DNA of 64,000 nucleotides from Stagnimonas aquatica (lineage in GTDB: Bacteria; Pseudomonadota; Gammaproteobacteria; Nevskiales; Nevskiaceae). The translations under genes were made by a program, and so were the position numbers. The stretch lies in contig NZ_RJVO01000001.1 in the NCBI RefSeq assembly GCF_003730135.1, positions 434,001 to 498,000 on the forward strand, written 5' to 3'. Below, piece by piece: positions 1 to 64,000 of this stretch (position 1 is its first letter; every line of letters starts with the position of its first letter). The notes under the pieces are model-generated. The model saw only the letters and a list, made by a program, of their open reading frames with translations, was not told the DNA's origin and searched no databases.

Positions 1-780
1 TGGCTGCCCAAGCTTGCCGCCCGCTACCGCTTCGCCGAGACCTGGATGGCCGGCCTGAGCTGGCAACGCGGCTATCGCGCCGGCGGCATCAGCTACAGCT
101 ACCTGCCGATCAGCATCGGCGGCGGCCAGCACGATTTCGGGCCGGAATTCACCAGCAATTACGAGTTCTCGCTCAAGGGCCGGCCACTGCCGCGTCTGGC
201 GCTGGGCTTCAACGCCTATCGCATCGACTGGCGCGACCAGCAGGTGAACATCGGCACCAGCAGCTTCGACACCCGCATCGTCAACGCTGGGGCCTCGCGC
301 CTGCACGGTCTGGAGCTGGAAGCACGCGGCCCGCTGCGGCCCCGGCTGGAGCTGTTCGCGGCGCTGGGCTTGTCGCGCACCGAGTACCGGGAGTTCCAAA
401 CCGCCAGCGACGACTATGCCGGCCACCAGTTCCCACGCTCACCACGGCTTACCGCATCCACCGGCTTTACCTGGAAGCCCGGGGCCTGGAACCTCAACGC
501 CGATGTGGTGCACGAGGGCGGCAGCTATTCCGGCGCCGACAATGCCGCCGACCAGCGCAATCCGGCGCACACCCTGCTCAACGCCAAGCTGGGCTACCAG
601 TTCGCCAACGGCGTCCGGCTGTTCGCCTACGGACTCAACCTGTTCGACGCCAGCTACAGCACCTACCGGCTGGACACGGTGGTCGGTCGCCAGGCCGCCT
701 ACCTCGGCGACGCGCGGCGCTTTGGCGCCGGGCTGGAATGGCGCTTCCTCGGGGCCGCGAGCCAGGCGGCCGGCGGCTGA
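1..780 (+). CDS. TonB-dependent receptor, C-terminal part (5' truncated by window)
   Basis: The frame is open from the first base, so about 259 residues of the C-terminal beta-barrel are visible and the plug domain lies outside the window. The sequence alternates aromatic and polar strands typical of outer-membrane TonB receptors, including NFNAYRIDWRDQQVN-like strands and a NLFDASYSTYR segment before the last strands. The last strand ends in EWRF, which fits the outer-membrane beta-signal, but ten further residues (LGAASQAAGG) follow, so the aromatic residue is not the true C-terminus. The substrate cannot be told from this part. Family assignment is confident; ligand is unknown. Confidence 0.85.
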   Translation, partial: WLPKLAARYRFAETWMAGLSWQRGYRAGGISYSYLPISIGGGQHDFGPEFTSNYEFSLKGRPLPRLALGFNAYRIDWRDQQVNIGTSSFDTRIVNAGASRLHGLELEARGPLRPRLELFAALGLSRTEYREFQTASDDYAGHQFPRSPRLTASTGFTWKPGAWNLNADVVHEGGSYSGADNAADQRNPAHTLLNAKLGYQFANGVRLFAYGLNLFDASYSTYRLDTVVGRQAAYLGDARRFGAGLEWRFLGAASQAAGG

Positions 781-868
781 GGCGGCAGGCCAGGGCGTGG
801 CCCAGCCTCTGCCGTTCTGGCTGGACATGCCGTGGCAGCGGGCTGCCGCACGATCAGGCAAGGGACAG

Positions 869-897
869 ACAAAAGGCCGACCCCAGGGGCCGGCCTT
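869..897 (-). terminator. Rho-independent terminator of the 960-2138 gene pair
   Basis: A hairpin with AAGGCCG/CGGCCTT arms and an inner CCCC/GGGG stem lies between the stop of the TonB receptor and the stop of the minus-strand gene at 960. Read on the minus strand it is followed by TTTTGT, so it serves the leftward transcript best. The plus side lacks a T run. Confidence 0.6.
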
Positions 898-959
898 CGG
901 TTACCGCAACACCGATTGAAGGCTCTGGCGGCGGTGGCCGCCAGCAACCGCAACGACCT

Positions 960-1319
960 TTAGTGAACAGCGGTCACTTCGCCGTCTTCGATCTTCACCC
1001 GCGCCGTCGCACCGTCCTCGTCGACGAAAGTGTAGGTGCCGTTGGGCAGGGCGCCTTCGCTGGCCTGCGCGCTACGGGCGCTGGCCACCGAAGCCTCGTC
1101 AGCGGGGACGGCGGCGAGCGTCGCTCCGTCGGAATTTTCTCCGGTGAGCGTGAAGACGACCGCATCACCGAAGCTGAAGGCCGCCGAGAATCCGGCAACG
1201 CTCACGGGCTGCTGGTTACCGATCGAGGCCGGAAGATAGGGGCCGAGCTGCGCCGCCGCTGTAGCAGAGAAGAGAGAGGCCGCCGCCATCAGAGTCAGGC
1301 CGATTTTCTTGTTCATCAT
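960..1319 (-). CDS. small exported hypothetical protein
   Basis: A 119-residue protein with a clear Sec signal peptide (MMNKKIG, then a hydrophobic stretch, cleavage near ATAAA-QL). The mature part is rich in Ala, Ser and Glu, has no Cys, and ends in a short beta-rich segment (TYTFVDEDGATARVKI). No family is recognised. The start at 1319 is preceded by GAGGA seven bases upstream. It begins 15 bases after the stop of the predicted outer-membrane protein at 1335 and shares its terminator, so the two are probably one transcript and the small protein may be a periplasmic partner of the barrel. That last point is inference. Confidence 0.6.
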   Translation of the reverse strand: MMNKKIGLTLMAAASLFSATAAAQLGPYLPASIGNQQPVSVAGFSAAFSFGDAVVFTLTGENSDGATLAAVPADEASVASARSAQASEGALPNGTYTFVDEDGATARVKIEDGEVTAVH

Positions 1320-1334
1320 TGTCTTGTCCTCAGA

Positions 1335-2138
1335 TCAGAAACGGAAACCGTAGCCCACCGAAACCGCAGCTTCGGCGTGGCCATCGTAACGGCCGGTGGT
1401 GTTGATCGCCGCCAGACTCAGGGTCAGCGGGTACTTGCGCAGCGGCGCCACCGAGACGCCGGCGTTGAGCAGGCGGCCGGTGTAGTCGGCGATCAGCGAA
1501 ATCTGCGGATTGAAGTAGAAGGCCAGGGAGCCAAAGGCCGCCAGACCGTCGTCGTCGTTGGTGTACTTGCCGGCGAATTCCTTGTTGCCGAAGCCGAGGT
1601 TAGTGGCCAGCGCGTACTTGCCGAGCCGCGACACCTTGGTGCCGGCAACGTAGACGCTGGTCGCCCGCGCGTCGTTGGAGTTGCCGAAGCGACCGAAGCT
1701 GGTCGCACCAACGGCAATGGAGGCCGAGCCGGGGAGCTGGGTGTGCAGCTTGGCACTGAACGAACCGTTCTCGCCAAAACTGCCGCCGGCATTGGAGCCA
1801 CCCCAGAGCGAGGACAGCGCCAAGCCGACTTCGAGGCCGACCGCCTTCTTGGCGTTGCCGAAACCGATGGCGAAACCGGCGCCGCCGTCGACATCGTCCT
1901 GCACCTGAGGGCCGTCAAAAGTCTGGGTGTACAAGCCGACGCCGGCATTGCCCCAGCTGGCACCGAAGCCGATGGGCGAGCCCAGGGAGGCTCCGGCGGT
2001 GGCGGCCGGAGGCACCACGTCGCCAACCTTCACGCCGGGCGGAAGCTTGACGGAGTAGGCGTTGTTGTCCTGGGCCTGCGCTGCCAGCGCAGCCGCCGCA
2101 CCTAGAAGAACCGCGCCAGCTTTGATACCGAATTTCAT
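1335..2138 (-). CDS. predicted outer-membrane beta-barrel protein, function unknown
   Basis: A 267-residue protein. The start at 2138 is chosen because MKFGIKAG opens a normal signal peptide (cleavage near AAQAQ-DNN) and AGGA lies upstream; a longer reading adds 36 residues of non-signal sequence. The mature part is rich in Gly and Ala with alternating strands (GLEVGLALSSLWGG, ISLIADYTGRLLNAG) and ends in YGFRF, with the C-terminal Phe expected of an outer-membrane barrel. No specific family was recognised. It is the first gene of a two-gene transcript with the small exported protein at 960. Confidence 0.65.
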   Translation of the reverse strand: MKFGIKAGAVLLGAAAALAAQAQDNNAYSVKLPPGVKVGDVVPPAATAGASLGSPIGFGASWGNAGVGLYTQTFDGPQVQDDVDGGAGFAIGFGNAKKAVGLEVGLALSSLWGGSNAGGSFGENGSFSAKLHTQLPGSASIAVGATSFGRFGNSNDARATSVYVAGTKVSRLGKYALATNLGFGNKEFAGKYTNDDDGLAAFGSLAFYFNPQISLIADYTGRLLNAGVSVAPLRKYPLTLSLAAINTTGRYDGHAEAAVSVGYGFRF

Positions 2139-2213
2139 GAGTCCTGCCCTCGAATCAACGGAATTGTTGTTAGAAACTTTGAGCGCGCCGCCATGCTCGT
2201 GACGCACCCCAGC

Positions 2214-2242
2214 ACTATAACGGCTAGCAGCTGGCATGCCAG
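2214..2242 (-). promoter_or_regulatory. possible sigma-70 promoter for the barrel protein gene
   Basis: On the minus strand CTGGCA and TATAGT stand 17 bases apart, about 75 bases before the start at 2138, in the gap after coaD. The match is four of six at -35 and five of six at -10. It would let the 1335/960 pair be transcribed apart from coaD. Confidence 0.35.
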
Positions 2243-2298
2243 TCACTGCGGCGTGGATAAGTTGTCCTGTCTCCCACTTGCTTGCCGTGGATTCGGCG

Positions 2299-2817
2299 CT
2301 AGCGCCGCCGGCGACGGGTTCCGGCGTCCGGCGTCGGTCGGCCGAAACGCTCCAGCAGCGGCGCGATCACCGGCGGCGGCACCAGCTTTTCCACCGGCGC
2401 ACCCAGGCCGGCCAGCTCGCGCACCAGACTGGACGAGAGATGCGCGTACTGCGGGCTGGGGGTGAGCATCACGGTGTCGAGCTTGGGGTAGAGATCGCGA
2501 TTCATCACCGCCATCTGCTTCTCGTAGTCGACATCGACGCCGTTGCGCACGCCGCGCACCAGCACGGTGACGCCGTGCTCGCGGGCGAAGTCCACCACCA
2601 GGCCACTGAAGCCGATCACCTCGACGTTCTTGAGATCGGCGGCGGCGGCGCGAATCAGCGCGCAGCGCTCCTCCAGCGTGAAGCGCGGGTTCTTGGCGAT
2701 GTTGGAGCCGACCGCGACGATCAGCTTGGGGAACATCCGCGCGGCGCGATGGATGATGTCGTTGTGGCCCAGGGTCACCGGGTCGAAGGTGCCGGAGTAC
2801 GCCGCGATGATGGTCAT
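2299..2817 (-). CDS. coaD: phosphopantetheine adenylyltransferase
   Basis: CoaD transfers AMP from ATP to 4'-phosphopantetheine to make dephospho-CoA, the fourth step from pantothenate, in the cytoplasm. The 172-residue protein starts MTIIAAYSGTFDPVTLGH, with the GxFDPxxxGH nucleotidyltransferase signature (H around residue 18), and carries RGVRNGVDVDYE and the late HLSSSLVREL motif (the ISSTxVR equivalent). The start is set at 2817 by family length; its ATG overlaps the rsmD stop as ATGA, which indicates translational coupling. rsmD-coaD is a common bacterial pairing. The C-terminal tail (TPDAGTRRRRR) is longer and more basic than usual. Confidence 0.96.
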   Translation of the reverse strand: MTIIAAYSGTFDPVTLGHNDIIHRAARMFPKLIVAVGSNIAKNPRFTLEERCALIRAAAADLKNVEVIGFSGLVVDFAREHGVTVLVRGVRNGVDVDYEKQMAVMNRDLYPKLDTVMLTPSPQYAHLSSSLVRELAGLGAPVEKLVPPPVIAPLLERFGRPTPDAGTRRRRR

Positions 2818-3380
2818 GTCAGTAGAGCGGTGTAGGCGATGAGTCCGTAGCTTACCCGACCGGCTTCCTTGGACTTGAGCCACTCGTAGCCCGGCGGCAG
2901 CACCAGCGGCGCGCCGCTCCATTCCACGTAGATGCGGTGCGCGGGCTTCAGATGCGGCACCAGCAGCGGCAGGGCGCGCACGATCAGATCACTGGCGAAC
3001 GGCGGATCGAGGAAGACCAGATCGTAGCGCCCGGCCGACGGCAGCCAGCGCAGGGCATCGGCCTGCACCAGCTCGCCGCGCTCGCTGGCACCGAGCTTGG
3101 CCAGTGCGGTGCGGATGCCGGCGATCTGCGGCGCGCCGCTGTCGACGAAGCAGCAGCGCGCGGCACCGCGCGACAGCGCCTCCAGCCCCAGCGCGCCGGT
3201 GCCGGCGAACAGATCCAGGCACTCGGCGCCGGTGATCAGCGGGCTGAGCCAGTCGAACAGGGTTTGCCGCACGCGGTCCGGGGTGGCGCGCAGGCCGATG
3301 GCGGGGTCGGCGTCGAAGGCGATGCGGCGGCTGCGCCAGTCGCCACCGATGATGCGCAGCTCGCCGAGGACGCGCTTCAT
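2814..3380 (-). CDS. rsmD: 16S rRNA (guanine(966)-N(2))-methyltransferase RsmD
   Basis: RsmD uses SAM to methylate G966 of 16S rRNA in the assembled 30S particle. The 188-residue product has the N-terminal RIIGGDWRSRRI, the SAM-binding LDLFAGTGALGLEALSRGA around residues 55-72, and the catalytic DPPF tetrad near residue 126 (the NPPY equivalent). The start is set by family length, and its ATG overlaps the stop of the GFA-family gene by four bases (ATGA). The same arrangement joins it to coaD downstream. Confidence 0.95.
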   Translation of the reverse strand: MKRVLGELRIIGGDWRSRRIAFDADPAIGLRATPDRVRQTLFDWLSPLITGAECLDLFAGTGALGLEALSRGAARCCFVDSGAPQIAGIRTALAKLGASERGELVQADALRWLPSAGRYDLVFLDPPFASDLIVRALPLLVPHLKPAHRIYVEWSGAPLVLPPGYEWLKSKEAGRVSYGLIAYTALLT

Positions 3381-3775
3381 GCCCGGCTCAGATGCGCGAC
3401 CGCCGCCGTGCTCTGTTCGCGGCGGGTATCGTCGAACAGCTCCATGTCGATGCCGGTCACCGTGCCGGCGTCGAGGCAGCGGGCGTTGACGCTGTAGCCG
3501 TCCGGATGCGAGCGCGGCACATAGAAACTCTTCACGCCGCAGCGCTGGCAGAACAGGTGCCGGGCGACGCCGGTGTTGAAGCGGTATTCGCTCAGCATCG
3601 CCGCGCCTTGCAGCAGACGGAAGCGCGCGGCGGGGACGATCACATGCTGGAATGCGCTCATCCGACACAGCGAACAATTGCAGTCGAGCACCCGCAACCG
3701 CGCCGGCGCCTCGACCTCGAAACGCACGGCGCCGCAGTGGCAGCCGCCGCGATGGGTGATCAGGGATTCGCTCAT
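3377..3775 (-). CDS. GFA-family zinc protein (glutathione-dependent formaldehyde-activating enzyme-like)
   Basis: A 132-residue cytoplasmic protein of the GFA/CENP-V fold. It shows the zinc ligands in order: GGCHCGAVRFEV near residues 10-21, CNCSLCR near 33-39 and CQRCGV near 76-81. Members of this family include glutathione-dependent formaldehyde-activating enzyme, but most small standalone copies have no proven activity, so only the fold is assigned. It is coupled by ATGA overlaps both to the gene before it (3772) and to rsmD after it. Confidence 0.85.
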   Translation of the reverse strand: MSESLITHRGGCHCGAVRFEVEAPARLRVLDCNCSLCRMSAFQHVIVPAARFRLLQGAAMLSEYRFNTGVARHLFCQRCGVKSFYVPRSHPDGYSVNARCLDAGTVTGIDMELFDDTRREQSTAAVAHLSRA

Positions 3776-4380
3776 GGCGCGGAGGATACTTCAGGGCGCT
3801 TGCCGCTTAGCTTCGCCAGCAGGCCGCGCAAGGCGCGCCAGAGCCGGGGCAGCAACCACAGCGCCAGCAGGATCAGCAGGCCCAGCAGCGCCAGGAACAA
3901 CCAGGGATGCAGGAAGGCCAGCACCAGACCGCCGCCGACCAGGGCGTCCTCGCCCAGCGACAGGCTCCAGTTGCTGAGCGGCTCCGGCGACTGGTTGGCG
4001 AGCGCGCGGGTGCCGGCCTTGGTCAGATGGCTGCCGGCCGCCAGACTGCCGCCGACAATGGCGGCGACCAGCTCGCTGGCGCCACCGGCCTCGCCGAACA
4101 CGCCCGCCGCCAGCAGCGCGCCGGCGGGAATGCGGATGAAGGTGTGCACGGCATCCCAGAGGCTGTCGAACCAGGGAACCTTGTCGGCAGTGAACTCCAC
4201 CACCAGCATCAGCCCCGAGGCCAGCAGCACCCAGGGATGCGCCAGCACCTCCAGGCCGGAGGGCAACGGCGCCCAGTCGCAATAGCCGACCAGGCCGACC
4301 GCGAACAGCACCGCGTACAGCCGCAGACCGCTGGCCCAGCCCAGCGCGGCGGCGAGCGAGACCAGTTGCAGCGTGTTCAC
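3772..4380 (-). CDS. DUF4126-family inner-membrane protein
   Basis: A 202-residue protein with about five hydrophobic segments: an N-terminal LGWASGLRLYAVLFAVGLVG, a middle VLLASGLMLVVEF, a Gly/Ala-rich segment, and a C-terminal LALLGLLILLALWLLPRLW. The pattern, including the KVPWFDSLWDAVHTFIRIPAGALLA segment (split by a loop), matches DUF4126. The molecular role is unknown. It lies five bases after the 4386 gene and overlaps the GFA gene by ATGA, so it is inside the tldD-coaD transcript. Confidence 0.75.
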   Translation of the reverse strand: MNTLQLVSLAAALGWASGLRLYAVLFAVGLVGYCDWAPLPSGLEVLAHPWVLLASGLMLVVEFTADKVPWFDSLWDAVHTFIRIPAGALLAAGVFGEAGGASELVAAIVGGSLAAGSHLTKAGTRALANQSPEPLSNWSLSLGEDALVGGGLVLAFLHPWLFLALLGLLILLALWLLPRLWRALRGLLAKLSGKRPEVSSAP

Positions 4381-4385
4381 GGCCG

Positions 4386-4850
4386 CTAGCCCGCGAGGGC
4401 GCCGTAGCGGGCGCGGAGCCGACGATGGCGGTGGCGAAACAGCGCCGCCACCAGCCAGCGCACCAGCGGCGCTTGCAGGCGCAGGCGCGGCGCGATCTCC
4501 AGCTCGTCGCTGACCCGGCAGCCGCCAGGGATGGCCTCGATGCGGCGGCGGTGTACCCAGACCTTCTGCATCCAGGAACTCGAACGCTCGTCGAAGCCGA
4601 TGCCCGGATAGAGCTGCTCCAGCACCAGGGCGTGGCGGTCGAAGGGGATCAGCCCGAACACGCAGAGCCAGGACTGGAATAGCAGCTCGCCCAGCGGCAC
4701 GGCCTGAGCATCGAGCGCGGCGCGCTCGGCGGGATAGCTCATCCGCACCCAGGGGCCCAGCTCGGCATTGACCCCGGCCATGGTCGAGGCCGACGCCCAG
4801 ACGGTTTCCGGCGCGGCGGCCAGCCGGCTTTCGAAGCTCAGACAGATCAT
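4386..4850 (-). CDS. conserved hypothetical protein, SRPBCC-like
   Basis: A 154-residue cytoplasmic protein. It opens with FESRLAAAPETVWASASTM, which resembles the first strand and helix of START/SRPBCC lipid-binding folds, and continues with strands such as WVHRRRIEAIPGGCRVSDELEI that fit this fold. It ends with a basic helix (ALFRHRHRRLRARYGALAG). No catalytic motif is seen. It sits 16 bases after tldD and 5 bases before the DUF4126 gene. Confidence 0.6.
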   Translation of the reverse strand: MICLSFESRLAAAPETVWASASTMAGVNAELGPWVRMSYPAERAALDAQAVPLGELLFQSWLCVFGLIPFDRHALVLEQLYPGIGFDERSSSWMQKVWVHRRRIEAIPGGCRVSDELEIAPRLRLQAPLVRWLVAALFRHRHRRLRARYGALAG

Positions 4851-4866
4851 TGCCGGGCCCGGCGGC

Positions 4867-6309
4867 TCAGGCCTGCACGCCGCCGACGGTCATGCCGTCG
4901 AGCTTGAGCGTCGGCTGGCCGACACCCACCGGCACGCTCTGGCCGTCCTTGCCGCAAACGCCGACGCCCCGGTCCAGCGCCAGGTCGTGGCCGACCATGC
5001 TGACCTTGTTGAGCGAATCCGGGCCGTTGCCGATCAGGGTCGCGCCCTTCACCGGGCGGGTGATCTTGCCGTCCTCGATCAGATAGGCCTCGCTGGCGCT
5101 GAAGGTGAAATTGCCGCTGGTGATGTCGACCTGGCCGCCGCCGAAGTTGACCGCGTAGAGGCCCTTCTTCACCGAGCGGAGGATCTCTTCGGGGTCGTGC
5201 GGGCCGGCGCGCATGTAGGTGTTGGTCATGCGCGGCATCGGCAGGTGCGCGAAGGATTCGCGACGGCCGTTGCCGGTGGGCGCCACGCCCATCAGCCGCG
5301 CGTTCATGCGGTCCTGGATGTAGCCGGTCAGCACGCCGTTTTCGATCAGCGTGGTGCAATGGGTCTGCTCGCCCTCGTCGTCCACCGACAGCGAGCCGCG
5401 ACGGTCGGGCAAGGTGCCGTCATCGACCACGGTCACCAGCGGGCTGACGATCTGCTGTCCCATGCGGCCGGCGAACAGCGAGGTGCCCTTGCGATTGAAG
5501 TCGCCTTCCAGCGTGTGGCCGACCGCCTCGTGCAGCAGCACACCGGGCCAGCCAGGGCCGAGCACTACCGGCATGCTGCCGGCCGGCGCCGGGATGGCGT
5601 CGAGCAGCACCAGGGCCTGGCGCACCGCCTCCTGCGCGTACTGCTCGGGCTCACCGGCGCCGAAGAAGCGGGCGTAGGCACCACGGCCGCCGCCGCCGCT
5701 GGAAGCCTGCTCGCGGCGGCCGTCGCGCTCGGCGATGACCGAGACATTGAGCCGCACCAGCGGCCGCACGTCGGCGCTCTGCAAGCCGTCGGCGCGCTGT
5801 ACGAAGATCACCTCGTGCTGGGCGGCGAGCGAGACCATCACCTGGGTGACCAGCGGGCTGGCGGCGCGCGCGGCGGCGTCGGCGCGGCGCATCAGCTCCA
5901 GCTTCTGCTCGGCGCTCCAGTCGTGGATGGGATCGACGGCGGCGTAGAGCGCGGTCACGGCCGGCCGGGTGATGCGCCCCACCCGCCCCTCGCCGCCGCT
6001 GCGGACGATGCCGCGCGCCGCTTCGGCGGCGTCGGCGAGCGCCGGCAGGGACAGATCGTCGGAATAGGCGAAGCCGGTCTTCTCGCCCGCCACCGTGCGC
6101 AGGCCGGCACCGCGTTCGACATGGTGGCTGCCGCTCTTGACGATGCCGTCTTCCAGAAACCAGCTCTCGGTGACCGCGTGCTGAAAGTAGATGTCGGCAT
6201 CGTCGGCGCCGCCCGGCAGCAGGCGGCCGATCAGGCGCGACAGGCCGGCGTCGTCCACCCCGGCGGGTTCCAGCAGGGTGGCGCGGGCGAGGTCTAGGGC
6301 GTTGGTCAT
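4867..6309 (-). CDS. tldD: metalloprotease TldD
   Basis: TldD forms a heterodimeric zinc metalloprotease with TldE/PmbA that trims unfolded peptides, for example in modified-peptide maturation. The 480-residue product has the normal length. It contains the zinc motif HEAVGHTLEGD near residues 257-267, the HEXXXH of the family, and the C-terminal GGGQVDITSGNF segment. No tldE is present in the window, as is usual for gammaproteobacteria where the two genes are unlinked. It heads the tightly packed set that leads down to coaD. Upstream, the usual neighbours nit and yhdP are present but separated from it by a VOC gene and a repeat. Confidence 0.96.
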   Translation of the reverse strand: MTNALDLARATLLEPAGVDDAGLSRLIGRLLPGGADDADIYFQHAVTESWFLEDGIVKSGSHHVERGAGLRTVAGEKTGFAYSDDLSLPALADAAEAARGIVRSGGEGRVGRITRPAVTALYAAVDPIHDWSAEQKLELMRRADAAARAASPLVTQVMVSLAAQHEVIFVQRADGLQSADVRPLVRLNVSVIAERDGRREQASSGGGGRGAYARFFGAGEPEQYAQEAVRQALVLLDAIPAPAGSMPVVLGPGWPGVLLHEAVGHTLEGDFNRKGTSLFAGRMGQQIVSPLVTVVDDGTLPDRRGSLSVDDEGEQTHCTTLIENGVLTGYIQDRMNARLMGVAPTGNGRRESFAHLPMPRMTNTYMRAGPHDPEEILRSVKKGLYAVNFGGGQVDITSGNFTFSASEAYLIEDGKITRPVKGATLIGNGPDSLNKVSMVGHDLALDRGVGVCGKDGQSVPVGVGQPTLKLDGMTVGGVQA

Positions 6310-6355
6310 GGTGTCTGGAAACTGGGGATGCCGCGATTGTCCCGCAAGAACGCCC

Positions 6356-6724
6356 TCAGCGTACCGCCTTCAAATCGAAGTGCGGGTTCTGGATCAGGTG
6401 CAGGGGATTGCCGAAAGGGTCGAGCACCGAGCAGACGCGGATGCCGCCACCGACCTCGGTGACCGGCTGCCCCGGCGTGGCGCCCAGCGCCAGCAGGCGG
6501 GCGCGCTCGGCATCGATGTCGGCCACACCCCAATAGGGCTGCGGGCCGTTCTCGCCGGGCGCGAGGCCGTCCGGCACCAGGCCCAGCTCGAAGCCGCCGA
6601 TGGCGAAGCCGACGTAGTAGGGCTCGTCGAAGTAGGGCTCCGTCTCGAAGGCCTGGGCGTACCAGGCCTTGCCGGCGGCGAGGTCGGGCGTGGGGACGAT
6701 GGCGGTGCGCAGGCCGAGAATCAT
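6356..6724 (-). CDS. VOC-family (glyoxalase/bleomycin-resistance fold) protein
   Basis: A 122-residue single VOC module with the beta-alpha-beta-beta-beta layout: TAIVPTPDLAAGKAWYAQAF at the N-terminus, YYVGFAIGGFELGLVPDG in the middle and VCSVLDPFGNPLHLIQNP at the C-terminus. Acidic residues usable as metal ligands are present (for example the E in FELGL), but no substrate can be named. It lies between tldD and the nitrilase gene, which are adjacent in most relatives, and directly downstream of the palindromic repeat at 6749-6857, so it may have been added to the block. Confidence 0.8.
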   Translation of the reverse strand: MILGLRTAIVPTPDLAAGKAWYAQAFETEPYFDEPYYVGFAIGGFELGLVPDGLAPGENGPQPYWGVADIDAERARLLALGATPGQPVTEVGGGIRVCSVLDPFGNPLHLIQNPHFDLKAVR

Positions 6725-6748
6725 GAGAGCACTCCTTAGTATTCAGGT

Positions 6749-6857
6749 CTCCTCCCCCCGCTTGCGGGGGGAGGTCGGGAGGGGGGCGTTCCACGGGGGC
6801 GTTAGCGCGCGACAGAAAACGCCCCCACCCTAGCCCTCCCCCGCTACGCGGGGGAGG
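6749..6857. repeat. intergenic palindromic repeat, BIME-like, copy 1
   Basis: About 105 bases with two terminal hairpins, CTCCCCCCGC/GCGGGGGGAG at 6751-6773 and CCCTCCCCCGC/GCGGGGGAGGG at 6835-6857. In between are complementary blocks GGGGGCGTT and AACGCCCCC around a short spacer, so the whole can fold as one long structure. A second element of the same architecture lies after ahcY. There is no open reading frame. It may also stop or protect the nit transcript, but no T run is present. Confidence 0.7.
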
Positions 6858-6868
6858 GGACTACAGAC

Positions 6869-7702
6869 TTACAGACGCCGGTGCGAGAGCGCCGGAAAGC
6901 GCGCGCGCACCGCTTGCAGATGTTCGGGATCGAGTTCCGCCAGCGCCACGCCGGGCGTGTCGTCGAACAGCTCGGCCAGGGTCTCGCCCCAGGGATCGAG
7001 AATCAGCGAATGGCCATAGGTGCCGCGCCCGCCGGGATGGGTGCCGCACTGCCCTGGCGCCAGCAGGTAGGCGAGGTTCTCCACCGCCCGCGCCTTCAGC
7101 AGCGTGTGCCAGTGCACTGCGCCGGTCTTGGCGGTGAACGCGGCCGGCACGCAGAACAGGGTGCAGCCCTCGGACACCAGGGCGCGGAACAGCTCGGGGA
7201 AGCGCAGGTCGTAGCAGATCGACAGCCCCAACCGCCCCAGCGGCGTATCCACCGCCACCGGCGTCACCGCGCCGGGCGCGATGCTGTTGGATTCGCGGTA
7301 CCGCTCGACCAGTGTCGAGCCAGATTCACTGGTGCCGTTGCCGACATCGACATCGAACAGGTGGATCTTGTCGTAGCGCGCCGCGCGCCGGCCATCGGCG
7401 TCATACACGCAGCAGGCGGCGTGGACGCGGCCGTCCGGTGCGCCGATCGGCAGGCTGCCGGCGACGATCCAGAGCTTCAGCCGCGCGGCGGTGGCAGCCA
7501 GCCAGTCCTGGATAGTCCCGGCGCCATCGGCCTCGGCATGCGCCAGCTTGTCGCGCTCCTTCGCGCCCATGAAAGCGAAGTTCTCCGGCAGCGCCGCCAA
7601 CGCCGCGCCAACGCCCGCCGCGCGCTCCAGCAGCGCTTGCGCCTGCGCCAGATTGGCGGCGAGATCGGCGCCGGAATTCATCTGCACCACCGCAGCTTTC
7701 AT
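6869..7702 (-). CDS. carbon-nitrogen hydrolase (Nit/omega-amidase family)
   Basis: A 277-residue cytoplasmic amidase of the nitrilase superfamily. The catalytic triad is visible: Glu in LPENFAF near residue 41, Lys in RYDKIHLFDV near 112 and Cys163 in SICYDLRFPE. Relatives hydrolyse deaminated glutathione or omega-amides; the precise substrate is inferred from family only. The start at 7702 (MKAAVVQMNSG) shares one base with the yhdP stop, so the two are translated together. The nit gene between yhdP and tldD is a conserved gammaproteobacterial arrangement. Confidence 0.92.
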   Translation of the reverse strand: MKAAVVQMNSGADLAANLAQAQALLERAAGVGAALAALPENFAFMGAKERDKLAHAEADGAGTIQDWLAATAARLKLWIVAGSLPIGAPDGRVHAACCVYDADGRRAARYDKIHLFDVDVGNGTSESGSTLVERYRESNSIAPGAVTPVAVDTPLGRLGLSICYDLRFPELFRALVSEGCTLFCVPAAFTAKTGAVHWHTLLKARAVENLAYLLAPGQCGTHPGGRGTYGHSLILDPWGETLAELFDDTPGVALAELDPEHLQAVRARFPALSHRRL

Positions 7703-10700
7703 CAGGGGCCTCCTAGCTTGCCGCCGCTCGCCGGCGGCGTCTCGGGCTTGCGCGGCTCGTCGTTGATCTCGGAGCCGTCGAGCTTGCGGATCTCCGGATT
7801 GTCCCAGCTGCCGGTGAGCCGGTAGTCGATCTGCGTCGCCTCGCCGAGCGGCTTGTCCAGCACCTGGTTGGCGATCAGCGCCAGCAGCGGCATCGCCGGC
7901 CCGGCGGCCAGCGAGGCGCCGCCCAGCAGCAGGGCGCCGAGCGTCACTCCCGACACATCCGGGTAGATGGTGACCTGCTGGTCGTAGTCGTGCGCGCCAA
8001 GGCCGATGCGGCCGCGCACTTCCACCCGCAGCGACGAGCTTCGCACCACCAGATCCTCGGTGTGGGCATTGCCGCCGGCCAGCTCGAACTGACCGTCGAT
8101 GCGGTCGTAGTTGAGGCCCTTGGACAGCACGTCGCGGAAGTTGAGCGTCAGCCGTTTGGGCAGCGCGTAGAAGTTGAGCAGGCCCAGCACCCGCGAGGTG
8201 CCGCCCGGCTCCACCGTGCGCAGCGCGCCGTCGCGGGCTTCCAGGCTGACCTGGCCCTGCGCCTGCGACCACTCCAAGCCGCGCGCCGCCGGTGCCCACA
8301 CGAGCTGGCTGCGGAAGCGCGCCGAGCGCCCGGAGAGGGTCGGCGCGAAGCCCAGGCCGCGCAGGGCGGCGGCAAGATCGGTGCTGGCCAGCTCGAAGTT
8401 GGCGCGGGCGCTGGAAACATTCTGCTGGCGCTTCCACTCGCCCTCGCCGCTGAGGCTGGCGACACCGCCTTCCAACTGGATCTGCTTGAGCCGCTGCCCA
8501 CCGGGCAGACGCTCGCTCTGCAATTGCAGGCGGCCGAAGTTCTCGCCGCCGATGTCGAGGTCGTCGACCACGAAATCCAGGCTGGGTACCCGGTTGGGGT
8601 CGATCACCGAGGCCACCACATCGGCCGGCGTGGGCGGCGTGTCAGCGGTCTTGTCGGCGGCCGGCACCGGTTGCAGGCGCAGGCGCTGGAAGCGCCCGCT
8701 GAGACGGCCCAGGTCGTTGCCACCATTGCGCAGCCAGTCGAGGCTACCGGCGCCGCTGGCGCCGTCGAGCAACACCCGCCAGTTGCCATTGCCGGCGCGA
8801 CTGGCCTTGAGCTGCGCCTCCGGCAGTTCATAGCCGGCGGCCTGCAAGTGGGCAACGCTGATCTCGGCGCCCTGGAACGGCAGCTCGTCGCCGGAGCCGG
8901 CACTCAGCAGACCGATCCAGGCGGCGAGATCGAGCCGGTCGGCGCGGCCGGAGACGAGCATGCCGTCCTGCTCGGGCGCGCTGACCTCGCCGCCACCCAG
9001 GCGCACGCCGATGCCGCGCGCCAGCAGTTCGCCGCGCTCGCGCGCGAAGCGCAGCGCCAGACTCATGCGCGCCGGCAGATCCAGCTTCAGCGCCAGCGGA
9101 ATCCGCTCGTCGCCGCTGAGTTCCAGGCTCAGCGGCAGGGCCTGCTCGGGCAGCTTGGCCAGGGGCACCGGCAGCCGCGAGCCGGCACCCCGCAGCTCGC
9201 TGAGGATGCGGATGCGGCCGGCGCGCGGGCCGCTCAGGGGCAGACGCAACTCGGCCTCGGTACGCCCGTCCAGGCGCTCGCGCACCCAGCGCGGCACGAA
9301 GCGCGCGGCGATGCCGCGCTCGGCATCGAGATCCACCGGCAGCCGCGCCTGCAACTCGTCGTTGCCTTCGGCATTGACGCTGATCTGCGCCTGCACCGGC
9401 GCGCCGTAATAGCTCGCCACCAGGTGCTCGGCGGCGACTCCCCTGGTGCTGAAGCGCAGCCCGCCCTGGATGTCGCGCACCGGCTCTTCCAGGCCGGTGA
9501 TGCGCAGCAGGTTGCCCGGCAGCCGCACCTGCCCTTCCACCACGAGCTTCTGGCCGAGATTCGAGTGCAGTGGAATGTCCAGTTGCACATCGGCCTCGGC
9601 GGGACCCTCGGCGTCGGTGTGCCCGACCAGCCCGGCCAGCCGGGTCGCCAGCGGCGAGCCGCGCAGGAAGCTGTAGTAGGCCGCCGCCTCGCCGCGCGTC
9701 CGGCCGTCGATGCGCAGGCTGCCGGTGCTGAAATCCTCGATGCTGCCGCTGGCGCCCAGCACCTCGACCCCGGAGATCAGGCCACGCTCGGCCTCGAAGC
9801 GCAGACCGTTACCGGCAAATTTCAGCTGCGCCCGCACCCGGTCGAGGCCCGGCCAGTCGGCTTGGTAGTCGAGGCGGGCGTCGGCGACGCTGAGATCCAG
9901 CGACCACTGGCCGGTCGGCCGGGCATGAAACGGAAAGTCGGCGAGCGGGCCGTCGATGCGCAGCACCGCCTCGGGAACCCGCGCGCGCACCAGCGACTGC
10001 TGCAACCAGTCGCGCAGATGCGGCCCCCAGCGCAGCGGCATCAGCGGCTTGAGGCGCGCGGCATCGGCGGCTTTCAGGCGTGCCTCCAGCTTCAGCAAGG
10101 GCGACTCGCCGGGGCGCAGGCGCAGGTCCAGCTCGGCCTCGCCCTCGCTGCCGAGCAAGCCCCAGCTCAGGTCCGGCGCCTGCAGGCGCCAGCCTTCGCT
10201 TTCCTGGCTCCAGCTGAGGCTGGCGCGCAGGCGCTCCAGTGCCAGCGGCGCGGCGAAGGTTTGCGGCAAGCGCAGGCGCGCCTGCTCGCCGTGCAGCTCG
10301 AAACGGCCGCCGCGCTCATCGGCGCTGAGGCGCCCGGACAAACCGCTGACGCCATTGTCCTCGGCGCCCCCAAGGCCGAAGCCGGACAGCACCGCTGCCA
10401 GGGCATAGCGCGGGTTGCCCTCGACCGGCGGCTCGTAGCGGCCGCTCAGTTCGCGGGCATCGCCACGCAGGCTGGCCAGCTGTCGGGCCCGCTCCGGCGC
10501 CAGCCCCGGCACCAGCGACAGCCAGGGTGCGAGGTCGTCGAGGCGCAGGAAGTCGGCACTGCCGTCGATACGCCAGGGACCGCCTTCGCGACGCCAGCCG
10601 AGGCGACCCGTCGCTGCTTGCGGCCAGGCGCCACGGCTACCGATCAGGCGCAGGCCGCTCCATTCCAGGCTGCCGCCGTCGGCCTGCGGCTGGTAGGCCA

Positions 10701-11601
10701 GACGCAGCGCCAGATCCTTCCAGCGCAGCGGTTGCGCGCCGCCCAGTTGTAGCTGCGCGGCCTTCAGCTCCAGGGTGCTGGCGGCGGGCGCACCCTCGGC
10801 CCAGTCGCCGGTGGCACTCAACTCGGCTTTGTCCAGCGTCAGCGGCAGCGACACCGGCAGACGCGCCAGCAGCGAGGCTCCGGGCTGCAGGCCGATCACC
10901 TCGGCATTCCAGCGGCCGCGCCAGTGCTCTGGCTGGTCGAAGGCGCCGGTAAAGCCTGCGCGCAGCCTGAGGCTCTGGGCGATCAGCGCGCCGGCCTCGG
11001 CTTCCAGACGCAACTCGAAGCCCTCGCTGGCCCCGCCGTCGATCCGCAGATCGAGTTGGGACAGCTGCAGCGGCAAGGGCGGTCCGGGCAGACGTGCGTC
11101 ATAGACCTGGGCCTGCACCTTGAGGGCACGCAGGCGGTCGAAGCGGCGCAGTTCGCGCAGCAGCTTGCGCAGGTCGGGCGGCTTGGCGCCGGGCGCGATG
11201 CCACGCAGGCGCAACTGGTTGTCCGCACCGAGGTCCAGCTCCAGCCGCACGCCGGAGAGTTCGATCCGCGCCGGCACCAGCCGGCCGTGCAGCAGATCGG
11301 CGGCGGCGAAGCCCAGGCGCAGGCGCTCCACCACCAGCACCGTGCTCCGGCCGTCGTCGCCGACCAGCTCGACGCCGCTCAACTGGAGCTGTGGCCACAG
11401 CCAGCGCCAGGCCAGCTCCATGCCGCCGATCCGCACCGGTCGGCCGACCGCTGTGGAGACCCGGGCCGCCAGATCGTCGCGGTAGCCGGGTGCAGCGAGC
11501 ACCGCCAGCTGGAACAGCCCGGACAGCGTCGCCGCCAGCACCACCAGGGCCGAGACCCAGGTGATGCCGCGGGTCCACCAGCGGCGCTTGCGGCGCTCCA
11601 C
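7702..11601 (-). CDS. yhdP: YhdP-family AsmA-like phospholipid transport protein
   Basis: A very large protein, 1299 residues. The N-terminus is basic (MERRKRRWWTRG) and is followed by one membrane segment (VSALVVLAATLSGLFQLAVL) that would anchor it in the inner membrane. The rest is periplasmic beta-rich repeat sequence of the DUF3971/AsmA type, which in E. coli YhdP spans the periplasm and moves phospholipid to the outer membrane. Near the C-terminus are the conserved GLLNFYALPKRLTLNFRD-type and YPDVSGVTLGALLLGG segments. It sits between rng and nit as in many gammaproteobacteria. The C-terminal tail is Pro/Gly rich. Confidence 0.93.
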   Translation of the reverse strand: MERRKRRWWTRGITWVSALVVLAATLSGLFQLAVLAAPGYRDDLAARVSTAVGRPVRIGGMELAWRWLWPQLQLSGVELVGDDGRSTVLVVERLRLGFAAADLLHGRLVPARIELSGVRLELDLGADNQLRLRGIAPGAKPPDLRKLLRELRRFDRLRALKVQAQVYDARLPGPPLPLQLSQLDLRIDGGASEGFELRLEAEAGALIAQSLRLRAGFTGAFDQPEHWRGRWNAEVIGLQPGASLLARLPVSLPLTLDKAELSATGDWAEGAPAASTLELKAAQLQLGGAQPLRWKDLALRLAYQPQADGGSLEWSGLRLIGSRGAWPQAATGRLGWRREGGPWRIDGSADFLRLDDLAPWLSLVPGLAPERARQLASLRGDARELSGRYEPPVEGNPRYALAAVLSGFGLGGAEDNGVSGLSGRLSADERGGRFELHGEQARLRLPQTFAAPLALERLRASLSWSQESEGWRLQAPDLSWGLLGSEGEAELDLRLRPGESPLLKLEARLKAADAARLKPLMPLRWGPHLRDWLQQSLVRARVPEAVLRIDGPLADFPFHARPTGQWSLDLSVADARLDYQADWPGLDRVRAQLKFAGNGLRFEAERGLISGVEVLGASGSIEDFSTGSLRIDGRTRGEAAAYYSFLRGSPLATRLAGLVGHTDAEGPAEADVQLDIPLHSNLGQKLVVEGQVRLPGNLLRITGLEEPVRDIQGGLRFSTRGVAAEHLVASYYGAPVQAQISVNAEGNDELQARLPVDLDAERGIAARFVPRWVRERLDGRTEAELRLPLSGPRAGRIRILSELRGAGSRLPVPLAKLPEQALPLSLELSGDERIPLALKLDLPARMSLALRFARERGELLARGIGVRLGGGEVSAPEQDGMLVSGRADRLDLAAWIGLLSAGSGDELPFQGAEISVAHLQAAGYELPEAQLKASRAGNGNWRVLLDGASGAGSLDWLRNGGNDLGRLSGRFQRLRLQPVPAADKTADTPPTPADVVASVIDPNRVPSLDFVVDDLDIGGENFGRLQLQSERLPGGQRLKQIQLEGGVASLSGEGEWKRQQNVSSARANFELASTDLAAALRGLGFAPTLSGRSARFRSQLVWAPAARGLEWSQAQGQVSLEARDGALRTVEPGGTSRVLGLLNFYALPKRLTLNFRDVLSKGLNYDRIDGQFELAGGNAHTEDLVVRSSSLRVEVRGRIGLGAHDYDQQVTIYPDVSGVTLGALLLGGASLAAGPAMPLLALIANQVLDKPLGEATQIDYRLTGSWDNPEIRKLDGSEINDEPRKPETPPASGGKLGGP

Positions 11602-11624
11602 CTAGCGGCCTGTGATGGCGCCCG

Positions 11625-13085
11625 TCATACCGGCACCACGTCGAAGTTTTCCTGCGGGTAATAGGCCTCGGATTGCAGCCGGATCGGGCGCTTGAACTGC
11701 GCCTCCAGTTCGGCCAGGCCACCGGATTGCTCCTGCAGCTTCTCGACCACCGGCGGGCTGGCCAGCACCAGGAAGCTCTTGGAGTCGTACTGACGGGCGG
11801 CGCGCTTCACCTCGCGGGCGATGTCGTGGCAGACCGTCTCGACGGTCTTGATATGGCCGCGACCGCCGCAACTCGGACAGGTCTCGGTGAGGATGTGGCC
11901 CAGCGACTCGCGGGTGCGCTTGCGGGTCATCTCGATCAGACCCAGCGGCGAGAACGGATGCACATGAGTGCGCGCCTTGTCGCGGCCCAGCTCGCGCTCC
12001 AGCGCACGCAGCACCTGAGCGCGGTGGTCGGCATTGGGCATGTCGATGAAGTCGAGAATGATGATGCCGCCCAGGTTGCGCAGCCGCAGTTGCCGGGCGA
12101 TCGCCTGGGTCGCCTCGAGATTGGTCTTGAGCACCGTCTCTTCGAGATTGCGGTGGCCGGTGAAGGCGCCGGTGTTGACGTCGATGGTGGTCATCGCCTC
12201 GGTCTGGTCGATCACCAGATGGCCGCCGGACTTCAGCTCCACCTTGCGCTCCAGGGCGCGCTGGATCTCGTCCTCGACACCGTAGAGATCGAAGATCGGC
12301 GCCTGGCCGTCGTAGCACTCGATGCGGGTCTCGGCCTCGGGCACGAACACCTTGGCAAACTCCTGCACGCGCTGGCATTCCGCCGGGCTGTCGATGCGGA
12401 TGCGCTCGACCTCGGCGTCCATCAGGTCGCGCAGGATGCGCATCGACAGCGGCAGGTCGCCGTGCACCAGGGTGCCCGGCCTGCTCTCGGCGGCCAGCCG
12501 CTCGATGTCGGCCCACAGCCGCACCAGGAAGCGCATGTCGTGGGCGATCGCCTCCTCGGTCGCGCTCTCGGCGGCGGTGCGGGCGATCACCCCCCAGTAG
12601 GGCGCGAGCTGCGGCGCCAGCCGCTCCATCACTTCCTTCAGGCGCTCGCGCTCGGCGGCGTCCTCGATCTTGGCGGAGACGCCGACGTGCTTCTCGAACG
12701 GCAGCATCACCAGATAGCGGCCGGGCAGCGAGATCAGGGTGGTGAGCCGCGCGCCCTTGCTACCGAGCGGATCCTTGACGATCTGCACCAGCACATGTTG
12801 GCCCTCATGCAGCAGGCTTTCCACCGGCGGCGGCGGCGCGTCGGCGGGCATGCCCTCCGGCCGCAGCATGTCGTTGACGTGGAGGAAAGCGGTGCGCTCC
12901 AGGCCGATGTCGACGAAGGCCGCCTGCATGCCCGGCAGCACCCGCTTCACCGCGCCCTTGTAGACATTGCCGACCAGGCCGTAGCGGTGCGCGCGCTGGA
13001 TGTGGATTTCCTGCGCGGAGCCGCCCACCACCAGGGCGACGCGGGTCTCCTGGGGCCCGATGTTGACGAGTATTTCGGTGGTCAT
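11625..13085 (-). CDS. rng: ribonuclease G
   Basis: RNase G is a single-strand endonuclease for 5' maturation of 16S rRNA and decay of some mRNAs. The 486-residue length matches RNase G, without the long C-terminal scaffold of RNase E. Visible features are the S1 domain start (HRYGLVGNVYKGAVKRVLPG), the catalytic aspartates in TIDVNTG near residue 301 and ILDFIDM near 344, and the Zn-link CPSCGGRGH near 401. The yhdP start lies 23 bases after its stop and maf 71 bases upstream, so maf-rng-yhdP-nit probably form one transcript. Confidence 0.96.
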   Translation of the reverse strand: MTTEILVNIGPQETRVALVVGGSAQEIHIQRAHRYGLVGNVYKGAVKRVLPGMQAAFVDIGLERTAFLHVNDMLRPEGMPADAPPPPVESLLHEGQHVLVQIVKDPLGSKGARLTTLISLPGRYLVMLPFEKHVGVSAKIEDAAERERLKEVMERLAPQLAPYWGVIARTAAESATEEAIAHDMRFLVRLWADIERLAAESRPGTLVHGDLPLSMRILRDLMDAEVERIRIDSPAECQRVQEFAKVFVPEAETRIECYDGQAPIFDLYGVEDEIQRALERKVELKSGGHLVIDQTEAMTTIDVNTGAFTGHRNLEETVLKTNLEATQAIARQLRLRNLGGIIILDFIDMPNADHRAQVLRALERELGRDKARTHVHPFSPLGLIEMTRKRTRESLGHILTETCPSCGGRGHIKTVETVCHDIAREVKRAARQYDSKSFLVLASPPVVEKLQEQSGGLAELEAQFKRPIRLQSEAYYPQENFDVVPV

Positions 13086-13156
13086 GAGGACCGATGGTAG
13101 ATAGTCAGGGCTGAATAGTCGCCGAGAACCGGCACGGCGGTCACCGCCAGAACGGC

Positions 13157-13744
13157 TCAGACCGAGGCGGCCGGCCCCGGATGGATGCCGAATTGCGCCA
13201 ACAGTTCAGCGGTTTCCGCCAACGGCAGGCCGACCACCCCGGAATAGCTGCCGCGCAGGGCGCGCACATAGCGCCCGCCCAGCCCCTGGATTGCATAGGC
13301 GCCGGCCTTGTCGGCCGGCTCGCCGCTGGCCCAGTAGGCCAGCGCCTGCGCGCGATCCAGGCTCACGAACTCCACCTCGGTGGTGGTGGCGATCACCGCC
13401 TCGCGACTCCCGTCTACCAGCGCCACCGCGCTGATCACCTGGTGGCTGCGGTCGGCCAGCGCCAGCAGCATCGCGCAGGCATCCTCGGCATCGCGCGGCT
13501 TGCCGAGAATGCGGCCGTCAATGCTGACATCGGTGTCGGCGCCCAGCGCCGGCCGGCCACTGCGGGCCTGGGCGGCGCGGGCCTTGTCCAGCGCCAGCCG
13601 GCGGGCGTAGGCCAGCGGCGCCTCGCCGGGGCCGGGGACTTCCGGCAGATCGACCGGCAGGCAATCGAAGACATAGCCCTGCTCGCGCAGCAGTTGCACG
13701 CGGCGTGGCGAGCGGGAGGCCAGGACGAAGGTGACGGTGGTCAT
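13157..13744 (-). CDS. maf: Maf-family nucleoside triphosphate pyrophosphatase
   Basis: Maf proteins hydrolyse non-canonical or canonical nucleotides (dTTP/UTP for the YhdE type) to monophosphates. The 195-residue protein starts MTTVTFVLASRSPRRVQLL with the family SxSPRR motif, and has GADTDVSIDGRILGKP near residues 70-85 and QGLGGRYVRALRGSYSGVVGLPL near the end (in two blocks). The ATG at 13744 is chosen because the motif lies directly behind it; a start 13 codons upstream is possible but adds unrelated residues. Its place just before rng is conserved. Confidence 0.92.
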   Translation of the reverse strand: MTTVTFVLASRSPRRVQLLREQGYVFDCLPVDLPEVPGPGEAPLAYARRLALDKARAAQARSGRPALGADTDVSIDGRILGKPRDAEDACAMLLALADRSHQVISAVALVDGSREAVIATTTEVEFVSLDRAQALAYWASGEPADKAGAYAIQGLGGRYVRALRGSYSGVVGLPLAETAELLAQFGIHPGPAASV

Positions 13745-13795
13745 GACGAAGGCGCCGGCGCGCGGCGGAGCAGTGGCCTGCACCCGCCGGCCTGC

Positions 13796-14449
13796 TCAGT
13801 CTCCCGGCTTGATCTTGCCGGCACGCAGCAGCTTGAAGCGCTCGATGTCGGCACTGAACTGCGCCTCGATCTGGCTGCGCTCCTCGCCCAGCCGCTGCAC
13901 CAGCTGCAGGTTGTCGACCAGCGAGGCCTCGAAGGTCTCAATCTGCTTGGCCAGCTCCGGCGGTGGCGGCTTGTCGCCGGCGCGCGAGCGCAGATCTTCC
14001 AGCACCTTCTCGTTGTCGGCGACCGCTTTTCGGGCCAGCACGGTGCGGCCGTCGATGGTGGCGACGCGATCCTCGCGCGCCGCCTGCAATTCGGCGACGC
14101 TGGTGTAGGACTGCAACAAGGTGCGATCAACGACCGCGCGGCGGGCGGCCTCCTCGCGGGCCAGCGCCTGGGCGCGCTGCTGGGCGAGTTCCTCGGCGGT
14201 GGGCTCGCGCGGCACGGTGCTGGTCACCAGCCCCTGACGGTTCAGCGTCTCGCGCCCCTGCTTGGCATCCTGGGGTGGCAGCTTGTCGCCGAAATGCACC
14301 TGGCCCTTGTCGTCGACCCAGCGGTAGAGCTTCTTGTCATCGGCCGCGCCGGCCTGGGCAGCCAGCGCCAGCCCCAGCAGCAGCGCCGGCCACTGCCGAC
14401 ACCGTGCGATGCGCCCTTGCCTGTCGTCTTTGTGGCTACGCCCGGACAT
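13796..14449 (-). CDS. DUF4124-domain exported protein
   Basis: A 217-residue protein with an N-terminal signal (WPALLLGLALAAQAGAA), then the DUF4124 module KLYRWVDDKGQVHFGDKLPP around residues 40-59, followed by a long charged helical region of likely coiled coil (EELAQQRAQALAREEAARR, QLVQRLGEERSQIEAQF). DUF4124 proteins are common in gammaproteobacteria, are periplasmic, and have no assigned activity. It lies 30 bases after pyrE and 50 bases before maf in the same direction. Confidence 0.8.
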   Translation of the reverse strand: MSGRSHKDDRQGRIARCRQWPALLLGLALAAQAGAADDKKLYRWVDDKGQVHFGDKLPPQDAKQGRETLNRQGLVTSTVPREPTAEELAQQRAQALAREEAARRAVVDRTLLQSYTSVAELQAAREDRVATIDGRTVLARKAVADNEKVLEDLRSRAGDKPPPPELAKQIETFEASLVDNLQLVQRLGEERSQIEAQFSADIERFKLLRAGKIKPGD

Positions 14450-14479
14450 GCTTTCTGCCGCTGTCTGAAAACCCGGGCC

Positions 14480-15127
14480 TCAGTTTACGCCGTAGCGGGC
14501 CTGGTAGGCCTCGATGGCCTCGACCACGCCCTCCGGCCCGGCCGCGCCCTGGTCCCGCAGGTAGGACAGGATCTCGCGCACGGTCACCAGCGGAATCACC
14601 CTGACGCCGGTATCGGCCTCCATCTCCGCCACCGCCGACAGCGCGCCCTTGCCCTTTTCCATGCGGTCGAGGGCGATCACTGCGGCCACCGGATTGGCGC
14701 CGGCGGCGCGGATCATCGCCACCGCCTCGCGCAGGGCGGTGCCGGCGGTGAGCACGTCATCGACGATCACCACCCGCCCCTGCACCGGCGCGCCGACCAG
14801 GGTGCCGCCCTCGCCGTGGTCCTTGGCCTCCTTGCGGTTGTAGGCATAGGGCACGTCGCGGCCGTCTTCGCTGAGCGCATAGGCCACTGCGGTGGCCAGC
14901 GGAATGCCCTTGTAGGCCGGGCCGAACAGCATGTCGAACTCCAGCCCCGCCAGCTGCAAGGCCTGGGCATAAGCGCGCGCCAGCCGCGCCATCGCCGCGC
15001 CCGAGCTGATCTTGCCGAGGTTGAAGAAATAGGGGCTGCTGCGCCCGGACTTGAGGGTGAACTGGCCGAACTTCAGCACCTCGTGCTGGAGAGCGAGTTC
15101 GAGGAAGGCGGTCTGATGGGGGAGCAT
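14480..15127 (-). CDS. pyrE: orotate phosphoribosyltransferase
   Basis: PyrE joins orotate to PRPP to give orotidine monophosphate in de novo pyrimidine synthesis. The 215-residue protein starts MLPHQTAFLELAL, set by family length. It shows FTLKSGRSSPYFFNLG near residues 23-38, GPAYKGIPLA near 69-78 and the PRPP-binding VVIVDDVLTAGTALREA near 120-136. The divergent neighbour xthA starts 54 bases away. The pyrE-xthA neighbourhood is widespread in this class. Confidence 0.96.
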   Translation of the reverse strand: MLPHQTAFLELALQHEVLKFGQFTLKSGRSSPYFFNLGKISSGAAMARLARAYAQALQLAGLEFDMLFGPAYKGIPLATAVAYALSEDGRDVPYAYNRKEAKDHGEGGTLVGAPVQGRVVIVDDVLTAGTALREAVAMIRAAGANPVAAVIALDRMEKGKGALSAVAEMEADTGVRVIPLVTVREILSYLRDQGAAGPEGVVEAIEAYQARYGVN

Positions 15128-15181
15128 GGCTTTCGTGCGAGACTTTTGTGATCGCCATTGTCCCAAAAACCAGAGCTTCCC

Positions 15182-15955
15182 ATGCGTATCGTCTCCCTCA
15201 ACTGCAACGGCCTGCGCTCGGCGGCCAAGAAGGGCTTCTTCGACTGGCTGGCCAAGAGCGGTGCCGACCACGTCTGCCTGCAGGAAACCAAGGCGCAGCC
15301 GGAAGACCTGGCCGACGCCCTGTTCCACCCGGCCGGCTGGCACCTGCACTTTCACAGCGCGCAGAAGAAGGGCTATGCCGGCGTGGCGATCTACAGCCGC
15401 CGGCAACCCGACCTCTGGGTCGACAACCTCGGCGCGCCGGAATTCGATGGGGAGGGGCGGTATCTGGAGGCGCAGTTCGGCCCGCTCTCGGTGATCTCCC
15501 TGTACCTGCCCTCGGGCTCGGCCGGGCCGGAGCGACAGGCCAGCAAGGACCGCTTCCTGGAGTTCTTCCCCGAGCACCTGGCCAAGCTGCGCGCCAGCGG
15601 CCGCGAGGTGGTGATCTGCGGCGACTGGAACATCGCCCACACCAAGCTCGACCTCAAGAACTGGCGCAGCAACCAGAAGAACTCCGGCTTTCTGCCCCAC
15701 GAGCGGGCCTGGAAGGACAAGCTCTATGGCGAATGGGGCTGGGTGGACGCCTACCGCAGCCTGCACCCCACCGAAGAGGCCGAGGCCTACACCTGGTGGA
15801 GCAACCGCGGCAACGCCTGGGCCAACAACGTCGGTTGGCGCATCGACTACCAGGTGATCTCGCCTTCGCTGAAGGCGCGACTGCTGTCGGCGAGCGTCTA
15901 CAAGGCCGAGCGCTTCTCGGACCATGCACCGCTGATCGTCGATTACGCGGACTGA
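15182..15955 (+). CDS. xthA: exodeoxyribonuclease III
   Basis: ExoIII is an AP endonuclease and 3'-5' exonuclease of base-excision repair. The 257-residue product carries the EEP-fold motifs: NCNGLRSAAKKGFF near residue 7, LQETKAQ (metal-binding Glu) near 34, CGDWNIAHTKLDLKNW near 151-166 and the catalytic SDHAPLIVDY at the end. The start MRIVSLN at 15182 fits the family; an ATG eight codons upstream is also in frame. It faces the convergent TonB receptor gene, 37 bases from its stop. Confidence 0.95.
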   Translation: MRIVSLNCNGLRSAAKKGFFDWLAKSGADHVCLQETKAQPEDLADALFHPAGWHLHFHSAQKKGYAGVAIYSRRQPDLWVDNLGAPEFDGEGRYLEAQFGPLSVISLYLPSGSAGPERQASKDRFLEFFPEHLAKLRASGREVVICGDWNIAHTKLDLKNWRSNQKNSGFLPHERAWKDKLYGEWGWVDAYRSLHPTEEAEAYTWWSNRGNAWANNVGWRIDYQVISPSLKARLLSASVYKAERFSDHAPLIVDYAD

Positions 15956-15992
15956 GAGCGACGCCCGACCGTCACGGGCGCTACCCCCAACC

Positions 15993-18548
15993 TCAGCGAT
16001 ACCGGTAGATCAGGTTCACGCCGAGACTGCGCGGCTCGCCGAAGACCACCGCGCGGTCGGCCTGCGGCGTGTTGTCGATGGCGATGGCGACGTACTCCTC
16101 GTCGAGCAGGTTGCGGCCGTAGAGCGCGACATCCAGCCGGCCCTTGCCGCCGAGCCGGAAGCTGCTGACGCCGATCTGGCCGGTGAGCAGGCCGTAGGCC
16201 GGCACCTGGGCGCCGTCGCGGTAGTCACGCAGCGAGGCGCTGCCCTGGCGCAGGCCGGTGTAGTTGTAGCCGAGATAGGCGCGCAGATTGCCCCAGCCGC
16301 GCTTCAGGAAGGTCCAGTCCAGCGAGGCGCTGCCGGAGTGGCGCGGCGCGGAGCTGAAGGGATAGCGGTCGGCGACGTTGTTGCCGTCGAGGTCCAGTAC
16401 CTCGAGGGTCTGGGCATCGAGCAGGGCGTAGTTGAGGCCCAGCACCATGCCCGGCGCCAGCAGCGCGGTGAGATCGAGTTCCAGACCGCTGATGCGCGAG
16501 CGGCCGGCATTGAGGGTCTTGGAATCGGACACCGTGCCGGGAATCAGGAAGTTGATCTGCTGGTCGCGGTAGTCGCTGCGGAAGACATCGCCATTGAGCC
16601 GCAGGCGCCGGCCCAGCCACTCGCTCTTGATGCCCAGTTCGGTGGACTGCACGGTCTCCGGCTTGAAGCCCTCGACAAAACCGAAGCCATAGTCGCTACC
16701 GTCCGAGGCAGCACCCGAGGCGCCGGAAATCTGCGGATCGCGCACGTTGAAGCCGCCGCTCTTGTAGGCCCTTGCAGCAGAGAGGTACAGCGTGGCGCTC
16801 TCGCTCAGCTCGTACTGCACATTGAAGGAAGGCGAGTTGTCGCTGTAGCGGCTCGACGCCTGCACGTTGTCGAAGGTATCGGTGCCGGAACTCTCCGGCA
16901 GTTCCACCGCGAAGCCCTGGCCGTTCTGCTCAACCTGGATGTACTGCCGGCTGTGCGAGTCCTTGAGCGCGTAGCGGCGGTCGCGGGAATGACGGAAGCC
17001 GGCGGTGAGGTGCAGGCGGCGCTGGAACCAGTCCGGCGACCAGGTCGCCTGGGTATAGAAGGCCTGCGCCTCGTTGCGGATGCCGAACAAGTAGTCGCGG
17101 AACGACACCAGTTGCGGGTTTACCGCACCGGTCAGACCGCCCAGCACCTGGGCAATGGCCGGCGGCAGCGGCACCTGGCCGGAGGGGTCGATCACCGAAT
17201 GCAGGATGTGATGCAGCGGTCGGCCGTCCTCGCCGCCGTTCTCCTCGAAGGCGTAGACGCCGGCCACCAGATCGAGCTGCTCGTCGAACCACTTGCCGCT
17301 CAGTTGCAGCTCGTGCGACCACTGGTCCTGAAACACGCGCGGAATCTGCAGCGGCGTGGGTCCGCCGTTGGCCATGGTCGCCGCCGGGCCGCTATAGGCC
17401 TGGGTATCGAGCCGGTAGGTCTGCGAACCGAGGCCGCCACCCAAGTCGGAATAGGTGCTGTCGTCGAGCTGGCGATAGGCGCCGAGGTACTTCAGCTCGT
17501 AGCCACCGAAGTCGTAGGCCAGGGTCAGCGCGTGGCCGGAGACCTCGGTGCTGGACTCGGCCAGCGGCGCGCTGGTGGCGAGCGCGTCGAGCCGGCGTTG
17601 CGAGTAGACCGTCTGACTCTGGGCATGCGCCTTGAACAGATCCGCCGAACCGTGCGTGGTCACCGAAGGCAGCACCGCCTGGAACAACTGGTTGTAGTTG
17701 CCGACATCGCTGTAGTCGTAGCTGTAGTTGGCGGTCAGCGCCGTAGCGGGCTGCCAGCGGGCATCGAAGCGCAGACCGAGATCGCGGTGATCGCCGAACT
17801 CGCCGCCCGGCCCGAGGTTTTCGACAAAGCCGTCACGCGTGCTGCGGATCGCCGCCAGCTTCACCGCCAGGTTCTCGCTCAGCGGCACATTCACCGCCGC
17901 CTTGGCGCTCAGGCTGTTGCGGCTGCCGTAGCTCAGGCTTTCGGTGCTGGAAAAACCCTGCGTCGACGGCCGCCGGGTGATGAGATTGACCGCCCCGCCG
18001 GTGGCATTGCGGCCATAGAGCGTGCCCTGCGGGCCGCGCAGCACTTCCACCCGCGCGAGGTCGGCGACATCCAGCGCCAGGCCGGCGGAGCGGGCGATGT
18101 AGATGCCGTCGATGTAGACGCCCACCGCCGCGTCCTGCGTAACCTGCGCGTCGATCAGGCCGACGCCACGGATGAACAGCCGCAACTGCGCGTTGTTGGT
18201 GGGAAAGGGATCGACGGTCATCGCCGGCACCTGGCTGGCGAGATCGCCGACGCCACGGATGTCGAGGGTTTCCAGTTTGCGGCTGTCGAAGGCGAGCAGC
18301 GAGATCGGCGTCTTCTGCAACGAGGCCTCGCGCTTCTGCGCGGTGACCACCACGGTTTCCAGCGCCGTGGTCGGCGCCAACGCGCGCTCGGCGGGCTGTG
18401 CTGGCGCTGGCGCGGCCTCCAGGCTTTGCACCGGGATGCTGTCCGCGCTCGCGGATGGCGGTTCCTGCGCCTGCGCCAGCGGCGCCGACAGCCAACCGAG
18501 CAACAATCCGCTGGCGCGCAGTCCGCGCCTGGTCTTCCGATACCGCAT
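15993..18548 (-). CDS. TonB-dependent outer-membrane receptor
   Basis: An 851-residue receptor with a signal peptide (LLLGWLSAPLAQAQ), an Ala/Pro-rich stretch, a TonB-box region (ETVVVTAQKRE near residues 64-74) and a plug with RVEVLRGPQGTLYGRNATGG near 168-187 (in the usual plug motif). The rest is a 22-strand-type barrel ending in VNLIYRYR. The aromatic-rich closing strands and the GxxTVVVTAQKR type resemble receptors that sphingomonads and Nevskiales use for aromatic, sterol or siderophore ligands. No ligand can be stated. It diverges from an SDR gene, which may share its function. Confidence 0.92.
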   Translation of the reverse strand: MRYRKTRRGLRASGLLLGWLSAPLAQAQEPPSASADSIPVQSLEAAPAPAQPAERALAPTTALETVVVTAQKREASLQKTPISLLAFDSRKLETLDIRGVGDLASQVPAMTVDPFPTNNAQLRLFIRGVGLIDAQVTQDAAVGVYIDGIYIARSAGLALDVADLARVEVLRGPQGTLYGRNATGGAVNLITRRPSTQGFSSTESLSYGSRNSLSAKAAVNVPLSENLAVKLAAIRSTRDGFVENLGPGGEFGDHRDLGLRFDARWQPATALTANYSYDYSDVGNYNQLFQAVLPSVTTHGSADLFKAHAQSQTVYSQRRLDALATSAPLAESSTEVSGHALTLAYDFGGYELKYLGAYRQLDDSTYSDLGGGLGSQTYRLDTQAYSGPAATMANGGPTPLQIPRVFQDQWSHELQLSGKWFDEQLDLVAGVYAFEENGGEDGRPLHHILHSVIDPSGQVPLPPAIAQVLGGLTGAVNPQLVSFRDYLFGIRNEAQAFYTQATWSPDWFQRRLHLTAGFRHSRDRRYALKDSHSRQYIQVEQNGQGFAVELPESSGTDTFDNVQASSRYSDNSPSFNVQYELSESATLYLSAARAYKSGGFNVRDPQISGASGAASDGSDYGFGFVEGFKPETVQSTELGIKSEWLGRRLRLNGDVFRSDYRDQQINFLIPGTVSDSKTLNAGRSRISGLELDLTALLAPGMVLGLNYALLDAQTLEVLDLDGNNVADRYPFSSAPRHSGSASLDWTFLKRGWGNLRAYLGYNYTGLRQGSASLRDYRDGAQVPAYGLLTGQIGVSSFRLGGKGRLDVALYGRNLLDEEYVAIAIDNTPQADRAVVFGEPRSLGVNLIYRYR

Positions 18549-18666
18549 CGTCTCCTCCCGCCGCGCTTTATGGATGCGCTTTGCGTTGGTTTATCGAAGC
18601 ACCGACGAGGCAACCTCATCCAAACCGGGTATTCGGCCGCGCGCGTCGGCGATGGACGCTAGCGGC

Positions 18667-19614
18667 ATGAGCAAGAACGCCTGGACGCCCGCGCAACTTC
18701 CCACCCTCGACGGCCGTCGCGCCCTGGTCACCGGCGCCGCCAGCGGCATCGGCTACGAGACCGCCGCCGCGCTGGCCGCGAGAGGCGCGGAGGTATTGCT
18801 CGCCGACCGCAACGAGCTGGGTGGCGCCGCCGCCGTGCAGCGCATCCGCGCGCAATGGCCGAACGCCCAGGTGCGCTTCCTGCCGCTGGATCTGGGCGAG
18901 CTGGCCGGCATCCGCCGCTTCGCCGAGCAATTGCTCGACGACGGCCGGCCGCTGGACATCCTCGCCAACATCGCCGGCATCCTGCCGCCGGTGCAGCGCG
19001 CCACCACCCGCGACGGCTTCGAGCTGAAGTTCGGCATCAATGTGCTGGGCCATTTCGCGCTCACCGGCTGGCTGCTGCCGGCACTGCTGAAGGCACCGGC
19101 GGCGCGGGTGGTGAATGTCTCCAGCCTGGTGCAACGCACCGGCCGCATCCACTTCGACGACTTGCAGACCGAACGCGGCTACGCCTCGCAGCGGGTCTAC
19201 GGCCAGGCCAAGCTGGCCTGCCTGATGCTGGCCTTGCGACTGCACGAGCTGGCCCGCGCGCAGGGGGTGCCGCTGATGAGCCTGGCCGCGCATCCCGGCA
19301 TCGCCCGCACCGCGCTGGGCAGCGACCGGCGCCAGCAGAGCGGCCATCGCCTGCGCGACCGGATGGAGGAGCGCATCCAGGGCTGGGTGTTCCGCTGGCT
19401 GGGCCAGGATCCGCCCGAGGGCGCGCTGCCGGTGATCTACGCCGCCGCCGATCCGCATGCGCAGTCCGGCGGCTTCTACGGCCCCGACGGCTTCGGCGAG
19501 TTGCGCGGCGCACCCACCGCCGTCACTCCGTCCAGCAACGCCCGCGATCCCGACGCGCAGCAGCGGCTATGGCAGGTCTGCGAACAGCTCACCGGCCTGC
19601 GCTACCGCCTTTAG
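18667..19614 (+). CDS. short-chain dehydrogenase/reductase (retinol dehydrogenase-like)
   Basis: A 315-residue SDR. The start MSKNAWTP at 18667 is chosen because the cofactor motif TGAASGIGYETA follows at about residue 27. Other motifs are NIAGILPP (NNAG equivalent) near 99, catalytic Ser in VNVSSLVQRTG near 148 and YGQAKLACLM (YxxxK) near 178. The length and the C-terminal part resemble retinol dehydrogenase/WW-domain oxidoreductase-like SDRs acting on hydrophobic alcohols or ketones. It is transcribed away from the TonB receptor with 118 bases between starts, so co-regulation is possible. Confidence 0.88.
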   Translation: MSKNAWTPAQLPTLDGRRALVTGAASGIGYETAAALAARGAEVLLADRNELGGAAAVQRIRAQWPNAQVRFLPLDLGELAGIRRFAEQLLDDGRPLDILANIAGILPPVQRATTRDGFELKFGINVLGHFALTGWLLPALLKAPAARVVNVSSLVQRTGRIHFDDLQTERGYASQRVYGQAKLACLMLALRLHELARAQGVPLMSLAAHPGIARTALGSDRRQQSGHRLRDRMEERIQGWVFRWLGQDPPEGALPVIYAAADPHAQSGGFYGPDGFGELRGAPTAVTPSSNARDPDAQQRLWQVCEQLTGLRYRL

Positions 19615-19915
19615 CACCGGCTCTGAGCCACCAGTTGATCCCGAGCCCGGGGTGCCAGGCCGGCATGCCGATGTCAGAAGGACGCGGCCACCGAGCCCGG
19701 GAAACGGCGCCGGATGAAGAGGGCCTGTGAGCCCTGGCAGCTCGAACACGACCTTCCATAGCCGCGAAGAGACGACGCGCAGATCCAGCAAGAGGCGCAT
19801 CGTTTCCACAACACCCGGCGCCTGCGCTCGGCACTCGGTCGGTGGCATCCCGCCGCGTCTGAAGCCCGGCGCTCATCACCAGTGGCTGTCCTGTTTCGCG
19901 GGAGAACTGCCGCCG
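19615..19915. other. intergenic region, about 300 bases, no gene recognised
   Basis: This gap lies between the stop of the SDR gene and the stop of glnE, which converge on it. Short frames exist on both strands, but none has a plausible start, codon pattern or recognisable protein. I see no hairpin with a T run. It may be decayed sequence. Confidence 0.5.
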
Positions 19916-22627
19916 CTAGCCGGACTCGCCGAACACCCGCTGCCAGCACTCCCGCACCCGCGTCCGTTCGCTGGTGAAGTCGGCCTCGCCGGCGTCGGCC
20001 GATTCGCCGCGCAGCAGGCGCGCGTGCAGCCAGGCGCGGTAGGCGCGCTGGGCGGCCAACAGAGCATCGGCCTCCTCACGCGCCACCAGCTCGGCGGCGA
20101 CCAGGGCGTCGAGCTGGCGCCAGACATCCGGGTATTCGATCACCGCCGGGTGCGCGGCCGCCGCGCCCAGCACCCAGCACTGGACGATGAACTCGACGTC
20201 GATCAGCCCGCCCCGGCCCTGCTTCACGTCCCAGCGGCCGGGCTTGGGCTTGTCGAGATGGGCGCGCATCTTGGCGCGCATGCCGGCAATCTCCTCGCGC
20301 AGCTGGGCGCCGTCGCGCGGCCGCAGCAGGGTGTCGCGGCGTACCCGCTCGAAGGCCTCGCCCAGTGCCGGCGTGCCGGCGATGTGGCGGGCGCGGCTCA
20401 GGGCCTGGTGCTCCCAGGTCCAGGCCTTGTGGGCCTGGTAGTCGGCATAGGCGGCGAGCGTCACCACCGGCAGACCGGAGCCGCCGTTGGGGCGCAGCTG
20501 CATGTCGACCTCGTAGGCGCGGCCGAGATGGGTCTGGGTGGTGAGCCGGTGCACCACCCGCTGCGCCAGCCGCCCCATCCAGGTCGATTGCGGCAGCGGC
20601 CTGGCGCCGCCGACGGTGTCGGCGTCGGGCGGCTCGGCGTCGTGCACGAACACCAGGTCGAGGTCGGAGCCGTAGCTCATCTCCAGCGCGCCGAGCTTGC
20701 CGTAGCCGATCACCGAGAAGCCGGCCGGGCTGCCGTCGGCGCGGCGCGGGTCGCCGTGGCTGGCGCGCATCTCGCGCTCGGCATCGGCGACCGCCGCCTC
20801 CACCACCGCCTCGGCGAGCCAGGTCAGGCGGTCGCTGACCTTCACCAGCGGCAGCGCCTGCACCACCTCGGCGGCGGCGATCCGCAGCGTGGTCTCCTGC
20901 ACGTAGCGACGCAGCAGGTCCATCGCCGCCTCGATGTCGCCCAGCGGCAACGCCGCCATGCGCGGCAGCAGGCCCTCGCGCAACTGCGCGCGGTCGGGCG
21001 GCGCGTACAGGCTGCGGCTGTCCAGCAACTGGTCGAGCAGCACCGGATGCCGCGCCAGGGTGGCGGCGATCCAGGGGCTGGCGGCGCAGAGGCGCAGCAG
21101 ATTCACGCGGGCGCCCGGCGATTCCCGCAGTAGGGTCAGATAGGTGCTGCGGCCGAGCACGGCGGTGACCACCTCCAGCGCCCTCTGCAAGGCCAGCGAG
21201 GGCGACTGCTCGGCGCCGGCGGCGGTGATCGCGTCTTCGGCCAGCAGCGGCAGCAGCTGCGCCAGCTTCTGCTGGGTGGCTTCCGACACCGAGCGCAGCC
21301 GCGGATGTTCGCGCAGGGCGCGCACGCTGTTCAGCAGGGCGGCGTCGGGCGCGCGGAAGCCGGCGGCGGCCAAGGCCGCCAGCGCCGCCTCGTCGGCATC
21401 ACGCCAGAGCGTGGCGGCGGCCTGGGCGGCGGGCTTCTGCGACACCGCCTCGGGTTCGGCGAACAGTTCGGCGAACAGCTGGCTGACGCCGGCGCGGGCG
21501 GCACGCAGCGCCGCGTCCAGCGTCGGCCAGTCCGGATAGCCGAGCGCCTCGGCCAGCCAGGCGCGCTGCTCGGCGGACTCCGGCAGGGCGTGGGTCTGGT
21601 CGTCGTTGCGCGCCTGCACGGCGTTCTCGGCGCGGCGCAGCAGCTGGTAGGCGGCGTCGAGCTGGGCGGCGGTGGCGGCGGGCAGGTGCCCCAGCTCCGC
21701 CAGCCGGCGCAGCATCGGCCGCCATTCGCGGCCGCGCAGGCGGGCGTCCTGGCCGCCGCGCACCAGCTGGAAGCTCTGGACGATGAACTCGCACTCGCGG
21801 ATACCGCCGTCGCCGACTTTCAGATCGTCGGCGGCCAGACCGCGCGCGGCGGCGTCGGCGGCGATCTTGCGCTTGAGTTCGCGCAGGCCGGCCAGGGCGT
21901 CGAAGTCCAGATAGCGGCGGTAGATGAACGGCGTCAGTCGCGCCAGCAGGGCCTCGCCGGCGGCGAGATCGCCGGCCACCGGCCGCGCCTTGATCAGGGC
22001 GTAGCGTTCCCAGTCGCGGCCGTGGTTCTGGTAGTAGTCCTCCATCGCCGACACCGGGATTGCCACCGGCGCTGCGCTGCCGAACGGCCGCAGCATCAGA
22101 TCGACGCGGAACACGAAGCCGTCGGCGGTGCGCTCGGACAGCAGGCGCACCAGCTCCTGCACCAGCTTGACGAAGTATTCGCCGTTGCTGAGCCGCTTGG
22201 GGCCGTCGGTTTCACCGGCTTCGGTGTAGGCGACGATGAGGTCGATGTCGCTGGAAAAATTCAGCTCCCGGCCGCCGAGCTTGCCCATGCCCAGGACGAT
22301 GGCCTGCACCGGCTGGCCCTGCTCGTCGCGCGGGGTTCCGAAGCGCGGCGCCAGGCTGGCGCCAGCGGCTTGCAGCGCCAGCGCGCAGGCGGCGTCGGCA
22401 AAGTCCGAGAGATCGCCGAGGGTTTCGTCCAGCGTTGCCAGGCCGAAACGATCGCGCAGGGCGATGCGCGCCCACTCGCGGTTGCGCACGCGGCGCAGTT
22501 CGGCGCCGAGGTCGGCGGCGGCGGGATCGGGCCGCTGCGGCGGCAGCCGCGCCAGCTCGGCAGGCTCGCCACCCTCGTGGCGCAGCACCCGGCTCAGATA
22601 GGGGCCGTAGTCAGGGGATTCGCTCAT
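19916..22627 (-). CDS. glnE: bifunctional glutamine synthetase adenylyltransferase/adenylyl-removing enzyme
   Basis: GlnE adds and removes AMP on glutamine synthetase in response to PII, tuning nitrogen assimilation. The 903-residue protein has two nucleotidyltransferase domains: the N-terminal deadenylylation domain with GMGKLGGRELNFSSDIDL near residues 112-129 and the C-terminal adenylylation domain with GYGKLGALEMSYGSDLDL near 640-657. GRGGLIDVEF follows near the end. The start MSESPDYGPY at 22627 was chosen over a reading that runs 55 codons upstream through the groEL terminator. It is a single-gene unit behind that terminator. Confidence 0.96.
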   Translation of the reverse strand: MSESPDYGPYLSRVLRHEGGEPAELARLPPQRPDPAAADLGAELRRVRNREWARIALRDRFGLATLDETLGDLSDFADAACALALQAAGASLAPRFGTPRDEQGQPVQAIVLGMGKLGGRELNFSSDIDLIVAYTEAGETDGPKRLSNGEYFVKLVQELVRLLSERTADGFVFRVDLMLRPFGSAAPVAIPVSAMEDYYQNHGRDWERYALIKARPVAGDLAAGEALLARLTPFIYRRYLDFDALAGLRELKRKIAADAAARGLAADDLKVGDGGIRECEFIVQSFQLVRGGQDARLRGREWRPMLRRLAELGHLPAATAAQLDAAYQLLRRAENAVQARNDDQTHALPESAEQRAWLAEALGYPDWPTLDAALRAARAGVSQLFAELFAEPEAVSQKPAAQAAATLWRDADEAALAALAAAGFRAPDAALLNSVRALREHPRLRSVSEATQQKLAQLLPLLAEDAITAAGAEQSPSLALQRALEVVTAVLGRSTYLTLLRESPGARVNLLRLCAASPWIAATLARHPVLLDQLLDSRSLYAPPDRAQLREGLLPRMAALPLGDIEAAMDLLRRYVQETTLRIAAAEVVQALPLVKVSDRLTWLAEAVVEAAVADAEREMRASHGDPRRADGSPAGFSVIGYGKLGALEMSYGSDLDLVFVHDAEPPDADTVGGARPLPQSTWMGRLAQRVVHRLTTQTHLGRAYEVDMQLRPNGGSGLPVVTLAAYADYQAHKAWTWEHQALSRARHIAGTPALGEAFERVRRDTLLRPRDGAQLREEIAGMRAKMRAHLDKPKPGRWDVKQGRGGLIDVEFIVQCWVLGAAAAHPAVIEYPDVWRQLDALVAAELVAREEADALLAAQRAYRAWLHARLLRGESADAGEADFTSERTRVRECWQRVFGESG

Positions 22628-22649
22628 GCCGACATTATGCGGCGGCCAC

Positions 22650-22685
22650 GAAAAACCCCCGGAACGGTCACCCGTGCCGGGGGTT
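22650..22685 (-). terminator. Rho-independent terminator of groES-groEL
   Basis: On the minus strand, AACCCCCGG and CCGGGGGTT arms with a 14-base loop are followed by TTTTT. It lies between the groEL stop at 22755 and the glnE start at 22627, separating chaperonin transcripts from glnE. Confidence 0.85.
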
Positions 22686-22754
22686 CTGATACTGCGCGGA
22701 CTGTTCCGTCTGGCGGATCGGGCCGGAGCTCGCCCCGACCCGATCCGCAGGGGA

Positions 22755-24428
<1,674 letters not shown>

Positions 24429-24719
24429 TTACTTGCTGAAGACGGCGACGATGTCGTCTTCGCGCATGACCAGGTAGTCCTGGCCTTCGACCTTCACTTC
24501 CGAGCCGGAGTACTTGCCGAACAGGACGGTGTCGCCGACCTTCACGTCGAGGGCGATGTTCTTGCCGTTGTCGTCCTTCTTGCCCGGGCCGACGGCGATG
24601 ACTTCGCCGCGCACCGGCTTCTCGGCAGCCTGGTCGGGGATGATGATGCCGCCGGCCGACTTCTTCTCTTCTTCCAGACGCTTGACGATCACGCGATCGT
24701 GCAGGGGACGCAGATTCAT
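24429..24719 (-). CDS. groS: 10 kDa co-chaperonin GroES
   Basis: GroES caps the GroEL ring. The 96-residue protein begins [18 protein letters not shown], has the mobile loop [11 protein letters not shown] near residues 19-29, and ends [18 protein letters not shown]. It is the first gene of the operon; its ATG is about 85 bases downstream of the CIRCE element. Confidence 0.98.
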
Positions 24720-24805
24720 AGGTACTCCTGTAGGTTTTTCAGTAACTTGGGTTGAACCCGCGAGCGTGCATCGCTGTTGTATGGCCGACTTTGGCCAAGC
24801 CGCTG

Positions 24806-24832
24806 TTAGCACTCTCCCGCGAAGGCTGCTAA
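24806..24832 (-). promoter_or_regulatory. CIRCE element (HrcA operator) of groES-groEL
   Basis: The plus strand reads TTAGCACTC, nine bases, GGCTGCTAA. The CIRCE consensus is TTAGCACTC-N9-GAGTGCTAA, so the left arm is perfect and the right arm differs at two bases. It lies at the start of transcription predicted from the promoter at 24832-24860, the usual place for repression by HrcA. The repressor gene is not in the window. Confidence 0.88.
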
Positions 24833-24860
24833 TTGTTGAGGGCAGCCGGTCAGCGATCAA
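24832..24860 (-). promoter_or_regulatory. sigma-70-like promoter of groES-groEL
   Basis: On the minus strand TTGATC and AACAAT are separated by exactly 17 bases, each matching four of six consensus positions, and the -10 box touches the CIRCE element. The same stretch contains CTTGATC followed 12 bases later by CCCTCAA, which could alternatively be a weak heat-shock (sigma-32) promoter. Which factor is used cannot be settled from sequence. Confidence 0.5.
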
Positions 24861-25005
24861 GGGGGCCGGGCCAATAATTTTCGCGGGAGGCCGGACCGCC
24901 AACGTCCCGCGCACCTGCGGCCAAGTCTTAAGGCCCGGGGGCGCCGCTAAAATGCCGCACCGCAATAAAACCCACCTCGCTCACCCGCCTGGAGATTCCC
25001 GAAAA

Positions 25006-26292
25006 ATGAAACCCTACGGCCGTAAAGTCGCCATCGTCGGCGGCAGCCGCATCCCCTTCGCCCGCAGCAACGGGCCCTACTCGCACAAGTCCAACCAGGA
25101 AATGCTCACCGCCGCCTTCAAGGGCGTGGTCGACAAGTTCCAGCTGCACGGCGAGCAGATCGGCGAAGTGGCCGCCGGCGCGGTGCTGAAGCACTCGCGC
25201 GACTTCAACCTCTGCCGCGAGTCGGTGCTGTCCTCGGGCCTGTCGGCCCACACCCCGGCCTATGACGTGCAGATGGCCTGCGGCACCGGCCTGCAGGCGG
25301 CGATCAACATCGCCAACAAGATCGCGCTCGGCCAGATCGAGTCCGGCATCGCCGGCGGCACCGACACCACCTCGGACGCTCCGATCGCCGTCAACGACAA
25401 GCTGCGCAAGATCCTGCTCGACGCCAACCGCGCCAAGACCACCGGCCAGAAGCTGGCGGCGCTGGCCAAGTTCCGCCCGGCGATGCTGGCGCCGGCCACG
25501 CCCACCAATGGCGAGCCGCGCACCCGCATGAGCATGGGCCAGCACTGCGAACTGATGGCGAAGGAATGGAAGATCGCCCGCGCCGACCAGGACCAGCTCG
25601 CCTACGAGAGCCACAAGAAGGCCGCCGCCGCCTATGACGCCGGCTTCTTCGACGACCTGATCGTGCCCTTCGGCGGCCTCAAGCGCGACAACAACATGCG
25701 CGCCGACACCACGCTGGAAAAGCTCGCCAGCCTCGGCCCGGCCTACGACAAGAAGAGCGGCCAGGGCACCCTCACCGCCGGCAACTCGACGCCGCTGACC
25801 GACGGCGCCTCCGCCGTGCTGCTGGCCAGCGAGGACTGGTGCAAGGCGCGCGGCGTCAAGCCGCTGGCTTATCTCACCCACGCCCAGACCTCGGCGGTCG
25901 ACTTCGCCGGCCCGGGCAAGGAAGGCTTGCTGATCGCCCCCGCCTACGCCGTGCCGCAGATGCTGGCGCGCGCCGGCATCAAGCTGCAGGACTTCGACTT
26001 CTACGAGATCCACGAAGCCTTCGCCGCCCAGGTGCTGTGCACCCTCAAGGCCTGGGAGAGCGAGGACTACTGCAAGAACGTGCTCGGCCTGCCGGGCGCG
26101 CTGGGCTCCATCGACCGCAGCAAGCTCAACGTCAAGGGCGGCTCGCTGGCGGCCGGCCATCCGTTCGCCGCCACTGGCGGTCGCATCATCGCCTCGCTGG
26201 CGAAGATCATCGACGAGAACAAGGGCGGTCGCGGCCTGATCTCGATCTGCGCCGCCGGCGGCCTGGGCGTCACCGCCATCGTCGAGCGCTAA
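25006..26292 (+). CDS. acetyl-CoA C-acyltransferase (FadI-like thiolase)
   Basis: A 428-residue thiolase, which cleaves 3-ketoacyl-CoA in beta-oxidation or condenses acetyl-CoA. The acylated Cys is in QMACGTGLQ near residue 92, the HEAFAAQ histidine near 336, GHPFAATG near 385, and the second Cys in SICAAGGLG near 415. The N-terminal KVAIVGGSRIPFARSNGPY and long loop resemble the FadI/trifunctional-beta type rather than PhaA. The start at 25006 has GGAG upstream; the frame runs open through the groES promoter but no better start is there. It stands alone with its own terminator and no fadJ partner nearby. Confidence 0.93.
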   Translation: MKPYGRKVAIVGGSRIPFARSNGPYSHKSNQEMLTAAFKGVVDKFQLHGEQIGEVAAGAVLKHSRDFNLCRESVLSSGLSAHTPAYDVQMACGTGLQAAINIANKIALGQIESGIAGGTDTTSDAPIAVNDKLRKILLDANRAKTTGQKLAALAKFRPAMLAPATPTNGEPRTRMSMGQHCELMAKEWKIARADQDQLAYESHKKAAAAYDAGFFDDLIVPFGGLKRDNNMRADTTLEKLASLGPAYDKKSGQGTLTAGNSTPLTDGASAVLLASEDWCKARGVKPLAYLTHAQTSAVDFAGPGKEGLLIAPAYAVPQMLARAGIKLQDFDFYEIHEAFAAQVLCTLKAWESEDYCKNVLGLPGALGSIDRSKLNVKGGSLAAGHPFAATGGRIIASLAKIIDENKGGRGLISICAAGGLGVTAIVER

Positions 26293-26311
26293 ACCGCAGT
26301 ACGAGGACAGC

Positions 26312-26348
26312 AACCCGCTCCGGCATCGGCCGGAGCGGGTTTTCTTTT
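26312..26348 (+). terminator. Rho-independent terminator of the thiolase gene
   Basis: AACCCGCTCCGG and CCGGAGCGGGTT arms with a CATCGG loop are followed by TTCTTTT, 20 bases after the thiolase stop. The remaining 190 bases to the permease start hold no gene. Confidence 0.9.
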
Positions 26349-26541
26349 GCGCGCGAATCTTTGAAGGGCTCGCTCCCGGGTTTTTTCCAAGAGCGCTGGC
26401 AGGAGCCTCGCCCGGCAGTCCGCCCATCGAGGCCCGGCGGCACAGCGTAGTGCCGGTAAAAATTGCCCGAGGGCCCCACGCTGCAGTCATCCGGCATACT
26501 TCTGGCATTCTGCGGCCAAACCTTCAGGGAGTTCCCGCTAC

Positions 26542-27957
26542 ATGAGCCTGTTCCGCACCAAACCCATCGACTCCGACCTCACCCGCGACCGTGGCCTGAA
26601 ACGCGTACTGGGCGCCTGGGATCTCACCCTGCTTGGCGTCGGCGCGGTGATCGGCGCCGGCATCTTCGTGCTCACCGGCATCACTGCCGCGACCATGACC
26701 GGCCCGGCAGTGGTGCTGTCCTTCGTGCTGGCCGGCATCGCCTGCGCCTGCGCGGCGCTGGCCTATGCCGAACTCGCCAGCGCCATCGGCGGCTCCGGCT
26801 CGGCCTACGGCTATGGCTACGCGGCGCTCGGCGAGCTGCCGGCCTGGATCATCGGCTGGATGCTGCTGTGCGAGTACATGGTGGCGATCCCGGCGGTGTC
26901 GGCCGGCTGGTCGGGCTATTTCAACAACGGCCTGGAGTCGCTGGGCATCCTGCTGCCGACCGCGATCACCCACACGCCGCTGGATCCGACCACCCCCGGC
27001 CTGATCAATCTGCCGGCCTTCGTGATCGTGCTGGTGCTCGGCGTGCTGCTCGCCACCGGCGCCAAGATCAGCGCCCAGTTCAACGCCATCATGGTGGCGG
27101 TGAAGGTCGCCGCCATCGCGATCTTCATCGGCGTCGCCTTCGGCCATGTCGATCCCTCCAACTGGTCGCCATTCATCCCGCCGGAAGTCACCAACCCGGA
27201 CGGCAGCAAGCACTTCGGCATCCAGGGCATCGCCGCCGGTGCCGCCACCATCTTCTTCGCCTACCTCGGCTTCGATGCGGTCTCCACCGCCGCCGACGAA
27301 ACCCGCAATCCGCAGCGCGACCTGCCGCTGGGCATCCTCGGCTCGCTGTTCTTCTGCACCGCGCTGTACATCCTGGTGTCGGGCCTGTTGACCGGCATCG
27401 TCAACTACACCGAGCTGAACGTCGCTTCGCCGGTCGCCCACGCGCTGCTGAAGATCGGCCAGGGCTGGGCCGCCGGACTGATCTCGATCGGCGCCATCGC
27501 CGGCCTGACCACGGTGATGCTGGTGATGTACTTCGGTCTCACCCGCGTGCTGTTCGCGATCGCCAAGGACGGCCTGCTGCCGCCGTTCTTCGCCTACGTC
27601 AGCCCGAAGACCGGCACGCCGCTCGGTTCGATCATCGCCTCCGGCGTGGTGATGCTGGTGTTCGCCGGCTTCGTGCCGCTCGGCCGCCTCGCGGAGCTGG
27701 CCAACATCGGCACCCTGGGCGCCTTCGTGGTGGTCTGCGCCGGCGTGATCGTGTTGCGCAAGACCAAGCCCGACCTCAAGCGCGCCTTCAAGACCCCGTT
27801 CTCGCCGGCCATTCCGGCCTTGGGCGTGGTGTCCTGCAGCTACCTGATGGCGAACCTCGGCAACCACACCTGGGTGTCCTTCGGAACCTGGATGGCCATC
27901 GGCATCGCGGTCTACTTCCTCTACTCGCGCCGTCACAGCAAGCTGGCCGGGCAGTAA
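26542..27957 (+). CDS. APC-superfamily amino acid permease (cationic amino acid transporter type)
   Basis: A 471-residue inner-membrane transporter with about 12 to 13 membrane segments. The first segment carries the APC signature LLGVGAVIGAGIFVLTG near residues 30-46, and the sixth has FFAYLGFDAVSTAADETRNPQRDLP near 240-264, a hallmark of the CAT/YfnA group. Members take up amino acids by proton coupling; the substrate here is unknown. The start MSLFRTKPID at 26542 follows AGGGAGTTCC. A strong terminator follows. Confidence 0.93.
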   Translation: MSLFRTKPIDSDLTRDRGLKRVLGAWDLTLLGVGAVIGAGIFVLTGITAATMTGPAVVLSFVLAGIACACAALAYAELASAIGGSGSAYGYGYAALGELPAWIIGWMLLCEYMVAIPAVSAGWSGYFNNGLESLGILLPTAITHTPLDPTTPGLINLPAFVIVLVLGVLLATGAKISAQFNAIMVAVKVAAIAIFIGVAFGHVDPSNWSPFIPPEVTNPDGSKHFGIQGIAAGAATIFFAYLGFDAVSTAADETRNPQRDLPLGILGSLFFCTALYILVSGLLTGIVNYTELNVASPVAHALLKIGQGWAAGLISIGAIAGLTTVMLVMYFGLTRVLFAIAKDGLLPPFFAYVSPKTGTPLGSIIASGVVMLVFAGFVPLGRLAELANIGTLGAFVVVCAGVIVLRKTKPDLKRAFKTPFSPAIPALGVVSCSYLMANLGNHTWVSFGTWMAIGIAVYFLYSRRHSKLAGQ

Positions 27958-27970
27958 TCCCTGAAGCAAA

Positions 27971-28015
27971 GCGGCGCCGCTGCCCCGACACGGGCAGCGG
28001 CGCCGCTTTTGTTTT
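27971..28015 (+). terminator. Rho-independent terminator of the permease gene
   Basis: A 15-base GC stem (GCGGCGCCGCTGCCC and its complement) with loop CGACA is followed by TTTTGTTTT, 13 bases after the permease stop. Confidence 0.93.
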
Positions 28016-28054
28016 CGGCCCGCATCCGCCTCCAAGCGAGGCGGGCATGGCGTA

Positions 28055-29140
28055 ATGACCCTGCCGACCACACAATCCTGGCCCATGGATATCGCCGCTC
28101 ACCGCCAGCCCGCCCAGACCGGCGTCTTGTTGATCAATCTCGGAACCCCCGATGCGCCGACGCCGGAGGCGATCCGGCGCTACCTGAAGGAATTTCTCTC
28201 CGACGACCGCGTGGTCGACGTCGAACCCTGGCTGTGGTGGCCGATCCTCAACGGCATCATCCTGCGCACCCGGCCGGGCAAGCTGGCAGCGCGGTATGCG
28301 GCAATCTGGGGCCCGGACGGCGGGCCGCTGCTGTCCATCGGCCGCCAGCAGGCCGCCGGTCTGGCGAGCCGCCTGAGTCAACAACTGGGGCGAGCGGTAC
28401 CGGTGGCGCTGGCGATGCGCTACGGCAACCCGTCGGTGCAGGCCGGACTGGCTGCACTGGAGCAGCAGGGCGTGCGCCGGGTGCTGGTGCTGCCCTTGTT
28501 CCCGCAGTACTCGGCCAGCACCACCGCCTCGGCACTGGACGCGGTGTTCGATGCCTTGAAGCTGCGGCGCTGGCTGCCGGAACTGCGCACCATCAACCAC
28601 TACCACGACGATCCGGGCTACATCGCCGCCCTCGCTGACAGCGTGCGCGCGCACTGGCAGCAGGCGGGCCAGGGCGAGCACCTGCTGCTCAGCTTCCACG
28701 GCATCCCGCGCCGCTATTTCGCGCTCGGCGACCCGTATTACTGCGAATGCCAGAAAACCGGCCGCCTGCTGGCCGAGACCCTGGACCTGGCCGAAGGCCA
28801 ATGGAGCCTGAGTTTCCAGTCGCGATTCGGCCGCGAGGAATGGCTGCAGCCCTATACCGACGAGCACTTGCGGCAGCTGGCACAGCGCGGCATCCGCAAG
28901 CTGGACGTGATCGCCCCCGGCTTCGCCGCCGACTGCCTGGAAACCCTGGAAGAAATCGCCGAAGAGTACGGCGCGCTGTTTGCGAAGCTGGGCGGGACGC
29001 TGCGTTACATCCCCGCTCTCAACGCCAGCGACCGCCATCTGGACGCCCTCGCCGCCCTGATCGGCGGGCAGCTCCAGGATTGGCTGCCGCGCAACCGTGG
29101 CGCGCCGGCGGCCAATCTGGCCCAGCACGCGCCCGACTGA
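28055..29140 (+). CDS. hemH: ferrochelatase
   Basis: HemH inserts ferrous iron into protoporphyrin IX, the last step of heme synthesis, on the cytoplasmic side of the membrane. The 361-residue protein has GVLLINLGTPDAPTPEAIRRYL near residues 23-44 (in two blocks), PLFPQYSASTTAS near 148-160, the catalytic His in LLSFHGIP near 215 and the metal-site Glu in APGFAADCLETLEEI near 296. The C-terminal 15 residues are a low-complexity tail. An in-frame ATG at codon 11 is an alternative start. Confidence 0.96.
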   Translation: MTLPTTQSWPMDIAAHRQPAQTGVLLINLGTPDAPTPEAIRRYLKEFLSDDRVVDVEPWLWWPILNGIILRTRPGKLAARYAAIWGPDGGPLLSIGRQQAAGLASRLSQQLGRAVPVALAMRYGNPSVQAGLAALEQQGVRRVLVLPLFPQYSASTTASALDAVFDALKLRRWLPELRTINHYHDDPGYIAALADSVRAHWQQAGQGEHLLLSFHGIPRRYFALGDPYYCECQKTGRLLAETLDLAEGQWSLSFQSRFGREEWLQPYTDEHLRQLAQRGIRKLDVIAPGFAADCLETLEEIAEEYGALFAKLGGTLRYIPALNASDRHLDALAALIGGQLQDWLPRNRGAPAANLAQHAPD

Positions 29141-29172
29141 ATCGCCGCCCTCGCGGCAAGGCCGACGGGCGC

Positions 29173-30228
29173 CTAGTCGGCGCTGCGAATCTCGACCCTA
29201 CGGTTACCTGCCGCCTCGCCGCTGTCGAGCACCCGGATGCTGGTGCGGATGCGCTCGCGCGGTACGCCGTGGGCGAGCAGCCAGGCACGCACCAGCTCGG
29301 AGCGCTGGATGGCGTACTGACTGGCTTTGGCCCCTTCGCCACGGTCGGCGAAGGCCGCGATGCTGAGGTGGGCACCGGCGCTGCGACTGGCCAGCTGCCG
29401 CAACGCCGGCGCCAGGGACTCCAGCTTGCGGGCCGCCGCCGTCGACAACTCGGCGCTGCGCGCCGCGAACAGCAGGGACTCCGAAACCGATTCCGGCAGC
29501 GGCGGAGCGGGCGGCGGTGGTTCTGGCGGAGCTGGGACTGGGGCCGCAGGGGTAGTTACCGGCGCCGGCAGCGAGGCAGCGGCCGGTCTGGCAAGCCGAG
29601 CCTGCTCCTCGGCCAGCAAGGCCGCCTGCAAGGTCTGCGTGGCCTGGGCCGGGGCTTCCGGCATCGTGGCAGCGCCGGGCGGCGGGTTCGCGGTCGGCAC
29701 CGACGGCTTGCTGATGCCTGGGGCTGGGACCGGACGGTCTGATCCGGCTGTCTCGGCCAAGACTCGCGGCGGAGACGGCGGCGCAGCGGCCGGCGGTGGC
29801 GGAACAGCGAGCACCGGGGGGTGGACGGCAGCGGCAGTCGGCGGCGGGCGGGCGGACGCGGTCTGGCCGCTGGCGCAACCGCGTGCATCCACCACGGCGC
29901 CGAGGGCGGTGTTGAGGCAGAGGTCGATGCCGTTGGCGACGCCATCGAAGTCACTGTCCAGCGCGCAGCCGTGGGAGTCGACCTCGGCGCCCGGCGGCGT
30001 GTAGGGACAATCGTCCTGCGGGTCGGCGACGCCATCGCCGTCGCCGTCCTCGGCATGCAGGGGGCAACCGCGTTCATTGATCAGGATGCCCGGCGGGGTG
30101 TACGGGCAATCATCGACCTCGTCGGAGATGCCGTCGCCATCGCCATCGACGATCAGCGGCGGCAAAGCTGCCTGCGCGGCCAGGCTCAGCAGCCACAGCG
30201 GAAAAATCCAACGGGCACGTTTGATCAT
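29173..30228 (-). CDS. exported OmpA-C-like protein with thrombospondin type 3 repeats, no beta-barrel
   Basis: A 351-residue protein in three parts. After a signal peptide (WIFPLWLLSLAAQAALP) come three calcium-binding TSP3 repeats, each DxDGDGxxDxxDxCPxTPPG-like with a following GC, over residues 27-120. A Pro/Ala-rich linker follows to about residue 240. The C-terminus is an OmpA-like peptidoglycan-binding domain ending NRRVEIRSAD; it keeps SIAAFADRGE and GVPRERIRTS but lacks the usual GHTD. It lacks the barrel that its neighbour at 30363 has. Role: probably an envelope protein bound to peptidoglycan (inference). Confidence 0.8.
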   Translation of the reverse strand: MIKRARWIFPLWLLSLAAQAALPPLIVDGDGDGISDEVDDCPYTPPGILINERGCPLHAEDGDGDGVADPQDDCPYTPPGAEVDSHGCALDSDFDGVANGIDLCLNTALGAVVDARGCASGQTASARPPPTAAAVHPPVLAVPPPPAAAPPSPPRVLAETAGSDRPVPAPGISKPSVPTANPPPGAATMPEAPAQATQTLQAALLAEEQARLARPAAASLPAPVTTPAAPVPAPPEPPPPAPPLPESVSESLLFAARSAELSTAAARKLESLAPALRQLASRSAGAHLSIAAFADRGEGAKASQYAIQRSELVRAWLLAHGVPRERIRTSIRVLDSGEAAGNRRVEIRSAD

Positions 30229-30308
30229 GATCCCCAGAACGGTGCGCGGAGTGCGGTCGGCATTGGTAACGAATTTACACGATCACTCTGGAACCGGGCC
30301 GGCGGGCA

Positions 30309-30335
30309 TAAAAAAACCCCCGCCGTAGCGGGGGT
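30309..30335 (-). terminator. Rho-independent terminator of the OmpA gene
   Basis: ACCCCCGC and GCGGGGGT arms with a CGTA loop; on the minus strand it is followed by a run of seven T. It lies between the OmpA stop at 30363 and the start of the next minus gene at 30228. Confidence 0.9.
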
Positions 30336-30362
30336 CTTTTACTACCGATCAGCTGCTGCGAC

Positions 30363-31448
30363 TTACTCGCCGGCGGTGGTGCGGACTTCCGCGCGACGGT
30401 TCTTGGCGCGGCCTTCGTCGGTGGCGTTGTCGGCCACCGGCTGGCTCTCGCCATAGGCGAAGGTGCGGATGCGGCTGGCATCAACACCCTTCTTGACCAG
30501 ATAGGCCTTGACGGTGTTGGCGCGACGCTCGGACAGCGCCTGGTTGTAACCCTCGGAGCCGACCCAGTCGGTGTGACCGGAAACGTTGATGCGCAGGCTC
30601 TTGTACTCGCCGGTGCTGACCACCTGGGCGGCGTTGTCGAGGATGGCCACGCCTTCCGGGGTCAGGTCGGACTTGTCGAAGGCGAACAGCACGTCGTCGA
30701 ACTGGCGCTCGGAACCGGCAGCCAGCTGCTCCTTGGTGCAACCATAGGCATCCACCGGGGCGCCCTTGGCGCTGCCCGGGCAACGGTCCTGATCGTCCGG
30801 CACGCCGTCACCGTCGCTGTCGATGATCTTGGTGGCGGGCTTGGTGGCCACCGCTTCGGTACCGGCAACCGGCTTGGCACCCAGCGGGACGGCGAAACCA
30901 ACCTTCAGCACCGGCTCCGACAGGCTGTCGATGCCACGGGCGTTCTTGATGTCGTCCAGACCGGTCCAGCGGTAGCGCAGGTCGGTGCGGAAGGCGACGT
31001 CGTGGTCGGCCACGGTGAAATACTTGAAGAAGCCGAGGCCGGCATTGACCAGCGGCTCGGTGTCGCTCAGGCCGGTGCCGGTGATGTCGGTGCGCTGCAC
31101 GCCAGCGCCGACGCCGAAGTAGGGCGAGAAGGCACGGTTGCGCGAGTAGAAGAACAGGCCGTCAACGGTGAGGCCGACGTCACGCCATTCGGAACCGCCG
31201 GCCTGGGCCTTGTACTTCTGATAAAACGTTTCCAGTTCGATGTTCCAGTACTTGTTCAGCACCTTGCCGCTGGCGAACGAGAAACCGAGACCGTGCTCGG
31301 AATTGCGATCATCGTCCTGGAAGGTGTACGCAAACATCGGGGAAAGGTAGGGGCGCTTGTCGAGAAGCTCTTCCGCGTGCAGCGGCAGCGCCAGCCCGAC
31401 GAGCGTGGCCGCAATCGCGGCGCGTGTCATGTTCTTCATGTTGTTCAA
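30363..31448 (-). CDS. OmpA-family outer-membrane porin/peptidoglycan anchor
   Basis: A 361-residue protein: signal peptide (MTRAAIAATLVGLALPLHAEE), an eight-strand-type N-terminal barrel to about residue 210, one TSP3 calcium loop (DSDGDGVPDDQDRCPGSAKG near 224-243), and a C-terminal OmpA domain with NVSGHTDWVGSEGYNQALS near 290-308 and ending AKNRRAEVRT. The GHTD and NRR residues for diaminopimelate binding are intact. The barrel belongs to the outer-membrane-beta-barrel/porin family group. A promoter is visible upstream (31498-31526) and a strong terminator follows, so it is a single-gene unit, likely abundant. Confidence 0.92.
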   Translation of the reverse strand: MNNMKNMTRAAIAATLVGLALPLHAEELLDKRPYLSPMFAYTFQDDDRNSEHGLGFSFASGKVLNKYWNIELETFYQKYKAQAGGSEWRDVGLTVDGLFFYSRNRAFSPYFGVGAGVQRTDITGTGLSDTEPLVNAGLGFFKYFTVADHDVAFRTDLRYRWTGLDDIKNARGIDSLSEPVLKVGFAVPLGAKPVAGTEAVATKPATKIIDSDGDGVPDDQDRCPGSAKGAPVDAYGCTKEQLAAGSERQFDDVLFAFDKSDLTPEGVAILDNAAQVVSTGEYKSLRINVSGHTDWVGSEGYNQALSERRANTVKAYLVKKGVDASRIRTFAYGESQPVADNATDEGRAKNRRAEVRTTAGE

Positions 31449-31497
31449 GACTCCAAGTCCTAACTAGGGGTAACGAAACGATGTGCAGCGCAATAAA

Positions 31498-31526
31498 ATT
31501 ATAGTCACTTCATTTTGCGGGATAAA
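31498..31526 (-). promoter_or_regulatory. sigma-70 promoter of the OmpA gene
   Basis: On the minus strand a perfect TATAAT stands 17 bases after TTTATC, in an unusually AT-rich stretch, giving a leader of about 45 bases before the start at 31448. Confidence 0.6.
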
Positions 31527-31529
31527 TGG

Positions 31530-31554
31530 GTCAGAGCACATAAATTGCTCTGAC
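31530..31554. promoter_or_regulatory. 9-bp inverted repeat between ompA and sohB
   Basis: GTCAGAGCA, seven bases (CATAAAT), TGCTCTGAC is a perfect inverted repeat. It sits directly upstream of the ompA -35 region and 24 bases before the sohB start, with no T run, so an operator or a leader hairpin for sohB is more likely than a terminator. Confidence 0.45.
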
Positions 31555-31577
31555 TGCCCCCTGTAACAGGCGCCCAA

Positions 31578-32618
31578 GTGCACGAATTCATTCTGGAATA
31601 TGGCCTTTTCCTGGCCAAGACAATAACCCTGTTTCTCGCCGCCGGCCTGTTAATCGGTGGACTGGCCAATGCCATGCGAGAAGCGCGCCATCACGAGTCC
31701 GAGAAACTGGAGGTGGAGCCGCTCAACGAGCGCTACCGGCGCCTGCGGGAGACTCTGAACGAGCAGATTCTCGACGAGGCCGGCCTCAAGGCCGAGCGCA
31801 AGCGCCGCAAGCGGGAAGACAAGGCGCGCCTCAAGGCCGCGCCCAAGGAACCGCGCAAGCGCCTGTTCGTACTCGACTTTGATGGCGACCTGCAGGCCAG
31901 CGCGGTCAGCGAGCTGCGCGAGGAGATCACCGCCCTGCTGCAGCTCCTGCGCAAGGAAGACGAGGTGCTGCTGCGCCTGGAAAGCGAGGGCGGACTCGTT
32001 CACGCCTACGGCCTCGCGGCCAGCCAGCTCAAGCGTTTGCGGGATCGTGGCTTCCCCCTCACCGTGGCGGTGGACAAGGTGGCCGCCAGCGGCGGCTATC
32101 TGATGGCCTGCGTCGCCGACCGCATCCTCGCCGCGCCCTTCGCGGTGGTCGGCTCGATTGGCGTGGTGGCACAGATTCCCAACGTGCATCGACTGCTCAA
32201 GAAGCACGATGTCGACGTCGAACTGCACACCGCCGGCGAGTACAAGCGCACCCTGACCCTGATGGGCGAGAACACCGACGCGGCACGTGCCAAATTCAAG
32301 GAAGAGCTGGAGGACACCCACCTGCTGTTCAAGCAGTTTGTGTCCGAGCACCGCCCGCAGGTGCCGATTGCCGAAGCCGCCACTGGCGAGCACTGGTTCG
32401 GCGCCCGCGCGCTGTCGCTGAATCTGGTCGATCAGCTGCGGACCAGCGACGACTATCTGCTCGACCACGCCGACAGCGCCGATCTTTACACGGTGCGCTT
32501 CCGGCGCAAGAAGCCGCTGTCGGAGCGACTGCACCTGAGCCTGCTGCGCCTGGGCAGCGGTCTGCGCGGCAAGGCGCTGTCCGAGGGATTGCCGCCGCCC
32601 CGCTCCTTCATGCTGTAA
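31578..32618 (+). CDS. sohB: SohB-type S49 signal-peptide-peptidase-family protease
   Basis: SohB is an inner-membrane serine protease with its active site in the periplasm. The 346-residue protein has an N-terminal membrane segment (TITLFLAAGLLIGGLANAM near residues 15-33), a charged linker, and an S49 domain with nucleophile Ser171 in KVAASGGYLMAC and general base Lys223 in AGEYKRTLT, the Ser-Lys dyad of the family. It starts with GTG at 31578. The inverted repeat at 31530-31554 lies just upstream. No cofactor partner is adjacent. Confidence 0.92.
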   Translation: MHEFILEYGLFLAKTITLFLAAGLLIGGLANAMREARHHESEKLEVEPLNERYRRLRETLNEQILDEAGLKAERKRRKREDKARLKAAPKEPRKRLFVLDFDGDLQASAVSELREEITALLQLLRKEDEVLLRLESEGGLVHAYGLAASQLKRLRDRGFPLTVAVDKVAASGGYLMACVADRILAAPFAVVGSIGVVAQIPNVHRLLKKHDVDVELHTAGEYKRTLTLMGENTDAARAKFKEELEDTHLLFKQFVSEHRPQVPIAEAATGEHWFGARALSLNLVDQLRTSDDYLLDHADSADLYTVRFRRKKPLSERLHLSLLRLGSGLRGKALSEGLPPPRSFML

Positions 32619-32661
32619 TGCCGCACACCAAAAACAACCGGCAAGACGCCCCCGGCGCCCC

Positions 32662-33294
32662 ATGAAACTGACCAGCGACAGCTTCGAAGATGGCGATGTG
32701 ATCCCCGGCCGCTGCGCCTTCTGCGTCAAGGACCCGAAGACCTTTCTGCGGCTCTCGCAGAACCTGTCGCCGGAGCTGAGCTGGCGCGGCATCCCCGAAG
32801 GCACCCGGAGCTTCGCGCTCAGCTGCATCGACCCGACCGCGCCGGCCACCAAGCCGGACTACGTCAACACCCCGGGCAGCACCATCCCCGCCAAGTACCC
32901 GCGCGGCGAGTTCGTGCACTGGCTGGCAGTCAACATCCCCGCCAGCGTCACCCAGCTCGCCGAGGGCGCCTGCTCGAAGGCGGTGATCCCCGGCGGCAAG
33001 CGCATCCCCGACGGGCCGGACGGCTGCCAGCAGGGCCTCAACGACTACACCGGCTGGTTCGCTGGCGACAAGGACATGGAAGGTCCCTACCTGGGCTACG
33101 ACGGCCCCTGCCCGCCGTTCAACGACAGCCTGCCGCACCAGTACGTGTTCACCGTCTACGCACTGGATGCCCAGCTGCAACTGCCGGAGCACTACAACCT
33201 GGCCGATTTCCGCAAGGCTATCGAAGGCCATGTACTGGCGCAGGCCAGCCTGACCGGCCGCTACGCGACCAACCCCGACATCCGCTTGAAATAG
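32662..33294 (+). CDS. YbhB/YbcL-family phosphatidylethanolamine-binding-like protein
   Basis: A 210-residue PEBP-fold protein. The family residues are CIDPTAP near residue 56 (DPDAP equivalent), EFVHWLAVNIPAS near 84-96 and YDGPCPPFNDS near 147-157. E. coli YbhB/YbcL relatives are cytoplasmic or periplasmic with no certain role; no signal peptide is seen here, so this one should be cytoplasmic. It follows sohB by 43 bases and precedes the DegQ-type protease by 87 bases. Confidence 0.9.
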   Translation: MKLTSDSFEDGDVIPGRCAFCVKDPKTFLRLSQNLSPELSWRGIPEGTRSFALSCIDPTAPATKPDYVNTPGSTIPAKYPRGEFVHWLAVNIPASVTQLAEGACSKAVIPGGKRIPDGPDGCQQGLNDYTGWFAGDKDMEGPYLGYDGPCPPFNDSLPHQYVFTVYALDAQLQLPEHYNLADFRKAIEGHVLAQASLTGRYATNPDIRLK

Positions 33295-33381
33295 CGCCGC
33301 GCCGCCGCCATTGAACTGCGGAACGACGGCGCGGTCTGTCGCGCTGTCGCACTTGCGACTTTTCAACCAGGACACCTGAAG

Positions 33382-34797
33382 ATGTCTCGCAATTCCCTGC
33401 TCAAATCCAGCCTCGCCGCCGCAGCGGTGGGCTTTGGCGTGACGGCCGCCGTGCTCTCGCTGTCGACCACCGCGCCGCAGCCGGCGCATGCCGACCTGCC
33501 GGCGCCGATGATCGCCGCCCCCAGCACCGGCGGCCTGCCCTCGCTGGCGCCGATGCTGCGCGAAGTGATGCCGGCGGTGGTCAACATCTCGGTCACCAGC
33601 AAGGTCGAGGTGCAGAACCCGTTCGGCCCGATGATGGATGACCCCAACTTCCGGCGCTTCTTCGGCATCCCCGACCAGCCGCAGCAGCGGCAGGCGCAGA
33701 GCCTGGGCTCGGGCACCATCGTCGATGCCGCCAAGGGCTACATCCTCACCAACAACCATGTGGTCGCCGACGCCGACGAGATCAAGGTACGGCTGTCCGA
33801 CGACCGTGAGTTCGCCGCCAAGCTGATCGGCAAGGACGCCGATACCGACCTCGCGGTCATCCAGATCAAGGCCGAGCGCCTCAAGGCCCTGAGCCTGGGC
33901 AATTCCGACGGCCTGCAGGTCGGCGATTTCGTGGTCGCCATCGGTTCACCCTTCGGCCTGCGCCAGACCGCGACCACCGGCATCGTCTCCGGCCTCGGCC
34001 GCGCCACCGGCGACGGCATCCAGGACTTCATCCAGACCGACGCCTCGATCAACCCCGGCAACTCCGGCGGCGCGCTGATCAACCTGCGCGGCGAACTGGT
34101 CGGCGTGCCCAGCCAGATCCTTTCCCGCAGTGGCGGCAACATCGGCATCGGCTTCGCCATTCCGGTCAATCTCGCCAAGAGCGTGATGAACCAGTTGATC
34201 GAGACCGGCACCGTCACCCGTGGCCGCATCGGCGTGCAGGGCCAGGACCTGACTCCGGAGCTGGCCAAGTCCTTCGGCCTCAGCAATGCCCGTGGCGTGG
34301 TGGTGTCGCGGGTGGTGCCGGACGGCCCGGCCGCCCGCGCCGGCCTGAAGGTCGAGGACATCATCCTCAAGGCCAACGGCCGCGAGATCACCGACTTCAA
34401 CCAGTTGCGCACGGTCATCGGCCTGCTGCGGGTGGGCGAAAAGGTGCAGCTCGACATCCTCCGCGAAGGCAAGCCGCGCACCGTCACCGTCGCGGTCGGC
34501 AAGGACAGCGAGCAGGCCGCCCCGGGCGCCGCCGTCAACCCCAGGCTGCAGGGCGCGACCTTCGCCCCCGCCGACGAGAGCAATGCCGAGGGCGACATCC
34601 GTGGCGTGGTGGTGGCCAAGATCGACCCGCGTTCGCCGGCCGCCCGCACCGGCCTGCGTCAGGGCGACGTCATCATCGGCGTCAACCGTCGCCCGGTGAA
34701 CAGCATGGACGACTTCGCCAAGCTCACCGCCGGCAAGGACGAGCTGCTGCTGCATCTGCGTCGCGGCGAAAGCGCGCTGTTCCTGATCGTCCAGTAA
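33382..34797 (+). CDS. DegQ/MucD-type periplasmic serine endoprotease
   Basis: A HtrA-family protease and chaperone for misfolded envelope proteins. The 471-residue protein has a signal peptide (AAAAVGFGVTAAVLSLS, cleavage after AHA), a trypsin-like domain with His126 in TNNHVVAD, Asp156 in DTDLAVIQI and Ser228 in NPGNSGGAL, and two PDZ domains (about residues 275-365 and 390-471). The PNFRRFFG segment is the LA loop of the DegP/DegQ/MucD group. The length and motif order fit MucD of pseudomonads as well as DegQ. It has its own terminator. Confidence 0.95.
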   Translation: MSRNSLLKSSLAAAAVGFGVTAAVLSLSTTAPQPAHADLPAPMIAAPSTGGLPSLAPMLREVMPAVVNISVTSKVEVQNPFGPMMDDPNFRRFFGIPDQPQQRQAQSLGSGTIVDAAKGYILTNNHVVADADEIKVRLSDDREFAAKLIGKDADTDLAVIQIKAERLKALSLGNSDGLQVGDFVVAIGSPFGLRQTATTGIVSGLGRATGDGIQDFIQTDASINPGNSGGALINLRGELVGVPSQILSRSGGNIGIGFAIPVNLAKSVMNQLIETGTVTRGRIGVQGQDLTPELAKSFGLSNARGVVVSRVVPDGPAARAGLKVEDIILKANGREITDFNQLRTVIGLLRVGEKVQLDILREGKPRTVTVAVGKDSEQAAPGAAVNPRLQGATFAPADESNAEGDIRGVVVAKIDPRSPAARTGLRQGDVIIGVNRRPVNSMDDFAKLTAGKDELLLHLRRGESALFLIVQ

Positions 34798-34816
34798 GCC
34801 CTGCGCCAGGGCCATC

Positions 34817-34855
34817 AGCCCCGCCGGTGCCCGCGCGCCGGCGGGGCTTTCTGTT
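34817..34855 (+). terminator. Rho-independent terminator of the DegQ/MucD gene
   Basis: AGCCCCGCCGG and CCGGCGGGGCT arms with a ten-base loop are followed by TTTCTGTT, 20 bases after the stop. Confidence 0.85.
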
Positions 34856-34884
34856 GGCGCCATGCTCGGCCGTATACTCTCGCC

Positions 34885-35079
34885 ATGTTGCACACCGAAC
34901 TCGACCAGCTCGAAGCCCGCATCAGCCGCCTGACTGCCGCCTACCGGCAGGAGCGGCTGGAAAAGAAGCGCGCCTTGCAGGAGCGTGATCGTCTGCTGGC
35001 GCTCAACGCCGAGCTGAAGCGCCGCATCGAAGGCGTGGTCGAGCGTCTGCGGCTGATGGAGGGAGAATCCGCCTCATGA
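34885..35079 (+). CDS. small coiled-coil protein upstream of zapA (TIGR02449 type)
   Basis: A 64-residue protein that is nearly one continuous charged helix (LDQLEARISRLTAAYRQERL, LLALNAELKRRIEGVVERLR) and should form a coiled coil. Small proteins of this type directly precede zapA in many gammaproteobacteria (family TIGR02449). The stop overlaps the zapA start as ATGA, so it is translated with ZapA and a role in cell division, similar to ZapB, is likely by inference. Confidence 0.8.
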   Translation: MLHTELDQLEARISRLTAAYRQERLEKKRALQERDRLLALNAELKRRIEGVVERLRLMEGESAS

Positions 35080-35396
35080 AGCCGGCCGCCAAACCCGATG
35101 TGCTGACCGTCACGGTCAAGATCATGGGCCGCGAATACGCGGTGCAGTGCGCGCCCAACGAGCACGAAGCCCTGGTGACCTCCGCCGAGATCCTCAACGA
35201 GCGGATGAACGCCATCAAGAAGCGCGGTCGCGCCCTGGGCGCGGAGAAGATCGCGGTGATGGCGGCGCTCAACCTCACCCGCGAGCTGCTGGCCCTGCAG
35301 GGCGATGCCAATGTCGTTACCCCCGACAGCCAGGCGCTGGAACGCCTGCGCCAGCTCGGTCATGACATCGACAGCACGCTCAACGACACGGAGTAG
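35076..35396 (+). CDS. zapA: cell division protein ZapA
   Basis: ZapA binds FtsZ and bundles protofilaments at the division ring. The 106-residue protein has the globular N-terminal part VTVKIMGREYAVQCAPNEHE near residues 9-28 and the C-terminal dimerising helix (AEKIAVMAALNLTRELLAL). It starts inside the stop of the coiled-coil gene (ATGA) and is followed by 6S RNA and fau, the standard gammaproteobacterial order. Confidence 0.94.
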   Translation: MKPAAKPDVLTVTVKIMGREYAVQCAPNEHEALVTSAEILNERMNAIKKRGRALGAEKIAVMAALNLTRELLALQGDANVVTPDSQALERLRQLGHDIDSTLNDTE

Positions 35397-35444
35397 GCGT
35401 TCTTGTCGCGCCGACCGGCGCCGCGAGCCGGTGTAGAATGCCGA

Positions 35445-35635
35445 CGTGTCTCCTGCGGTGTTCGACGGCTCCGTCCAAACCCCTTGAGCCTAATTGCAAA
35501 ACCCCGGGAGCCTTACCCGGTTCTGGCGTGCAGGCCCACCTTGCAGTGGGAAGCCCAAAGGCCGGCGCGGTGCCCACTTGAGACGTTCGTCTCAAGGTCA
35601 GTGACGATGGCCACGGCACAGGCGGGAGACACACT
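35445..35635 (+). ncRNA. ssrS: 6S RNA
   Basis: 6S RNA mimics an open promoter and sequesters sigma-70 RNA polymerase in stationary phase. The 332 bases between zapA and fau hold no gene. The ends GTGTCTCCTGC (35447-35457) and GCGGGAGACAC (about 35622-35632) pair to close the molecule, and internal pairs such as CTTGAGACG/CGTCTCAAG are present. TAGAAT at 35435-35440 gives a -10 box seven bases before the 5' end and TTTTT follows the 3' end. Position between zapA and fau is diagnostic. The exact ends are estimates. Confidence 0.92.
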
Positions 35636-35728
35636 TTTTCTAGCCGCCGGCGTTCAAGCCGGCCCGGTGCCGAATGCACCGCCCAGGCGCGAAGCCGCCC
35701 GAGTCCGCAACCAAGCATCGCCAATGCC

Positions 35729-36325
35729 ATGAGCGCCGCAGACCCCGCCGAGGTCAAAGGTCATCTGCGCACCGAGCTGCGCGCCCGCAGGCGAGCCATC
35801 CCGGCGAGCGCGCGGCGCCGCGCCGCCCGTCGACTGGCACGCCAGTATCTGCGCCAACGGGCGTTGCAGCAGGCCCGCAGCGTGGCGCTGTATCTGCCAA
35901 TGGCCTCGGAGATCGACACCGCACCGCTGCGCGCGGTGCTGGCGGCGCGCGGTGTTGCGCTCTACGTGCCGAAGGTCGCACGCGGCAAGCGTCTGCGCTT
36001 TCTGCGCCTGGGCAAGACCCGCATGGAGTGGCACCACCACGGCATGCCGCAGCCGCGCGGCGGCGACAGCCTGCCGCTGCGTCGCATCGCGCTGATCCTG
36101 CTGCCGCTGCTGGGCTACGACGCCCAGGGCCGGCGGCTGGGCCAGGGCGGCGGCTACTACGACCGTGCCCTGGCCGGACTGCGCGGCGCCCGCCGCCCGC
36201 TGCGCATCGGACTCGCCTACGCTTGCCAGCAGGTCGAGGCCCTGCCCCGCGAGGACCACGACCATCCCTTGCAGGGCGTGCTCAGCGAGCGCGGCCTGCA
36301 ACGCTTCCCCTTTCATCATTCCTGA
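35729..36325 (+). CDS. fau: 5-formyltetrahydrofolate cyclo-ligase
   Basis: The enzyme converts 5-formyl-THF to 5,10-methenyl-THF using ATP. The 198-residue protein has a basic N-terminus (LRTELRARRRAIPASARRRA), LYLPMASEIDT near residues 54-64 and the signature LGQGGGYYDRAL near 138-149. Its position directly after 6S RNA matches E. coli ygfA/fau, where it is co-transcribed with the RNA precursor. Confidence 0.94.
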   Translation: MSAADPAEVKGHLRTELRARRRAIPASARRRAARRLARQYLRQRALQQARSVALYLPMASEIDTAPLRAVLAARGVALYVPKVARGKRLRFLRLGKTRMEWHHHGMPQPRGGDSLPLRRIALILLPLLGYDAQGRRLGQGGGYYDRALAGLRGARRPLRIGLAYACQQVEALPREDHDHPLQGVLSERGLQRFPFHHS

Positions 36326-36339
36326 ATCCGAGCCTCCCA

Positions 36340-36807
36340 ATGCCCCAGCGCTTTTGGCTGATGAAGTCCGAGCCCGAGACGTTTTCCATCGACGATCTGA
36401 AGAAGCGGCCGAAAAAGACCGAACCCTGGGACGGCGTGCGCAACTACCAGGCGCGCAATTTCATGCGCGACCAGATGCAGGTCGGCGACGGCGTGTTCTT
36501 CTACCACTCCAACTGCGAAGTACCGGGCATCTACGGCCTGGCCGAGATCGCCAGCACCGCGTATCCGGACCCCACCCAGTTCGACCCCCAGCACCATCAC
36601 TACGACCCGGGCTCCAAGCCGGAGGAGCCGCGCTGGCTCTTGGTGGACGTGCGCTACCAGCGCCACCTGAAGCGCCCGATCACGCTGGAAACCCTGCGCC
36701 AGCACGAAAAGCAGTTGCAGGGCCTGGCGGTCATCGCGCGCGGCAACCGGCTGTCGGTGATGCCGGTGCGCCCGGAGCACTGGCAAGCGATCCTGGCTCT
36801 GGAATGA
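36340..36807 (+). CDS. EVE-domain (PUA-like) protein
   Basis: A 155-residue single-domain protein. It starts MPQRFWLMKSEPETFSIDDL and contains WDGVRNYQARNFMRDQMQVGD near residues 28-48 (in the EVE core) and VFFYHSNCEVPGIYGLAEI near 52-70, the hallmark of EVE/thymocyte nuclear protein 1 family domains that bind modified bases. The function of standalone bacterial copies is unknown. The start is 14 bases after fau, so the two are probably one transcript. Confidence 0.92.
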   Translation: MPQRFWLMKSEPETFSIDDLKKRPKKTEPWDGVRNYQARNFMRDQMQVGDGVFFYHSNCEVPGIYGLAEIASTAYPDPTQFDPQHHHYDPGSKPEEPRWLLVDVRYQRHLKRPITLETLRQHEKQLQGLAVIARGNRLSVMPVRPEHWQAILALE

Positions 36808-36906
36808 AGCGCCCGGGTCCGCCCTGAGCGGACCATCACGGCTTCGTAAACTGCCCTCGCTAGGCTGCGCGGTTTGGGGATTCTCGCCCCCTGCCACCGC
36901 CCAGCC

Positions 36907-37866
36907 ATGCTGCCTTCCAACACCTTCTTTCCCCAGACGCTTCTTCGCGCCTGCGCTCTGTTGCCGCTGTGCTGGCTGGCCGCCTGCGGCGACTCCAGCA
37001 CGAGCGAATCCGCCCCTGAGCCGGCGCCCAACGAACCGGCCCTGGTCGAGTACCGGCTCGACAGCGAAGTGGTCAACGAGTCCAGCGGCCTGGCCCGCTC
37101 GCAGCGGCGCGACGACGTGCTCTGGACGCTCAACGACAGCGGTGGCGCCACAGAGCTGTACGCGATCAGCAGCAGCGGCCAGGTGCTGGCGACGCTGAGT
37201 ATCCAGGGCGCCCTGCTCAATCTCGACTGGGAAGATCTCGCCAGCTACACGCAGGACGGCAAGCCCTATCTGCTGATCGGCGACATGGGCGACAACGGCG
37301 CCTTCCGGCCGGTGCTGAATTTCTACCGGGTCGAAGAGCCGGAGCTGAGGCCCGGCGCGACGCCGCAAGCGCTCAGCGCCACGGCGACGATCTACACGGT
37401 CGCCTACCCCAACGGCCCGCGCGACGCCGAGTCGCTGGCGGTGGATGGCGAGGAGAACATGGCCTATGTGCTCTCCAAGCGCGACGCCCAGCCCACGCTG
37501 TACCGCTTCCCGCTCGCCAGCCCGCTGCCACTGGCGCTGCCGGCGATCATGGAAAACCTCGGCGCCATCAATATCCCGCGCGCGCCGGCCGACTATGCCG
37601 GCAATGTCGAGTCCTACAACTGGACCACGGCGATGGACTTCGACGACAGCCTGCGCCGCGCCTACGTCGGCAGCCTGGTCAACGGCTACTTCTGGGACCG
37701 CGCCGAAGGAGAGACCTGGGCCGCGGCCTTCGCCCGCCCGCCGCGCAGCTTCGACCTGCCGGACTACTCGCAAATTGAGGCCGGCAGCTTCGCGCGTGGC
37801 CGCCGAGACAGTCTCTACATCAGCAGCGAAGGCACGCCCATGCCGCTGGCGCGCCTGCACCCCTGA
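36907..37866 (+). CDS. lipoprotein with predicted beta-propeller, function unknown
   Basis: A 319-residue protein starting MLPSNTFFPQ. The signal peptide ends in a lipobox (CWLAACGDSS) near residue 25, followed by a short acidic/Pro linker. The rest has repeated WxLNDSG and LYRF-like strands (SGLARSQRRDDVLWTLNDSG, YLLIGDMGDNGAFRPVLNFY) that look like propeller blades, with a calcium-like GDMGDNG turn. No family is firmly recognised. It is the first of a run of exported proteins that act, or may act, on phosphate esters, and it converges on the DUF839 gene 12 bases away. Confidence 0.65.
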   Translation: MLPSNTFFPQTLLRACALLPLCWLAACGDSSTSESAPEPAPNEPALVEYRLDSEVVNESSGLARSQRRDDVLWTLNDSGGATELYAISSSGQVLATLSIQGALLNLDWEDLASYTQDGKPYLLIGDMGDNGAFRPVLNFYRVEEPELRPGATPQALSATATIYTVAYPNGPRDAESLAVDGEENMAYVLSKRDAQPTLYRFPLASPLPLALPAIMENLGAINIPRAPADYAGNVESYNWTTAMDFDDSLRRAYVGSLVNGYFWDRAEGETWAAAFARPPRSFDLPDYSQIEAGSFARGRRDSLYISSEGTPMPLARLHP

Positions 37867-37878
37867 AGGCGCGCTCGC

Positions 37879-39240
37879 TCAAGGCGTGAACCAGGGCCCC
37901 TCGACGCAATAGGTGATGCCGGCGAAGCCAGTGACGCCGCCGGCATTCGGGCCGCGCTGGCTGCTGAAGTAGAAGTAGCGGCCATCGGGCGAGAACGCCG
38001 GGCCGGTGACCTCCGAGCCGTCCTGGCCGACCAGTTGCACCAGCACCGCCAGCCTGCCGTCGGGCTGGATCGCCACCGCCTGCTGGTTGGCTTCCTCCTT
38101 GTCCTCGACCACCACGATGTCGCCGCCCGGCGTCATCACGATGTTGTCCACCGAGTCGAGAATCGGCGCGGGCGCGAAGAAGAAATCGTCGTAGATGATT
38201 TCCAGCGTCTGCTTGGCGAGGTCGTGCGCCCACACCCGGCGGTCGCCCTTGGTGGTGAAGTAGACGACGCCGTGCTGACACCAGATGCCCTCGCCGCCGT
38301 TGAAGTGGCTGGCCTCGGTCTGCAGCCGCGTTGGCGTCTGCGGTTGCAGCGCGGCCGGCAGTTCCGGAAGTTGCAGCGGATTCGGGTTGGGCACGTCCAG
38401 CCAGCTCACCGGCCAGGGGCCGCGCGCGCCCTCGGCGTCCAACTCCTCCTGGGCACTTTCGGCCTTCAAGGCCTGCAGCTTGCCGGTGGTGCCGGGCCGG
38501 CCACCGACATTCGGCTCGTCGGGAATGAAGCGGTAGAAGCAGCCATCGCCCATGTCCTCGGTGAGGTAGAAGGTGTTGCTGGCCGGGTCCACCGTCGCCG
38601 CCTCGTGAGTGAAGGTGCCGCAGCCGTCGATGCGGCGCGCCGCCGTGACACCGTTCTTGTTGAAGGGATCGCATTCCCAGATGTAGCCGATGTCGGTTTC
38701 CTCCCCGGACAGCCAGGTGCCCCAGGGTGTGACGCCGCCGCCGCAGTTCAAACGACTGAGTACCCCCGAGAGGATGTTGTAGGCATCGACGATGGCGCCG
38801 TCCTTATCGAAGCGGATGGCATTGACCCCGCCGAACAGGAACTCGCGGTTGGAGACATAGACCCAACCACCATCGTCGGCGGCGAACACCGCGCCGGCAT
38901 CGGGGTCGCTGTGCCAGACGAAGCCGGTATCGCCGACCGGCCGGTTGGCCTGGGCGATGACGCGGCTCTTGAAGCCCTGCGGGATCAGCAGGCCGTTCTC
39001 GTCGGCGGTTTCCGCCAGCGGCGGCACCTGCAGGCGGCCACGCACCGGCGCCGGCGGCTCGGTGGGCGGCAACACCGGATCATCGACCAGCGGCGTCTCG
39101 GAGGAGCCGGTGCAGGCGGTGAGTGCGCCACCGACGCCGACCAGGCCCAGGCCGAGAAAGCCCCGGCGCAAGAGCTCTCGGCGTGACAGCGCCCGACGCA
39201 GCAGCGGCTGGGCCTTGCGGAAATTGGTTGCGACGGTCAT
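37879..39240 (-). CDS. PhoX-like DUF839 protein (Tat-exported)
   Basis: A 453-residue protein. The start at 39240 gives a twin-arginine signal (SRRELLRRGFLGLGLVGVGG) followed by LTACTG, so it is probably a Tat-exported lipoprotein. The mature part matches DUF839/PhoX: GGGVTPWGTWLSGEE, EAATVDPASNTFYLTEDMGD and HFNGGEGIWCQHGVVYFTTK (each within a propeller blade). PhoX enzymes are calcium- and iron-dependent alkaline phosphatases, but the DUF839 family also has members without proven phosphatase activity. It is divergent from the glycerophosphodiesterase gene (199 bases between starts). Confidence 0.85.
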   Translation of the reverse strand: MTVATNFRKAQPLLRRALSRRELLRRGFLGLGLVGVGGALTACTGSSETPLVDDPVLPPTEPPAPVRGRLQVPPLAETADENGLLIPQGFKSRVIAQANRPVGDTGFVWHSDPDAGAVFAADDGGWVYVSNREFLFGGVNAIRFDKDGAIVDAYNILSGVLSRLNCGGGVTPWGTWLSGEETDIGYIWECDPFNKNGVTAARRIDGCGTFTHEAATVDPASNTFYLTEDMGDGCFYRFIPDEPNVGGRPGTTGKLQALKAESAQEELDAEGARGPWPVSWLDVPNPNPLQLPELPAALQPQTPTRLQTEASHFNGGEGIWCQHGVVYFTTKGDRRVWAHDLAKQTLEIIYDDFFFAPAPILDSVDNIVMTPGGDIVVVEDKEEANQQAVAIQPDGRLAVLVQLVGQDGSEVTGPAFSPDGRYFYFSSQRGPNAGGVTGFAGITYCVEGPWFTP

Positions 39241-39439
39241 CGGCGACTCCAAACGGAAGGTGGGCAGGCAGCACGCGCGCCCGGCATTCGCCCGGCCTGC
39301 GGAATACAGGCGGCCGAACGGGCAGCCGATGACCATAGCCAGGAAGATTTACAGTTCGTTGACGGCGAGGCGCCCGTCATCGGCGCATCACATCGGCTGG
39401 CTAGGCTGCCCGACTCCCACCGGCCTCCCTGTCACAGCC

Positions 39440-40678
39440 ATGCCCCGCCTGCTGCTGTCCGCGCTGTTACTGATCTCCGCCAGCACCGGGGCGGCGGACC
39501 TGCCCAAGGCCAGCGAGACCTGCGACCGAACCGTCAACCAAGTCCGTTGGACCGAAGTCGGCAGCCCCGACCTCGGCCGCCGGCCAGCGCTGGTCTCCGC
39601 GCACCGGGGCGGCGTCACCCTGGCGCCGGAGAACACGCTCTGGGCCTACCGCCACGCCTTTGCCTACGGCATGGACTTCGTCGAGATCGACGTGCGCGAA
39701 TCGCTGGACGGCGTGCTCTATTCCATGCACGACGACGCGGTGGCGCGCACCACCGGCGGCAGCGGCAATATCTCGACGATGCTGTCCTCGCAGATCGACG
39801 CGCTCAACGCCGCCAACTTCGAGCCCTGGATCGGCAGCGAGTACGACCCCTCGCCGGTGCCGCGCCTGGACGACATTCTGGCCCTGGCGCGCGACAGCCA
39901 GCGCGGCATCGAGTTCGACATCAAGTTCGTGAAGAACTACCTGGGCTTCTTCCAGAAGGTGCAGGACTACGGCCTGATGTCACGCAGCTACTTCAACATG
40001 AGCGGTTTCACCGTCAGCCTGGCGCAACTGCTCTACCCGGAGCTGCGGGTGATCTACAACCTCGGCGACGGCGAAACCGCGCAGTCGCTCTACGACGAGA
40101 CCGGCCGCTCGATCATCTACGGCTCGGCGATGGACAAGTTCACGCCCGAGCTGATCGCCGCCATCCACGACGGTTGCTCCTACGTGCTGCCGCACAGCTA
40201 CGACGACGGCCACGAGTACGAGGCGGCGGAATTTCTGCGCGGCCTGGCGATGGGTGCCGATGGCGCCCAATCCGACCAGCCCGACGTGATCCGCGCGGCG
40301 CTGCACGCGCCACTCGCGGTGAAGCTGGCGCCGGGCAGCGCCGACGCAGCCGGCAGCAACCGCGTCTGCCTGAGCAACGCCGAAAACGGCCTGGGCCTGC
40401 CAGGCAAGACGCTGCGCTATGGGCGCCGCGACGGCACCGATGCGACCGAAGCGCGCAGCGACCGCTACGGCTGCGTCAGCCTGCCGGGTGCGGTGCAGGA
40501 CTACTGGGCGCGCTTCACTGGCGATGCCACCGCCGTGGCGGCGCAATACAACGCGCCCGAAGCGCCGACACCGCCAACGGCCACCACCCCCGCCATCACC
40601 GAAGGCGGCAGCCTGCCGCTGCTCGCCAGCCTGCTCTACCTGCTGATCGCCGCGCTGCGGCGCCGAACCCTGCCATGA
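39440..40678 (+). CDS. exported glycerophosphodiester phosphodiesterase with GlyGly-CTERM-like tail
   Basis: GDPD enzymes hydrolyse glycerophosphodiesters to glycerol-3-phosphate and an alcohol. The 412-residue protein starts MPRLLLSALLLISASTGAA, a signal peptide. Catalytic motifs are SAHRGGVTLAPENT near residues 54-67, FVEIDVRES near 80 and SMHDDAVARTTGG near 95. The C-terminus EGGSLPLLASLLYLLIAALRRR (split: GG, hydrophobic stretch, RRR) fits the GlyGly-CTERM sorting signal processed by rhombosortase. Its stop overlaps the next gene as ATGA. It lies in the phosphoesterase cluster. Confidence 0.92.
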   Translation: MPRLLLSALLLISASTGAADLPKASETCDRTVNQVRWTEVGSPDLGRRPALVSAHRGGVTLAPENTLWAYRHAFAYGMDFVEIDVRESLDGVLYSMHDDAVARTTGGSGNISTMLSSQIDALNAANFEPWIGSEYDPSPVPRLDDILALARDSQRGIEFDIKFVKNYLGFFQKVQDYGLMSRSYFNMSGFTVSLAQLLYPELRVIYNLGDGETAQSLYDETGRSIIYGSAMDKFTPELIAAIHDGCSYVLPHSYDDGHEYEAAEFLRGLAMGADGAQSDQPDVIRAALHAPLAVKLAPGSADAAGSNRVCLSNAENGLGLPGKTLRYGRRDGTDATEARSDRYGCVSLPGAVQDYWARFTGDATAVAAQYNAPEAPTPPTATTPAITEGGSLPLLASLLYLLIAALRRRTLP

Positions 40679-42162
40679 CCCACAGCCTGCCTCCCGATCT
40701 GCGCCGCCGCCGCTTTCTCCAGCACGGGATGTATGGCGGCGGCGCCTTGCTGCTACCGGCCTGGCTGGGCGGCTGCGGCTCCAGCGAGCGCGGCGCCCCG
40801 CCGACCACGCCCGAGCCGCCAGTGACACCGCCGGTGACACCGCCCAGCGCGAAGTTCGCGCCGCGCGGCACGCATCTGTCCTGGACCGGCGACCCGCTGC
40901 GCAGCCGCACCGCCACCTGGTTCACCGACGGCGCCGACGCGCCGCGCAGCTATATCGAGTTCGGCCCGGTAAGCGAGGGCATGAGCGCGGCGGAGATCGT
41001 CGGCGCACCGTTCCCGGGCCGTGCCGAGGCAGCCACCAGCGCCACGCCCGGTGTCGCCAGCTTCACCCACAAGGCCAGCGCCAGCGGCCTCGACCCGGCG
41101 CTGCCCATGCGCTATCGCGTCGGCTCGGAGGAGGGCTGGAGCCCGGTGCGGGTGGTGCGGCCGACGCCGGCCGGCGAGGAGTTCCGCTTCTGCCACTTCG
41201 GCGACCACGGCATCGGCGCCAGTTCCAGTGCGGTGCTGCGTGCCGTCGCTGCACGGCAGCCGGACTTCGCCCTGCTGGCCGGCGACATCTCCTACGCCAA
41301 CGGCGAGCAGCCGCTGTGGGACGACTACGTGAATGCCATCGAGGCCGACTACGCCGCCAGCGGCATCCTGATGACCGCGCCCGGCAATCACGAGGAGGAG
41401 GACAACAACGGCCAGACCTACCGCAACCGCTTTGCCTGCCCGACCTCAGCGCAGAGCCCGGACGGCACCTTCTACAGCTTCGATCTCGGCCGCTGCCACT
41501 TCCTGATCTCCACCGGCGGCTGCTTCGCCACCGACGGCACGCTGGTGAGCGAGCTGGCCTTCCTGGAAGCCGATCTCGCACAGGCGGCGCTGCGCCGCGC
41601 GGCCGGCGAGATCGACTTCATCATCGTCTCCCAGCACTTCACGATCTGGACCGATAACGAGGGCCGCAACCCGGCCAACTTCACCCTGGTGCTGCTGCAG
41701 GAAAACATCTTCGTGCGCTACGGCGTCGATCTGCTGGCGGTGGGCCACGACCACATCTACCAGCGCAGCAAGCCGATGAGCTTCGGCCTGCCCAATCCGC
41801 TCGGCTACACGCAGGTCACCGCCGGCACCGGCGGCAAGGGCTTCTACGTGCTGCTGCCGCAGTCGGGCTGGAGCGCTGCGGCGCTGCAAGACACCCATGT
41901 GTTCGTCGAATACGCGGTGAGCCGTAGCGAGATCAAGGCCACCACCTGGGCGGTCGATCCGCTCAGCGGCGCCACCGCCGTGGCGGATAGCTTCAGCATC
42001 CCGCGCCGCAGCCTGCTCGCCGCCAACCAGGCGGTGCAGCCGGTGCGCTCGGTCGCCGCACTGGGTAAGCCCATCGACGGCAACTTCGATCTGCTCGCCC
42101 GACGCACCCAGGTCGCCAACCGCCTGAAGCGCGCGCACTGCGCCGCTCTCGACCATGCCTAG
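40675..42162 (+). CDS. exported metallophosphoesterase, purple acid phosphatase-like
   Basis: A 495-residue protein. The N-terminus has a Tat-like RRRRFLQHGMYGGGALLLP ending in LGGCGSS, a possible lipobox, then a Pro-rich linker. An N-terminal Fn3-like domain (residues 65-155) precedes the catalytic domain, as in purple acid phosphatases. Metal motifs are HFGDHGIG near 173, LLAGDISYANG near 200, TAPGNHEEEDN near 233, VSQHFTIW near 317 and VGHDHIYQRS near 357. The start overlaps the stop of the GDPD gene (ATGA), so the two are coupled and GDPD products could feed this phosphatase (inference). Confidence 0.9.
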   Translation: MTHSLPPDLRRRRFLQHGMYGGGALLLPAWLGGCGSSERGAPPTTPEPPVTPPVTPPSAKFAPRGTHLSWTGDPLRSRTATWFTDGADAPRSYIEFGPVSEGMSAAEIVGAPFPGRAEAATSATPGVASFTHKASASGLDPALPMRYRVGSEEGWSPVRVVRPTPAGEEFRFCHFGDHGIGASSSAVLRAVAARQPDFALLAGDISYANGEQPLWDDYVNAIEADYAASGILMTAPGNHEEEDNNGQTYRNRFACPTSAQSPDGTFYSFDLGRCHFLISTGGCFATDGTLVSELAFLEADLAQAALRRAAGEIDFIIVSQHFTIWTDNEGRNPANFTLVLLQENIFVRYGVDLLAVGHDHIYQRSKPMSFGLPNPLGYTQVTAGTGGKGFYVLLPQSGWSAAALQDTHVFVEYAVSRSEIKATTWAVDPLSGATAVADSFSIPRRSLLAANQAVQPVRSVAALGKPIDGNFDLLARRTQVANRLKRAHCAALDHA

Positions 42163-42585
42163 TTGGCGCGGGCTGCCGCTGCTGGCGGTCTTGTTGCTCA
42201 CCGCCTGCGCCGAAAGCCTGCCGCCGGAGACCACACCGGCTCCGACCGCGCCGCCCACAGGCGCGCAACAGCCCCTGCGCCGCGCCCCCGCGCACAACGA
42301 CGACGAGCATGCGCGGCTACGGATCAGCGACAACTGAATCAAGCAGTTCGGCTGGGATGGCAATGCCGCGATCCCCACCGATCAGCAGGCCAAACTGTTC
42401 GGCGGCATCGCCCAGGCGCATGCCGCCGGCCGTCGCGTGCGGCTCGCGGGTACCGCCCTGACGTCCGATGGCAGCAGCTGATCGCTGCCGACCAGGACTA
42501 CATCAACACCGACGATCTGCCGGGTCTGCGCGCCTTTCAGCTCGCCCACGACCCCTTGCAGCGCCGAACGCAGCCACCAGCTTGA
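42155..42585 (+). pseudogene. decayed PI-PLC/glycerophosphodiesterase-like lipoprotein gene
   Basis: A lipoprotein signal (LLAVLLLTACAES) is followed by RRAPAHNDDEHARL, which matches the AHNDYEHARPL start of the PI-PLC-like/GDPD-like family. The next residues RISDN-stop-IKQFGWDGNAAIP correspond to the far C-terminal part (RISDNW.KQFGWDG), so the middle is deleted and a Trp codon has become TGA at 42335. A later frameshift near 42475 moves the closing motif WQQLIAADQDYINTDDLPGL into another frame. It overlaps the end of the metallophosphoesterase gene by eight bases. Deletion, stop and frameshift together make it a pseudogene. Confidence 0.82.
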
Positions 42586-42645
42586 AGACGGAGCCTCGCG
42601 GTTGGTCGCGTGGCAAGCTTTGCACCTGAATACCCGGACACTGTC

Positions 42646-43344
42646 ATGAGCGCGCTCTCCGCCTACCCCATCACCCGCAAGTGGCCGGCGCTGCACCCGG
42701 ACCGCATCCAGCTCTACTCGCTGCCCACGCCCAACGGCGTGAAGGTCTCGATCCTGCTGGAGGAAACCGGCCTGCCCTACGAGGCGCACAAGGTCGATTT
42801 CGCCAGCAACGACCAGCTCTCGCCGGAATTCCTCTCGCTCAATCCCAACAACAAGATCCCGGCGATCCTCGACCCGCAGGGGCCGGGCGGCAGGCCACTG
42901 GCCTTGTTCGAGTCCGGCGCGATCCTGCTCTACCTCGCCGACAAGGCCGGCACCTTCCTCCCCGCCGACCCGGCCGGCCGCTACGAGGCGATCCAGTGGC
43001 TGATGTTCCAGATGGGCGGCGTCGGCCCGATGTTCGGGCAGCTCGGCTTCTTCCATAAATTCGCCGGCAAGGACTACGAGGACAAGCGCCCGCGCGACCG
43101 CTATGTCGCCGAGTCGCAGCGGCTGCTGGCGGTTCTGGAGCGGCAGCTCGACGGCCGCGACTGGCTGCTGGGGAAGGACTACAGCATCGCCGACATCGCC
43201 ACCTTCCCCTGGGTGCGCAACCTGATCGGCTTCTACGGCGCCGGCGAGTTGGTGCGGATCCAGAACTATCCGAATGTGTTGCGGGTGCTGGACGCTTTTC
43301 TGGCACGGCCGGCAGTGCAGCGCGGGCTCAGCATCCCCGGCTGA
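42646..43344 (+). CDS. glutathione S-transferase family protein (Nu/YghU-like)
   Basis: A 232-residue protein. The N-terminal thioredoxin-like domain has LYSLPTPNGVKVSILLEE near residues 22-39 (TPNG at the active site as in YghU/YfcG), NPNNKIPAILDP near 66-77 with the cis-Pro, and LFESGAILLYLADK near 88-101. The C-terminal helical domain holds YSIADIATFPWV near 181-192. YghU-type enzymes act as disulfide-bond reductases with bound glutathione. The start is set at 42646; an earlier ATG adds 12 unrelated residues. It borders the tRNA-Ser islet. Confidence 0.92.
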   Translation: MSALSAYPITRKWPALHPDRIQLYSLPTPNGVKVSILLEETGLPYEAHKVDFASNDQLSPEFLSLNPNNKIPAILDPQGPGGRPLALFESGAILLYLADKAGTFLPADPAGRYEAIQWLMFQMGGVGPMFGQLGFFHKFAGKDYEDKRPRDRYVAESQRLLAVLERQLDGRDWLLGKDYSIADIATFPWVRNLIGFYGAGELVRIQNYPNVLRVLDAFLARPAVQRGLSIPG

Positions 43345-43360
43345 GCGCGGTCGGTGCGGC

Positions 43361-43401
43361 CAAAGCAAAACGCCCCCTTGCAGAGGTCGTTGGATTGCTT
43401 G
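43361..43401. repeat. degenerate copy of the tRNA-Ser terminator region (left edge of islet)
   Basis: AAAGCAAAACGCCCCCTTGC at 43362-43381 matches AAAGCAAAACGCCCTCTTGC at 44342-44361 in 19 of 20 bases. The following AGAGGTCGTTGGATTGCTTGG resembles GAGGGCGTTGTGTTTGACTTGG less well. The right copy is the working terminator of tRNA-Ser; the left copy has lost its second stem arm. Confidence 0.75.
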
Positions 43402-43467
43402 GAAATGACGCTGTCTGCGCACAGCACCTTCGCGTTGCTCCCACCGCCGTATCTCTGGAGACCTCAC

Positions 43468-44298
43468 TTGACCATCACTCACGCCCAATGGGTTCTAGCA
43501 CGGCCCCAAGTTAAGCAAGTCGTCCTGGAGCAGGCACTGGGGTACTACAGACTTCGAGTCACTGTTGAGCTCGAGGTACGCGGCTACCCGGATCAACGCC
43601 GATTCGTTGTCAAAGACATGCAGCTTCGTGTCGAGGCCCGCAATCACGAGGCAATCGGTTTGCTCGGAACAGCATTTCCTGAGCACCCATTCATCATCGA
43701 AACCATGATGCATAGTTCACCGGCGAACTACTGCTTCGAGCTTTCGCTGACTGCTCGTCAGATCGGTCTTCTGGAGGAACTTAGAGCTGGAGGAGATCTC
43801 CATCTTTTCGTGTCCCTGCACGCCCTGACTTCAGAGAGTGATGTGACTTACTCCTGCAGCGACTCATTAATTTTCACAGTCCCTCAAAGCAACTGGATCA
43901 AGCAGCTCAACGACTCCAAGTTCACAGACGTACTGCTGGTCGAGGTTCCAATCGGCAGCCTGACACCAGCTCATTTGGTCACATTCTTGCAAAAGGCCCG
44001 CAACCAGATCGCCACAGCCGACTATCGCGGGGCGATAGCTACATGCCGGGCTGCCATGGAATTGCTTGCTGAGGGTGAGCAGAAGGAGGACCAGCAAGCC
44101 GTCTCTGGCTTTAAGGAGAACCCGCGAGGAATGTCGTCAGAGAATCGGCTTCGCCTTATTCGGCATGCCGCGAGGCACTACACACACTTGGCGAATCATG
44201 CAGATAGCGAATCTCTGAAGGCCAGCTACACCCTAAGGGATGCAGTGTTGTTGCTGACGTTAGCGACCGCCTTTTCGGCTCACCAACTTGATGCTTAA
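43468..44298 (+). CDS. unknown protein of a tRNA-Ser islet, beta domain plus helical domain
   Basis: A TTG start at 43468 is preferred because GGAG lies seven bases upstream; ATGs at 43405 and 43354 are in frame, but the region between them translates the terminator copy. The 276-residue product has an N-terminal beta-rich half (YYRLRVTVELEVRGY, CFELSLTARQIGLLEELRAG, DLHLFVSLHAL) and, after NWIKQLNDSKFTDVLLVEVP, a helical half (FLQKARNQIATADYRGAIAT, RLRLIRHAARHYTHLANHA). The helical half could be HEPN-like, but no catalytic motif is certain. Codon use is visibly less GC-rich than in the neighbours. No family is recognised. Horizontal acquisition is inferred from composition and flanking repeats. 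Confidence 0.7.
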   Translation: MTITHAQWVLARPQVKQVVLEQALGYYRLRVTVELEVRGYPDQRRFVVKDMQLRVEARNHEAIGLLGTAFPEHPFIIETMMHSSPANYCFELSLTARQIGLLEELRAGGDLHLFVSLHALTSESDVTYSCSDSLIFTVPQSNWIKQLNDSKFTDVLLVEVPIGSLTPAHLVTFLQKARNQIATADYRGAIATCRAAMELLAEGEQKEDQQAVSGFKENPRGMSSENRLRLIRHAARHYTHLANHADSESLKASYTLRDAVLLLTLATAFSAHQLDA

Positions 44299-44342
44299 CC
44301 GGCAGACTGGAAAGTCGAACTACGCGGAGTTAGGGCCGGGTA

Positions 44343-44370
44343 AAGCAAAACGCCCTCTTGCGAGGGCGTT
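44343..44370 (-). terminator. Rho-independent terminator of tRNA-Ser
   Basis: AACGCCCTC and GAGGGCGTT arms with a TTGC loop; on the minus strand TTTTGC follows. It lies 11 bases after the tRNA 3' end. Confidence 0.9.
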
Positions 44371-44380
44371 GTGTTTGACT

Positions 44381-44473
44381 TGGCGGACGAGGAGGGATTC
44401 GAACCCCCGTGCAGGGTCGCCCCCACCATCTGATTTCGAGTCAGCGCCGTTATGACCGCTTCGGTACCCGTCC
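44381..44473 (-). tRNA. tRNA-Ser(CGA)
   Basis: On the minus strand the molecule begins GGACGGGTACCGAAGCGG, has anticodon CGA in the loop CTCGAAA, a long variable arm (TGGTGGGGGCGACCCTGCA region) typical of serine tRNA, the T loop GGTTCGAATCC, an acceptor 3' strand CTCGTCC pairing with the 5' end, discriminator G and an encoded CCA. It reads serine codon UCG. It borders the islet gene at 43468. Confidence 0.97.
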
Positions 44474-44603
44474 AGTGGCGCGCATTTTAGCCGAAGCCGT
44501 CGGCGAGGGCGACCACATCGGCGTTTGCCATGGCTGTGATACGGTGGTGCGCAGAGGAAATTCACGCCGCCGAACGCCTAGACCAGAGCTGCGAACCCCG
44601 CCC

Positions 44604-46178
44604 ATGCCCGCCCCCGTCACCCGCTCTCGACTGCGCAGCCGCCTGCCTGCGGCGCTGTACGGCTGCGTGGCGCTGGCGACGCTGACCACCTGCTCGGAAC
44701 TGCGGCCGCCGCTGCTGGAACAGATCCGTGAGGACGGCGTGCTGAAGATCGCCTCCACCTACAGTCGCACCAGCTGCTACAGCGGCCCGACCGGGCTGAT
44801 CGGTTACGAATGCGAGCTGGCCCAGGGCTTGGCCAAAAGCCTGGGGGTGAGCGCCGAGATCAGCTTCAGCAACAGCCCCGCCGACGCCCTGCAGGCGGTG
44901 CTCGACGGCCGCGCGCACCTGGCGGCGGCCGGGCTCACGGTCAATTCCGAACGCCGCGACCGGGCGCGCTTCTCCTCGCCCATTGACCAAGTGGTGCCGC
45001 AACTGGTCTACCGCATCGGCAGCCCGCGCCCGAAATCGCTGGGCGAGCTGGACGGCCGGCTGCTGGTCTCCGAGGGCGGCAACCACGTCGCCCGGCTGCG
45101 GGCGCTGGCGCGCAGCTTTCCGCAGCTGAAGTGGGAGGCGACCACCGCCTACGACTCCGAAGATCTCTTGTTCCAGGTCGCCAGCGGCGAGCTGGACTAC
45201 ACCATCGCCAGCTCGGCGCTGGTGGCGATCAACCAGCGCTACTACCCGCGCCTGCGGGTGGCTTTCGATGTCGGCAATGCCGAGGACATCGCCTTCGCCT
45301 TCGCGCCCGGGCGTGACACCTCGCTCTACGACGCCGCACAGGACTATCTCGCACGCCTGCCGCCGCGCAACCTGGCGCGGCTGCATGACCGCTACTACGG
45401 CCATGTCGAAGAGGTGGACTACTTCAGCGCGGTGCAGATCGCCAACCACATGCGCAGCCGCCTGCCGCGCCTGCGCGGCTATTTCGAGCAGTCGGCCAAT
45501 CGCCACGGCCTGGACTGGCGCCTGCTCGCGGCCATCGGTTACCAGGAATCGCACTGGGACAGCAGCGCCCAGAGCCGCACCGGGGTGCGCGGGGTGATGA
45601 TGCTGACCAACGACACCGCCACCCGCTACAAGGTCGCCAATCGCGAAGACCCGGAGCAGAGCATCGAGGGCGGCGCGCGGGTGCTGGCCGACATCCTGCG
45701 CGGCATCCCCGAGGAGGTGCCGGAGCCCGACCGCAGCTGGATGGCTCTGGCCGCCTACAACCAGGGCCTGGGGCACCTGCTCGACGCCCGTGAGCTGACC
45801 GCCCAGCGCGGCGGCGATTCCGCCCACTGGCTGGACGTGCGCGACGTGTTCCCGCTGCTGTCGCGGCCGCGCTGGTACCAGCAGACCAAGTACGGCTACA
45901 CCCGGGGCCGCGAGGCGGTGGACTTCGTCACCAACGTCCGCGCCTACTACGACATCATCAGCTGGCTCACTTCCGGCGCGCCGGTGCTGCCGCCACCGCC
46001 GCTGCGGCTGGAGCAGAAGCTGCGAGTGGCCGACAGCAGCCTGCCCGCCAACGATCCGCTGCTGCCGGAGGCGCTGGACGGCTCGCCGCTCGACACACCC
46101 GCCGATCCCGCTGCGGAGGCACTCGCGCCGGGGCCGGCCGAGTCTGCTGGCAGCCCCGAAGCCCGTCCGGCCAGCTGA
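44604..46178 (+). CDS. mltF: membrane-bound lytic murein transglycosylase MltF
   Basis: MltF cleaves peptidoglycan glycan strands with 1,6-anhydro product formation at the outer membrane. The 524-residue protein has a signal region (LYGCVALATLTTC, a possible lipobox), an N-terminal periplasmic substrate-binding-like domain (residues 35-270, with ADALQAVLDGRAHLAAAGLT) and a C-terminal SLT domain with catalytic Glu315 in GYQESHWDS, TGVRGVMMLTNDTA near 325-338 and AAYNQGLGHLLDAR near 391-404. The tail after residue 460 is Pro/Ala-rich and longer than in E. coli. Confidence 0.94.
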   Translation: MPAPVTRSRLRSRLPAALYGCVALATLTTCSELRPPLLEQIREDGVLKIASTYSRTSCYSGPTGLIGYECELAQGLAKSLGVSAEISFSNSPADALQAVLDGRAHLAAAGLTVNSERRDRARFSSPIDQVVPQLVYRIGSPRPKSLGELDGRLLVSEGGNHVARLRALARSFPQLKWEATTAYDSEDLLFQVASGELDYTIASSALVAINQRYYPRLRVAFDVGNAEDIAFAFAPGRDTSLYDAAQDYLARLPPRNLARLHDRYYGHVEEVDYFSAVQIANHMRSRLPRLRGYFEQSANRHGLDWRLLAAIGYQESHWDSSAQSRTGVRGVMMLTNDTATRYKVANREDPEQSIEGGARVLADILRGIPEEVPEPDRSWMALAAYNQGLGHLLDARELTAQRGGDSAHWLDVRDVFPLLSRPRWYQQTKYGYTRGREAVDFVTNVRAYYDIISWLTSGAPVLPPPPLRLEQKLRVADSSLPANDPLLPEALDGSPLDTPADPAAEALAPGPAESAGSPEARPAS

Positions 46179-46210
46179 GTGCGGCCGTCGTCCCCGCGGA
46201 TAGTCTGCCC

Positions 46211-46903
46211 ATGAAAGTGATCCTGTTCGGCGCCAGCGGCATGGTCGGCCAGGGCGTGCTGCGCGAATGCCTGCTCGACAACGGCGTCAGCGCGGTGCTG
46301 TCGCTGGTACGCCGCCCCGGGCTGACGGTGCATCCCAAGCTGCACGAACTGGTCTGCGCCGACTTCCACGACTACAGGCCGCTGGAGTCGCAGCTGGCTG
46401 GCTACGAGGCCTGCTTCTTCTGCCTGGGCGTCTCCTCCGGTGGCATGGACGAGGCGCGCTACCGTCGGCTCAGCTACGAGCTGACCCTGGCCGCCGCGCA
46501 AACCCTGGCGCGGCTGAATCCGCAGATGGTGTTCGTCTACGTTTCCGGCATGGGCACCGACAGCAGCGAGCGCGGCGCCAGCATGTGGGCGCGGGTGAAG
46601 GGCGCGACCGAGAACGCCCTGCTGCGCCTGCCGTTTGCGGCCACCTACCTGTTCCGGCCCGCCGGCATCCGGCCACTGCACGGCATCCGCTCCAAGACCC
46701 CGGCCTACTACTGGGGCTACGTGCTGATGGCGCCGCTGCTACCGCTGTTGCAGCGCTGGGCGCCGGGGCTGATGACCAGTACCGAGGAAGTCGGCCGCGC
46801 CATGCTGCGGGTGGTCCGGGAGCGACCGGCGCGGCCGATACTCGAAGCCCGCGACATCGCCGCGCTCGGCCGTGGCGAACCTTTGCCGGCAGCGCGGTCT
46901 TAG
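46211..46903 (+). CDS. NAD(P)-binding protein (atypical SDR/epimerase-like)
   Basis: A 230-residue Rossmann protein beginning KVILFGASGMVGQGVLREC, with the GxSGxVG dinucleotide motif. CFFCLGVSSGGMDEARYRR near residues 71-89 and VFVYVSGMGTDSSERG near 105-120 follow the pattern of YbjT/epimerase-like atypical SDRs. Catalytic YxxxK is not conserved (WARVKGATE occupies the place). Substrate unknown. It starts 32 bases after mltF and is followed by the two-component genes. Confidence 0.82.
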   Translation: MKVILFGASGMVGQGVLRECLLDNGVSAVLSLVRRPGLTVHPKLHELVCADFHDYRPLESQLAGYEACFFCLGVSSGGMDEARYRRLSYELTLAAAQTLARLNPQMVFVYVSGMGTDSSERGASMWARVKGATENALLRLPFAATYLFRPAGIRPLHGIRSKTPAYYWGYVLMAPLLPLLQRWAPGLMTSTEEVGRAMLRVVRERPARPILEARDIAALGRGEPLPAARS

Positions 46904-46930
46904 TCCGCCATCCGCCATCCGCAAATCAGA

Positions 46931-47590
46931 ATGCGCCTGCTGCTCGCCGAGGATGATCCCGACATCGGAGCCGCCGCCGTCCGTGGCCTGGCGCAGCGCG
47001 GCTTCGCGGTGGACTGGGTGAAAGACGGCCCCAGCGCGCTCACCGCCCTGGCCAGCGGCGAGCACTTCGACGCCCTGCTGCTCGATCTCGGCCTGCCCGG
47101 ACTCGATGGTCATGACGTGCTGCGGCGGCTGCGCGCCGAGGGCCGCGAGCTGCCGGTGCTGGTGCTCACCGCCCGCGACGCGGTCAGCGACAAGGTTCGC
47201 GGCCTCGACGAGGGCGCCGACGACTATCTGGTCAAGCCCTTCGACCTCGACGAACTGGCCGCCCGCCTGCGCGCCCTGGTGCGTCGGCGCGGCGGCCGCG
47301 CCGGGCCGCGCATCGTCCACCGCGAGCTGGAGCTGGACCCGGCCCAGCACCGCCTGACCCAGGCCGGGGTCGAGGTACCGCTGTCGCCGCGCGAGTTCGC
47401 GATCCTGCATGCGCTGATGGAGCGGCCCGGCCAGGTGCTATCGCGCCAGCAACTGGAAGAGCGCCTGTACAGCTGGGACAGCAGCATCGAGAGCAATGCC
47501 GTCGACGTGCACCTGCACGCCCTGCGCCGGAAGCTGGGCAGCGGCCTGATCCTCAACGTCCGTGGCGTCGGCTGGCGCCTGCCGCCGTGA
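46931..47590 (+). CDS. OmpR-family response regulator (QseB/PmrA-like)
   Basis: A 219-residue regulator. The receiver domain has MRLLLAEDDPDIG with the acidic pair, phosphorylated Asp52 in LLLDLGLPG, Thr in VLVLTARD near 79 and Lys in DDYLVKPFDL near 101. The C-terminal winged helix has LSPREFAILHALMERPG near 150-166 and SNAVDVHLHALRRKLG near 190-205. The stop overlaps the kinase GTG start (GTGA), so the pair is coupled. Confidence 0.95.
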   Translation: MRLLLAEDDPDIGAAAVRGLAQRGFAVDWVKDGPSALTALASGEHFDALLLDLGLPGLDGHDVLRRLRAEGRELPVLVLTARDAVSDKVRGLDEGADDYLVKPFDLDELAARLRALVRRRGGRAGPRIVHRELELDPAQHRLTQAGVEVPLSPREFAILHALMERPGQVLSRQQLEERLYSWDSSIESNAVDVHLHALRRKLGSGLILNVRGVGWRLPP

Positions 47591-48909
47591 GTACAGATGC
47601 GACACCCTTGCTCGGCTCACTGCGCGCGCGCCTGCTCGCCGGGCTGCTGGGCGGCCTGCTACTGGCGGCCCTGCTGGTCGCCGCCCTGCTCTACCGCATC
47701 ACCCTGCGCGAAGCCAACGAGGTGTTCGACCAGCACCTGCGCGATACCGCGCTGAGCCTGCGCGACCAGATGTTTGCCGGCCCGTTCGCGCCGCAGCCGG
47801 AGCTGTCGGCGCAGGACCGCGCGGCCGATCTCGCCGTGCAGGTGTTCAGCCTCGACGGCGTGCGGGTCTACCTCTCACAGCCGCACAGCGTGCTGCCGGG
47901 CCTGACCACCCTGGGCTATTCCGATGTCGAGACCCGCGAGGGCCGCTGGCGCGTCTACGGCGTGCGCACGCCACTGCACGTGATCCAGGTGGCGCAGCCG
48001 ACCGCAGTCCGCGAGGAGCGCGCGGCGCGACTGGCGCTGCGCGTGCTCGCCGTCTTCGCGCTGCTGGTGCCGCTGCTGGCGGCGCTGATCTGGGGGATCG
48101 TCGGTCGCGGGCTGCGGCCGCTGCGCGCGCTCGCCGCCCAGGTCGAGGCGCGTCCGGCCGAGGCGCTGGAGCCGCTGCCGCAGACCGGCCTGCCCAGCGA
48201 GGCGCAGCCGCTGGTGCAGGCTCTCAACGGCCAGTTGCGACGGCTGGCCGGCCTGCTGGAAAGCGAGCGCGCCTTCCTCGCCGATGCCGCCCACGAATTG
48301 CGCACGCCGCTGACCGCCCTGCGCCTGCAGGTGCAGGCGCTACAGGGCGCGCCGGAAGCCGAACGCGCCGCCGCCGGCACCGCCATCCTCGCCGGCATCG
48401 ACCGCGCCAGCCGGCTGATCGAACAGCTGCTGGCACTGGCGCGGCAGGAGCAACTGCCGGCGCCGGAGCCGCGCACCATCGCCTTGCACGAGCTACCGCC
48501 GGCGGCAATCGCCGACCTGCTGCCGCTGGCCGACGCCAAGCAGATCGAATTGGGCTACGGGGTGGCACAGCCCTGCACCCTGCTGGGCGATGCCGAGGCG
48601 CTGAGCCTGGCGCTGCGCAACCTGATCGACAACGCCATCCGCTACACGCCGGTCGGCGGACGCGTCGAGCTTGGCGTGCAGTGCGTCGATGGCCAACCCG
48701 AGCTGTGGGTCAGCGACAGCGGCCCGGGCATCCCCGAGGCGGAACGCGAACGGGTGCTGCGCCGCTTCTACCGGCTGCCAGGCAGCCCCGCCGAGGGCAG
48801 CGGACTCGGTCTCGCGCTGGTCAGCCGCATCGCCCAGCGACACGGCGCGCAGCTGTGCCTGGATCAGGGCGCGCTGGGCGGGCTGAGAGTGCGGTTGCGG
48901 TTCCGCTGA
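47587..48909 (+). CDS. two-component sensor histidine kinase (QseC/TctE-like)
   Basis: A 440-residue inner-membrane kinase starting with GTG inside the regulator stop. It has membrane segments at about residues 13-37 (LLAGLLGGLLLAALLVAALL) and 148-171, a periplasmic domain of about 110 residues, a HisKA domain with His236 in ADAAHELRTPLTAL, and a HATPase domain with NLIDNAIRYTP near 346-356, DSGPGIPEAE near 378 and GSGLGLALVSRI near 401-412. The short periplasmic domain resembles TctE/QseC sensors. The signal is unknown. Confidence 0.95.
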   Translation: MSTDATPLLGSLRARLLAGLLGGLLLAALLVAALLYRITLREANEVFDQHLRDTALSLRDQMFAGPFAPQPELSAQDRAADLAVQVFSLDGVRVYLSQPHSVLPGLTTLGYSDVETREGRWRVYGVRTPLHVIQVAQPTAVREERAARLALRVLAVFALLVPLLAALIWGIVGRGLRPLRALAAQVEARPAEALEPLPQTGLPSEAQPLVQALNGQLRRLAGLLESERAFLADAAHELRTPLTALRLQVQALQGAPEAERAAAGTAILAGIDRASRLIEQLLALARQEQLPAPEPRTIALHELPPAAIADLLPLADAKQIELGYGVAQPCTLLGDAEALSLALRNLIDNAIRYTPVGGRVELGVQCVDGQPELWVSDSGPGIPEAERERVLRRFYRLPGSPAEGSGLGLALVSRIAQRHGAQLCLDQGALGGLRVRLRFR

Positions 48910-49014
48910 GCTGGGGCGCCAGTGGCGCAGAACAGGCCGAGGGCCGACAGCGCCAGGCGCGCTGCAACGCCGACGGCGATTGACAAGCCGGCAGGCCAGT
49001 CGATACTCGCCGGT

Positions 49015-49620
49015 ATGTCTGCCGCCCGCCAACCCGATGTCACCCGCCAGCGCTTGCTGGAATGCGCCTTCGACGAGATCCACAAGCGCGGCTTCCGCAG
49101 CGCCAGTCTCGACGCCATTCTCGACAAGGCGGGGGTTACCAAGGGCGCGCTCTACCACCACTTCGATAACAAGAACGCGCTCGGCTACGCGGTGCTCGAT
49201 GAGCTGGTGCGGCCTTACATGCAGGCGCAGTGGGAGCCGCTGCGGACCGCCGACGACCCGGTGAGCGCGGCGGTCGCCGGGCTGCGCAAGCGCCGCGAGA
49301 AGCTGCGCGAGCGCCTGCTCGCCTATGGCTGCCCGTTCAACAACTTGGCGCAGGAGATGTCGCCGCACGACGAGGGCTTCCGCAGCCGCCTGCAAGGCAT
49401 CCTCAGCGAATGGATCGGCGCCTACGCCGAGGCCCTGGCGCGCGGCCAGGCCCTGGGCAAGGTGCGCGCCGACCTCAATGTGCCGGCGGCGGCGGTGTTC
49501 ATCGTCTCCGCCATCGAAGGGCTGATCGGCATGGCCAAGACCGCTCAGAGCGGAGTCCTGTACGACGAGGGACTGCGCGGCTTGATCGAGTACCTGGAAC
49601 GCCTGCGTCCGGCGGACTGA
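49015..49620 (+). CDS. TetR/AcrR-family transcriptional regulator
   Basis: A 201-residue repressor. The start MSAARQPDVTRQRLLE at 49015 places the HTH (SLDAILDKAGVTKGALYHHF) at about residues 28-47. The C-terminal ligand domain contains GCPFNNLAQEMSPHDEGFR, a pattern of the TetR subgroup that controls alkene or aldehyde reductase-type genes, but no such target is next to it. It lies 159 bases upstream of metK in the same direction; whether it controls metK is not shown. Confidence 0.9.
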   Translation: MSAARQPDVTRQRLLECAFDEIHKRGFRSASLDAILDKAGVTKGALYHHFDNKNALGYAVLDELVRPYMQAQWEPLRTADDPVSAAVAGLRKRREKLRERLLAYGCPFNNLAQEMSPHDEGFRSRLQGILSEWIGAYAEALARGQALGKVRADLNVPAAAVFIVSAIEGLIGMAKTAQSGVLYDEGLRGLIEYLERLRPAD

Positions 49621-49700
49621 AGCCGCCTCCGCGAACCCCCTCCGCTGCCACGCCAGTGTCGCGTGGACGGCGCACACTCGCGCCGGGGGGCGACCGGCTT

Positions 49701-49706
49701 TAAAAT
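49701..49706 (+). promoter_or_regulatory. probable -10 box of metK
   Basis: TAAAAT (five of six matches) lies 16 bases upstream of the 19-bp element at 49722. No good -35 box is seen, which would fit a promoter that needs an activator or an extended contact. Transcription would start near 49713. Confidence 0.35.
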
Positions 49707-49721
49707 AGCCAGCTATCCGCC

Positions 49722-49740
49722 TATCCGCATAGACAGATAT
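49722..49740 (+). promoter_or_regulatory. 19-bp element shared with ahcY (putative SAM/SAH operator), metK copy
   Basis: TATCCGCATAGACAGATAT lies 40 bases before the metK start. It matches the ahcY copy in 16 of 19 positions, the differences all falling in the right half. A partial extra copy of the left half (TATCCGCC) lies just upstream. Position downstream of the -10 box suits repression. Confidence 0.65.
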
Positions 49741-49779
49741 TCCTCCTTCCGCCGGACATCCTCTGGAGCAGCAACCCCG

Positions 49780-50997
49780 ATGAGCGAGTACCTCTTCACT
49801 TCCGAATCCGTTTCCGAAGGCCACCCCGACAAGCTGGCCGACCAGATCTCGGACGCCGTTCTCGACGCCATCCTGGCCCAGGACAAGAAGGCGCGCGTCG
49901 CCTGCGAAACGCTGGTGAAGACCGGTGTCGCCATCGTCGCCGGCGAAGTCACCACCAGCGCCTGGGTCGACCTGGAACAACTGGTGCGCAAGGTCATCAG
50001 CGATGTCGGCTACAACAGCTCCGACGTCGGCTTTGACGGCGCCACCTGCGGTATCCTCAACATCATTGGCAAGCAGTCGCCCGACATCAACATGGGCGTC
50101 GACGGCACCGCCAAGAAGCCCAAGGCGCCCGAGGAAATCGGCGCCGGCGACCAGGGCCTGATGTTCGGCTACGCCTGCGACGAGACCAAGGAGCTGATGC
50201 CGGCGCCGATCTACTACAGCCACCGCCTGGTCGAGCAGCAGTCGAAGATCCGCAAGGCCAAGAAGGGCGGCCTGCCCTGGCTGCGCCCGGACGCCAAGAG
50301 CCAGGTCACCCTGCGCTACAAGGACGGCGAGGCGGTGGGTGTCGATGCCGTGGTGCTGTCCACCCAGCACAGCCCGGACATCAAGCTCAAGGACCTGCGC
50401 GAGGCGGTGATGGAATCCATCATCAAGCCGGTGATCCCCGCCAAGTGGATCACCAAGTCCACCAAGTTCCACATCAACCCGACCGGCAATTTCGTGATCG
50501 GCGGCCCGGTGGGCGACTGCGGCCTGACCGGCCGCAAGATCATCGTCGACACCTACGGCGGCTGGGCCCGTCACGGTGGCGGCGCGTTCTCCGGCAAGGA
50601 CCCGTCCAAGGTGGACCGCAGCGCCGCCTACGCCGCCCGCTACGTCGCCAAGAACATCGTCGCCGCCGGCCTCGCCAGCCGCTGCGAGGTGCAGGTGAGC
50701 TACGCCATCGGCGTCGCCGAGCCGACCTCGATCTTCGTCACCAGCTTCGGCACCGGCAAGGTCTCCGACGCGGTGCTGGAAAAGCTGGTGCGCAAGAACT
50801 TCGACCTGCGTCCGGGCGGCATCATCAAGATGCTCGACCTGATCCACCCGATGTACCAGGCCACCGCCAGCTACGGCCACTTCGGCCGCGCGCCCTACGA
50901 GATCAAGGGCGCCAACGGCGAGAAGTACACCGCCTTCTCCTGGGAGAAGACCGACAAGGCCGAACTGCTGAAGAGCGAGACCAAGAAGCTGAAGTAA
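49780..50997 (+). CDS. metK: S-adenosylmethionine synthetase
   Basis: MetK makes SAM from methionine and ATP in the cytoplasm. The 405-residue protein starts [19 protein letters not shown] (His and Asp of the ATP/Mg site), and has [12 protein letters not shown] near residues 124-135 (the GxGDQGxMFGYA signature), [18 protein letters not shown] near 268-285 and the K+/Mg loop. The start at 49780 was chosen from the family N-terminus. The leader holds the shared 19-bp element; no SAM riboswitch is visible. It has its own terminator. Confidence 0.98.
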
Positions 50998-51020
50998 GCT
51001 GCCGCCAGGCCGCGCAAACG

Positions 51021-51043
51021 AGCCGTCGCAAGACGGCTTTTTT
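51021..51043 (+). terminator. Rho-independent terminator of metK
   Basis: AGCCGTC and GACGGCT arms with a GCAA loop are followed by TTTTTT, 24 bases after the metK stop. Confidence 0.93.
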
Positions 51044-51079
51044 GTGCCTGCCATTCCTATCCGCAAGCCGACGACGGTC

Positions 51080-51913
51080 ATGAGCGAAGAAGACGTATTG
51101 ATCCTACGCGCCGCCGACGGCGCCCAGGCACGGCTGCATCGGCACGGCGGCCATCTGCTGTCCTGGATTCCGGCCGGCGAATCGGAAGACCGGCTCTACC
51201 TGAGCCCGCTTTCCCAGGCCGCGCCCGGCGTCGCGATCCGGGGTGGCGTGCCGGTGATCTTTCCGCAGTTCGCCGGCGAGGGGCCGCTGCCCAAGCACGG
51301 CTTTGCCCGCAGCGCGCGCTGGTCGGTGCAGAGCGCGGCGCCGGCCTCGGCGACGCTGGTTCTGGAGGACAACGCCGAAACCCGCGCGCGCTGGCCACAG
51401 GCATTCAGTCTGCAATTGCAGGTGCTGATCGGCGGCGACACGCTGGAAATCCGCTTCTCGGTGCGCAACACCGGCACGCAGGCATTCCGCTTCACCGCCG
51501 CGCTGCATACCTACCTGCGCGTCAACGAGATCGCGGAGGTGGCGCTGCGGGGCCTGCAAGGCCTGCGTTACCGCGATTCCGCCGGCGGCGGTATTGAGCG
51601 GCAGGAGCAGTCCTCGGCCGTGCGCTTCGACGGCGAAGTTGATCGCATCTACTTCGACGCCCCGTCACAACTGCGGCTGCGCGATGGCCGGCAAGCCCTG
51701 GAAGTGCGCCAGAGCGGCTTCACCGACACGGTGGTCTGGAATCCGGGTGCGACCAAGGCCGCCGCGCTGGCCGATCTGCCGGCCGGCGACGACCGGCGCT
51801 TCGTCTGCGTGGAAGCCGCCTGCGTCGGTAACCCGGTTCTGCTCGCGTCCGGCGCGAGCTGGCACGCCAGCCAGACCCTGCGCGCCCTGGCGGGCGGCGA
51901 TCAGGTGCAGTAG
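51080..51913 (+). CDS. D-hexose-6-phosphate mutarotase (YeaD-like aldose epimerase family)
   Basis: A 277-residue cytoplasmic enzyme of the galactose-mutarotase fold. Motifs are LSPLSQAAPGVAIRGGVPVI near residues 43-62, FAGEGPLPKHGFARSARW near 66-83 (the catalytic His/Arg region), AALHTYLRVNEI near 156-167 and FTDTVVWNP near 214-222. It interconverts anomers of glucose-6-phosphate in relatives. The start at 51080 is the first ATG behind the metK terminator. Its end overlaps the end of the convergent UbiA gene by 13 bases. Confidence 0.93.
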   Translation: MSEEDVLILRAADGAQARLHRHGGHLLSWIPAGESEDRLYLSPLSQAAPGVAIRGGVPVIFPQFAGEGPLPKHGFARSARWSVQSAAPASATLVLEDNAETRARWPQAFSLQLQVLIGGDTLEIRFSVRNTGTQAFRFTAALHTYLRVNEIAEVALRGLQGLRYRDSAGGGIERQEQSSAVRFDGEVDRIYFDAPSQLRLRDGRQALEVRQSGFTDTVVWNPGATKAAALADLPAGDDRRFVCVEAACVGNPVLLASGASWHASQTLRALAGGDQVQ

Positions 51914-52848
51914 AGGCCGATGGCCATCAGCAGCGGCGTGAGCAGGCTGAGCATCACATTGGCCACCATCGCCGGCAGCAGCCGGGGGATGCGATTGGGC
52001 CAGCGCTGCACCACCGCCGCTGCGTAGGCGGCGATGGGCAGGGTCGCCAGACCCAGCAGCGCCGGCTTCGGCAACGCGCCCAGCAACACCCCCAGCAGCA
52101 GCGCGCTGTAGGCGGCCACCAGCAGGCCGACATACACCCGCGCGGCGGCCGGCCGGCCGTAGAGGACAGGCAGATTGCGGCGGCCGACACTGCGGTCGGC
52201 CTCCACATCGGGGAACTGGTTGAGCAGCAGCAAGGCGCTGACCAGGAACAGCAGCGGCAGCGCGGCGGCCCAGACCGCCGTCGAGTGGTGCCCGGTGAGC
52301 GCCACCGCCGTGCCGACCACCATCAGCGGACCAAAGCCCAGGCCCGGCGCCAGCAGGCCCAGCCAGGGCCGTCGCACCAGCACCGGCGTGTAGCTGGCAA
52401 CCAGCAGCAGCCCCAGCAAGCCGAGTGGCAGCAAGGCCGCGCCGTGATGCGCCAGCAGCCAGAGGCCGATCACCGCCGTCAGCGCCAGTGCACCGAGAGC
52501 CAGCGCCAGCGTGTAGCCGGCGAGTTCCGGGTGTGCTTGCAGGCTGCCGCTACCGCCGGAGAACGGGGTGCGACGGGTGCGGGCGTCGAGGCCGCTACGG
52601 AAGTCGAACCACTCGTTGAGCGCATTGACCGCCGCATGCGCCGCCAGCGCGCCCAGCAGCGCCAGCGTCAGCCGGCGCAAATCCAGCGCCCCCTGCTGCC
52701 AGTGCACCACCGCAGCGGCCAGCAGCACGCAGCCAGGCGTCAGCAGCAAAAACGGCAAGCGCAATGGGCCCAGCCAGACACGCCAACCGGCGGTTGCCGT
52801 CGGGCGTGAGAATCGCGACTGCGGCGCCGCCAGGGTGGCACTGAGCAT
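51901..52848 (-). CDS. UbiA-superfamily prenyltransferase (MenA-like)
   Basis: A 315-residue inner-membrane protein with about eight to nine membrane segments. The two Asp-rich motifs are NALNEWFDFRSGLD near residues 76-89 and NQFPDVEADRSVGRRN near 211-226, which bind the prenyl diphosphate through magnesium. The layout is closer to MenA (1,4-dihydroxy-2-naphthoate prenyltransferase) than to UbiA of ubiquinone synthesis, but no other men gene is in the window, so the acceptor is uncertain. It overlaps the YeaD gene by 13 bases, tail to tail. Confidence 0.86.
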   Translation of the reverse strand: MLSATLAAPQSRFSRPTATAGWRVWLGPLRLPFLLLTPGCVLLAAAVVHWQQGALDLRRLTLALLGALAAHAAVNALNEWFDFRSGLDARTRRTPFSGGSGSLQAHPELAGYTLALALGALALTAVIGLWLLAHHGAALLPLGLLGLLLVASYTPVLVRRPWLGLLAPGLGFGPLMVVGTAVALTGHHSTAVWAAALPLLFLVSALLLLNQFPDVEADRSVGRRNLPVLYGRPAAARVYVGLLVAAYSALLLGVLLGALPKPALLGLATLPIAAYAAAVVQRWPNRIPRLLPAMVANVMLSLLTPLLMAIGLYCT

Positions 52849-52857
52849 GGCCCGCCC

Positions 52858-53100
52858 TCAGTGCGCGGCGTTGAGCCGGGTGTAGAGCTGATCCTTGAGG
52901 CGCACGCGGCGGGTCTTGAGGTTTTCCACATACTCGTCGCCGGGCGTCTCCAGCTCCTGCTCGATGCGGCGCACCTCGTGATCCACCTCGTGGTACTCGG
53001 CGAACAGCTTGGCGAAGTGGGCGTCGCTGGTCTTCAGCGCATGGATGCGGTCCTTGAACTGCGGCAGGTCGTGGACGAGGTCGTGCTTTTCGATGGTCAT
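52858..53100 (-). CDS. YdcH-family protein (DUF465)
   Basis: An 80-residue, mostly helical protein with the family core FAKLFAEYHEVDHEVRRIEQ near residues 29-48 and the C-terminal RRVRLKDQLYTRL. Function is unknown across the family. It lies nine bases upstream of the prenyltransferase gene in the same direction, so the two form a small transcript. Confidence 0.9.
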   Translation of the reverse strand: MTIEKHDLVHDLPQFKDRIHALKTSDAHFAKLFAEYHEVDHEVRRIEQELETPGDEYVENLKTRRVRLKDQLYTRLNAAH

Positions 53101-53279
53101 GGAGGAAATCCCGCTCTAGGTCTTGGGTGCGGGCATTGTTCCCAGCCCCTCGACCCGGCTCATTGACCTCGGTCAATCCCAGCCCAGCCGAGGTGATCGC
53201 TTGCGGCATACTCGACACAAACCATCTGCGGGTCTGGGCGACGCCCTGAACCCGCGTTCTTGGGGAAGGGAAGATCACC

Positions 53280-54947
53280 ATGGCTGACACGAGGCCACCG
53301 CAGGCAATCTGGGTACGACACCCCTACTGGACCTATACCGTCACTGCCGCAGGACTCGCCGGCCTGCTGTCCTGGGGCCTGGTCAGCCTCGCCGGGCCAG
53401 CCTGGGCCAGCCCCTCGGTGGCGGCACCTGCGGCACAAGCAGCCGCTCCGCCGGCGCCAATCGCCCCCGCGACGACAAGCCCGTCGAGCACATCACCGGC
53501 GCCGCCTGCCCCAGCGACGGTGCCTTCATCGCTCGCGCCCGCACCGCCCAGCCCGAGCCCCTCCACCGGCCTCGGCGCCGAAGCGGAGCGGCGCCTGGCC
53601 GAACTCGAACAGCGGCAAGAGTCCGTCGTCAACAGCGTGATCGAGGCTCGCAGCAAGACCATCGACTGGTGGCTGGCCTACCTGGCCGTGTTCACGGCCG
53701 TGATCGGACTGGTCGGCCTGCTGATTCCCTTCATCATCGGCCGCAAGGAGCGAGAGCGGCTCCAGGTCGACCTCGACGAGGTCCGACGGATGAAGGGCGA
53801 GATCGACTCCCACCTGCAGGGCTCGCGGAAGAACCTTGACGAGAGCAATGCCTTGCTCGCCGCCCAGCGGCCCGAATCCAAGGACAGCACTTCGAGCCCC
53901 AAAAGCGCAGCAGCCGTGGACAAGGCCGTCGCCGAGGTCAAGGCGGCGGAAGCGGCCTCGCCGACCGACCGCCTCCGCGCCGAGGCACTCGCCAGCAAGG
54001 CAGAGCCCGAAAAAGCCTATGCGCTCTGGCACGCCTTGTTGAGCCTGAGCCCCGGAGATGCGCAGGCCGCTTTTTACTGCGGCTACTGGGCGCAGTCGAT
54101 CAGCGAGCAAGACGGCCGCGCGGATGCCTCCTGGTGGCGACAGCGGGGCATCGCGCACTACCAGCGGGCGGTGGAACTCGACGGGCGCAGTCACTGGGCG
54201 CTGAACAACTGGGGCAACGCCCTCACGGCCGAAGCCCGGGCCCTGGCGCAAGCCGGGGACCTGCCGACCGCGCGCAGCCTCTGGCAGCAGGCCGGCCAGC
54301 GCTACGCCGACGCCCTGCGCATCAAGCCCGACAAGCACGAGGCCGCCTACAACTGGGGCAGCGCCCTCGACGACGAAGCCCTGGCCCTGGCGCAGGTCAA
54401 GGACCTGCCGACCGCGCGCAGCCTCTGGCAGCAGGCCGGCCAGCGCTACGCCGACGCCCTGCGCATCAAGCCCGACAAGCACGAGGCCGCCTACAACTGG
54501 GGCAACGCTCTCGCGGCCGAAGCCCTGGCCCTGGCGCAGGTCAAGGACCTGCCGACCGCGCGCAGCCTCTGGCAGCAGGCCGGCCAGCGCTACGCCGACG
54601 CCCTGCGCATCAAACCGGACATGCACGAGGTCGCCAGCAACTGGGCCAGCACGCTGCTGCACGAAGCTGAGGCCATCGGAGATTCTGCGGAGGCTCGTGG
54701 CCTTTGCGAGCGTGCACGGGACTTGATGCTGCCCTTCGCGGAGCGGAAACCCTCAGTGGCCGCCTACAACCTCGCCTGCGCCTACGCCCGGTTGCAGGAC
54801 TTCGAGGCCAGCCTCACCTGGCTGCGCCGCAGCCGCGATGCGGGCGGTCTACCCGACCGCGAGCATCTGGAGACCGATCCGGATCTGGCCGAGCTGCGGC
54901 TAACACCCGGCTTCAAGGCCTTCCTGGGAGAGACCTTCGGCGGATAG
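53280..54947 (+). CDS. membrane-anchored TPR-type protein with near-identical tandem repeats
   Basis: A 555-residue protein. Residues 20-44 are a first membrane segment (or uncleaved signal), then a Pro/Ala/Ser linker to 97, a coiled-coil stretch, a second membrane segment (YLAVFTAVIGLVGLLIPFII near 136-155) and a charged helix. The C-terminal half holds helical repeats of TPR type: three 48-residue units (from residue 310) that each start NWG and share DLPTARSLWQQAGQRYADAL, then weaker repeats to the end. The closing DPDLAELRLTPGFKAFL resembles TPR-end motifs. Role unknown; perhaps a scaffold. Confidence 0.8.
   Translation: MADTRPPQAIWVRHPYWTYTVTAAGLAGLLSWGLVSLAGPAWASPSVAAPAAQAAAPPAPIAPATTSPSSTSPAPPAPATVPSSLAPAPPSPSPSTGLGAEAERRLAELEQRQESVVNSVIEARSKTIDWWLAYLAVFTAVIGLVGLLIPFIIGRKERERLQVDLDEVRRMKGEIDSHLQGSRKNLDESNALLAAQRPESKDSTSSPKSAAAVDKAVAEVKAAEAASPTDRLRAEALASKAEPEKAYALWHALLSLSPGDAQAAFYCGYWAQSISEQDGRADASWWRQRGIAHYQRAVELDGRSHWALNNWGNALTAEARALAQAGDLPTARSLWQQAGQRYADALRIKPDKHEAAYNWGSALDDEALALAQVKDLPTARSLWQQAGQRYADALRIKPDKHEAAYNWGNALAAEALALAQVKDLPTARSLWQQAGQRYADALRIKPDMHEVASNWASTLLHEAEAIGDSAEARGLCERARDLMLPFAERKPSVAAYNLACAYARLQDFEASLTWLRRSRDAGGLPDREHLETDPDLAELRLTPGFKAFLGETFGG
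54207..54638 (+). repeat. three tandem 144-bp repeats inside the TPR gene
   Basis: Units at 54207-54350, 54351-54494 and 54495-54638 encode 48 residues each. The middle part (CTGCCGACCGCGCGCAGCCT onward) is identical at DNA level over roughly 90 bases in all three, with differences at the ends. Such identity means recent duplication or gene conversion. Confidence 0.9.
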
Positions 54948-54979
54948 GCCCGTCGCCCACCGTCTCGGCAATATCCTCT

Positions 54980-54998
54980 TATCCGCATAAGCGGATAT
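54980..54998 (+). promoter_or_regulatory. 19-bp inverted-repeat operator, ahcY copy
   Basis: TATCCGCATAAGCGGATAT contains arms ATCCGC and GCGGAT around ATAA and overlaps a possible -10 box TATACT (54996-55001). It lies 119 bases before the ahcY start. A related element precedes metK at 49722. Confidence 0.72.
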
Positions 54999-55116
54999 AC
55001 TGCCACCCACTTGGCCCGCGAGGGGCGCTGCGACCGTCGATGAGGGCGGCCAGGCTCGCCGGCACTGACACCGCAACGGCGCCCGTTCCAACTCAACACC
55101 AGCTCTGGAGCGACGC

Positions 55117-56556
<1,440 letters not shown>

Positions 56557-56564
56557 GGCTTGAG

Positions 56565-56659
56565 TCCCCTCACCCGCCTGCGGGGAAGGGCGTAGGTTGG
56601 GGGCGTTTGCCCGCCCCCCCAACGCCCCATCCCAACCTTCCCCCGCTAGCGGGGGAGGG
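56565..56659. repeat. intergenic palindromic repeat, BIME-like, copy 2
   Basis: Nine bases after the ahcY stop begins a hairpin CCCCTCACCCGC/GCGGGGAAGGG, then GGTTGGGGGCGTT and AACGCCCCATCCCAACC as complementary inner arms around GCCCGCCCCCC, and a closing hairpin TTCCCCCGC/GCGGGGGAG. It has the same architecture as the element at 6749-6857. No T run follows. Confidence 0.7.
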
Positions 56660-56706
56660 CGTCGCCCGCCAGCGACGATGGCAAGCGCTTCGTTTCGAGG
56701 TCGCCC

Positions 56707-57519
56707 GTGAAAATTCATCACCTCAACTGCGGCTCGATGTGCCCGCACGGCCGGCGCCTGATGCAGGGCGAAGGCGGCTGGCTGGAGCCGGCGCAGATCG
56801 TCTGCCACTGCTGGCTGATCGAGGGCCGCAAGGGCCTGACCCTGGTTGATACCGGCCTCGGCACCGCCCAGGTCCAGGGCATGGTGCACGCTCACCTCAA
56901 GGCACTGATGCGGCCAACACTCGATCTGCGCGAAACCGCGCTGGCGCAGGTGGTCAAACTCGGCTTCAAGGCCGCCGACGTGCGCCACATCGTGCTCACC
57001 CATCTCGACTTCGACCACGCCGGCGCGCTCGCCGATTTCCCCGAGGCCGAGGTGCATGTGCACGCCCCCGAGCTGACCGCCGCCGCGCACCCGCAGAGCC
57101 TGATCGAGAAGCAGCGCTACGAGGCGCGGCTGTGGGCGCACGGTCCGAAGTGGGTGCGGCACTCTACCGCCGGCGAGCGCTGGAACGGCTTCGAGGCGGT
57201 GCGCGCGCTCGGCGACAGCGACGACGAAATCCTGCTGCTGCCGCTGGCCGGCCACACCCGTGGCCATGCCGGCGTCGCCGCCCGCGACCAGGACGGCGGC
57301 TGGCGGCTGCATTGCGGCGACGCCTACTTCTTCCACACCGAAGTCGAGACGGCAGGCCGCTGCCCGCCCGGCCTCAACCTCTTCCAGACCCTGCTGGCGG
57401 TGGACAATCCCGCCCGCAAGACCAACCAGGCGCGGCTGCGCCAGCTCAACGCCCAGGGCGGCGTCGCCCTCAACAGCGCGCACTGCCCCCACGAATACCG
57501 CCGAGACACCGCCGCATGA
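56707..57519 (+). CDS. metallo-beta-lactamase-fold hydrolase (lactonase-like)
   Basis: A 270-residue cytoplasmic hydrolase. Zinc motifs are LTHLDFDHAG near residues 97-106 (HxDxDH), the second His in AGHTRGHAG near 182-190, the bridging Asp in LHCGDAYF near 202-209 and a final His in NSAHCPHE near 258. The order and the N-terminal LIEGRKGLTLVDTGLG resemble AHL-lactonase-type enzymes, but the substrate is unknown. Its stop overlaps the metF start (ATGA), so it is translated with metF. Confidence 0.88.
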   Translation: MKIHHLNCGSMCPHGRRLMQGEGGWLEPAQIVCHCWLIEGRKGLTLVDTGLGTAQVQGMVHAHLKALMRPTLDLRETALAQVVKLGFKAADVRHIVLTHLDFDHAGALADFPEAEVHVHAPELTAAAHPQSLIEKQRYEARLWAHGPKWVRHSTAGERWNGFEAVRALGDSDDEILLLPLAGHTRGHAGVAARDQDGGWRLHCGDAYFFHTEVETAGRCPPGLNLFQTLLAVDNPARKTNQARLRQLNAQGGVALNSAHCPHEYRRDTAA

Positions 57520-58376
57520 GCCACGCGCACGAACTGCATTTTTCCTTCGAGCTGTTCCCGCCGCGCACGCCGGTGGGCTGGACCAATCTGCCGCGCCTGA
57601 TCGGCGAGCTGGCGGCAGTGAAGCCGGCCTTCTTCAGCGTCACCTACGGCGCCGGCGGCAGCGACCAGAACGGCACCTACGACACCCTCATCCAGGTCAT
57701 CAAGCAGACCGGCATCGAGGCGGCGCCGCACCTCACCTGCATCGGCTCCACCCGCACCGGCATCGCGGCTCTGCTCGACCAGTACCGCGCCGCCGGCGTG
57801 CGCCGCATCGTCGCCCTGCGCGGCGACCTGCCGGCCACCGCGATCAGCAATGCCGCGCCGGGCGAGTTCCGCTACGCCAACGAGCTGGTGAGTTTCATCC
57901 GCGAGACCCACGGCGACCACTTCCAGTTGGAGGTCGCGGCCTACCCGGAGGTGCACCCGCAGGCCGCCAGTCCGGACGCCGATTTCGCCGCCTACCTGCG
58001 CAAGGTGGAGGCCGGCGCCAGCGGCGCGGTGACCCAGTACTTCTACAACGCCGACGCCTACTTCGATTTCGTCGAGCGCGGCGAGAAGGCCGGCCTGCGC
58101 ATCCCGGTGGTGCCGGGCATCATGCCCATCGTCAACTACGGCCAGTTGCAGCGCTTCAGCGACGCCTGCGGCGCCGAGATACCGCGCTGGCTGCGACTGC
58201 GCCTGGAAAGCTACGGCGAGGACAAGGCCAGCCTTCAGACCTTCGGCCTGGATGTGGTCACCCGGCTCGCCGAAACCCTGCTCAAGGGCGGCGCGCCGGG
58301 CCTGCACTTCTACACCCTCAACCAGGCCGAGCCGACGCTCAAGCTCTGGCGCAATCTCGGCCTGCCGGCGGCCTGA
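57516..58376 (+). CDS. metF: methylenetetrahydrofolate reductase
   Basis: MetF is a FAD enzyme that reduces 5,10-methylene-THF to 5-methyl-THF, the methyl donor for homocysteine remethylation. The 286-residue protein has the catalytic Glu in FSFELFPPRT near residue 11, FFSVTYGAGGSDQ near 38-50, RIVALRGDLP near 94-103 and VPGIMPIVNYGQLQRF near 198-213. Length is normal for the single-domain bacterial form. The start overlaps the MBL gene (ATGA), and ahcY lies just before, so methionine recycling genes are clustered. Confidence 0.96.
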   Translation: MSHAHELHFSFELFPPRTPVGWTNLPRLIGELAAVKPAFFSVTYGAGGSDQNGTYDTLIQVIKQTGIEAAPHLTCIGSTRTGIAALLDQYRAAGVRRIVALRGDLPATAISNAAPGEFRYANELVSFIRETHGDHFQLEVAAYPEVHPQAASPDADFAAYLRKVEAGASGAVTQYFYNADAYFDFVERGEKAGLRIPVVPGIMPIVNYGQLQRFSDACGAEIPRWLRLRLESYGEDKASLQTFGLDVVTRLAETLLKGGAPGLHFYTLNQAEPTLKLWRNLGLPAA

Positions 58377-58379
58377 GGC

Positions 58380-59591
58380 ATGACCGCCGCCGGCATGCAC
58401 GACCTGGCGGTGATCGGCGCCGGCCCGGCGGGCGCCGCGACCGCCTTCCACGCCGCCCGCGCTGGCCTGCGGGTGGTGCTGCTCGACATGGCGCGCTTCC
58501 CGCGCGACAAGATTTGCGGCGACGGTCTGACCGTGCGCGCGGTCGCGGAATTGCAGGCACTGGGCGTCGAGCCCGAGGTCCGGCGCCAGGCGGCGCTGAT
58601 CCGCCGCTTCGAGCTGAGCGCGCCGCTGGGCCGGGTGCAGTCGAAGCTCGGCGGCGCCGGCGAAACCGACTACGCCTACGTGCTGCCGCGCCTGAAGCTG
58701 GACCCGCTGCTGGTGCAGGCGGCGGTCGGCGCCGGCGCCGAGTTGCGCGAGCAGCACGCGCTTGAGACCTGGGAGACCGCCGACAACCATCTGCGCCTGC
58801 GACTGAAGACCCCGGACGGCGAGCGCTCGCTCGATGCCCGCTACGCGGTGCTGGCCTGCGGCGCCCATCTGGGTCCGCTGATGCGCATGCGGCTGCTGAC
58901 GCGCAAGCCGGCGGTGATGGTCGCGGTGCGCCAGTACTACGAAAACTATCAATCCGACGACGACCTCTGGCGCCTGCAGTTCCGCCGCGAGACGGCACCC
59001 GGCTACGGCTGGGTGTTCCCGGCCGGGCCGGGGCTGGCGAACGTCGGCGTCGCGCTCTACGCCAATCGCGACCACGCCCGCCCGGCGGAATGGCTGGAGC
59101 AGTACCGCCGGCGCACGGCCGCGCCCCTGCTGCGCGGCGCCCTGCCGCTGGGGCAAGCGCGCAGTTTCCCGCTGCGCACCGACTTCCTGCGCGCGCCGCT
59201 CACGGCGCCGCGCGTACTCATCACTGGCGAGGCCGCCGGCCTGGTCAACCCACTCACCGGCGAAGGCATCGACTACGCGCTGGAAAGCGGCCGCATCGCC
59301 GCCGAACAGGCGCGGACCCTGCTGGAACGCGGCGGCGACGGCAGCGCCCACGCCGCCGCCCTCCAGGCCCGCTACGCCGACCTGTTCCGGCTCAGCGAGG
59401 GCTTGCGCGACTGGTGCACGACGCCGGTGGGCATATCCCTGCTGACCCTGGCCGCGCACTGGCGGCCAGAGCTGAAACTGCGGCTGATCCGGGTGCTGTT
59501 CGGCGGCGAAGTGATCCAGGGCCGCCCCACGGCCCGGCGCCTGCTGCGCCGCCTGCTATGGCCCTCGCGCCGGGGCGGGACCGCCGCCTGA
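58380..59591 (+). CDS. FAD-dependent oxidoreductase, geranylgeranyl reductase family
   Basis: A 403-residue flavoprotein. The dinucleotide motif is LAVIGAGPAGAATAFHAA near residues 9-26, followed by DKICGDGLTVRAV near 41-53 and RVLITGEAAGLVNPLTGEGI near 278-297 (GDAAGLVNPxxGEGI). This set defines the geranylgeranyl reductase/tetraprenyl-beta-curcumene type family that reduces isoprenoid double bonds. The start is three bases after metF (ATG at 58380; a second at 58395). A lipid or quinone substrate is likely but not shown. It may be the last gene of the MBL-metF transcript. Confidence 0.88.
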   Translation: MTAAGMHDLAVIGAGPAGAATAFHAARAGLRVVLLDMARFPRDKICGDGLTVRAVAELQALGVEPEVRRQAALIRRFELSAPLGRVQSKLGGAGETDYAYVLPRLKLDPLLVQAAVGAGAELREQHALETWETADNHLRLRLKTPDGERSLDARYAVLACGAHLGPLMRMRLLTRKPAVMVAVRQYYENYQSDDDLWRLQFRRETAPGYGWVFPAGPGLANVGVALYANRDHARPAEWLEQYRRRTAAPLLRGALPLGQARSFPLRTDFLRAPLTAPRVLITGEAAGLVNPLTGEGIDYALESGRIAAEQARTLLERGGDGSAHAAALQARYADLFRLSEGLRDWCTTPVGISLLTLAAHWRPELKLRLIRVLFGGEVIQGRPTARRLLRRLLWPSRRGGTAA

Positions 59592-59694
59592 ACGGCTTGC
59601 GGCCCCAGGGGGCTTGGCGCCAGAGTTCAGGCCAACACGGCGCCGCGCACCGATCTTGCGTGGCTACCGACACCCGCCGACCGAGGACTCTCCC

Positions 59695-61020
59695 TTGCCC
59701 AGCCCCCGCATCCGTCTGAGCGCCCTGCTGCTCGCCCTTGCCCTGCCGTTCAACGCCAGTCTGGCGGCTGGCGAAACCCCTGTCCCCAAGCGACTGGCGA
59801 TCCGCGCCGCGCAACTCATCGACGGCACTGGTGCGGCGCCGCTGCGCGACGCGGTGGTGCTGGTCGAGGGCGAGCGGATCACCGCCGTCGGCAGCGGCCT
59901 GCCGATCCCGGCCGGCACCGAGCTGATCGACCTCGGCGGCGCGACGCTCACGCCTGGCCTGATCGACTGCCACACCCACATCAGCGGCGAGTCCGGCGAC
60001 TACTACCAGAAGCTGGTGCGCGAAAGTGCCATCGACGCCGCGGTGCGCGCCCACGTCTACGCCGGCCGCACCCTGATGGCCGGCTTCACCAGCATCCGCA
60101 ACCTCGGCGCCGAGGACTTCATCGACATCGCGCTGAAGAAGGCCATCGACGACGGCAGCGTCGCCGGTCCGCGCATCGACGCCGCCGGCCACGGTATCGG
60201 CGCCACCGGCGGTCACGCCGACCTCACCGGCACCTCGCCCTACCTGCACATCGACGGCTTCAGCGGCGTCGCCGACGGCGTCGAGGCGGTGCGGCTGAAA
60301 GTTCGCGAGCAGGTGAAGTACGGCGCCGGCGTGATCAAGATGGTGGCCACCGCCGGCGTGCTCTCGGAAGAGGACTCGGTGGGCGCGCCGCAATACACCC
60401 AGGAAGAGATGAACGCCCTGGTCGACGAAGCGCACCGCTGGGACCGCAAGGTGGCCGCGCACGCGCACGGCACCGAGGGCATCAAGATGGCCATCAAGGC
60501 CGGCGTGGACTCCATCGAGCACGGCAGCTTCATCGACGACGAGGGCATCCGCCTGATGAAGCAGCACGGCACCTGGCTGGTCGCCGACATCTACAACGAC
60601 GACTACATCCTCGCCGAGTTCGGACGCCTGAATTATCCGCAGAAGATCCTCGACAAGGAACGGCTGGTCGGCCGTACCCAGCGTGAGAACTTCCGCAAGG
60701 CGGCCAAAGCCGGCGTGAAGATCGCCTACGGCACCGACGCTGGCGTCTACCCGCACGGCTGGAACGGCAAGCAGATGGCGAAGATGGTGGAGTGGGGTCT
60801 GACGCCGATGCAGGCCATCGTCTCCGCCACCGGCAGCGCCGCCGAGCTGCTGGGCTGGCAAAAGACCGTAGGCCGCATCGCCCCAGGGCTCTACGCCGAC
60901 CTGATCGCGGTCAGCGGCGACCCGCTCCGGGATGTCAGCGAGTTTGAGCACATCGCCTTCGTGATGAAGGGCGGCGTGGTCTACAAGCAAGGCGGTCAGG
61001 TGCTGCCTCGCGCGCCCTGA
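59695..61020 (+). CDS. exported amidohydrolase (Xaa-Pro dipeptidase/imidazolonepropionase-like)
   Basis: A 441-residue protein. The start is TTG at 59695, with GAGGA seven bases upstream, because a signal peptide (IRLSALLLALALPFNASLAAG) follows at once; reading from the ATG at 59614 gives non-signal sequence. Metal motifs are LIDCHTHISGE near residues 94-104, KMVATAGVLSEEDS near 217 with the carbamylated Lys position, HAHGTEGIKMA near 257, SIEHGSF near 276 and AYGTDAGVYPHG near 344. Relatives are periplasmic prolidases acting on dipeptides or related amides; the substrate here is unknown. Confidence 0.9.
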   Translation: MPSPRIRLSALLLALALPFNASLAAGETPVPKRLAIRAAQLIDGTGAAPLRDAVVLVEGERITAVGSGLPIPAGTELIDLGGATLTPGLIDCHTHISGESGDYYQKLVRESAIDAAVRAHVYAGRTLMAGFTSIRNLGAEDFIDIALKKAIDDGSVAGPRIDAAGHGIGATGGHADLTGTSPYLHIDGFSGVADGVEAVRLKVREQVKYGAGVIKMVATAGVLSEEDSVGAPQYTQEEMNALVDEAHRWDRKVAAHAHGTEGIKMAIKAGVDSIEHGSFIDDEGIRLMKQHGTWLVADIYNDDYILAEFGRLNYPQKILDKERLVGRTQRENFRKAAKAGVKIAYGTDAGVYPHGWNGKQMAKMVEWGLTPMQAIVSATGSAAELLGWQKTVGRIAPGLYADLIAVSGDPLRDVSEFEHIAFVMKGGVVYKQGGQVLPRAP

Positions 61021-61299
61021 GCGTGCGCTGACCAATCCGGCCGAAGCGCAAGCCCAGGCCGGATGCCAGCCGGGCATCGAGCACCGGATGCATCCGACAC
61101 TCGGGCCAGGCCTGTCTCTGAGCCCGAGCAAGGCTCTGCCGGCGCCTGCAACCTCGGTCACAACGGCGCGGAAACCTCGTCTTTAAACTCCACCTCCAAG
61201 TCGGGCATCTGAGCCCGCTAGAACCGAATACCGACACGGACGTCGCCGGCCTGCCAGGGGCACCGCCGTAGGCGCCGCTCCGTCCGGAGGAGTCAGGGG
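61021..61299. other. intergenic region, no gene recognised
   Basis: About 279 bases between the amidohydrolase and the TMTC-like gene hold no plausible frame. There is a weak GC-rich hairpin around 61057-61075 (CCGGATGCCAGCCGGG) and an SD-like GGAGGAG just before the next start at 61300. I see no strong terminator. Confidence 0.5.
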
Positions 61300-62661
61300 A
61301 TGGACCAGCAATGCAGCGCAGACCGCGTGGCCGTCGGCCGGCCGCGCTGGCTCGTGGGCATGGCCCTGCTCCTGGTCGCGCTGGCCTGGCTGCCGGCGCT
61401 GGCGGCGGTGTTCCAGTTCGACGACTACCGGGTCATCGTCGGCGACCCGGCGGCGCGGTCGCTGACGGTCTGGGCGGACGAATTCGGCACCGGCCTGCGG
61501 CCGCTGCTGAAGCTCAGCTACCTGCTGAGCTGGGCGCTTGGCGACGGCGCCCCCTGGGCCTTCGCGGTCTTCAACCTGCTGCTGCACGCACTCGCCAGCG
61601 CCCTGGTCTGGCGGCTGGGCGAGCGGCTGTTCGCGCTGGCCGGCGTCGAGGCCGAGCAGCGTGCGCCGGCGGCGCTGATCGCGGCGCTGCTGTTTGCCCT
61701 GCACCCGCTGCAGACCGAGGCGGTGAGCTATCTCAGCGGGCGGTCCAGCGGCCTGTCCGGCCTGCTGGCGCTGGCGGCGGTCGCCGCCTACGACCGGCAA
61801 CTGCGCGGCGGCGCTCGCGGTTGGGCGCCGGCGTTCTGGCTGGCCGCCATGCTGGTCAAGGAGACCGCCGCCGTGCTGCCGCTCGCCCTGCTCGCCTGGG
61901 ATGCGCTGGCGCGTCCGGATGACCCGCTGCGGCAGCGGATGGCGCGGCTCTGGCCCTACCCGCTGCTGCTGATTGCGGTGGTGGCCTGGATGGCCGGCAG
62001 CCGCTACACCGGCTTCTTCGCCACCAGCCTGGAAACCCGGGCGCCGCTGGACAACCTGTTGCAGCAGTTGCCGGCACTGGTCTGGCTGCTGCGCGGGGCG
62101 CTGCTGCTGCGCGCGCCCAACATCGACCCCGCGCTGCCGGTCTCCGGTGGCGTCGATGCCGGGGCGCTGGCGGCGGCGGCACTGTTGATCGGCCTGCTGG
62201 CCTCGGCGCTGGCCTGGCGCCGCTGGCGCTGGCCGGCCTTCTGCGCCGCCTGGGCGCTGGTGTTCCTGCTGCCGACCAACTCGCTGCTGGCGCGGCTGGA
62301 CCTCGCCAACGACCGTCAGCTCTACCTGCCGATGGCGGCGCTGGCCTGGACGCTGGGCTGGGCGCTGGCCTGGCTGATCCGGCGGCAGCCGCAGGCCGGT
62401 CGTGCGCTGGCGGCCCTCCTGCTGGCGACGCTGGCGACCCTCACCGCCTTGCGCAATCTCGACTACCGCAGCGAGACCGCGCTCTGGGCCGCGACGCTGG
62501 AACAGTCGCCCGGCAAGGCGCGGGTACTGAGCAACCACGGCGTCGCGCTCTGGCAGTCCGGCCACGAGGCCGAGGCGGCCAGCGCCTTCCGGACTGCACT
62601 CGCTCTCGATCCCGCCTACCTGCCCGCCCGTCGCAATCTGCGGCGGCTCACCGGCGAATGA
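61300..62661 (+). CDS. TMTC-like polytopic membrane protein with C-terminal TPR
   Basis: A 453-residue inner-membrane protein with about nine to ten membrane segments (LLVALAWLPALAAVF near residues 25-39, ALIAALLFALHPLQTEAVSYL and so on). The early FDDYRVIVGDP, the LHPLQTEAVSYLSGRSSG loop and LLPTNSLLARLDLANDRQLYLP near the end are typical of the GT-C-type TMTC/DUF1736-like group, whose eukaryotic members are O-mannosyltransferases. A single TPR-like pair (NHGVALWQSGHEAEAASAFR) closes the protein. Bacterial function is unknown. GGAGGAG precedes the start by eight bases. Confidence 0.8.
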   Translation: MDQQCSADRVAVGRPRWLVGMALLLVALAWLPALAAVFQFDDYRVIVGDPAARSLTVWADEFGTGLRPLLKLSYLLSWALGDGAPWAFAVFNLLLHALASALVWRLGERLFALAGVEAEQRAPAALIAALLFALHPLQTEAVSYLSGRSSGLSGLLALAAVAAYDRQLRGGARGWAPAFWLAAMLVKETAAVLPLALLAWDALARPDDPLRQRMARLWPYPLLLIAVVAWMAGSRYTGFFATSLETRAPLDNLLQQLPALVWLLRGALLLRAPNIDPALPVSGGVDAGALAAAALLIGLLASALAWRRWRWPAFCAAWALVFLLPTNSLLARLDLANDRQLYLPMAALAWTLGWALAWLIRRQPQAGRALAALLLATLATLTALRNLDYRSETALWAATLEQSPGKARVLSNHGVALWQSGHEAEAASAFRTALALDPAYLPARRNLRRLTGE

Positions 62662-62699
62662 ACCCCATCCCCTCCACCCCACCAACCCCGGAGCTTCCC

Positions 62700-63599
62700 A
62701 TGACCTACCGCCTCCCGGCCCTCGCCCTGCTGCTGATGACCGGCGCCGCCAGCGCTGGCGTCGCTGATCCGTTCGCGTCGATTCCCGCCATCCCGGCCCC
62801 GAATGCCGAGGGCGTGGTCGATTGCGCCGCTTTCGAGGCGCCGATCAGCGCGCTCTACAACGCCGTCGACCAGCGCGAGAAACAGCTCAATGACCAGCGC
62901 GACATCCTGGAACCGCTGGTGCAGGCCGAACAGCAGGCGCAGGTGGCGGCCGCCATGCAGTCCGGCGGCGCCTTCGATCAGCAGGCGCTGATGGCGCAGT
63001 ACCAGGGCTACAGCGACACCGCCGCCGGCACGCTGGAAACCGACCCGGAGTGCATCGCCTGGAGCCACGACGGCGGGCTGAGCCAGAACTTCAGCGTCAG
63101 CAAGGGCATGGCCCCCGCCGTGCGCAGCGCCCGGATGGGCCTGCACGAGCAACTCAAGGCGGCGCCAGCCGGCGACTACCAGGCCGCCTTCCAGAAAGCC
63201 GCGCCGGACTATGTGAGCCAGCTCAATGCCGCGCTCGCCAACGGCCGTGCCGTCAACGCCAAATGCGCCAAGGCCTGGGAGACGCGGACCAGGCAGAACA
63301 CCGCCAAGCTCAAGGGCAACCTGCAGAAGTACATGCAACTGCAAACCGACGGCGAGCTGTACCGCACCAAGCGAGCCCTCGATCTGGCGCAGGACGGCCA
63401 GACGCTCTGCAACGATGTCGGCTATCGGCTCAACGACTACGCCGGCGGCATCCAGGCGGTGCGCGGCTACACCGCCGCCGGCGGCAAGGCGACGGCGGCG
63501 GGCACGGTGCAGGACGCCACCAAGAGCCTGGTCGAGCAGGTGAAGGACAACGCCGTCGGCAAGGCGCTGGACAAGGCTTTCTCGATCTTCGGCAAGTAA
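62700..63599 (+). CDS. secreted hypothetical protein
   Basis: A 299-residue protein. The start at 62700 opens a signal peptide (LPALALLLMTGAASA-GVA). The mature part is mostly helical and rich in Gln, Ala and Lys, with four Cys (near residues 41, 114, 189 and 238) that could form two disulfides. Two coiled-coil stretches are seen (NDQRDILEPLVQAEQQAQVA and TRQNTAKLKGNLQKYMQLQT). No family is recognised. It follows the TMTC-like gene by 38 bases and may be co-transcribed; it could be a substrate of that enzyme, but nothing in the sequence proves it. Confidence 0.65.
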   Translation: MTYRLPALALLLMTGAASAGVADPFASIPAIPAPNAEGVVDCAAFEAPISALYNAVDQREKQLNDQRDILEPLVQAEQQAQVAAAMQSGGAFDQQALMAQYQGYSDTAAGTLETDPECIAWSHDGGLSQNFSVSKGMAPAVRSARMGLHEQLKAAPAGDYQAAFQKAAPDYVSQLNAALANGRAVNAKCAKAWETRTRQNTAKLKGNLQKYMQLQTDGELYRTKRALDLAQDGQTLCNDVGYRLNDYAGGIQAVRGYTAAGGKATAAGTVQDATKSLVEQVKDNAVGKALDKAFSIFGK

Positions 63600-63607
63600 G
63601 CCAAGCC

Positions 63608-64000
63608 CTAGCCCAGCAGCAGGTTCCACAGCGGCACGGTGGCGAGCGAGAGCAGGATGCCGACGCCGACCACCGTGTTCGCCAAGGCCGGCGCCAGGCC
63701 CGATTGCTGCGCCAGGATGCCGGCCGAGATCATCGGCGCGGTGGCGGCCTGCAATACCGCCACCTCGTAGGGAGTGCCACTGCCGACGCCAAGTACGCGG
63801 CCGGTGAGCACCACCAGCAGCGGCGCCAGGCCCAGCTTCCAGGCCAGGCCGGCGGTCATCGGCTTCAGGTGCACGGCGAGGTCCGAGGGCTTGAACTGCA
63901 AGCCCACCGCGAACAGCGCCATCGGCGACAGGGCCACGCCGATCCGGTGCAGCACGTCCTCGGCCAGCGGCGGCCAGCCGCCCAGGGCGCCGACCGCGAA
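63608..64000 (-). CDS. AEC-family transporter, C-terminal part (5' truncated by window)
   Basis: About 130 residues of an inner-membrane carrier run to the window edge on the minus strand. Membrane segments such as GVALSPMALFAVGLQF, KLGLAPLLVVLTGRVLG and TVVGVGILLSLATVPLWNLLLG match the C-terminal half of the auxin-efflux-carrier/malonate-carrier family (LSPMALFAVGL and the APMISAGILAQQ segment). The N-terminal half lies outside. The substrate is unknown; bacterial members move dicarboxylates or similar anions. Confidence 0.9.
   Translation of the reverse strand, partial: FAVGALGGWPPLAEDVLHRIGVALSPMALFAVGLQFKPSDLAVHLKPMTAGLAWKLGLAPLLVVLTGRVLGVGSGTPYEVAVLQAATAPMISAGILAQQSGLAPALANTVVGVGILLSLATVPLWNLLLG

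Follow-up and report, generated by a model that had tools for sequence, protein, structure and literature searches.

A one-gene islet beside tRNA-Ser(CGA)

Between a GST-family gene and tRNA-Ser(CGA), the window (the whole 64-kb stretch of DNA that was analysed) carries an islet of 980 bp with a single gene, at 43362..44341. The left host neighbour is the GST-family gene (42610..43344, plus strand; Pfam GST_N/GST_C), which has DNA matches in the genomes G001 and G004. The tRNA-Ser(CGA) (44381..44473, minus strand) was called by ARAGORN and is the sole Rfam match at the gathering threshold (RF00005, over 44384-44473); it is convergent with the GST gene. The right host neighbour is a transglycosylase SLT / SBP_bac_3 gene (44562..46178, plus strand; Pfam), whose DNA matches adjoin tRNA-Ser in G001-G004. 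The islet gene itself is an open reading frame of 276 aa at 43468..44298 on the plus strand, beginning with TTG. By eye, GGAG stands 7 bases upstream of this TTG at 43468, and the homologues of the protein begin near the matching residue. An in-frame GTG at 43354 offers an alternative start, which would overlap the left repeat described below. Promoter-like sites were not detected between 43300 and 44500 (zero found, 0.3 expected).

The islet as a whole has 54.8% GC. The sequence-only reading of this DNA had pointed to one gene of visibly lower GC between two terminator copies, and had proposed its GC and codon bias as a check. The gene is indeed far from its neighbours in both respects. Its GC is 54.0% against 69.3 ± 2.7% in 41 other ORFs of the window, its GC3 is 0.605 against 0.884 ± 0.038, and its codon index is 0.288 against 0.665 ± 0.076, the lowest value among the 41 being 0.450. 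The comparison ORFs were picked mechanically, by the criteria of no overlap, a length of 150 aa or more and a GC pattern as in the coding frames of high-GC DNA. The islet gene is foreign by GC, GC3 and codon use.

A direct repeat borders the islet. Twenty bases in the outer half of the tRNA-Ser(CGA) terminator are duplicated, with the left core AAAGCAAAACGCCCCCTTGC at 43362-43381 on the GST side and the right core AAAGCAAAACGCCCTCTTGC at 44342-44361 on the tRNA side, and the two are identical at 19 of 20 bases at a spacing of 980 bp. This bears out the earlier claim of a tRNA-Ser terminator present twice with 19 of 20 identical bases in its outer part, apart from coordinates that were off by one base. 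When the whole genome (G000) was searched with the repeat pattern at up to 3 mismatches, two sites only were returned, both with 0 mismatches, and the reversed control pattern gave 1 match in the same search. Other pairs of at least 19/20 identity at a spacing of 100-1500 bp within the 64-kb window comprise a tandem array and three pairs (34327-34328, 61390). The array, with starts at 54205-54453, yields 175 20-mer pairs at 144-bp spacing and another 61 at 288 bp, all of at least 19/20 identity.

Past the 20-base core, weaker similarity continues as far as the tRNA's CCA end (43382-43402 versus 44362-44383). Among 20,000 random window segments 11 gave an equal alignment, as did 21 among 20,000 shuffles; since the similarity beyond the core is significant up to CCA, the repeat is about 42 bp long with a degenerate inner half. 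The left copy of the tRNA-Ser 3′ flank spans 43362..43402, its inner half being degenerate to 43402, and the intact right copy runs from the terminator through the CCA end at 44342..44383. The core lies within the terminator, outside the tRNA body, and CCA is the only part of the tRNA included; tRNA-targeted elements typically duplicate more of the tRNA. A terminator-like hairpin is located in the right copy at 44370-44349 on the minus strand, and it is strong on the tRNA strand (-18.0 kcal/mol, z -5.0 versus shuffles). The hairpin of the left copy is weaker relative to shuffles, with -16.6 and z -1.6 on the tRNA strand (equalled or beaten by 10 of 200 shuffles) and -11.2 and z +0.3 on the other strand (equalled or beaten by 116 of 200).

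The site is empty in G001, which is the closest relative found and belongs to the same genus. There the GST gene, a single repeat copy and tRNA-Ser stand on one contig with no insert in between, so that the empty site with one terminator copy that had been predicted for a relative does exist. The right copy of the window together with the tRNA is identical to G001 at 132 of 132 bases, and the intact copy at 44342..44383 is thus the same as the one that G001 has. To the left of the left copy, the flank resembles the G001 spacer, with 256 of 20,000 random segments equally good. A duplication of the host spacer on the right side was considered and rejected, since the flank left of the right copy was matched by 14,347 of 20,000 random segments. 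As the left outer flank is host-like and the flank left of the right copy is not, the inserted DNA begins within the left copy and ends at the right copy. In the left copy, the inner half is either decayed old host sequence or sequence that arrived with the element, and the two genomes fit either. None of the four other genomes of the genus (87-95% complete) has a homologue of the islet gene at E 0.001; the case named beforehand as refuting, that all relatives carry the same gene, did not occur. The genome comparison used one genome per species.

Changing cargo at the tRNA 3′ side

Next to tRNA-Ser(CGA), on its 3′ side, is a hotspot whose cargo changes across species. In G004, for instance, the GST gene leads into a terminator copy that has 3 mismatches, and about 2.5 kb at 54-56% GC come next, versus 69% beside them. 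G004 also has 1 match to the reversed control, and because the terminator copy there is near chance by sequence alone, it is its position after GST that carries the argument. The low-GC DNA of G004 beside tRNA-Ser(CGA) holds an FRG gene and a GmrSD_N/DUF262 gene, the latter being matched by the PADLOC models NsnA and PD-T4-2_A. The G004 contigs C31 and C73 adjoin, with 14 end bases in common; an FRG-type frame with WFRGQ was seen by eye towards the end of C31, and the rest of the domain is on C73 (profile positions 62-88). Similarly, a DUF5677 gene of 52% GC adjoins tRNA-Ser in G002, where no GST match was found within the 7 kb compared. In G003 the contig ends about 350 bases past the tRNA. 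By eye, the sequence after the tRNA differs among G002, G003 and G004. In a further genome (G373, locus L032), a partial second tRNA-Ser 3′ end, TTTGGCGGAGGGGGTGGG, was noticed by eye shortly downstream of tRNA-Ser(CGA), as if it were the trace of a former element integration there.

A search of 15 genomes, in which contig ends limit the fragmented ones, gave no tyrosine-integrase match near the tRNA-Ser(CGA) site. The nearest such match on the same contig as this tRNA is about 57 kb off, in G375. With no tyrosine-integrase match near the site and one gene without a family match, the sequence-only reading of a small integrated element devoid of an integrase is supported.

The islet is a small integrase-less insert at a tRNA hotspot and resembles a cis-mobilizable element (CIME); tRNA-side inserts of this kind are known. 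As described in PMC5704250, CIMEs have lost their integration and transfer genes and have kept attL and attR. The islet is like them in its att-like direct repeats around foreign cargo at the tRNA 3′ side, with an empty site in G001, and in that its one gene comes without an integration or transfer gene (no Pfam, PHROG or NCBIfam match at threshold). It differs from them in carrying one gene only and in having its repeat core in the terminator, and a related full element was not found in this comparison. Among the Dehalococcoides ssrA islands, those described in PMC3146451 as lacking integration modules also have a 20-bp direct repeat at the 3′ side of an RNA gene and cargo without an integrase at a variable spot. 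However, the repeat of these islands is the ssrA 3′ end, and sister islands with a serine recombinase are described in the same account (PMC3146451), whereas at the tRNA-Ser(CGA) spot no element with a tyrosine integrase was found. The spot also resembles the core defence hotspots of Pseudomonas aeruginosa, for which PMC10250203 describes fixed core flanks with tRNA or tmRNA and changing cargo, often with no mobile gene. Those hotspots are given there as essentially always occupied across many isolates, whereas the present comparison covers five genomes of the genus, one of them with an empty site. The islet is a minimal tRNA-hotspot insert whose site is empty in a sister species, and is small enough to study the entry of integrase-less single genes.

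The cargo and its protein family

At their thresholds, none of the four libraries searched (Pfam, NCBIfam, PHROGs, PADLOC) recognises the islet protein, although this alone does not prove the family to be undescribed. Its best match among PDB sequences is at E 0.17. One of the 368 other genomes of the class, G238 (locus L029), has a homologue. A four-row profile matched five of 398 genomes of the phylum, namely the window's own, G714 (locus L041), G386 and two weak partial matches; the last two, G424 and G710 at about 20 bits, were not counted as family members. Within the order of G714, the homologue is present in G714 alone, of 295 genomes. Plasmid records contain homologues in Salinibacter ruber and Streptomyces. 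A Streptomyces member was traced to 14 plasmid records including its own (13 of Streptomyces and 1 of Kitasatospora); the plasmid search with the L041 homologue gave none, and that with the Salinibacter homologue gave itself only. No homologue of the islet protein was found in phages, none of the window protein or the L041 homologue in viral_contigs, and none of the window protein in genome_contigs, where the L029 homologue matches its own record only. The protein family of the islet gene is rare and mobile and has no library match.

AlphaFold models were made from 4 sequences each, with a mean pLDDT of 63.6 for the window protein and 72.6 for the L029 homologue, and both agree in a beta-rich half followed by a helical half. 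From these models the islet protein is predicted to be a beta-sandwich joined, less surely, to a C-terminal HEPN-like helical domain. The top structural match of the window model in the PDB (pdb_via) is the HEPN protein AF_0298 (2hsb), with rmsd 3.4 over 96 residues within 163-276 and a Z of 9.7, which is below the level of about 13 advised by the tool for helical bundles. The model of the L029 homologue has no HEPN protein among its best 50 matches, all 50 of which cover the sandwich. Foldseek gave no match against the PDB at E 0.001, and the three matches of the L029 model in BFVD at E ≤0.001 have TM-scores of ≤0.34 and are uninformative. Of seven family members, one gave a weak sequence hint in the same direction, to DUF4145 at E 0.14, and one to HEPN at 0.79, neither above the cut-off.

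A likeness to HEPN / DUF4145-type helical domains would lie in the alignment of the C-terminal half with 2hsb. The islet protein differs from such domains in having no Pfam match above cut-off and in the placing of Rx4-6H, the HEPN catalytic motif. R194 and H244 are invariant in all 12 aligned members, yet Rx4-6H at the invariant H244 occurs in 2 of the 12, and the window protein is not one of them. A looser scan finds Rx4-6H at differing C-terminal places in 7 of the 12. As only these two members have an arginine at HEPN spacing before H244, and the window protein lacks it, the data do not support an RNase role.

The genomic context of some relatives points in the direction of restriction. 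The homologue of G238 lies between HsdM and HsdS, 105 bases before HsdS; next downstream come genes for an AbiP2-like reverse transcriptase and an M78 peptidase. The type I restriction locus there (L029, 2245-9828) reads HsdM, DUF4258 gene, family gene, HsdS, AbiP2-like reverse transcriptase and M78 peptidase. In G714 the homologue follows HsdS at a distance of 66 bases, and the locus also has HsdR and HsdM. The homologue on the Salinibacter plasmid pSR61 has a tyrosine recombinase gene on one side and an Abi-alpha gene on the other, and HsdR follows about 3 kb further on. That of G386 was found by eye to be near HipA-like and AlbA-like genes. None of the seven Streptomyces plasmid regions viewed has restriction genes; one copy on these plasmids adjoins a tyrosine recombinase, and one is near a DEAD/DEAH helicase gene. 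PADLOC gave no match for the window protein and none for three homologues; this and the Streptomyces regions speak against a defence role.

Two of the three relatives in the same phylum adjoin HsdS in type I restriction loci. Together with the genes matched by defence models at the same tRNA spot in a sister species, this makes defence cargo most likely. By association, anti-phage defence or a restriction-accessory role would be the likeliest function of the islet gene. The gene may tentatively be placed in an undescribed defence or restriction-accessory family that combines an Ig-like sandwich with a non-canonical HEPN-like domain and travels as a single-gene mobile unit, within type I loci, off them on Streptomyces plasmids, and here as an integrase-less cassette aimed at a tRNA terminator; this fuller picture is possible but rather doubtful. 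A family that lies beyond library thresholds yet stands beside HsdS in two restriction loci is a reasonable candidate for a defence screen.

Routes of entry

The borders of the islet look like the product of site-specific recombination at a tRNA 3′ side. Foreign DNA would have recombined with the terminator region just beyond tRNA-Ser(CGA). On the GST side this would have produced a degenerate terminator copy with a nearly unchanged outer half, while the terminator next to the tRNA stayed intact. A larger element may have lost its integrase part, or the integrase may have been supplied in trans. Since the islet has one gene and no recognisable recombinase, it is likened to a cis-mobilizable remnant. 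The best explanation of the whole, which we hold to be reasonably probable, is a horizontally acquired, non-autonomous 980-bp hotspot insert with likely defence cargo. The insertion relative to G001, the repeat, the foreign codon use, the lack of a tyrosine integrase nearby and the differing cargo are its observed part. Site-specific recombination, integrase loss, the direction of the event and the defence role are what we infer from them.

The main rival to site-specific entry is homologous recombination at the flanks. With the 20-bp core in the terminator and not in the tRNA body, homologous or illegitimate recombination is possible. The gene could have entered by homologous or homology-assisted recombination, through transformation or transduction, at the conserved flanks or the terminator, without ever having had an integrase. 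That no tyrosine-integrase match lies near the site in the 15 genomes searched agrees with such an entry. In the survey of 80 species in PMC5635113, 45% of the hotspots are given as encoding an integrase and 27% as having neither integrases nor transposases, and more recombination is reported in the core genes that flank hotspots. Two Pseudomonas defence hotspots are likewise described as having no detectable mobile gene in 29% and 47% of cases (PMC10250203). Nevertheless, homologous entry has no need of a specific direct border repeat of 20-42 bp, which is the usual mark of site-specific integration, and the differing sequence past the tRNA in G002-G004 is as expected for integration at a tRNA 3′ end. 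We therefore regard homologous entry as a possible but not a probable route. It is also conceivable that the islet is ancestral and that G001 lost it by recombination between the repeat copies, a deletion that would give the single copy found there. This is improbable, as no homologue is present in the four other genomes of the genus, the codon use is foreign and the relatives are scattered in distant taxa.

Two further origins are far less credible than site-specific entry. A transposon remnant with a long target-site duplication would account for a direct repeat on both sides. No transposase is present, however, and the only inverted repeats reported for the islet are the terminator hairpin and one internal pair, none of them terminal; moreover, target-site duplications are not usually 20 bp long with a degenerate extension. 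Such a remnant is very improbable. Least probable is an integron gene cassette which the integron-like integrase of this genome would have inserted at a secondary site. The genome does have a tyrosine recombinase beside two attC-like sites and ORFs of 51-54% GC (L070), but a strict scan, which a degenerate attC could escape, finds no attC-like pair in the islet, and a 20-bp duplication is not expected from cassette insertion. The same scan found 2 sites in the integron-like region, which is an unlikely source of the islet, given that the islet has no such pair. In L070 (G000:C1:754000-772000) the tyrosine recombinase is at 7539-8528 and the attC-like sites are at 4843-4921 and 5989-6066. A 100-aa ORF is present there twice, at 5692-5994 and 6867-7169, and the ORFs have 51-54% GC.

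To return to site-specific entry, an integrase acting in trans could have been sought in the element at tRNA-Ser(GGA) of the same genome. The repeat of this element, CCCGCCCTGTCCGCCA, is the tRNA 3′ end; by eye it shares CCA only with the islet repeat, so that this integrase is an unlikely source. The element itself (L073, G000:C4:170000-184000) occupies 5998-13956 and is of low GC (mostly 36-53%). Its integrase adjoins tRNA-Ser(GGA), the 16-bp tRNA 3′ end is repeated about 7.9 kb away, and inspection by eye showed a relaxase-like ORF within. The whole resembles an integrative mobilizable element.
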